From contig JAUWLK010000002.1 in NCBI GenBank assembly GCA_030613745.1, forward strand, positions 1 through 33,507: a DNA stretch of 33,507 bases. The letters are read 5' to 3'. Positions 1-33,507 of the stretch are shown one piece after another (the first letter of the stretch is position 1; the number at the start of each line of letters is the position of its first letter). This stretch comes from Flavobacteriaceae bacterium (GTDB lineage: Bacteria; Bacteroidota; Bacteroidia; Flavobacteriales; Flavobacteriaceae). Both the position numbers and the translations under genes were made by a program. The notes beneath the pieces were generated by a model, which was given only the letters and a program-made list of their open reading frames with translations, was not told where the DNA came from and ran no database searches.

Positions 1-289
1 GTTTTAAAGTATCTGCTTTAGGTATTGCAGTAAGACCTGTTACTTGACTCTCTAAAGGCAAGTATGCATCATTTTGCTGTGCCATAATTTCATAAGCAGC
101 AATGTTTGGATAGACAAAAACCCTACTTGCTACAGGGGGTGAAAAAATATCATGAACCATGATTACTCCAACCTTATTTACTGATTTATGAAAGTCGGAA
201 GCTGTTATTACTATGGGTTCTTCTTTTTTACTGCAAGAAACCAAAAGTGTAATTGTCAATAATAATATTAGTTGATTTTTAATCATCAT
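1..289 (-). CDS. N-terminal part of a putative vanadium-dependent haloperoxidase / PAP2-like lipoprotein (runs off the window)
   Basis: Own translation of the minus strand from ATG at 289 (or 286), open to the window edge: MMIKNQLILLLTITLLVSCSKKEEPIVITASDFHKSVNKVGVIMVHDIFSPPVASRVFVYPNIAAYEIMAQQNDAYLPLESQVTGLTAIPKADTLK. Lipobox LVSC; the 'HDIFSPPVASRVFVYPNIAAYE' segment resembles N-termini of Bacteroidota vanadium-haloperoxidase-family proteins (recall, not searched). Absent from the ORF track because no stop lies inside the window. Confidence 0.6.
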   Translation of the reverse strand, partial: MMIKNQLILLLTITLLVSCSKKEEPIVITASDFHKSVNKVGVIMVHDIFSPPVASRVFVYPNIAAYEIMAQQNDAYLPLESQVTGLTAIPKADTLK

Positions 290-294
290 ATAAT

Positions 295-3200
295 TTATTT
301 TTTTAATTCATAAACTTGAGCCATATCATCATTTATAGTAACCAATAAATAAGGTTTGTTATTTAAGCTTATTATATTTAGATGTCTAATAGATTTTTGT
401 GCAAAATCCAATCCTAATTGATATCCTGAAATTATTTCACTTTTATTTTTTATCACAGCTCCTGAAAATGAGTCAAATCTACCATGAAATGGTATTACAC
501 CAAAATAATTTCCTGCAGCTAAAATTTCGGTTTCCCCATCATTATCAAAATCATAATTCAAAAAACAGGTTATGGGTGATATTTGTAATTCCGATTGAAA
601 AGGGACAAAATTAAATTGTCCTTTTTTATTTTCTAAGTATCCTGATTGGAGTTCATGCACTTCCAATAGTTTAGCACTTTGGAGACTATTTTTATCAAAA
701 ACTTCTTCTATAGTTTTTCCGGCATAGCTTTTATAAGTATTGAATTTTTTTCTAAGACTTACTAGTTGTCCAGAAAGTTCATCTAAACCTAAAAGAGGAT
801 AATAGTTGCCATTTTTTTCTATAGTTATTATAGTTTCAGTACTTCCATTTAGATCAAAATCAGCATAATACATTTTCATGGGATATTTATTTGTTGCCTT
901 AAATCTAGTGTTAGTTCCCCAATTTCCTAATAAATAATCAATATCTCCATCATTATCAATATCAAAAGGAATAATACTCCGCCATAGACCATTTAGTTTT
1001 TGATTTAAAAGATCAACTTTAATAAGTAATCCATTTTGATTTTTGAAGAATTCAGGTTGCATCCATTCACCAACAACAATTAAATCTTTAACACCATCGT
1101 TATCAAAATCATCCCAAACTGCATCAGTGATCATTCCGACATTTTGTAGTTCTTCATTCTTTGCTAAAGAGAAACTGCCTTTATCGTTAATCAGGATATA
1201 TGAATTAGGAATTTTTCCAAAATCATTAGAAATAGTATTACCAGCTACAAAAAGATCTAGATCTCCATCATTATCAATATCATTGGTTTTAATTACAGAG
1301 GCGTTTTCAAAATAATCAGGAAGTTTAGTAGCTATGAATGTTGAATCTGTCTGAATATAATAACTGTCTAATAAAGGTTTCATTTTATTGTAAAAATCAG
1401 CCCCGCCAGATCCTAGAAAAAGGTCATTTTTTCCATCATTATTCAAGTCAGCAATTATAGCCGAAACATCTTCTTTGATAGAATCATTAGCTATAGTGAC
1501 AATTCTATTTTCAATATATATGGAATCTTTTTGTATATATATTTTTGAGGCTATGTGTTTAGAACCCCCAAAGAAAATATCCTCTTTGCCATCATTGTCA
1601 ATATCTCCTATTGCTGTTGCCGGTCCTCTGTCAGAAATTTGATATGGTATGAGTTTCTGTCTGTTAAAGTCAATATAATTATCTTCATCATGTTTAAAAT
1701 CAATTCCTAAATTATTTTTAACTCTTTTGAATAATATTTCAGTTTTTGGTTGAAGAGATTTGTATTCAAACGGTTTAGTATTTTCAGGAGAAATAATTAA
1801 TGTTTGATTGACAGCAATATTTTTTAATAATTGATATGTCTTATTTGGCCATATAATCTTAATTGAATCTATCTTCTCCACATTTCCATATCCAAAATGT
1901 ATGATTGGTTCGGATGATGCCTGAAATCCTCTTACAGTATATAATTCTTTATATTGTAGATTTCCATCAACATAACTAAATACTTTGGTACCAATACCAA
2001 AATGATTTGGATTAGGGTAATCAAATTTTATTTTTAAAAAATTTGCTTTGCTATTGGTTTTATTTATATATAAAGCAGCTTCATTATTGAGAATATTTAT
2101 TACTAAATCCAGATCTCCATCATTATCTAAATCGCCTAAGGCAGTAGCACCTGAAACCAATGTGTCATTTACGATCCAGTTTCCTGATTTATTCTCAAAA
2201 AACAAATCACTACCACCTTTAAAGATATAGTTATGAACCTTTCCGGAAGGCATCAGGTCTATCGCTTTTTGATCTACTAATTTAGTATTCATTATCTTTT
2301 TTTGAATTTGCTCACTGGATACGAATTTGATAAAATCTAAATCATTAGGGCGTTTAGGAATTCCATTTGAAATAAATAAATCTTGTTCACCATCCTGATT
2401 ATAATCAGCAAATAAAGGACTCCAACTCCAGTCTGTTGCTGCAATACCACTTAATAAAGCAGTTTCTAAATAATTACCATTTTGCTGATTAATGTACAAC
2501 ATGTTTCTTGTATACTGATAATGATAACCGTAATGTCCGGTACGTAATTTTTGAATTTGAATATCATCATCTCCTTCAGATGATTTTAAGGCCTTTTCAT
2601 CTTCAGGGAGCATATCTAAAGATATAATATCGGGCCAACCATCATGGTTAATATCAGCAACATCATTTCCCATTGAAGCTTGAGATGTATGTCCAAAAAA
2701 TTCTTTTAATCGTTCGCTAAAAGTGCCATCACCATTGTTAATATAATAGTAATCATCTTCATGAAAATCATTGCCAATAAAAATATCTGGATAACCATCT
2801 TGATTAAAATCGGCTATTGATATTCCGAGACCATAACCATTTGCACCACCAAAAATACCGGCTTGCTCACTAACATCAGTAAATTTTTCACCATCGTTTC
2901 GAAGTAATTTGTCTCCTGTTTGAAAATTTCTTTTATTTCTTATATCAGAACGACCAAAAGATTCTTGTGTATGTACAGCATGATTAAGAATGTATATGTC
3001 TAAATCTCCATCAAGGTCATAGTCTAAGAAAGCTATATTTGAACTGAATGTTTCAAAATCTAATCCATATTTAGCAGCACTTTCTGTAAATGTATTATCA
3101 CCATTATTGATATACAATTCGTTGTATCCGCCAAATCCGTTTATACCAATGACAGCACAAACATAAATATCTAAAAGACCATCACCGTTTATATCACCCA

Positions 3201-3543
3201 TTACAGATCCTGTATTCCAAGTACTGTTACCTGAAACACCTGCTGATTCAGTTATATCTTCAAATTTTAAATTGCCTTTATTCAGGTATAATTTGTTTTT
3301 TACCTGATTTCCTGAAAAGAAAATATCTGGAAGATCATCATTATTAATATCGCCAAGGGCAACACCTCCACCATTGTAAAAATACAAATAATCAAGAATA
3401 TTTAGATCGTTTTTTTCAGTAATCGTATTCTTAAAATCAATGCCAGTAGATTTTGAGGAAGGGTTTTTAAACAATTCTCCTTCTTTGGATATGCAACCAA
3501 GCAATACAAATGTTAAACTTATTAGTGCTAAATATTTATTCAT
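295..3543 (-). CDS. FG-GAP/VCBS repeat and ASPIC/UnbV domain lipoprotein (paralog 3 of the tandem)
   Basis: ORF track 295..3603; start trimmed to M21 (ATG 3543-3541) giving MNKYLALISLTFVLLGC lipobox. Many DxNxDGxxD repeats; ASPIC/UnbV-like 'IDSIKIIWPNKTYQLLKNIAVNQTL'. Confidence 0.9.
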   Translation of the reverse strand: MNKYLALISLTFVLLGCISKEGELFKNPSSKSTGIDFKNTITEKNDLNILDYLYFYNGGGVALGDINNDDLPDIFFSGNQVKNKLYLNKGNLKFEDITESAGVSGNSTWNTGSVMGDINGDGLLDIYVCAVIGINGFGGYNELYINNGDNTFTESAAKYGLDFETFSSNIAFLDYDLDGDLDIYILNHAVHTQESFGRSDIRNKRNFQTGDKLLRNDGEKFTDVSEQAGIFGGANGYGLGISIADFNQDGYPDIFIGNDFHEDDYYYINNGDGTFSERLKEFFGHTSQASMGNDVADINHDGWPDIISLDMLPEDEKALKSSEGDDDIQIQKLRTGHYGYHYQYTRNMLYINQQNGNYLETALLSGIAATDWSWSPLFADYNQDGEQDLFISNGIPKRPNDLDFIKFVSSEQIQKKIMNTKLVDQKAIDLMPSGKVHNYIFKGGSDLFFENKSGNWIVNDTLVSGATALGDLDNDGDLDLVINILNNEAALYINKTNSKANFLKIKFDYPNPNHFGIGTKVFSYVDGNLQYKELYTVRGFQASSEPIIHFGYGNVEKIDSIKIIWPNKTYQLLKNIAVNQTLIISPENTKPFEYKSLQPKTEILFKRVKNNLGIDFKHDEDNYIDFNRQKLIPYQISDRGPATAIGDIDNDGKEDIFFGGSKHIASKIYIQKDSIYIENRIVTIANDSIKEDVSAIIADLNNDGKNDLFLGSGGADFYNKMKPLLDSYYIQTDSTFIATKLPDYFENASVIKTNDIDNDGDLDLFVAGNTISNDFGKIPNSYILINDKGSFSLAKNEELQNVGMITDAVWDDFDNDGVKDLIVVGEWMQPEFFKNQNGLLIKVDLLNQKLNGLWRSIIPFDIDNDGDIDYLLGNWGTNTRFKATNKYPMKMYYADFDLNGSTETIITIEKNGNYYPLLGLDELSGQLVSLRKKFNTYKSYAGKTIEEVFDKNSLQSAKLLEVHELQSGYLENKKGQFNFVPFQSELQISPITCFLNYDFDNDGETEILAAGNYFGVIPFHGRFDSFSGAVIKNKSEIISGYQLGLDFAQKSIRHLNIISLNNKPYLLVTINDDMAQVYELKK

Positions 3544-6500
3544 TGATCGAGAAAATTTTAGGTTTTTCATCATTGATAGCAAAAAGGAAAAATACTTTAC
3601 CATTTTTATCTTTAAATTGCTTTATATGTTTTACTTCACTTTTAATAAAAATTCCACTTTTGTCATAGTTTTGCCATGTGAATTCAAGATTACCATCATT
3701 TAATAAAACATCTCCGTAGTCTGCATCTAGCCGAGAGAATTGAGGTTTAAACTCAAAATTATTACCGGCCATGATAAGATCTAAATTCCCATCTTTATCA
3801 ATGTCAGTACATACAATGCCATTAATACATGAAAATTGTACTCGGGTTGGTAGTTTTTTAATAGTAAACTTACCATTGCCTTCATTAATAGCGATTATAG
3901 TTTCTGAAATGTTCATTTTTTTCATAATGGTATTTTGAAATATTTCTTCTGAAAATAATTCACTTACAGTTTTATGAGCATATTCAGAAGCTTTTAAGTT
4001 TTGTTTTTTTAGAAATGAGATTTGATTAGTAAGTTCTTTCTTCATATGAATAGGGTAATCCTTCCCATCAATATTTCGAGTCATAATTTGCTCAATAGTA
4101 CCATTATTATCAAAATCATTTATCCACATTTTCATTGGATTTTCTTGAGAAGCTCTATAAAGCGTGTTATTACCCTGGTTGCCAAAAATAAAATCCATAT
4201 CTCCATCATTATCAAGGTCTGCAGTCCCAATAGCATTCCATATTCCATAATAATCATCTAATGTAGAAGTTAGCTTAACAAGTCTTCGTCCATTATTTTT
4301 ATAAATTTTTGGAGTATCCCATTCTGAAACAGTAATAAGATCTTTTTTGTTATCATTATTTACATCTATCCAAATAGCATCGGTAATCATACCTGCATCT
4401 TTAAGATCGTATGCTATTCGTTCTGTTGCATTATTAAAAGTTCCATCTCCATTATTTTCTAAAAACAAGTGGTTTGGATTCACTCCATAATTACTTACAA
4501 TACTTCTTGATCCAATAAACACGTCTATATCTCCATCGTTATCAAAATCATGTGGACTAATTACAGCTGTGTTTTTATTTACAGTTGGTATAAAGGTTTC
4601 TGATTTAGAAAAATAACCCTTACCATTATTTAGATATAATCTGGTTTTATAAGTATTTTCCTCGCCGATTTGATTTCCTCCAGAACCTACCATTAGATCC
4701 AAATCTCCATCACCATCAACATCAAAAAATGCTGCAGCAGTGTCTTCAAAGTCCTCATCTGAAACAAATACCTGTTGCGTATTTATTTTTAATTTACCTT
4801 TTCCTTTATGTAGATAGATTATTCCTGATTGACCTTTGGCTCCTCCAATAAAGACATCTTCATTTCCATCATTATTTATATCGCCTATAGCCAAGGCAGG
4901 ACCTTCTTGTGAAAGCATTTTTGTAATAAGACCTTCATGATTAAAATCTGAATACATATTTTCTTCATGTGCCACTAATTTATTATTAGTTATTTCAGTT
5001 AGAAGGGTTTTAATTTTTCCTTTTTTAAAAGGAATGAAAACTTCTGAAGCTTCTGATTGTTTTAAAGTTAAAACCTGATTTGCTTGAATATTTGTTAATT
5101 TTTGTGTTTTATCGTCAGGCCAAATTACACGGAGGGAGTCAATACTTTCCGAAGTACCTAACCCGATGGTCATGACATAATCTACAGATGATTGAAACCC
5201 TCTGGATGACACTAGTTCCTGAATTACAATATTATCGTCATAATAAAGTTTTATTGAGGTTCCTATTGCAAATTTATTACTTTGTTTGCCTATGAAGTTC
5301 AATTTTATATAGTTATTATCGGTCAGAGTTTCGGCATTATTTCTATAAATAAAAGCTTCCATATTTACATTGTTGATTACCAAATCGAGATCTCCATCAT
5401 TATCTAAGTCGCCATAAGCAGCTCCATTTGACATACTCGGAATTTCAAAGCCCCATTCTTTATTAGCATTGTTAAAAGTAAGATCACGATTGTTTTTGTA
5501 AGCATAATTTGGCTGAGGTTTAACAGGCATTCTATTAATTATGGAGTCAATAGCTTCCTTTTTACCCGTTAATGCCATGTTTTGAATGATTTCATTAGCA
5601 AAATAATCCACAAAATCAATATCAGTTAGATCATGGTTGATCCCATTTGTGACAAAAATATCTCTAAAACCGTCATTATCCATATCAAAGATTAGACCTG
5701 CCCAACTCCAATCTGTTGAAGAAATTCCACTAAAGCAGGCAATTTCCGAAAAAGTATTATTACCATTATTTAACTGGAGAGTGTTTTGTATGTATTGCTG
5801 ATAAAAATCTTTGCTTTGTTTCAATTTATATATATTATAACCTTCAAACTCCATTACTGATTTAACACGTTGATCACCTTCGGGTAACATATCGGTAATA
5901 AAAATATCTATTAAACCATCATTATTAATATCTCCCATATCTATTCCCATAGCAGAAAGTGATAGATGTGATGTCCAATTTTTAACTTCTTCTGTAAATG
6001 TACCATCGTGATTATTTATATATAAATAATCACGTTCATAAAAATCATTAGAAACATATATATCAGGATATAGATCCCCATTAATATCACTTATCATCAC
6101 TCCTAAACCAAACCCTATAAGGCTTCCATAAATACCTGCTTCTTCACTTACATCAGTAAATCTACCTCCATCATTTCGTAAAAGCATATCTCCAACTCCT
6201 CTAAAAATACCAGGCACACCTTCCCAATCCTGTGCTCTGACTTCTCTTTGCTTGGCATAAGCTAAACTAGTAACAGGAATATTACTATTGTTAAGAATAT
6301 AGGCATCCAAATCACCATCTTTATCATAATCGAAAAAGGTTGCATGTGTTGTAAAGCCGGTTTTAGCTAAATTATATTGTTCGGCTTTTTCAGTAAAAGT
6401 AAGATCTCCGTTATTAATATATAAATCATTATCATGATTATTACCTTCCAAATTTCCTGCATTACTTACATAAATATCCAGTAAACCATCCTGATTTATA

Positions 6501-6895
6501 TCAACCATAGTTACACCTGTTGACCAAGGTTTATTACCTGAAACACCTGCAGACTCAGAAATATCTTCAAACGTAAGATTACCTTTATTTAAGTATAGCT
6601 TATTGGGTCTCATATTAGCTGTCATATAAATATCTGGAAGCCCATCATTATTAATATCACCAATAGCAACACCACCACCATTATAAAAGTTTCTGTATTT
6701 AAATATGTTGAATTTTTTTTGGTTTACAACTTCGTTAATAAAATCTACACCAGTCTCTTCTGAACTAAGTAGAGTAAACAATGTCGCAATATTATCTTTT
6801 GATTTTAGTTCTCCTTCTTTTTTTGATTCACAAGAAAAAAATAATATTGTGCTTATCAAAATTATTACCAAGTTTTTAAATAGTTTAAATTTCAT
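3536..6895 (-). CDS. FG-GAP/VCBS repeat and ASPIC/UnbV domain lipoprotein (paralog 2)
   Basis: MKFKLFKNLVIILISTILFFSC lipobox; repeated DINNDGxxD motifs; 'IDSLRVIWPDDKTQKLTNIQANQVLTL'. Stop overlaps the next start by 8 bp. Confidence 0.92.
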   Translation of the reverse strand: MKFKLFKNLVIILISTILFFSCESKKEGELKSKDNIATLFTLLSSEETGVDFINEVVNQKKFNIFKYRNFYNGGGVAIGDINNDGLPDIYMTANMRPNKLYLNKGNLTFEDISESAGVSGNKPWSTGVTMVDINQDGLLDIYVSNAGNLEGNNHDNDLYINNGDLTFTEKAEQYNLAKTGFTTHATFFDYDKDGDLDAYILNNSNIPVTSLAYAKQREVRAQDWEGVPGIFRGVGDMLLRNDGGRFTDVSEEAGIYGSLIGFGLGVMISDINGDLYPDIYVSNDFYERDYLYINNHDGTFTEEVKNWTSHLSLSAMGIDMGDINNDGLIDIFITDMLPEGDQRVKSVMEFEGYNIYKLKQSKDFYQQYIQNTLQLNNGNNTFSEIACFSGISSTDWSWAGLIFDMDNDGFRDIFVTNGINHDLTDIDFVDYFANEIIQNMALTGKKEAIDSIINRMPVKPQPNYAYKNNRDLTFNNANKEWGFEIPSMSNGAAYGDLDNDGDLDLVINNVNMEAFIYRNNAETLTDNNYIKLNFIGKQSNKFAIGTSIKLYYDDNIVIQELVSSRGFQSSVDYVMTIGLGTSESIDSLRVIWPDDKTQKLTNIQANQVLTLKQSEASEVFIPFKKGKIKTLLTEITNNKLVAHEENMYSDFNHEGLITKMLSQEGPALAIGDINNDGNEDVFIGGAKGQSGIIYLHKGKGKLKINTQQVFVSDEDFEDTAAAFFDVDGDGDLDLMVGSGGNQIGEENTYKTRLYLNNGKGYFSKSETFIPTVNKNTAVISPHDFDNDGDIDVFIGSRSIVSNYGVNPNHLFLENNGDGTFNNATERIAYDLKDAGMITDAIWIDVNNDNKKDLITVSEWDTPKIYKNNGRRLVKLTSTLDDYYGIWNAIGTADLDNDGDMDFIFGNQGNNTLYRASQENPMKMWINDFDNNGTIEQIMTRNIDGKDYPIHMKKELTNQISFLKKQNLKASEYAHKTVSELFSEEIFQNTIMKKMNISETIIAINEGNGKFTIKKLPTRVQFSCINGIVCTDIDKDGNLDLIMAGNNFEFKPQFSRLDADYGDVLLNDGNLEFTWQNYDKSGIFIKSEVKHIKQFKDKNGKVFFLFAINDEKPKIFSINE

Positions 6896-6897
6896 TT

Positions 6898-9800
6898 TTA
6901 GTTCTTCTTCTTTTTTATAAAAATAGGAGTATTGTTATTTATAGTAATAATTAAGTACTCAATTTCGTTTATTTTTATTTTTTTAATATCTCTAGCTTGA
7001 CCTGAAATATCAAAAGATGGATTTGGTTTTACTTTAAAAAATCCTTTTTGGTCATTGAGTAGTAATGTACCATGAAAAGCATCTAATCTACCCAATTGTG
7101 TACTAATATCATAATCATTTCCAGCAATTAATATATCTTTAAAACCATCTCTATTAAAATCATCCAAATACAAAGTTCTAATAGAAGATACCTGTGTTAA
7201 AAAAGGTAATTTTATTTTATTAAATTTATTTTCCCCTGTATTTTCAAAATAACAACTTGCCAACTCAAATACTTGTTTTTTATAAGCATCATTTAATTTA
7301 TCACTAGCAAACAAGTTTGAGAAATCAGACCGAGCAAAATCAGTATAAGAAAGGAATTTTTTATTGAGCATTGGTATCTGTTTGGTCAGATTATCTTTTG
7401 AAGAGAAAACAGTCTCTTTCGTTTGAGTATAGTAAGAAACTATTGCTTCATCTTTGCCATTATTATCAAAATCATTAATGTATAATTGTAAAGGTTCATG
7501 TTTTGAAGCGTTTAAACGAGTGTTTAAGCCCCAATTACCAACAACAAAATCAATATCACCATCCTTATCAAAATCATCTGCTTTTATTTTGTTCCACCAG
7601 CCATTAGTATACTTCAGGTTATTTTTAGATTGTAATTTAAATTGATTTTTATGATTAATAAAAATGGAAATTGGCATCCAGTGCCCTATTGCAATTATGT
7701 CAAGAAGTTTATCACCGTTTAAGTCTATTATAGCCAAGTCTTCTATTAAACCAATATTGGATAAATCTTTAGCAATAATTGTACTTACGTCTTTGAAATT
7801 TCCATGTCCATCATTTTCAAAAATATAATTCTTTGCTGATCTCCCAAAATTTTGTGGAAGTGCATTTGATCCTATTATAATATCTTGATCACCATCAAGA
7901 TCAAAATCAAATGCTTTAACTACTGATGCATTTATTTCAATTTTTTTAAATGCATTACTTAACTTAAAGTTTCCATTCTCATTGAGGTACAGTCTTGGCA
8001 CTAATGCTGTTCCTGATTTAAATTCATTTCCACCAGAGACAACCAAAAGATCTTGATCTCCATCATTATCAGCATCAAAAAAAAGATTATCAGTATCTTC
8101 ATTAATACTGTTTTTTTCAAAAGATTCCTGTAAAGAAATTGAAAATACCCCTTTTTTATTCTGAATATACAGTGTTCCAGGTTGTTTTTTAGCTCCACCA
8201 ATAAAAATATCATCTAAACCATCTGTATTAATATCACCAACTGATATTTTTGGACCTTCAAATCCTTTTGTATAAGGGATTAAAGGTTCCCGGTTAAACT
8301 CATAAGATGGTAGTTCCTGATGTTTAAGTTTTATGGGAGAATCAACATTAGTTAAAAAACTATCATTTTGAGAATTAAAGGAATAAAAGTCACCTGAAGC
8401 CTCATTATATTTTAACGCTATTGATATATTGGATTTGATTTTTTTTAAAGTTTGAAACTTTCCACCTGGCCAAATTACAGTAAGTGAATCAGCAAAGTCA
8501 TATTTCCCAATACCAATATTTAATTCTGGTGAAATTGCTGATAAATAACCTCGTGATAAAAAATTTTCATTTGTAATAGTCAATGAATCTAAATAAACAA
8601 TAACTTTAGATCCAATTCCAAATTTATTTTTAAAAGGACCTTTAAATTTAATTTTTAAATAATTGTTTTTAATTTTTATATCAGATTTGTTTTCTAAAAT
8701 AAATGCTTTGTCGTTTACATTATTAACAACAATATCTAAATCACCATCATTATCAAGATCTGCATATATTACACCATTACTAAATGAAGGAATCTTTTCA
8801 AACCAATTATCAGTATAATTTGAAAAAGTTAAATCTGCATTATTTTTAAAAAAATAATTTGAAAGTTTTTTTTCTGGAATTTCATTTGTAAAAGCCATAT
8901 CTTCATAACTCATTCCTTTATTGATACGTTTTTGAATTTTTTCATTGACAATAAAGTTTATAAAGTCCATATCATTGGTGGCGCCTTTTATTCCATTAGA
9001 AATAAAAATATCTTTATAACCATCATTATCAAGATCAACAATGAGTGGCCCCCAAGACCAATCGGTTGCAACTATACCCGAAGCAAATGCAATTTCGCTG
9101 TATTTTGTATTGCCTAGATTTAAATGCAATGTGTTTTGTGTAAATTGAGCTTGATAACCTTTTTTTAAATATTGACCATAAATTTGATTATCATATTCTG
9201 AACCTGATTTTTTATATGTTTCTATATTTTCTGGAAGCATATCTAAAGAAACAATATCAGTAAGTCCGTCATTATTTATATCAGCGATATCATTTCCCAT
9301 TGAAGCCTGTGAGGTATGCCCTAAATTTGTTATATCTTTTGAAATGATCTCTTCAAAAGTTCCGTTTTTTTGATTGATGTACAAATAATCATTTTCAAAA
9401 AAATCATTTCCAATATATATATCAGGGTAACCATCATTATTTAGGTCACTAATAGATAAACCTAAGCCATAACCTATTTTTCCTTGAAAAATTCCTGCTT
9501 CTTGAGATATTTCTATATACTTACCATTATCATTTTTAAACAATTTATCACCGGAAAAGCTATCAATCTCGTTTCTTTGACTTCCTTTACCATAAGTTCT
9601 GTTTGGATAAACGGAATGATTCATTAAGAACATATCCAAATCTCCGTCTAAATCGAAATCAAAAAAAGAAGATTGTGTAGCAAAACTTAAAATATCTAGA
9701 TTGTAAGCTTTTGCATTTTCTTTAAATGTAGGATTACCATCACTTGATAATCCTTGATTGATATAAAGTAAGTTTTTACCTTTAATATTTTTAAAATCAC

Positions 9801-10191
9801 CTACTTTGCAAATATAGATATCAAGTAAGTTATCATGGTTAATATCAACAAGTGTAACTCCGTTAGTCCATTCTTCAGAATTATTTATACCTGCTTTTAA
9901 AGATATATCTTCAAACTGTAAATTACCTTTATTTAAATATAGCTTATCATGAACTTGATTGCCGGTAAAATACAAGTCAATTAATCCATCATTATTAAAA
10001 TCTCCTGCAGCAATTCCTGCACCATTATAATAATAAAGGTAAGAAAGTATGTTTAAAGAAGGAGTTGGTGATAATTTGTTGTTGAATTGAATTCCTGTAT
10101 TATTTTTTAATACGAATAATTTTTTTTTATCATTACAAGAATTAAATAAAAATATAATAAATAAAAAATATAATACTTGAGATGGTTTCAT
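6898..10191 (-). CDS. FG-GAP/VCBS repeat and ASPIC/UnbV domain lipoprotein (paralog 1, first of the operon)
   Basis: Start trimmed to M7 (MKPSQVLYFLFIIFLFNSC lipobox). DxNxDG repeats; 'ADSLTVIWPGGKFQTLKKIKSN'. Only 2 bp separate it from the next gene. Confidence 0.9.
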   Translation of the reverse strand: MKPSQVLYFLFIIFLFNSCNDKKKLFVLKNNTGIQFNNKLSPTPSLNILSYLYYYNGAGIAAGDFNNDGLIDLYFTGNQVHDKLYLNKGNLQFEDISLKAGINNSEEWTNGVTLVDINHDNLLDIYICKVGDFKNIKGKNLLYINQGLSSDGNPTFKENAKAYNLDILSFATQSSFFDFDLDGDLDMFLMNHSVYPNRTYGKGSQRNEIDSFSGDKLFKNDNGKYIEISQEAGIFQGKIGYGLGLSISDLNNDGYPDIYIGNDFFENDYLYINQKNGTFEEIISKDITNLGHTSQASMGNDIADINNDGLTDIVSLDMLPENIETYKKSGSEYDNQIYGQYLKKGYQAQFTQNTLHLNLGNTKYSEIAFASGIVATDWSWGPLIVDLDNDGYKDIFISNGIKGATNDMDFINFIVNEKIQKRINKGMSYEDMAFTNEIPEKKLSNYFFKNNADLTFSNYTDNWFEKIPSFSNGVIYADLDNDGDLDIVVNNVNDKAFILENKSDIKIKNNYLKIKFKGPFKNKFGIGSKVIVYLDSLTITNENFLSRGYLSAISPELNIGIGKYDFADSLTVIWPGGKFQTLKKIKSNISIALKYNEASGDFYSFNSQNDSFLTNVDSPIKLKHQELPSYEFNREPLIPYTKGFEGPKISVGDINTDGLDDIFIGGAKKQPGTLYIQNKKGVFSISLQESFEKNSINEDTDNLFFDADNDGDQDLLVVSGGNEFKSGTALVPRLYLNENGNFKLSNAFKKIEINASVVKAFDFDLDGDQDIIIGSNALPQNFGRSAKNYIFENDGHGNFKDVSTIIAKDLSNIGLIEDLAIIDLNGDKLLDIIAIGHWMPISIFINHKNQFKLQSKNNLKYTNGWWNKIKADDFDKDGDIDFVVGNWGLNTRLNASKHEPLQLYINDFDNNGKDEAIVSYYTQTKETVFSSKDNLTKQIPMLNKKFLSYTDFARSDFSNLFASDKLNDAYKKQVFELASCYFENTGENKFNKIKLPFLTQVSSIRTLYLDDFNRDGFKDILIAGNDYDISTQLGRLDAFHGTLLLNDQKGFFKVKPNPSFDISGQARDIKKIKINEIEYLIITINNNTPIFIKKKKN

Positions 10192-10290
10192 TATATTAAA
10201 AAATACCAATTATTAAAGATAAGTTTAACACAGTGTTTTCAATTTATAAAACTAATTTAAATATTTAGGAATACCTTCTGGTTTTTCATA

Positions 10291-10322
10291 AAAAAAGCTA
10301 ACTTTAAAAGCTAGCTTTTTTT
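10291..10322. terminator. Terminator-like hairpin with flanking A/T tracts, potentially functional on both strands
   Basis: AAAAAAGCTA (10291-10300) pairs exactly with TAGCTTTTTT (10312-10321); T-run to 10322. Lies in the divergent intergenic region rather than after a gene. Confidence 0.5.
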
Positions 10323-10394
10323 ATACTTTATACTTTTACTTAATTAATGTATTATAATTACTGCTAAAGTATGTTATTAGTTAATAAGTTGTAG

Positions 10395-10451
10395 TTAATG
10401 ATAGTTTAAAAAGATTAATGAAAAGTTAAAAAGATTAATGAAAAGTTAAAA
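10395..10451 (+). promoter_or_regulatory. Phased TTAA direct-repeat array upstream of the histidine kinase gene
   Basis: TTAATG at 10395, 10415, 10435 and TTAAAA at 10406, 10426, 10446; unit aaaagttaaaaagattaatg repeated with exact period 20. Confidence 0.6.
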
Positions 10452-10490
10452 ACATGATTTATAAAGGTATTATATAGATATTAGCATGTA

Positions 10491-11780
10491 ATGAATGAAA
10501 AAAAATCCCATATAATAATATTTATAATATTTATAATATCAATAATTGGACTCTCAATTGTGCAGTATCAATATTTACGCATTGGTTTAAATCTAGCTAA
10601 AGTCCAATTTAATGAAAAAATGGGTTTGGTTGTAAATAATATCAAAGAAGGACTTAAACAACCCGATGAATTGACTTTTTTAGTAGGAAAAGCTATCACT
10701 AAAGATGACACTTATTTTAAGCTTAGTATTGATAGTGTACATGATGCCTCAAGTTATTTTATGAATGATTTTTTAAAAGATAAACTATTGCAGCAAGGTA
10801 TTAAAACAGAATTTACTTATACTTTAACTGCAAAAGACTCAACAGACTATTTAAAGTCACCTAATTCTTATAATAATGAAGAATCTCTTTTAAAGTATAC
10901 AATAGCACTAGATGGTTATTTGCCTTCATTAGTTAAAAAAAGACTTGTTCTAGAACTTCAATTTAAAAATTTAAACAATTATTTTTTATCTCAGATAAAC
11001 GGATTAACAATACCTAGTTTATTATTTATTGTGGCAATAATTTTTGTTATAATTTGGGTTCTTAAATCGTTTTATTGGCAAAAAAATTTAATAACAATAA
11101 CCAATGAATTTATTAATAATCTTACGCATGAATTAAAAACTCCTGTTTTTTCTATTGGAATTGCAACAAAAATATTACAAGAAAAAACTAATAATGAAAA
11201 TAAAGAATTGGTAAATATGATACGTGGTCAAGTTGATAAACTTAAAAATCAAATTGAAAAAGTATTAGAATTGGCAAGCTTAGAAGGTAAAAAGAATTTT
11301 ATTGAAAAAAAGGTTATAGATTTTAAACCTATAATTTTAAAATTAATAAAAGATTTTGAACAATTAGCAGTTTTAGAAAACATTAATTTTATTAGTGAAG
11401 TTAAGGGTAGTCAGTTTATTATTAATTGTGAACCATATCATCTTGAAAATGCAATTAATAGTCTTTTAGATAATGCTAATAAGTATTCAAAAGAAAATAT
11501 AAAAATTATACTTTTGGTTTTTAAAGATAAAAATAAATTATTTATTAGTGTGAAGGATAACGGTATAGGAATTACTGATGAAGATAAAAAAAAGATTTTT
11601 GATAAGTATTTTAGAATATCAGCAGGAGATGTTCATAATGTTAAAGGCTATGGTTTAGGATTGAATTATGTAAAAAGAATTGTAAAACTTCACAAGGGTA
11701 CAATAGCTGTAAAAAGCAAATTAGGTGAAGGCTCAGAATTTATATTTAGTTTACCTTTGTATAACAATGAAAAAAACTAA
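10491..11780 (+). CDS. Sensor histidine kinase (two TM segments, HisKA + HATPase_c)
   Basis: H-box FINNLTHELKTPVFSIGIA, N-box SLLDNANKYS, G boxes DNGIGI / GYGLGLNYV; N-terminal and ~aa 180 hydrophobic segments. Confidence 0.93.
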   Translation: MNEKKSHIIIFIIFIISIIGLSIVQYQYLRIGLNLAKVQFNEKMGLVVNNIKEGLKQPDELTFLVGKAITKDDTYFKLSIDSVHDASSYFMNDFLKDKLLQQGIKTEFTYTLTAKDSTDYLKSPNSYNNEESLLKYTIALDGYLPSLVKKRLVLELQFKNLNNYFLSQINGLTIPSLLFIVAIIFVIIWVLKSFYWQKNLITITNEFINNLTHELKTPVFSIGIATKILQEKTNNENKELVNMIRGQVDKLKNQIEKVLELASLEGKKNFIEKKVIDFKPIILKLIKDFEQLAVLENINFISEVKGSQFIINCEPYHLENAINSLLDNANKYSKENIKIILLVFKDKNKLFISVKDNGIGITDEDKKKIFDKYFRISAGDVHNVKGYGLGLNYVKRIVKLHKGTIAVKSKLGEGSEFIFSLPLYNNEKN

Positions 11781-12468
11781 AAAAATATTATTAGTAGAAG
11801 ATGATGAGTCTTTAGGATATTTACTTTCAGAATATCTTAGGATGAAAGATTTTGATGTTATTTGGAAAAAAAATGGTATTTCAGCTTTGGAAACTATTCG
11901 TCAAGATTATTTTGATTTGATTGTATTAGATGTGATGATGCCAGATATGGATGGTTTTACTTTAGCAAGAAGAATTAAGCAACAATTTACTGAAACCCCT
12001 TTTATTTTTTTAACGGCACGCTCTTTAAAAATAGATGTTTTAAAAGGATTTTCTTTAGGTGCAGTTGATTATTTAAAAAAACCTATAGATGAAGAAGAAT
12101 TAGTAGTAAGATTAAATACATTATTAAATACTTTGTATGTTAATAAATTAACTTCAAATAATAATAAAGGTAAATTTACTTTAGGTGATTATGTATATAA
12201 TAAAAATAATCTTCAATTAGTTTATAAAGATGGTTTTGTGCAACAATTAACATTTAAGGAAAATGAGTTATTGTATCTTTTGGTTATCAAACAAAATGAA
12301 TTGTGTTCTCATAAAGAGATTTTAAATAGCATTTGGAGTAAAAATGATTTTTTCAGTAAAAAAAGTTTAAATGTTTTTGTTTCACGGTTAAGAAAATACT
12401 TTAGTAAAGACCGATCAATCAGAATTGAAAATGTTCATAATCAAGGATTTATTTTTAAATTAGATTAA
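11767..12468 (+). CDS. OmpR-family response regulator (REC + winged-helix)
   Basis: Start trimmed to ATG 11767 (MKKTKKILLVEDDESLGYLL); DVMMPDMDG, TARS, K of YLKKP; C-terminal winged helix 'LTFKENELLYLLVIKQNELCSHKEILNSIW...LNVFVSRLRKYFSKD'. Overlaps the HK stop by 14 bp. Confidence 0.93.
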   Translation: MKKTKKILLVEDDESLGYLLSEYLRMKDFDVIWKKNGISALETIRQDYFDLIVLDVMMPDMDGFTLARRIKQQFTETPFIFLTARSLKIDVLKGFSLGAVDYLKKPIDEEELVVRLNTLLNTLYVNKLTSNNNKGKFTLGDYVYNKNNLQLVYKDGFVQQLTFKENELLYLLVIKQNELCSHKEILNSIWSKNDFFSKKSLNVFVSRLRKYFSKDRSIRIENVHNQGFIFKLD

Positions 12469-12500
12469 ATAAGTTTGTTAAAATAAATTAGTTGTATAAA

Positions 12501-12526
12501 AAAACACCCTTGAAGAAGGGTGTTTT
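12501..12526. terminator. Bidirectional intrinsic terminator between convergent response-regulator and susD-like genes
   Basis: Perfect 11-bp stem AAAACACCCTT / AAGGGTGTTTT with GAAG loop, A/T tracts on both sides. Confidence 0.88.
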
Positions 12527-12548
12527 ACTTTTTATTAAAAAGGATAAT

Positions 12549-14129
12549 TTAATATCCAGGATTTTGAACCAAATTAGGGTTTGATAATAAAGCATTAGAT
12601 GGAATTGGAAATAAATTTTTATTTGCATCACCAACAGCTCCTGGGTCTTTAAACTCCCAATCTTTAGTAAATTGACCAAAACGAACTAAGTCATTCCTTC
12701 TGGTAAATTCTACATACAATTCTCTACCTCTTTCATCCAAAAGATCACTTTCAGAAACACTACCTAAATCGGATGCTCCCCTTAATGCTCTTAATTCATT
12801 TACCATAATTGTAGCATCTCCACCACTTCTTAGCATAGCTTCTGCCTTCATTAAATGTGCATCAGAATATCTAAAAATAATTTCATGACTTGTGAAACCA
12901 CCGTTTGCAGGGTGGTATTTAATAACGCGAATTCCTGTTTTTTCATCATTTCCAGATAATCCGGGAAGTTCTTTTGAAAATACCAAATCTGCTCCTGCTC
13001 TGTCTTTAAAGTTAACACCTAAGGAATCAACTTGTTGCCCAATCAAAAACCCATAACCAATACCATAATTAGGATTGTCTGCATTAGTTGAATTAGTTGC
13101 ATTAGTTGCATCAGGTACCCAACCTCTTCGTTCTTCCTGACCGTCACCTGCTTTGTTAGAATTAGGATTTCCTTCAAAAAGATCATAAAATTCTGCTAAA
13201 GTTGTAAAACCATTCCATCCACCACCTGTATTGTCTGGAGTAATTTGGTGATAATGTAATCCGTTCCATATTCTATTTCCTACACCTGTAGGTAAGTACC
13301 AAATAGTTTCATCATCAACATCTTCTTTAAATAGATCAAAATAACCTGCTTGTAATCCAAAACCATCAGCTGCAATTGCATCAACAGCAGTAATTACTCC
13401 TGCCATATCACCTGAGTCAGCTGAACCTGTACCTTTAAAAATATGGGCATTTAAAAGTAATCTGGCCTTTAAAAAATATGCTGATGCTTTTGATGCTCTA
13501 TTAGTTTCAGCACTTGGTCCAGTTGCAGGTAAATCAGCAATAGCATCGTTTAAATCCTGTAAAATAAAATCATAAGCTTCTGTACTAGACATAACTATTG
13601 GATTAATTTCAGGTCCTTCATCTGGTTGTCTAAATGGTACTTGACCATAAAGGTCTAAAATGGTATACATACTTAAAGCTCTTACAAATTTAGCATCTGC
13701 TAATTGTGTTGCTGATGCACTACTTAATGGATCAATTATTTCACTAGCGAGAAATGTATTTTGATTGAACTGGTTCCATACAGTAAGTACATATGCGTGA
13801 GATGGTGACCAGGTATGTGCATGTAAAGTTCTCCAAACACCATTATCTCCCCAATCAGTACCTCTAGTAGGTACAAGTTGCTCATCAGTAGTAACTTCAT
13901 TCAAGGCAAAATAATTACCTTGATCTCCAAACTGTCCATTAAATGAATTGTATAAATTTGAAATGGCAGCATCTACATCTTCCACTCCAGAAAAACCTCC
14001 TTCACCACCAGAACTGTGGATAGAGTCTGTTTCTTTAATCTCCAAATTAGTACATGAGATCATAAACAGGGCTGACATCATAGACAGCAATCCTATTCTT
14101 TTTATTTGTTTTTTTATCATTATTTTCAT
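12549..14129 (-). CDS. SusD/RagB-family outer-membrane nutrient-binding lipoprotein
   Basis: Lipobox LFMISC; typical SusD C-terminus 'RRNDLVRFGQF...NLFPIPSNALLSNPNLVQNPGY'; directly downstream of a SusC gene. Confidence 0.93.
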   Translation of the reverse strand: MKIMIKKQIKRIGLLSMMSALFMISCTNLEIKETDSIHSSGGEGGFSGVEDVDAAISNLYNSFNGQFGDQGNYFALNEVTTDEQLVPTRGTDWGDNGVWRTLHAHTWSPSHAYVLTVWNQFNQNTFLASEIIDPLSSASATQLADAKFVRALSMYTILDLYGQVPFRQPDEGPEINPIVMSSTEAYDFILQDLNDAIADLPATGPSAETNRASKASAYFLKARLLLNAHIFKGTGSADSGDMAGVITAVDAIAADGFGLQAGYFDLFKEDVDDETIWYLPTGVGNRIWNGLHYHQITPDNTGGGWNGFTTLAEFYDLFEGNPNSNKAGDGQEERRGWVPDATNATNSTNADNPNYGIGYGFLIGQQVDSLGVNFKDRAGADLVFSKELPGLSGNDEKTGIRVIKYHPANGGFTSHEIIFRYSDAHLMKAEAMLRSGGDATIMVNELRALRGASDLGSVSESDLLDERGRELYVEFTRRNDLVRFGQFTKDWEFKDPGAVGDANKNLFPIPSNALLSNPNLVQNPGY

Positions 14130-14145
14130 GACTTTTTAATTTTTT

Positions 14146-17100
14146 TTAAAATGTAACATTAAATCCAAAAGTAATTGTTCTTGGTCTTGGGTATGAAGTA
14201 TAATCTATACCAGCAGTTGGTAAACCATTCAATAAATCCCCTTGAGCAGGACTTGTACTTAACTCAGGATCTAAACCACTATAATCAGTAATTAGAAATA
14301 AATTTTGACCAGTTAAGTAAAATCGTAATGAATTCAAAAAGCTATCTTCTTTAATTGGTACTGTATATCCAATAGAAGCATTTTGTAAACGAATAAAATC
14401 ACCTTTTTCTAAAAACCTTTCTGATACTTCTGCCGCAGCATTACCAGCCTCACCACTTGTTAGTACATTTGGTGTTACATTACGTGCATTGTTAATAGAT
14501 CCAGCAATAAACAAAGCATTGGCCGTATTGTTGTACACATAAAAACCAGATTGTGCAGATAAAAATGCTGAAAAATCAAAGTTTTTATAAGTAAGATTTG
14601 TAGAAAGACCCCAGTTAGTTGTTGGAAGCGCACTTTTTCCTCTAAACTGTTGATTATCATCAGAAATTGGTTGACCATTTGCATCAAAACCTTCAAAACT
14701 TCTTATAAAGTAAGAGAATAATGGTTGGTTTTCAGCCAATATTTGAGAATAAGCTTGTGATAATCCTTGTCCGCGAATAGTACCTGCAGGAATTTGTCCT
14801 CCAAAATCTTGTAGCTCATTATCATTATAGGCTATGTTAAATCCGGCACTCCAAGTTAAATCATGACTTTGAATTAAGTCATAATTAATTGAAAATTCAA
14901 TTCCCTGATTTAATACAGTAGCATCTAAATTTTGAAAGAAAAATGGTTGAGGTGAAGGCTGTGCCGCTTCAACACTCAATAAAAGGTCTTTAGTTTCAGA
15001 TTTATATATATCAATACTACCGTTTAGTCTATTCATGAATAAACCATAATCAATACCAAATCCATAAGAAGTAGTTTCTTCCCATTTTAGATCAGGGTTT
15101 GCAAAAGAAACAGGGCCAGTACCCGGTATGTCAATTCCACCATCTTCTTTAATGCCAATACCAGCATATCTTTCTCTACGTATAAAGTTACCATGACCTA
15201 AACCATCTTGATTACCTGTAATACCCCAACTTACTCTGGCTTTTAATAGTGAAAAAGTATCTCCCATAAAATCTTCTTCATTTATTTTCCATGCAAATGC
15301 AGCTGAAGGAAAAACACCATATTGGTTATCAGAACCAAAACGAGATGAACCATCTATTCTTACTGTACCAGTAAATAAATATTTGTTTGCTATGGTATAA
15401 TTTGCTCTTGCAAAGTAAGATTGTAATTCGTCAGTAGAATCAAAGGTGTCACCAACAACAGACGATACGTTTGTACCACTAGGAGAGGTTAAGTTATCAG
15501 TTGTAGGAGTTGGAAACAAACGATTAACAAATAAACCAGATGAATTAAAACCATACTGTTGGTAAGAACCTGATATAGCACTTTCAATAGCAGCGGCTGA
15601 ATTTTCTAAATCACTCGCCATTTGATTCATATTGTTAGTACTGTAACCCCAACCATTTACATTTCTACCGCTTCTTTGAAAATCTTGAAAAGAGTATCCA
15701 GCAAGTAGGTTCAATTTTGAATTTTCAAAATCTTTATCCCAGTTTAGGGTAAGTTCCAATAATTTACTTTTAGCATCCAAATCATTTAAACTTCCTGTAC
15801 CATTACCAAAAACACCACTACCAGCATTTCTAGCTAAACCAGATGTTTGTACTTCTCTTGTTGATGTTGAACTGTCATAACCTAAAGTTAATTTAGCTAT
15901 TAATTCAGAAGTTATATTATAATCTGCAGAAAAGTTAAGTAATATTCTATTTGTTTCAGATGTATTTTGAATATATGCTAACATGTTAGCAGGATTTCTT
16001 TGTCCTCCTGAATCAAAATCAGGATCATTTGGCCATGTAGGATTAGCAGAGTATGCAGCTCCTAAAAGATCTCCTTGAAAACCGGCACTACCACTTAGTG
16101 CAGGTAATTCATCATCTACTTTTGAAATAGTTGATTGTAAGTTTAATTTTAATTTGTCATCAAAAAATCGATGATTTAGATTTAATCGTCCTGAAATTCT
16201 TTGTAAAGACGAGTTTTCCATAATTCCTTGTTGATCCTGATAACCAAATGTAGCTCTTACTGATCCATCTTCATAACTGCGAGAATATGCTAAATTTTGA
16301 TCGTGAGAAAAAGAATTTCTCGTTACAATATCTTGCCAATCTGTTTTATTACCAAAATCTTGAGCTACTGCATCACCACCAAATTGAGTTACTGCATCTA
16401 AAAAAACTTCTGGTTTTAACAAATCATAACTATTGGCAGGTGTTGCATAACTATAGGATGAATTGAATTCAAATTGATTTCCTCTTCCTTTTTTAGTAGT
16501 AACAATAACCACACCGTTTGCCCCTCTTGAACCGTAAATAGCTGTAGCCGATGCATCTTTTAAAACACTTATGCTTTCAATATCATTTGGATTTAGAAAG
16601 CTAAGTGGGTTTTGAGCTGAACTTGAACCAATTCCATTTCTTGATTCAGCAGAAGTATTTTCACCTGAAAGAGGTACCCCATCAACAACGTATAAAGGGT
16701 CATTATTTGATCGTACTGAAGTAGTACCACGAATACGAATTGCTATTCCTGCACCAGGTTCTCCACTGGATTGTGTAATTTGTACCCCAGCAACTTTACC
16801 CTGAATAAGTTGTTCAGGAGCAACGATTGCACCTCCGTTAAAATCTTTAGAGGTAACAGAAGCAACAGCTCCAGTTGCATCTTTAACTGTTGTTGTACCA
16901 TATCCAATTACAATAACTTCATCTAAAGCTTCTGAATCAATTTGCAATTGAACATTGATAACAGATTGGTTGTTTACAGAAACCTCTTGATTAATAAAGC
17001 CTATAAAGCTAAATACCAAAATGGCATCATCACCAACACCATCAATGGAATAATTTCCATCAAAATCTGTGGCTGTACCATTTGATGTGCCTTTGACAAT

Positions 17101-17226
17101 AACATTAACTCCAGGTAATGGTCCATCATCACCTGTTACTGTTCCACTTACTGTTTGAGCAAAAATTATGCTACCTGATAGCATAATACTCAAAAACATA
17201 AATTGTTTGAGCAATTTGTTTTTCAT
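14146..17226 (-). CDS. SusC/RagA-family TonB-dependent receptor
   Basis: Signal peptide, CarboxypepD_reg-like N-domain (VSGTVTGDDGPLPGVNVIVKGTSNGTATDFDGNY), plug 'DEVIVIGYGTTTVKDATGAVASV', 'DPLYVVDGVPL', 'SISVLKDASATAIYGSRGANGVVIVTTK', C-terminal 'PRTITFGFNVTF'. Confidence 0.96.
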   Translation of the reverse strand: MKNKLLKQFMFLSIMLSGSIIFAQTVSGTVTGDDGPLPGVNVIVKGTSNGTATDFDGNYSIDGVGDDAILVFSFIGFINQEVSVNNQSVINVQLQIDSEALDEVIVIGYGTTTVKDATGAVASVTSKDFNGGAIVAPEQLIQGKVAGVQITQSSGEPGAGIAIRIRGTTSVRSNNDPLYVVDGVPLSGENTSAESRNGIGSSSAQNPLSFLNPNDIESISVLKDASATAIYGSRGANGVVIVTTKKGRGNQFEFNSSYSYATPANSYDLLKPEVFLDAVTQFGGDAVAQDFGNKTDWQDIVTRNSFSHDQNLAYSRSYEDGSVRATFGYQDQQGIMENSSLQRISGRLNLNHRFFDDKLKLNLQSTISKVDDELPALSGSAGFQGDLLGAAYSANPTWPNDPDFDSGGQRNPANMLAYIQNTSETNRILLNFSADYNITSELIAKLTLGYDSSTSTREVQTSGLARNAGSGVFGNGTGSLNDLDAKSKLLELTLNWDKDFENSKLNLLAGYSFQDFQRSGRNVNGWGYSTNNMNQMASDLENSAAAIESAISGSYQQYGFNSSGLFVNRLFPTPTTDNLTSPSGTNVSSVVGDTFDSTDELQSYFARANYTIANKYLFTGTVRIDGSSRFGSDNQYGVFPSAAFAWKINEEDFMGDTFSLLKARVSWGITGNQDGLGHGNFIRRERYAGIGIKEDGGIDIPGTGPVSFANPDLKWEETTSYGFGIDYGLFMNRLNGSIDIYKSETKDLLLSVEAAQPSPQPFFFQNLDATVLNQGIEFSINYDLIQSHDLTWSAGFNIAYNDNELQDFGGQIPAGTIRGQGLSQAYSQILAENQPLFSYFIRSFEGFDANGQPISDDNQQFRGKSALPTTNWGLSTNLTYKNFDFSAFLSAQSGFYVYNNTANALFIAGSINNARNVTPNVLTSGEAGNAAAEVSERFLEKGDFIRLQNASIGYTVPIKEDSFLNSLRFYLTGQNLFLITDYSGLDPELSTSPAQGDLLNGLPTAGIDYTSYPRPRTITFGFNVTF

Positions 17227-17313
17227 AATTTATAATAATTAATTTAAGTAAAATATAAGTACTGCAATATAATAAAAAAAATATAATAAAATCTGTATTA
17301 TATAACAATCTTA

Positions 17314-17345
17314 CAAAGTAAAGGTTAGGAAATTCTTTAAACAAA
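17314..17345 (-). promoter_or_regulatory. Putative Bacteroidota-type promoter for susC/susD
   Basis: Minus strand TTTG (17345-17342), 20-nt spacer, then TTACTTTG (17321-17314), 7/8 match to the -7 consensus TAnnTTTG; ~90 bp upstream of the susC ATG. Confidence 0.5.
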
Positions 17346-17421
17346 TACAATTCAGTTAAAAATACGTATTATTAGGAATTAAAATAGATTTTATATTTGG
17401 GAAGTGTTTTTAAACAGCGAT

Positions 17422-18321
17422 CTAAACTCTATTTTTATTGGATTTCTTTATGAAATTTAATATTTCAGATTGAATAAGTTTAGGATTAGCACCTTCTTTA
17501 CTTGCAACTAAAGCACCTACTGCACAGGCAAAATCTAAAGCTTCTTCAGGCAGTGTTTTATATAGAAGCTTACTAATTAAAGTAGCTAAAAAAGAATCAC
17601 CAGCACCAACCGTGTCAACAACTTTTATCTTATAGCCATTATTAACATATAACTGATCATTATAAAGTAAAATAGCACCATCTTTACCTTTTGTAACACA
17701 TATTTGTTTGGTTTGGGTATGCTGTGAAAGAAATTGGATTTGTTTAATAATAGATTTTGAGTTGAAATTTAAAGCAGTACAAATTTCGTTTAATTCTTCG
17801 TCATTACATTTTATAAAGTCAGATTTCATCATTAAATCTAACAATAGATCCATTGTATAAAATGGGGCACGAAGATTTACATCAAATACCTTAAATTTAG
17901 CATATTGTAATAACTTTATGAGTGTGTTTTTTGTGATATTATCTCTACAAGCCAAACTTCCAAAAATAAAAACATCTGAAGACCTTACAATTTTAACTAT
18001 ATGATCTGAAACTTCAATTTTATCCCAGGCAACAGGATATTCTATTTCATAAGATGCTGAACCATTTTTATCTAAAGTTATATTGACACAACCAGTTTTG
18101 TGAAATTCATCTTGTTGAATTGTAGATGTATCCAATCCATTTTTGCTGATATACAGTAATAGATCTTTCCCATCTTGGTCATTACCAATTCTACTTATTA
18201 TATTTGTTTTAACACCAAAAGATTGTAATCTTAAGGCTACATTTAATGGTGCTCCACCTATTTTCTTGTGGGTTGGAAATACGTCCCAAAGTACTTCTCC
18301 AAAACAGGTTGCAGTTGGCAT
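17422..18321 (-). CDS. PfkB-family carbohydrate kinase (fructokinase-like)
   Basis: 'GEVLWDVFPTHKKIGGAPLNVALRLQSFG', 'VFGSLACR' region, 'VVDTVGAGDSFLATLI' PfkB signature. Confidence 0.9.
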   Translation of the reverse strand: MPTATCFGEVLWDVFPTHKKIGGAPLNVALRLQSFGVKTNIISRIGNDQDGKDLLLYISKNGLDTSTIQQDEFHKTGCVNITLDKNGSASYEIEYPVAWDKIEVSDHIVKIVRSSDVFIFGSLACRDNITKNTLIKLLQYAKFKVFDVNLRAPFYTMDLLLDLMMKSDFIKCNDEELNEICTALNFNSKSIIKQIQFLSQHTQTKQICVTKGKDGAILLYNDQLYVNNGYKIKVVDTVGAGDSFLATLISKLLYKTLPEEALDFACAVGALVASKEGANPKLIQSEILNFIKKSNKNRV

Positions 18322-18476
18322 ATTTAAGTTGTTTTTTTATATAAAATTAGTTAAAATAATGAGGTAGATTGACAGTCTCTTGTCTCCATTGTTATTTGAT
18401 ATCCAGTACTTGTTACCAGCCACCTACAATCAAAACAATTATACAAATCAACGAATAAACAAATCCACAATTATTT

Positions 18477-19796
18477 TTAGTCTTTAATTAATTTTTTTTC
18501 TAATTCCTCTAATGATACACCTTTCGTTTCTGGCATAATAAAGATTACGAATAGTAATTGTAATACCATCATAAATGCAAAAACAGCAAATACAGTTCCA
18601 GCTCCTATTTTTGCAAATAAGAAGGGAACCATTGACGGAATAATTGCCGCCAAAACCCAATGGGTTGAAGATCCAAATGATTGACCAGATGCTCTTAAGT
18701 GGTCTGGGAAGATTTCAGAAATAAATACCCATATAACTGCTCCTTGTCCTATGGCATGAGAAGCGATAAAAATAAATAGGAATATTGGAACTGCCATTCC
18801 TTCCCATTTTAAAAAGAATGCCATGGATACAAGTGATAAGGATATAATATACCCAATCGAACCAACATACATAAGTTTCTTTCTACCTAGTTTATCAATA
18901 AGTGCCACTCCTAAAAGAGTGAATATCATATTTGTTATTCCTATCCCAATACTACTCAACAAAGCTGTACTTTCACCTAAACCAGCTTCCTGAAATATTC
19001 TTGGGGCATAGTATAAAAAGGCATTAATACCCGAAAATTGATTAAAAAAAGCTATTAAAAATGCTAGTATTAAGGGAAAACGATATTTTTTCATAAAAAT
19101 ATTTTCACTGCTGTTGACATGTGCATCTTGACTTTGTTTTATTTCAGAAATGACATCATCAACTGATTGATTAGGGTATAGTATTTTCAAAATATTTTTT
19201 GCTTCGGTTTCTTTACCTTTTAAAAGAAGCCATCTTGGACTTTTAGGTACTGTTAAAACCAATAGAGTATATAAAAAGGCAGGAATAGCTTCTACACCAA
19301 TCATCCATCTCCAAGCATTTTCACCAATATTACTCAACAAATAATTAGATAAAAAAGCGATTAAAATACCTAAAACAATATTAAATTGATAAAGCGCAAC
19401 TAGTCGACCTCGGTCTTTTGCAGGTGCAATTTCTGAAACATATGCTGGTGCAGCTATCGTAGAAGCTCCAACTCCCAATCCACCTAAAAATCTAAAAAAA
19501 GCAAAAGTGTAAGGATCATTTACCAAAGCCGATCCAACTGCCGAAATGGTATATAAAATCCCAATTAAGATTAGTGTTTTCTTTCTACCTAATTTATTTG
19601 TAGGTATTCCACCAAATATAGCACCAATTACAGTTCCCCAAAGTGCCATAGCCATAACTACAGTTCCATGAAATGCATCTGAAGAACCCCATAAGGCTTG
19701 TAACTTTTTATCAGCACCTGAAATAACTACCGTATCAAATCCAAAAAGAAAACCTGCCAATGCAACGATTATTGACCAAAGAAGTATTTTGTTCAT
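18477..19796 (-). CDS. MFS sugar porter
   Basis: Start trimmed to M14 (MNKILLWSIIVALAGFLFGFDTVVISG); 'NKLGRKK', 'RFLGGLGVGAST', 'PKSPRWLLLKGK', 'DKLGRKKLM', 'PETKGVSLEELE' typical of the sugar-porter family. Confidence 0.94.
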   Translation of the reverse strand: MNKILLWSIIVALAGFLFGFDTVVISGADKKLQALWGSSDAFHGTVVMAMALWGTVIGAIFGGIPTNKLGRKKTLILIGILYTISAVGSALVNDPYTFAFFRFLGGLGVGASTIAAPAYVSEIAPAKDRGRLVALYQFNIVLGILIAFLSNYLLSNIGENAWRWMIGVEAIPAFLYTLLVLTVPKSPRWLLLKGKETEAKNILKILYPNQSVDDVISEIKQSQDAHVNSSENIFMKKYRFPLILAFLIAFFNQFSGINAFLYYAPRIFQEAGLGESTALLSSIGIGITNMIFTLLGVALIDKLGRKKLMYVGSIGYIISLSLVSMAFFLKWEGMAVPIFLFIFIASHAIGQGAVIWVFISEIFPDHLRASGQSFGSSTHWVLAAIIPSMVPFLFAKIGAGTVFAVFAFMMVLQLLFVIFIMPETKGVSLEELEKKLIKD

Positions 19797-19932
19797 ATGT
19801 TTAAAATTATTCAATAATAATAAACAAATTAACAAAAAATAAAATTACCAATATTTTTTGGTTTATTAATTCACTTATTTTATTCTATTTTTAGAATAAA
19901 TAATAAATTAAACATATGTAATTTCTGTTAGC

Positions 19933-20814
19933 TTATAACATCTTTAAATTATTAATTTCTTGTTGTGTTAAATGCCTCCATACTCCTCTAGATAAGTTCT
20001 TTTTGGTAAGTCCTGCAAAAATTACTCTATCTAATTTAATTACATTATAGTCGAAATGCTCAAAAACTCGTCGAACAATTCGATTTCTTCCAGAATGAAT
20101 TTCAATACCAATTTCATTTTTTGGTTTATTTTCTATATAAGATACTTTATCGATAAATACCATTTTACCATCTAATACAAAATTTTCTGAAATTTTTTGT
20201 AAATCACGCATAGCTAATTTTTTATCTAAAGTAACATGGTATAATTTCTTTACCTGATGTTTAGGATGTGTCAATTTTTTAGCGATTTCTCCATCATTAG
20301 TAAATAATAATAAACCAGTTGTTCCTCTGTCTAATCTACCTACCGGATAAATACGTTCTTTAGTTGCAGTTTGGATCAATTCCATTACTGTTTTTCTGCC
20401 TCTTTCATCATCCATTGTGGTTATGAAATTTTTAGGCTTATTTAATAATACATATCTTTTAGATTCAGGTGAAATTAAAGCATCATCAAATCGAACTTCA
20501 TCGTCTGGTTTAACTTTATAACCCATTTCGGTTATAATTTTACCGTTAACACTAGCGCTTCCGGATTTTATAAATTTATCAGCTTCTCTTCGTGAGCAAA
20601 TTCCTGAATTAGCAATGTATTTGTTTAAACGAATTTCATCACTTTTTTTATTTTCTATAGAAGTAGAAGGTTTTACTTTATAATTTTTAAGCTTTTGCGG
20701 ATGTGGTCTAAAATTTTTATCCTTTGTATTACCTGAAGCTCGTTTTGGTTTTTTGGTTTTTGAATTTCCTTTTTTGTCTTGTCGTCCTCTCGACGAGAAT
20801 TTATTTGTAGTCAT
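19933..20814 (-). CDS. RsuA/RluB-family pseudouridine synthase with basic N-terminal extension and S4 domain
   Basis: S4: 'IRLNKYIANSGICSRREADKFIKSGSASVNGK'; catalytic 'YPVGRLDRGTTGLLLFTNDGE'; 'SGRNRIVRRVFEHF'. Confidence 0.92.
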   Translation of the reverse strand: MTTNKFSSRGRQDKKGNSKTKKPKRASGNTKDKNFRPHPQKLKNYKVKPSTSIENKKSDEIRLNKYIANSGICSRREADKFIKSGSASVNGKIITEMGYKVKPDDEVRFDDALISPESKRYVLLNKPKNFITTMDDERGRKTVMELIQTATKERIYPVGRLDRGTTGLLLFTNDGEIAKKLTHPKHQVKKLYHVTLDKKLAMRDLQKISENFVLDGKMVFIDKVSYIENKPKNEIGIEIHSGRNRIVRRVFEHFDYNVIKLDRVIFAGLTKKNLSRGVWRHLTQQEINNLKML

Positions 20815-20830
20815 TTATTAAAATTTTTTG

Positions 20831-20838
20831 CAAAAGTA
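20831..20838 (-). promoter_or_regulatory. -7 element TACTTTTG upstream of the pseudouridine synthase gene
   Basis: Exact TAnnTTTG on the minus strand (plus strand CAAAAGTA 20831-20838), ~17 bp before the ATG at 20814. Confidence 0.5.
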
Positions 20839-20878
20839 CAAAAACCTTTCAATATCAAAATGTTAATACCAGCTTTAA

Positions 20879-21832
20879 TTATTGAGTTGCTGCATTAAGA
20901 ATTTTTTGAATTATGACAGAAGTATCAATTAGCATTAAACTTAAAACACCAATTAAGATAATTAATTTAATAATATTATGTAAAATCAAGTAGTTTTTTT
21001 TGGTATTTGCTTTCCAAAGTAAAACAGTAAAGATTGTAAGGGCAAATCCAACAAAATAAAAATAGTATTTCATCATTCCAATTTCTGGATATTTCCATAA
21101 AAAATAAATTGGATCAATTGTAAAAACAACTAAAATTGTAATCAATAATTTAGTGAAATACTCCCCATACTTTACAGGAATTGTTTTATAATTTTGAGCT
21201 ATATCACCTTTAATATTTTCTAAATCCTTAACGAGTTCTCTTATCATTAGTATAAAAAACAAAAATGCTGCATGCGTAAAAATGATGGTTGAAAAATTTT
21301 TATAATAAATAAAAATTGCAAAAAATGGTAAGAGAGCTAAAATTGCAGCTGAAAATAACCCGGTTAACGGATATTTTTTTAATTTATGAGAGTATAACCA
21401 AATTAAAAAAATATAAACAGCAAAGAAAAAAGCGGCTCTCCATGAAACCAAAAAGGCAATGCCTACTCCAATAAAATTAAGTAAGAAATAAATATTCAAC
21501 TTTGTTTTTTGTCCAACTATGCTATCAATTTTTGTTTTTATAGGTTTGTTGATAGCATCTTTTTTTACATCATAAAAATTGTTGATAATATATCCTGAGG
21601 CAATTACACAAATTGTAGCCAGAACTATAAAATATAAATCGAGATTAAATAAAACTTCTTTTAATGATATTTCTGGAGAAAAAATAAAGATAGCTGCTAA
21701 GTATTGTGCAAGTACAATAATAAAGATATTATACCCTCTAACAACAGACAGCAGACTTAAAAACTTATAAAAAAAAGAGTACTTTTTAGGTTTTTTGGGT
21801 GTATTTTCTTCAGAAATTTTGAGTAAATCCAT
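20879..21832 (-). CDS. UbiA-family prenyltransferase (geranylgeranylglycerol-phosphate geranylgeranyltransferase-like)
   Basis: Polytopic; Asp motifs 'NNFYDVKKDAINKP' and 'RELVKDLENIKGD'; adjacent to mevalonate-pathway genes. Confidence 0.8.
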   Translation of the reverse strand: MDLLKISEENTPKKPKKYSFFYKFLSLLSVVRGYNIFIIVLAQYLAAIFIFSPEISLKEVLFNLDLYFIVLATICVIASGYIINNFYDVKKDAINKPIKTKIDSIVGQKTKLNIYFLLNFIGVGIAFLVSWRAAFFFAVYIFLIWLYSHKLKKYPLTGLFSAAILALLPFFAIFIYYKNFSTIIFTHAAFLFFILMIRELVKDLENIKGDIAQNYKTIPVKYGEYFTKLLITILVVFTIDPIYFLWKYPEIGMMKYYFYFVGFALTIFTVLLWKANTKKNYLILHNIIKLIILIGVLSLMLIDTSVIIQKILNAATQ

Positions 21833-21846
21833 TTTTATAGGATGGA

Positions 21847-22773
21847 TTAAAATCTGTAAACCAATTCTAGTTTATAATTTTGCAGTACTTTTTTAGCTTT
21901 ATCAAAATCTTCGGTAAAACCTAAAATATATCCACCTCCTCCAGAACCACAAAGTTTTAAGTAATAGTCATTTGTTTCAATACCATGTTGCCAAAGTTGG
22001 TGAAAAGTTTTTGGAATCATCGGTTTGAAATGTTTCAAAACTACTTTTGAAAGTTTTTTTACATTTCCAAATAATGATTTTGAATTACCTTGTAAAAAAT
22101 CGTCAATACAAGCATCAGTAAATCTCGCAAAATCATGGTCAATCATTTTTCTAAACCCTTCATTTTTCATTTTATTCATAAAAATATTAACCATAGGTTG
22201 AGTTTCGCTAGCCATTTCAGAATCTAATAAAAAGACGGCTCCTTTACCATTTTTTTGAGATGGTATACCGGTAGCCTCCAAATTATCTTTTGAGTTGATT
22301 AAAATAGGTAAACTCAAATATGAATTTAAAGGGTCAAGACCAGAGCTTTTTCCGTGAAAAAAAGATTCCATTTGAGAAAAAATCAACTTGAGTTTTAACA
22401 ATTTATCACGAGTTAAATTTTCAAGTATAGTAATTTTATCATTCGCGTATTTATCATATATAGCAGCAACTAAAGCACCTGAACTTCCAACACCATATCC
22501 TTGAGGAATACTGGAATCAAAATACATCCCTTGATTAATATCTTTTTTTAATTCTTCCAATCTTAATTCAAACTCATTAGAGTTTAGATCATTTAAATAA
22601 TTGTAAAAATTATTTAATTTTTGATTAGATAACTTTGCTTTTTCTGATAATTTTTCTGAAATTTTTAAAGCACCTTGAAAAAAATTGTAAGGAATAGCTA
22701 ATCCTTTAGAATCTTTAATAATACCATACTCTCCAAAAAGTAAAATTTTAGCGTAAAATAATGGTCCTTTCAT
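21847..22773 (-). CDS. GHMP kinase, mevalonate kinase-like
   Basis: Start trimmed to M39 (MKGPLFYAKILLFGEYGII); 'PQGYGVGSSGALVAAIYDKY' GHMP motif; 'LCGSGGGGYILGFT' C-terminal motif. Confidence 0.85.
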   Translation of the reverse strand: MKGPLFYAKILLFGEYGIIKDSKGLAIPYNFFQGALKISEKLSEKAKLSNQKLNNFYNYLNDLNSNEFELRLEELKKDINQGMYFDSSIPQGYGVGSSGALVAAIYDKYANDKITILENLTRDKLLKLKLIFSQMESFFHGKSSGLDPLNSYLSLPILINSKDNLEATGIPSQKNGKGAVFLLDSEMASETQPMVNIFMNKMKNEGFRKMIDHDFARFTDACIDDFLQGNSKSLFGNVKKLSKVVLKHFKPMIPKTFHQLWQHGIETNDYYLKLCGSGGGGYILGFTEDFDKAKKVLQNYKLELVYRF

Positions 22774-22806
22774 TTTTTGTCTTTTATTCAGATAACAATT
22801 TGGGTA

Positions 22807-22814
22807 CAAATATA
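22807..22814 (-). promoter_or_regulatory. -7 element TATATTTG upstream of the mevalonate kinase-like gene
   Basis: Exact TAnnTTTG on the minus strand (plus strand CAAATATA), 34 bp upstream of the ATG at 22773; supports the trimmed start. Confidence 0.45.
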
Positions 22815-22892
22815 ATAGAAAATTAATTTGTAACCTTTTATTAAACGACAAGATATACAAAAACTTGTGTAAAGTAAATAAATTCAAACAAT

Positions 22893-23471
22893 CTAATCAT
22901 TTTCAATCATGCCATCATAATAATTTGTTTTCCAAATATCAATTTTTCTGTTAAATACGTATTTACCTTCAGATTTTAATTTACCATTAGGGTAGTAAGT
23001 TTTCCAAAGACCATCTTTTTGCCCTTCTAAGTATATTCCCGTTTCTTTTAATTTTGAATTTTCATAATATTCATTCCATTTTCCTTCAATTTTTCCGTTT
23101 TTATAGGTAGATTTATTTTTTAGTTTCCCGTTTTCATAGAAAACTTGAAGTGTGCCAAATAAAATTCCGTTTTTGTAATTTACAATTTGAAATATATTAC
23201 CATTTTCATGATACCATTTTACAATTCCGTGATAAATTTCAACATTTTTATCTAAAGAAAGACCTTCCATCTGTTTAGCACCAGAGATATAATAATCAGT
23301 AAACAAATATCCATTATCTACTTTGTTGCAATGGCATCTGTAAAAATTTGCTTTATTTTTTGTAGTTTCATTCCAATTGGCGTCAAACCAGATGGTATCT
23401 TTTTGTGCATAAGAAAATGTAAAGGAAAGAATAAACAATAATGTAATAGAAGTGATAATTATTTTTTTCAT
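22893..23471 (-). CDS. MORN-repeat / YwqK-family protein, secreted
   Basis: Signal peptide; repeats 'GIVKWYHENGNIFQIVNYKNGILFGTLQVFYENGKLKNKSTYKNGKIEGKWNEYYENSKLKETGIYLEGQKDGLWKTYYPNGKLKSEGKY'. Confidence 0.85.
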   Translation of the reverse strand: MKKIIITSITLLFILSFTFSYAQKDTIWFDANWNETTKNKANFYRCHCNKVDNGYLFTDYYISGAKQMEGLSLDKNVEIYHGIVKWYHENGNIFQIVNYKNGILFGTLQVFYENGKLKNKSTYKNGKIEGKWNEYYENSKLKETGIYLEGQKDGLWKTYYPNGKLKSEGKYVFNRKIDIWKTNYYDGMIEND

Positions 23472-23610
23472 AATCAGAGAACTTAAAGGTTAAACGAATA
23501 AATAATTTTTATGCAACTTAAAAGTTGTAATAAAAATATATTTGGTTATTTTTCTCTGATTTTATAATTTAATTAAAGAAAATTATCTTTAATTTACATG
23601 GTTTGGTTGA

Positions 23611-24696
23611 TTATTTTTGACTTGCTCCTGCGCCCACAGTATCACAAATATAATGATTATTTTGGCAATATTGAATTAATTCATTTAATATAAAAAGATT
23701 AACTTTTTCTTTTTCCTTTTCAGGAAAGAGTACATGAACATTTGCTCCGGCATCTAAAGTAAAGCAAATATTAGATTTAGTATTTTTTCGATATTCCCAT
23801 ATTTTTTCGATAATTTTTAAAGTATTGGGTTTCATTAAAACAAAATAAGGATTAGAAGTCATCATCATGGCATGAAGTGTTAATGCCTCACTTTCAATTA
23901 AATTAACAAATGCTTTTAAATCGCCAATTTGTAGAATTTCTTTTAGTTTTGATATGTTATCATTAGCCTGATCAAATCGCTGTTGGGCAAAAGGATGATT
24001 GTTCATTAAATTATGACCAATAGTACTTGATACTTGTTTTTCTCCTTTGTCAACCAGTAAAATTGTATCCTGATAGTTATTAAAATTTTTATGAATTTTT
24101 TTCGGAAATTTTATACCATATAAATCAGAACTATTATTGATATTTTTATGTTCTCCCCAAACAACAATTTCACCTTCAATACTTCTGGCAGCACTTCCTG
24201 AACCTAAACGAGCTAAAAAAGAAGCTTTTTTTAATAAATATTCTTGAGTAATTTCTGGATTTAATTCTTTTTCAATACTTATCAAGCACAAAGCCAAAGC
24301 ACTCATACCACTTGCTGAAGAAGCAATTCCACTGCTATGAGGAAAAGAATTTTTAGTTTTGATTACAAAATCGTATTCAGTGATAAACGGAATGTATTTT
24401 TCTATTCTTTTAAAGAATTTTTTAATTTTGGGTTTAAAATTATCTTTAATTTCACCTTCAAAAATTACTTGAATACTATAATCTTTATTAGGTTTTTCTT
24501 TTTTAGAAAATTCTAAAGAGGTTGTTGTATGACAGTTATTTAAAGTAAAACTAATAGAAGCGTTTTTAGGGATTTGCGGTTCGCTTTTCCCCCAATATTT
24601 CACCAAAGCGATATTACTCGGACTTTTCCAAGTAAAAGACCCTTTATTAAGGCTAGATAGATTTGTTTTTTTTAGGATAAAATCTTTTTCAGTCAA
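23611..24696 (-). CDS. Diphosphomevalonate decarboxylase
   Basis: 'SNIALVKYWGKSEPQIPKNASISFTL', 'SFPHSSGIASSASGMSALALCL', 'GSGSAARSIEGEIVVWGEH', 'FTLDAGANVHVLFP'. Confidence 0.93.
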   Translation of the reverse strand: MTEKDFILKKTNLSSLNKGSFTWKSPSNIALVKYWGKSEPQIPKNASISFTLNNCHTTTSLEFSKKEKPNKDYSIQVIFEGEIKDNFKPKIKKFFKRIEKYIPFITEYDFVIKTKNSFPHSSGIASSASGMSALALCLISIEKELNPEITQEYLLKKASFLARLGSGSAARSIEGEIVVWGEHKNINNSSDLYGIKFPKKIHKNFNNYQDTILLVDKGEKQVSSTIGHNLMNNHPFAQQRFDQANDNISKLKEILQIGDLKAFVNLIESEALTLHAMMMTSNPYFVLMKPNTLKIIEKIWEYRKNTKSNICFTLDAGANVHVLFPEKEKEKVNLFILNELIQYCQNNHYICDTVGAGASQK

Positions 24697-24711
24697 AATA
24701 TTGAATTGGAT

Positions 24712-26985
24712 TTAAAACCGCTCACTACCTTTAAGACCAACAACAAAAGCGCCTTCAAAACCTCTTCTTTTGAGGGACTTCATATGTTTTTTAGCTTCAT
24801 AAGAGTTTTTAAATTTTCCGGCAAAATATCTGTTAAAACCATCATCATAGCGATGGTTAAATAAATTGGTTAGTTTGTCGTATTTTTTAGATTGTACGTT
24901 ACCACGAAAAGCTCCAATTTGTACTGTATATGCTACAGTATTATTATCTGGATTAAAGTTATAATTAGTAAATGCTCCTGAATTAGCTATAGACTCACTT
25001 GTGTCAAAATTATCTGAATTTAATATATTGTTTGATTTGATAGTGATAACACCTGAATCATTAGCAACTAAAAATTCTGATCTACGATTTAATTGGTGTT
25101 GATATTCCGTACAACGCACTCCATTAGGGCAGTTTGTAGCTGTTTGTTCTTCACCATATCCTTCACCAGTAATTCTGTTGAGAGTAATACCTTTATCAAC
25201 TAAGTATTGAATAGTTGATTTCGCACGATTATTTGACAATTTCATATTATAGGCGTTTGTGCCTCGACTATCTGCATGTGATCCTACATCAATTGTAATG
25301 TTTGGATATTGCCTCATGATTTCAACAATTTTATCTAATTCAAATTCAGCATCAGATCGTATGTTATATTTATCAAAATCAAAATAAATGGTATTGATGT
25401 TTATCGTATTTTTTTTATCTGCCAATTTTGATTCTCCAACCGTTATATTTTTTTCATCAACCACTATTGATTCATTAGGAGGTAAGCTCATAGATATTTC
25501 AAAGGGAGTTATTTCTTCTAAACCACTTAAAGATTTTATCTCAATCTCCTTTTTTAGATAACCCTCTGAAGATACTACAATCTTATAAGAATTATCATAG
25601 GGTTGATCAAAACTAAATGATGCATCATCTTTGTTCGAGACAACAGTTTGTAACTCGTTACCTTGCTCATCAATCAACACAACAATAGCTCCAGGCAATA
25701 ATTTCTGAGTATTTTGATCTCTAATAACACCTGAAATAACTTGATTATATTCAATTTTTTTATCAACTATTATTGATTCATCGCGACGTAAAGACATAGA
25801 TATTTCTATAGGAGGCAGATCTAAATCATTTAAAGTTTTAATTTCTATTACTTCTGGCAAATAGCCTTCTAATGTCCCAACAATCTTATATGAAGAATCA
25901 CAAGGTTGTTCAAAACTAAATGATGCATCATTTAGATTTGAAATGAAAGATTGTACTTCACTTCCTTGTTCATTAAATAATACCATTTGAACTCCGGGTA
26001 ATATTTCCAGAGTATTTATATCTCTAACAACACCAGAAATTACTTGTTTACATTCAATATGTATTGGAGGTGAAACTGTAAAACTATAAATATCATCATC
26101 GCCTTTACCTCCTTTTCTGTTTGAAGAAAAATATCCTTTATGCTTTGAATCATCAATGATATATGCAAAATCATCTTTTTCACTATTAACAGGGGTTTCT
26201 AAGCTAATAGGTTCAGAAAGGGTATTGTCAAAAATTTTACTGGCAAAAACATCTAATTCGCCATTTCCTGGATGTCCATTTGATGAAAAATATAAAATAT
26301 TATCATCACTCATAAAAGGAAACATTTCCCGCTCTATAGTATTGATTTTAGGACCCAAATTTCTGGGTTCGCTATAAGTACTATCATTATAAATATCAAC
26401 TACATAAATATCCGTTTTACCTATAGATTCAGGTCGGTCAGAAACAAAATACAATTTTGTATCATCTTTGTTTAATGCAGGATGACCCGAAGAAAATTTA
26501 GAGTTATTAAAAGGCAACAGTTTTAAATTAGTCCATTCCCCTTTTTCATTAATGGTAGCTTTGAATATTTGTATATTTCTAGTACTTTTTGTTTTTAGTT
26601 TTTTTGATTTCTTTTTCTTTATATACCAATTAGCACTGAAATATACTGTTTTCATATCCTTGGAAAAAGAAACCATACCTTCATGATACTTTGTATTTAT
26701 ATCTCCGGGCATTTTTTGTTTTTTTATGATTCCACCTTCATCAGTAAGATCTCCAATAAACAAATCCAAGTATGGTTGACCACTTGAATTCTCAACATCT
26801 CTGTTAAATGTAATTCCTAGTTTTGGAGAAGCAAAAACAACTTTACCCTTCCCGAAAAATGCGGTTCCAAAATCAGAATAACTGGTGTTTATTTTTGCGT
26901 TTTTTACAGTATATTCTCCTGGTGTGGTTTGAGAATACAAAAGAGCAGAAATAAATAATAAAATTAAAGTTATAAGTTTTTTCAT
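24712..26985 (-). CDS. OmpA-family envelope protein with PD40 propeller repeats, two tandem CarboxypepD_reg-like repeats, OmpA C-domain and C-terminal SPOR-like domain
   Basis: Start trimmed to M21 (MKKLITLILLFISALLYSQ). 'IYFDFDKYNIRSDAEFELDKIVEIMRQYPNITIDVGSHADSRGTNAYNMKLSNNRAKSTIQYLV' OmpA; 'AYTVQIGAFRGN...GFEGAFVVGLKG' SPOR-like; duplicated QVISGV..LPG modules. Confidence 0.92.
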   Translation of the reverse strand: MKKLITLILLFISALLYSQTTPGEYTVKNAKINTSYSDFGTAFFGKGKVVFASPKLGITFNRDVENSSGQPYLDLFIGDLTDEGGIIKKQKMPGDINTKYHEGMVSFSKDMKTVYFSANWYIKKKKSKKLKTKSTRNIQIFKATINEKGEWTNLKLLPFNNSKFSSGHPALNKDDTKLYFVSDRPESIGKTDIYVVDIYNDSTYSEPRNLGPKINTIEREMFPFMSDDNILYFSSNGHPGNGELDVFASKIFDNTLSEPISLETPVNSEKDDFAYIIDDSKHKGYFSSNRKGGKGDDDIYSFTVSPPIHIECKQVISGVVRDINTLEILPGVQMVLFNEQGSEVQSFISNLNDASFSFEQPCDSSYKIVGTLEGYLPEVIEIKTLNDLDLPPIEISMSLRRDESIIVDKKIEYNQVISGVIRDQNTQKLLPGAIVVLIDEQGNELQTVVSNKDDASFSFDQPYDNSYKIVVSSEGYLKKEIEIKSLSGLEEITPFEISMSLPPNESIVVDEKNITVGESKLADKKNTININTIYFDFDKYNIRSDAEFELDKIVEIMRQYPNITIDVGSHADSRGTNAYNMKLSNNRAKSTIQYLVDKGITLNRITGEGYGEEQTATNCPNGVRCTEYQHQLNRRSEFLVANDSGVITIKSNNILNSDNFDTSESIANSGAFTNYNFNPDNNTVAYTVQIGAFRGNVQSKKYDKLTNLFNHRYDDGFNRYFAGKFKNSYEAKKHMKSLKRRGFEGAFVVGLKGSERF

Positions 26986-27300
26986 TTCATTTTTTTTACA
27001 AAAAAATATTGGATATGAATTTAAATAAAGATGTGTAAAAAACATTGAATTATAATAAAGTTTATAAAATACTTATCAAAACAAAAAGCACTCATATTCA
27101 ATAGTTTAACGAATTTTTTAAATTATTGTGTTTATAAGATTCTAAGATTAGAATTTAAAAAGATTCTATTTGATAAAAAAAATTAAAGACTTTTATAAAT
27201 GAAAAGTTATAATATTATCAAATAGTTTTAGAATTCAATTTGGACTTGCAACTAAAAGAAGGTAAATTAGATATGTGTTTTCTATATTTAAATTTTAAAC

Positions 27301-28017
27301 TTAAACATTATCTAATCTAAATTTAACATCGTTTTTATAGCTTCTACTAATAGGTATTGCTTTATTATTTATTTCGACAAATTCATTTGTAAAAGATTCG
27401 ATTTTATTTACAGAAACAATAAAAGATCTATGGATTCTTAAAAAATCCTTTTTTGGTAGCTTTGCTTCAATACTTGTAATAGTTTCTCGTGTAATTATAG
27501 TTTTATTAGGTAAATGAATTTTTAAATAATCACCTAAACTTTCAATATAATTGACTTCAGAAAAATTAATTTTAATCATTTTTCTGTCAGATCGGACAAA
27601 TATAAAATCACTTTTTTCACGAATCAATTCTTCTTTTTTATCTGAATGAAAAGTGATGTTTTCATCTAAAAATTTATTTACAGCTTGTAATAATCTTTCA
27701 AATGAAATAGGTTTTAATAAATAATCTACAGCTTTTAAATCAAAACCATCAATGGCATATTCTCGATAAGCGGTTGTAAAAATTATTTTAATGTTTTTAT
27801 TGATAGATTTTGCAAAAGAAAGACCAGATATTTCTGGCATATTGATATCTAAAAAGATAAGATCAATGTTGTTTTTATTGATTTCATTAAAAGCTTCTAC
27901 TGCATTTTTACAAGTAGCAACAACCTTAATAGAATCTACCTTGCGCAAATGGTTTTCTAATATTTCACGAGCAATGGGTTCATCGTCAACAATGATACAT
28001 TGAATGGTTTTAGACAT
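27301..28017 (-). CDS. LytTR-family response regulator
   Basis: REC: 'IIVDDEPIAREIL', 'DLIFLDINMPEISG', 'TTAYREYAIDGFDLKAVDYLLKPISFERL'; LytTR: 'IFVRSDRKMIKINFSEVNYIESLGDYLKIHLPNKTIITRETITSIEAKLPKKDFLRIHRSFIVSVNKIESF'. Confidence 0.95.
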   Translation of the reverse strand: MSKTIQCIIVDDEPIAREILENHLRKVDSIKVVATCKNAVEAFNEINKNNIDLIFLDINMPEISGLSFAKSINKNIKIIFTTAYREYAIDGFDLKAVDYLLKPISFERLLQAVNKFLDENITFHSDKKEELIREKSDFIFVRSDRKMIKINFSEVNYIESLGDYLKIHLPNKTIITRETITSIEAKLPKKDFLRIHRSFIVSVNKIESFTNEFVEINNKAIPISRSYKNDVKFRLDNV

Positions 28018-29080
28018 TTTTTAAGTTGTTTAAATTTGAAATAGTTAGATTTACTATATACCAGTTGTCTTTGGATTGAATATCTAATTGATGGTTATTT
28101 TTATAAAGTAAATCTAATCTTTTTTTAATATTTTCTAATCCTATACCAATTTTATTGGATTTCAATTCATTAGTTAAAACACTATTTTTAATTTTAAAAT
28201 TTAATTGATCTTCATCCAAATTTATTTGAATATCCACTTTTAAAAATCCATCAATTAAGTTGCCATGTTTAAAAGCATTTTCAACAAAAGGTATCATTAT
28301 CATAGGTGCTATTTGTTTTTCATCTATAATACTATTGGTTTTAATAGAAACCTTTAAAGTATCTTGAAATCGCATTTTTTCTAATGCAACATATTCTTTA
28401 ATATGCAATACTTCTTCTTTTAAACTTACTTTTGGTTTATCAACTTGGTATAGAATATAATCAAGTAAATTAGAAAGTTTTAAAATTATTTCAGGTGTAT
28501 TTTTTGATTGTTTTAGAGCAAAACCATAAATAGTATTTAAGGTATTGAATAGAAAGTGCGGGTGGATCTGTTTTTTTAAATATTGTAACTCCTGACTTTT
28601 AATTTGTAATTGGGTATCTAATATTTTGTTTAGAAGCTCTTTGTTTTCGGTTTGTGTTTTAAAGTTATGATTCAATAAACTTATAAAACTTACTATAAAG
28701 ACAACTAAATATACTAGTATTAATACAAATACATAATTTCTACTCATAGGAGGCATATTTTGTAATTCCATGTTAGAAAGAAACACAAAACTTCCAAAAA
28801 TTGCAATTAGGATTAAATAGGTTGAAAAAACTAAAGTATAAGCACTGTAAAGAACAAATAGTTTGTATTTTTTAGTAAGTAAATATTTAGGTATCAAATA
28901 GTAAACCACAAAATAAGTGGTAATCATGGTTATTGGTAATAAAAAACTAGAAAACCAAGTTACGTAGTTGGTGTTATTTGAATTATAACTAAAAAAGTAA
29001 ACAAAGAAAAACCACACGCCTATCCAAAATAAAAAATGTAAGGGTATAAACTTTGTTTTATGGACTTGTGAGATATTCAT
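28010..29080 (-). CDS. LytS/YehU-type sensor histidine kinase (His_kinase family)
   Basis: Four hydrophobic segments; 'QYLKKQIHPHFLFNTLNTIYGFA'; 'MIPFVENAFKHG'; 'GIGLENIKKRLDLLY'. Overlaps the regulator gene by 8 bp. Confidence 0.94.
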   Translation of the reverse strand: MNISQVHKTKFIPLHFLFWIGVWFFFVYFFSYNSNNTNYVTWFSSFLLPITMITTYFVVYYLIPKYLLTKKYKLFVLYSAYTLVFSTYLILIAIFGSFVFLSNMELQNMPPMSRNYVFVLILVYLVVFIVSFISLLNHNFKTQTENKELLNKILDTQLQIKSQELQYLKKQIHPHFLFNTLNTIYGFALKQSKNTPEIILKLSNLLDYILYQVDKPKVSLKEEVLHIKEYVALEKMRFQDTLKVSIKTNSIIDEKQIAPMIMIPFVENAFKHGNLIDGFLKVDIQINLDEDQLNFKIKNSVLTNELKSNKIGIGLENIKKRLDLLYKNNHQLDIQSKDNWYIVNLTISNLNNLKNV

Positions 29081-29198
29081 TATTCAAAGATGCTTATTAT
29101 ATTTTAGTTAGCATATTTTTATAGACCAATTACCATTTTAACTTTCTTTTTTACAAGAATTGTCTTCGAAAAGCAATTTATCAGTTAATATAGTCATT

Positions 29199-29229
29199 TA
29201 ACTGATTTAATAATTCATCTATCGCAAAT
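29199..29229 (+). promoter_or_regulatory. Duplicated upstream element, copy 1
   Basis: TAACTGATTTAATAATTCATCTATCGCAAAT; the 16-mer TTCATCTATCGCAAAT starts 77 bp before the ATG at 29291; -7-like TAATATTG at 29255-29262. Confidence 0.75.
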
Positions 29230-29290
29230 CAAATTTTTCAAGGATAGTTTATATTAATATTGTTTTTTATAAACTTTAAACCTATTTATT

Positions 29291-29653
29291 ATGAGAATGC
29301 CTTTTATTGAATTTTTTGCTAACGGAGATCTAAAATTTATGGTCACAATTTTAATACTTCTTGTTATAGCAATAATTCAATTTATTAAAAAAGTTAAGAA
29401 CAAAGAAAATCAGTTACAAATTAATGTAAAGCTTACTAAACTATCAAATTGGTCGCTTATACTAGCATCATTTGCACTTTTTTTAGGATTAATGCACAGT
29501 TTGTATTTTATTTCAAAAGCTGTTGGAATAGCTCCAAACTTACTTTATCATGGATTAGCAAATACTTTAATTGCTCCAGTATTTGGAGTAGCAGTATGTA
29601 TAATAATAAAACTTTTAGCAACACCTTTAAATGAAAAAATCAACAAACCATAA
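29291..29653 (+). CDS. Small MotA/TolQ/ExbB-like integral membrane protein
   Basis: 120 aa, three hydrophobic segments; 'SWSL-type basic loop then ILASFALFLGLMHSLYFISKAVG...LYHGLANTLIAPVFGVAVCIIIKLL' resembles the core TM2-TM3 of TolQ/MotA-type channels. Confidence 0.65.
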   Translation: MRMPFIEFFANGDLKFMVTILILLVIAIIQFIKKVKNKENQLQINVKLTKLSNWSLILASFALFLGLMHSLYFISKAVGIAPNLLYHGLANTLIAPVFGVAVCIIIKLLATPLNEKINKP

Positions 29654-29657
29654 AACC

Positions 29658-30575
29658 ATGAAAAAAACTCTATGCATAATTTCAATTTTATTTGTTTCGT
29701 TTGTATACGGTCAAAAAAGTGAAGGAGATATTCTTCGTAAAGAAGGAGCAATTGATGATGCAATAAAAGCATATAAAAAGGATTTTGTTTCAAATCCATC
29801 AAATTCAAAAAACACGTATAATTTAGCTTGTGCATATGCTCTCATATATATTCAAAAAGACAGTGCTTATCATTATTTAAATATCGCTTTAAAAAATGAT
29901 TATAGTTTATGGGTACTTGCCGATAATGACTTAATATCATTAACTAATGATATACGTTGGAAAAATATTGAAGTTCAACAATTAAAAAAGTATCAAGAAA
30001 AAAATGGGAATATAAAACAACCAGAATACGCTATTCAATTGTTGAGATTAATTATGAAAGATCAGGCTTTAGATTATCAAATGGATTTAGCAAAAACTTA
30101 TTTTATGAAAAATGGAAAAGCCCCACATTGGTACTATCCTATTGCACAAATGAAGCAAGATATTGCTTCAAATAATTTTAATAAAATGGATAGTTTGATT
30201 AGCCAATATGGTTGGCCTACTTATTCTATGGTTGGTAAACTTGCAGCTGACGCTCCCCTCTTAATAATCAATCACCATGAAAGCGATGAAGTTAGAAAAA
30301 AATATTTAGCCCAAATAAAAAATGCTTGTATAACTAATGAAGGTAGCTGTATGGAGTACGCCAAAATTCAAGATAGAATTTTAGTAAATAGCAATCAACC
30401 ACAAATTTATGGTATGCAATTTCGATATAATGATAAAAGAGTTCTTGAGCCTTTTCCAATTGAAAACCCCGAATTTGTTGATCAACGCAGATCAAAAATA
30501 GGTTTAGAACCATTAAAAAATTATTTGAAAAGAAAAATTAATTATGATTGGAATATTGTTCAAAAAGAAAAATAA
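29658..30575 (+). CDS. Secreted protein with TPR-like N-terminus and DUF6624-like C-terminus
   Basis: Start trimmed to ATG 29658 (MKKTLCIISILFVSFVYGQ signal peptide); 'ISQYGWPTYSMVGKLAADAPLLIINHHES...EYAKIQDRILVNSNQPQIYGMQF' DUF6624-like pattern. Confidence 0.8.
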   Translation: MKKTLCIISILFVSFVYGQKSEGDILRKEGAIDDAIKAYKKDFVSNPSNSKNTYNLACAYALIYIQKDSAYHYLNIALKNDYSLWVLADNDLISLTNDIRWKNIEVQQLKKYQEKNGNIKQPEYAIQLLRLIMKDQALDYQMDLAKTYFMKNGKAPHWYYPIAQMKQDIASNNFNKMDSLISQYGWPTYSMVGKLAADAPLLIINHHESDEVRKKYLAQIKNACITNEGSCMEYAKIQDRILVNSNQPQIYGMQFRYNDKRVLEPFPIENPEFVDQRRSKIGLEPLKNYLKRKINYDWNIVQKEK

Positions 30576-30608
30576 ACACATGTTTTGAATAGTAATAATA
30601 TTGTTAAA

Positions 30609-30639
30609 TAACTGTATTAATTGTTCATCTATCGCAAAT
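30609..30639 (+). promoter_or_regulatory. Duplicated upstream element, copy 2
   Basis: TAACTGTATTAATTGTTCATCTATCGCAAAT; 27/31 identical to 29199-29229, same 16-mer starting 77 bp before the ATG at 30701; -7-like TACTTTCG at 30665-30672. Confidence 0.75.
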
Positions 30640-30700
30640 AAATTTTAAAAAAGTAAGATTGTATTACTTTCGAAGTAGTTTAACTTTAAATCTAAATATT

Positions 30701-31051
30701 ATGTTTTTATCACTTTTAAATGATGGCGGCCCGGTTTTTATGTATCCGCTTCTTGTAATTTTAATTATAGTAATTATTTTAATCGTCAAAGGTTTTCTTA
30801 AAAAAGAAACTTCAACAAAAACTATAAAACTAATAAGCTCAATAACTTTATTTGCATTAGTATGGGGGTTTTTAGGACATATAGTTGGTATGATAGGAGC
30901 TTTCGATGCAATTGAAGCAGTAGGTGAAATATCAACAGGGGTTATGGCAGCTGGAATAAAGATAAGTCTAATTGTGCCTGTTTTTGGTTCATTTATTTTT
31001 CTGGTTGGAAGACTAGGGATTATCATACTTGTTTGGATGCAAAAGGATTAA
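30701..31051 (+). CDS. Small MotA/TolQ/ExbB-like integral membrane protein
   Basis: ORF track start 30659 trimmed to ATG 30701 (MFLSLLNDGGPVFMYPLLVILIIVIILIVKGFL), typical TolQ/ExbB-like N-terminus; 'GVMAAGIKISLIVPVFGSFIFLVGRL'. Confidence 0.75.
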   Translation: MFLSLLNDGGPVFMYPLLVILIIVIILIVKGFLKKETSTKTIKLISSITLFALVWGFLGHIVGMIGAFDAIEAVGEISTGVMAAGIKISLIVPVFGSFIFLVGRLGIIILVWMQKD

Positions 31052-31071
31052 TTTACCTCTAACTTTTATTG

Positions 31072-31107
31072 AAAGATATTCTTTTCCTACTTGAAAAGAA
31101 TATCTTT
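31072..31107 (+). terminator. Strong stem-loop, probable terminator of the MotA/TolQ-like gene
   Basis: Perfect 15-bp stem AAAGATATTCTTTTC (31072-31086) / GAAAAGAATATCTTT (31093-31107), 6-nt loop, 20 bp after the stop at 31051. Confidence 0.75.
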
Positions 31108-31120
31108 GTTTAAAAACAAT

Positions 31121-31357
31121 TTGAATAGAAAAATTAAATTAATTTGGGATTTCCGTGGTAATGAATCTTTAGAAATTGCGAAACATCATTGCATTCATTT
31201 AGAAGAATTTGCTGTTAAAGAAAATCTTTATTTTTATGAAATTGCTACCAATAAAATTTCAGAAATGTATTGTATTGCTTTTATTACGGTTGACGAAAAA
31301 GATATGATTACCTTTAGAGACGCTTTACAACCGCATAGAGGTGAAGTAGCTAAATAA
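31121..31357 (+). CDS. Small conserved-looking hypothetical protein
   Basis: ORF track starts at TTG 31091, which lies inside the 31072-31107 hairpin; in-frame TTG 31121 gives MNRKIKLIWDFRGNESLEIAKHHCIHLEEFAVKENLYFYEIATNKISEMYCIAFITVDEKDMITFRDALQPHRGEVAK. No ATG before codon 57 of the track ORF. Confidence 0.6.
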   Translation: MNRKIKLIWDFRGNESLEIAKHHCIHLEEFAVKENLYFYEIATNKISEMYCIAFITVDEKDMITFRDALQPHRGEVAK

Positions 31358-31382
31358 GGTAACCCTTTATAAATGTTTTGGT

Positions 31383-31607
31383 ATGAATGTTCAATTAAAA
31401 TCTATTATAACCTGTCCAAACTGTGGTTTTCAAAAAGAGGAATCCATGCCTATTGACACTTGTCAGTTTTTTTACAAGTGTAAGAATTGTGATACCATTT
31501 TAAAACCTGAAAAAGGAGATTGTTGTGTGTTTTGTTCTTATGGGACTGTTCCTTGTCCGCCAATTCAGCAAGATTGTTCCGATGAGAATAATAATTGCTG
31601 CAGATAA
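31383..31607 (+). CDS. GDCCVxC-domain cysteine-rich small protein
   Basis: 'ITCPNCGFQKEESMPIDTCQFFYKCKNCDTILKPEKGDCCVFCSYGTVPCPPIQ' matches the GDCCVxC family signature. Confidence 0.88.
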   Translation: MNVQLKSIITCPNCGFQKEESMPIDTCQFFYKCKNCDTILKPEKGDCCVFCSYGTVPCPPIQQDCSDENNNCCR

Positions 31608-31611
31608 GGAT

Positions 31612-32364
31612 TTAATCTAGTCTTTTTCTCCATACTGTTTTTGCTGTAACACAAACCTGATCATTATTTTGTGCTTTGATCGTATGAACAAAAGAGTTTT
31701 CATACCTATCATTCTCTGTCATTGACCTTATGATATCACCATAATGAGCTTCTCCGGTAAAACGACCTTCTAAAGAATGTAAATAATAATTATCAATAAC
31801 CTCATCCGGAACGGATTCTAATGACCATTGTAAATATCTAAGATTACTAACATGTTCATTCATATCAACATCAAACTGATTTACTTTGAAATCTTTAAAA
31901 TATTTTGCAGAATCAATTGCCGCAATCTTCTTTACAACATTATAATTTATACATTCTTCCTTATCGGATGACCAGCTCTCCTTTATTTCATCAAAAATCT
32001 TAACTGGCCTTCTTCTTTTAACATCAAAGAAGATCCAAAGACCTTTGGCTGTACCAATAATATTATCATGCTCATCATAAATAATATTTTCTCTAATTCC
32101 TCTGACTGCCGAATAGGATGACAACCATGTCCTTATTTTAATCTTTTCTTTATAAGTAGGGTAGCGTTCCATATTCATCACTCCGGATACCAAAACCCAT
32201 CCAATATTTTGGTCTATTAGGTCATACAAACCATAATCTATGGAATAACAATGATCTGCTGCAGTTTCTTCCAATAATGTTAAAATTGTAGTTGGTGAAG
32301 CTTCACCAAACTTATTCATTTCAAAATATCGTAATTCAAATTTCTTATCAAAATAATTCTCCAT
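31612..32364 (-). CDS. Acyl-ACP thioesterase (hotdog fold)
   Basis: Start trimmed to M8 (MENYFDKKFELRYFEMNKFGEASPTTILTLLEETAADHC); 'GWVLVSGVMNMERYPTYKEKIKIRTWLSSYSAVRGIRENIIYDEHDNIIGTAKGLWIFFDVKRRRPVKI'; second 'FDVDMNEHVSNLRYLQW'. Confidence 0.92.
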   Translation of the reverse strand: MENYFDKKFELRYFEMNKFGEASPTTILTLLEETAADHCYSIDYGLYDLIDQNIGWVLVSGVMNMERYPTYKEKIKIRTWLSSYSAVRGIRENIIYDEHDNIIGTAKGLWIFFDVKRRRPVKIFDEIKESWSSDKEECINYNVVKKIAAIDSAKYFKDFKVNQFDVDMNEHVSNLRYLQWSLESVPDEVIDNYYLHSLEGRFTGEAHYGDIIRSMTENDRYENSFVHTIKAQNNDQVCVTAKTVWRKRLD

Positions 32365-32382
32365 AATTGCAAAGTTTAATGG

Positions 32383-32390
32383 CAAAATTA
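32383..32390 (-). promoter_or_regulatory. -7 element TAATTTTG of the acyl-ACP thioesterase gene
   Basis: Exact TAnnTTTG on the minus strand, 19 bp before the ATG at 32364. Confidence 0.55.
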
Positions 32391-32412
32391 TGGATCTATG
32401 ACAGGGTTTACA

Positions 32413-32426
32413 ATAACAAATGTTAT
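32413..32426. promoter_or_regulatory. Palindromic putative regulator site ATAACA-AA-TGTTAT
   Basis: Perfect 6+2+6 palindrome centred ~33 bp upstream of the -7 element, i.e. about -40. Confidence 0.55.
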
Positions 32427-32443
32427 CAGTTTTGAGTTTTTTT

Positions 32444-32501
32444 AGTGAAACTTAATTTTGTTGGTTCTACTTTTACGGAACTGTCAAAATTAGGTTCACA
32501 T
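32444..32501. repeat. Imperfect inverted repeat / hairpin
   Basis: Plus-strand GTGAAACTTAATTTTG pairs (one bulge/mismatch) with CAAAATTAGGTTCAC. Confidence 0.5.
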
Positions 32502-32640
32502 TAAAAATACGGGGAGCAAATACAAAATCCTTAATTCAATATGATATCTAAAAGATAATCGAAGACTATAGAATTGTTCATTTATTCTGTTTGTTCATTT
32601 TTTTAGTGACAAAAAAACGAACTAAAAAAGTCATGACTTA

Positions 32641-32757
32641 CAAGAATTTAACAACCTAAATTTCATAAAAACTAAGTGCAGCCGAGTGATTTTCGAGCAA
32701 GCTCTCAACTTCTCGGTTTTACTAAGTTTTTATTTTCTTTAGAACATTAAATTCTTG
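32641..32757. repeat. Nested inverted-repeat element (possible structured RNA or palindromic repeat)
   Basis: CAAGAATTTAA (32641-32651)/TTAAATTCTTG (32747-32757); AAAAACTAAGT (32667-32677)/ACTAAGTTTTT (32721-32731, one mismatched pair); CCGAG/CTCGG; apical GAGC-AA-GCTC. Confidence 0.6.
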
Positions 32758-32877
32758 AATGCCAACTCTTCTAAAATCAAGTTTTCCAATAATATGCAGG
32801 GTAAACCCATTTTTCAAGCGGGATCTAAGATAAAATTCTGATATTCTTTGTTTTCAGATTAAAATCTACTCAGAAAC

Positions 32878-33459
32878 TTAATACCTTTTATTTATCAAAC
32901 GACTTAAATGAACAGAAGAGATGTTTAGATAAGAAGCAATATAGTGTTGTGGTACTCTTTGCCGAATATTTGGAAACTGTAAATCCATTAATTTGTACCT
33001 TTCATAAGGTGTTTTTGTATAAATATTTTGGATCTTCCTGCTAAAAATAATAAAATATTTTTCAGCAAGTAATCTACCAAGTTTTTCTCCATATCGTAAT
33101 TTTTTATAACCATCAAGAACCATTTTATACGACATATGCACTACCTGCGTATTTTCCATAGCTTCAATTGTATAATTGGAAGATGTATGATTTATAAAAC
33201 TTTCATAATCTACGGCAAAATCATTTTCCTGTGAAAAATAAAATGTGGATTCATTTCCCTCTTTATCCAAAAAAAAGATTCTGAGTAATCCTTTATTTAT
33301 AAAAAATATCCGATCACAAATTTTACCAGATTGTAACAAAACTTCTTTTTTATTGTAATGTCTTATATTAAACATGGCAGAATAGTAACCCCATTCTTCA
33401 TCATTTATTTCGATCAAAGATTTAATAGCAATCTGTATTTTGGATAATTTTGAATTCAT
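32878..33459 (-). CDS. Crp/Fnr-family transcriptional regulator (cNMP-binding + HTH)
   Basis: 'IRHYNKKEVLLQSGKICDRIFFINKGLLRIFFLDKEGNESTFYFSQENDFAVDYESF'; C-terminal HTH 'RVPQHYIASYLNISSVHLSRLINKR'. Confidence 0.9.
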   Translation of the reverse strand: MNSKLSKIQIAIKSLIEINDEEWGYYSAMFNIRHYNKKEVLLQSGKICDRIFFINKGLLRIFFLDKEGNESTFYFSQENDFAVDYESFINHTSSNYTIEAMENTQVVHMSYKMVLDGYKKLRYGEKLGRLLAEKYFIIFSRKIQNIYTKTPYERYKLMDLQFPNIRQRVPQHYIASYLNISSVHLSRLINKRY

Positions 33460-33507
33460 TTATTTTAATTACCACTTACAAATTACCAGTTACTTCAACA
33501 AATTCAG

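Follow-up and report, generated by a model that had tools for sequence, protein, structure and literature searches.

In a 33,507-nucleotide stretch of Flavobacteriaceae DNA (hereafter the window), we found a tandem LytTR-type promoter box through which a neighboring LytS/LytTR kinase-regulator pair most probably controls a small, dedicated and autoregulated regulon, extended in this genome by duplication of the promoter cassette. We put the probability of this reading as a whole at roughly 0.85. We infer that the pair would bind the tandem box and activate a promoter of sigma-A type, with its -7 element at a fixed 33 bp downstream of the box core, and that a second, oppositely oriented box would serve the kinase-regulator operon itself. 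The regulon would comprise mini-TolQ-like membrane proteins and the motA1-DUF6624 operon, joined in other genera by a beta-lactamase-fold serine hydrolase; in the window, duplication would have left motA1-DUF6624 and motA2 each with its own copy of the cassette. Its output may be an envelope function or a feedback of the membrane proteins on the kinase. The architecture, conservation, synteny and specificity of the box were established by computation, and the coordinates of all features are collected in Table 1.

Table 1. Genes and predicted regulatory elements of the region, in order of position in the window.
Feature	Position	Strand	Evidence or detail
LytTR-type response regulator, proposed activator	27301-28017	-	PF00072 3.6e-25, PF04397 3.7e-20
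LytS-type membrane histidine kinase	28010-29080	-	PF06580 5.4e-25; syntenic in nearly all relatives
-7-like element CATCTTTG, putative kinase promoter	29085-29092	-	33 bp from reverse core
Reverse-oriented, more degenerate box before kinase gene	29118-29158	-	core TCTAT 29125-29121
Tandem LytTR-type box 1	29189-29229	+	32.4 bits against profile from 31 other loci
Box 1, parts	half-site 29191-29199; core 29222-29226	+	upstream half-site TAGTCATTT; downstream part AATTCATCTATCGCAAAT; core TCGCA
-7 element TAATATTG, predicted motA1 promoter	29255-29262	+	one mismatch to TAnnTTTG; 33 bp from core
motA1, 120-aa membrane protein, distant MotA/TolQ/ExbB relative	29291-29653	+	PF01618 below cut-off
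DUF6624 protein, N-terminal signal-like segment and TPR-like part	29667-30575	+	PF20329 2.9e-20 (obtained for the longer frame from 29631); TPR end model
Tandem LytTR-type box 2	30599-30639	+	41.7 bits against profile
Box 2, parts	half-site 30601-30609; core 30632-30636	+	upstream half-site TTGTTAAAT; downstream part TTGTTCATCTATCGCAAAT; core TCGCA
-7 element TACTTTCG, predicted motA2 promoter	30665-30672	+	33 bp from core; predicted TSS 30677
motA2, 116-aa mini-TolQ-like protein, TM2-TM3 core	30701-31051	+	PF01618 2.3e-07; TolQ best fold and sequence match
Small conserved companion gene	31091-31357	+	frequently downstream of motA2 (synteny)

A repeated 16-mer within a predicted promoter cassette

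An earlier, sequence-only reading of this DNA had drawn attention to a 16-mer, TTCATCTATCGCAAAT, present on the forward strand at 29214-29229 and 30624-30639, each time 77 bp upstream of a start codon (29291 and 30701). Both copies were recovered in the window and in the host assembly (2.6 Mb). The genome-wide search that the same reading had named as a check returned these two exact copies only, with the next best match carrying 2 mismatches and no further copy at up to 3 mismatches within the window. None of the near matches elsewhere in the host genome (2-3 mismatches, loci L003-L030) scored as a box. Exact matches across 301 genomes numbered three, all in other genera; no homologues of the kinase, the regulator or mini-MotA were found near them, save for a remote regulator match (27%) in L083, and we treated them as chance on account of these flanks.

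By itself, an exact 16-mer repeat is unremarkable here, because 89 such pairs occur in the window (29% GC), where a Markov null gives 2-17. What is remarkable is 16-base identity at an equal offset before two start codons: among 253 leader pairs such a run was unique (the next longest being 8), and the leaders of the motA1/motA2 pair were 67% identical as against 46% for the next best. The two leaders had been described as alignable without gaps, and they are indeed homologous over 108 bp at 71% identity (29186-29293 and 30596-30703), beginning 36 bp upstream of a TCGCA core.

On sequence grounds, the 16-mer is best described as the downstream, promoter-proximal part of a larger promoter cassette with a tandem LytTR-type site. 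The cassette consists of tandem half-sites 21 bp apart, a core TCGCA[AT] and, exactly 33 bp further on, a -7 element of the Bacteroidota type, the GT of the half-sites standing at -29 and usually at -8 relative to TCGCA. As the sequence-only reading had noticed, the -7-like octamers TAATATTG and TACTTTCG occupy the same column of the leader alignment; the predicted transcription start of the motA1 promoter is 29267. With the strict composite pattern, box 2 was the sole site matched in the host genome. The conserved half-site reads GT[TC]A on the forward strand (GTCA at 29193, GTTA at 30603), just upstream of the spacer. TAACTG, whose reverse complement had been proposed as a GTT half-site, belongs to that spacer, and as a half-site candidate it is not conserved beyond the closest relatives. 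The downstream half-site is degenerate in both window copies, where G is missing from -8 and, in box 2, stands at -9 instead.

Among 67 non-redundant boxes, GT was present at -29 in 63 and at -8 in 46. TAnnTTnG stood at +33 in 64 of the 67, placing the boxes immediately before the target's promoter, with every other offset reaching at most 2; the boxes were selected without the -7 columns, but the profile had been trained on loci with a compulsory match at +33, which makes this count partly circular. No conserved -33 element was found in the promoters of the boxes. The flavobacterial -7 element spans -12 to -5 (PMC9723704, PMC6847099), which would put the core at about -45 from the predicted start and the box between about -78 and -38. 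The activator-like position suggested earlier is therefore borne out in that the box is fixed relative to the -7 element; the 77-bp distance to ATG, once taken as a constraint, varies from about 65 to 160 bp between species. The direct repeats to which LytTR proteins bind are 9-11 nt long and separated by spacers of 11-13 nt (PMC4847170), and most LytTR regulatory systems have 9 bp repeats with 12 bp spacing (PMC6193735). The 21-bp period of the boxes agrees with this geometry, and such paired repeats are seen family-wide, the window copies being degenerate.

A kinase-regulator pair with a predicted box of its own

The regulator and kinase genes are divergent from the motA1 start, as the sequence-only reading had stated, and form a LytS/LytTR arrangement: a kinase with PF06580 adjoining a regulator with receiver and LytTR domains. 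The regulator resembles BtsR, its score lying below the equivalog cut-off. Linkage of the boxes with an orthologous LytTR regulator points to a LytTR-domain protein as the factor that would bind them.

Earlier reading of the region had overlooked a second, reverse-oriented box before the kinase gene. Its box-only score in the window exceeded those of all 100 shuffles of the intergenic region, and most of 38 loci carried, on the other strand of this intergenic region, a box that likewise has a 21-bp period; these kinase-side boxes are more degenerate and were picked by the same profile as the motA-side boxes. The -7-like octamer at +33 is usually TATTATTG, CAnnTTGC or CATCTTTG. L097 yielded no credible match, and L114, L121 and L124 seem to be off by one. 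In columns unused for selection, A was found at +34 and T at +38, each in 35 of 38 loci, which supports the kinase-side box. This arrangement suggests autoregulation of the kinase-regulator operon.

The predicted start of the kinase promoter coincides with the ATG in the window and on the kinase side of L064-L076, suggesting a near-leaderless kinase mRNA in the host genus. The relatives' CAnnTTGC resembles the SM5 promoter class (TAnnTTGY) of F. psychrophilum.

Conservation and specificity across Flavobacteriaceae

Close orthologues of motA2 (61-88% identity) occur in most same-genus genomes examined, and in nearly all of those with sufficient contig they are divergent from the kinase-regulator pair across a gap of 207-212 bp; in the window, the gap of that length (210 bp) is the one between the kinase and motA1. 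Of 47 named mini-MotA loci, 43 had the gene next to the pair. Phylogenetic footprinting of the orthologous leaders, also named as a check by the sequence-only reading, placed box, core and -7 element in one register across genera. Anchored on TCGCA (0-4), it consists of GT at -29/-28, A at -26, T at -23, CA at -6/-5 and TAnnTTnG at +33, and it is kept in named loci of Lutibacter, Tenacibaculum, Leeuwenhoekiella, Algibacter, Winogradskyella, Formosa and others. Going over to these named loci also brought out the second half-site, GT at -8.

Profile scores of at least 15 were reached in 42 of the 47 mini-MotA loci (41/43 with the kinase-regulator pair, 1/4 without it), and ordinary ExbB-like gene loci yielded one box match in 33. 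L108 is exceptional in having a strong box and no adjacent pair, L102 and L136 in having the pair and no box. The composite pattern gave 12 matches in 22 same-genus genomes, 10 of them at motA2 (control, 0), and 29 sites in 27 of 151 Flavobacteriaceae genomes (at least 95% completeness, plus the host), against 3 for a reversed control; the pattern includes the -7 element, and both sets of matches were judged by location, not by spacing. According to tblastn of the flanks, 27 of the 29 sites belong to the kinase-regulator locus, where the gene that follows directly encodes a mini-MotA protein or a serine hydrolase (PF00144, beta-lactamase-fold). The remaining ones are L247, before an unlinked motA1-DUF6624 operon, and L239, with no related gene. 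A control pattern shifted by 3 bp produced only 5 matches, 2 of them at the same loci, and a relaxed genome-wide pattern with one mismatch matched as often as its control. Outside the host genus, Bizionia arctica (L128) and G172 (L238/L246) likewise have a pair of boxes each, of which one precedes the hydrolase gene and the other the mini-MotA gene.

The motA1-DUF6624 operon and probable duplication of the cassette

motA1 is rare, being found in 4 of 301 family genomes including the host (E <= 1e-8). In the three others a DUF6624 gene (in the window, the PF20329 match upholds this earlier assignment) likewise adjoins motA1, and a box lies upstream at 31.8-37.6 bits; no kinase or regulator of the LytS/LytTR-pair type was found within the 10 kb examined at these operons. 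In an uncultured Tenacibaculum (L106), motA2, motA1, DUF6624 and a gene of the 31091 type stand in a row behind one box. Because the box precedes three unlinked operons and this row, we regard motA1-DUF6624 as a recurrent member of the predicted regulon. The small LytTR regulon over two mini MotA/TolQ-like genes and a DUF6624 gene that had been proposed from the window finds support in this recurrence of the box, at the orthologous locus as well as at unlinked operons. The likeliest history of the window is duplication of the box-promoter-leader cassette (about 108 bp) followed by differential loss, perhaps with the intervening genes duplicated along with it.

In one genome (G136; L251:5539 region, L247:1637 (+)), a second kinase-type box with a TCTCA core lies opposite the motA1-DUF6624 box and faces a putative GNAT acetyltransferase gene.

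Alternative readings

LytTR proteins are numerous, with 5 matches in the host genome and 7-15 in its relatives, and the assignment of the box to the LytS/LytTR pair consequently rests on linkage. Another LytTR protein, or an unrelated factor, might bind the box with the pair as a mere neighbor, and the strong box of L108 fits such a view. We consider this unlikely given that composite matches in the 151 genomes concentrate at the orthologous kinase-regulator locus, that presence of the box follows presence of the pair and that a matching box faces the kinase gene. It is far less probable still that the shared leader is a mere relic of tandem gene duplication and the 16-mer devoid of a regulatory role: the leaders are homologous over 108 bp and motA1 and motA2 encode distant paralogues (22% identity), as a relic would have it, but the same columns are conserved in single-copy orthologues across genera and the box is present at unlinked motA1-DUF6624 operons. 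Since sequence cannot tell the direction of control, the regulator could also repress, or both repress and activate. However, the box lies upstream, clear of the -7 element and the start, and its rigid spacing and the lack of a conserved -33 element are as for an activator (positions from PMC6847099), so that repression appears improbable. Activation by the adjacent LytS/LytTR pair is the reading that we retain.

Mini-TolQ proteins

Of the two products described earlier as mini MotA/TolQ-like, motA2 scored above the PF01618 cut-off of 22.9 bits (31.1) and motA1 below it (21.1). An alignment of motA2 gave a confident three-helix model (pLDDT 92.1, pTM 0.83) whose best fold match is TolQ (probability 1.0, a weak E of 0.09, TM-score by query 0.5-0.6), and the motA2 profile matches TolQ 127-186 at E 0.0044. 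The stretch that aligns comprises a glycine-rich TM2 (GFLGxxxG...AFD) and TM3. The PF01618, fold and profile matches could be taken as a sign that these small proteins work as genuine proton channels in a motor like ExbBD/TolQR. Likeness is, however, confined to the TM2-TM3 core, and the 116-aa protein leaves no room for the cytoplasmic domain. The conserved pore threonines of TolQ, T145 and T178 (PMC12215075), correspond to S/Q/H and P/A/T in the mini-TolQ proteins, which instead have invariant D69 and K87 and nearly invariant R104. No TolR/ExbD-like partner gene was seen beside the mini-MotA genes in the window. We hold a motor function to be unlikely. Since the proteins lack both the domain and the threonines, calling them proton channels is unsupported, and the earlier epithet "channel-like" was dropped for the same reasons. 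With low confidence, we favor a role in the envelope, be it in sensing, in feedback or as a structural element.

More tentatively, and at less than even odds, the family as a whole may possess an undescribed Flavobacteriaceae envelope-response module, in which LytS/LytTR would control a partnerless mini-TolQ, the beta-lactamase-fold hydrolase and DUF6624, with mini-TolQ serving the kinase as a sensor or feedback element, or else being a membrane device of a new sort, and not working as a proton motor. The companion gene downstream of motA2, whose 88-aa product had no Pfam match, keeps its place near motA2 in many relatives.

Relation to known systems

In LytST-lrgAB, YpdAB-yhjX (for YpdB, PMC4847170) and BtsSR-btsT, a LytS/LytTR pair is dedicated to one or a few nearby, or to single, membrane-protein genes. 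The target here differs in being a MotA/TolQ/ExbB-related mini protein, along with the hydrolase and DUF6624. The open-licence papers searched describe neither the locus nor a LytTR box belonging to it; the pair with a dedicated membrane-protein target is of a known kind and the gene set under its control appears undescribed. Like the sites of YpdB/BtsR (E. coli), AgrA, VirR and HdrR/BrsR, the boxes combine two imperfect direct repeats, set at a distance of about 21 bp ahead of a promoter and next to a LytS/LytTR pair. They differ in their clade-specific sequence (GTyA... and an extended TCGCA core), in the Bacteroidota -7 promoter at a rigid 33-bp spacing and in the back-to-back boxes of the divergent region. 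LytTR Regulatory Systems (LRS; PMC6193735) similarly combine a LytTR regulator with a small membrane protein and autoregulation by tandem repeats. In LRS, however, a kinase-less soluble regulator is co-transcribed with a membrane inhibitor of known type, whereas the locus described here has a response regulator with receiver domain, a LytS kinase and a membrane protein that is a divergent target. In F. johnsoniae, a LytTR regulator and a kinase with neighboring locus tags (FJOH_RS09515 and FJOH_RS09520) were between them mutated in all five co-culture evolution lines (PMC10197871).

If the model is right, the cassette would define to the base, promoter geometry included, a cis element of a LytTR regulator in Bacteroidota, one that predicts targets, autoregulation and transcription starts. 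It would also bring an unstudied mini-TolQ family under one regulator together with DUF6624 and a beta-lactamase-fold hydrolase, and serve as an example of regulon growth via promoter-cassette duplication.

PADLOC gave no match to anti-phage defence systems. Elsewhere in the window, three tandem paralogues of about 1100 aa each with FG-GAP/VCBS-like repeats (295-10209, reverse strand) lie beside two further gene pairs, one of kinase and regulator (10491-12468) and one SusC/SusD-like (12549-17226).
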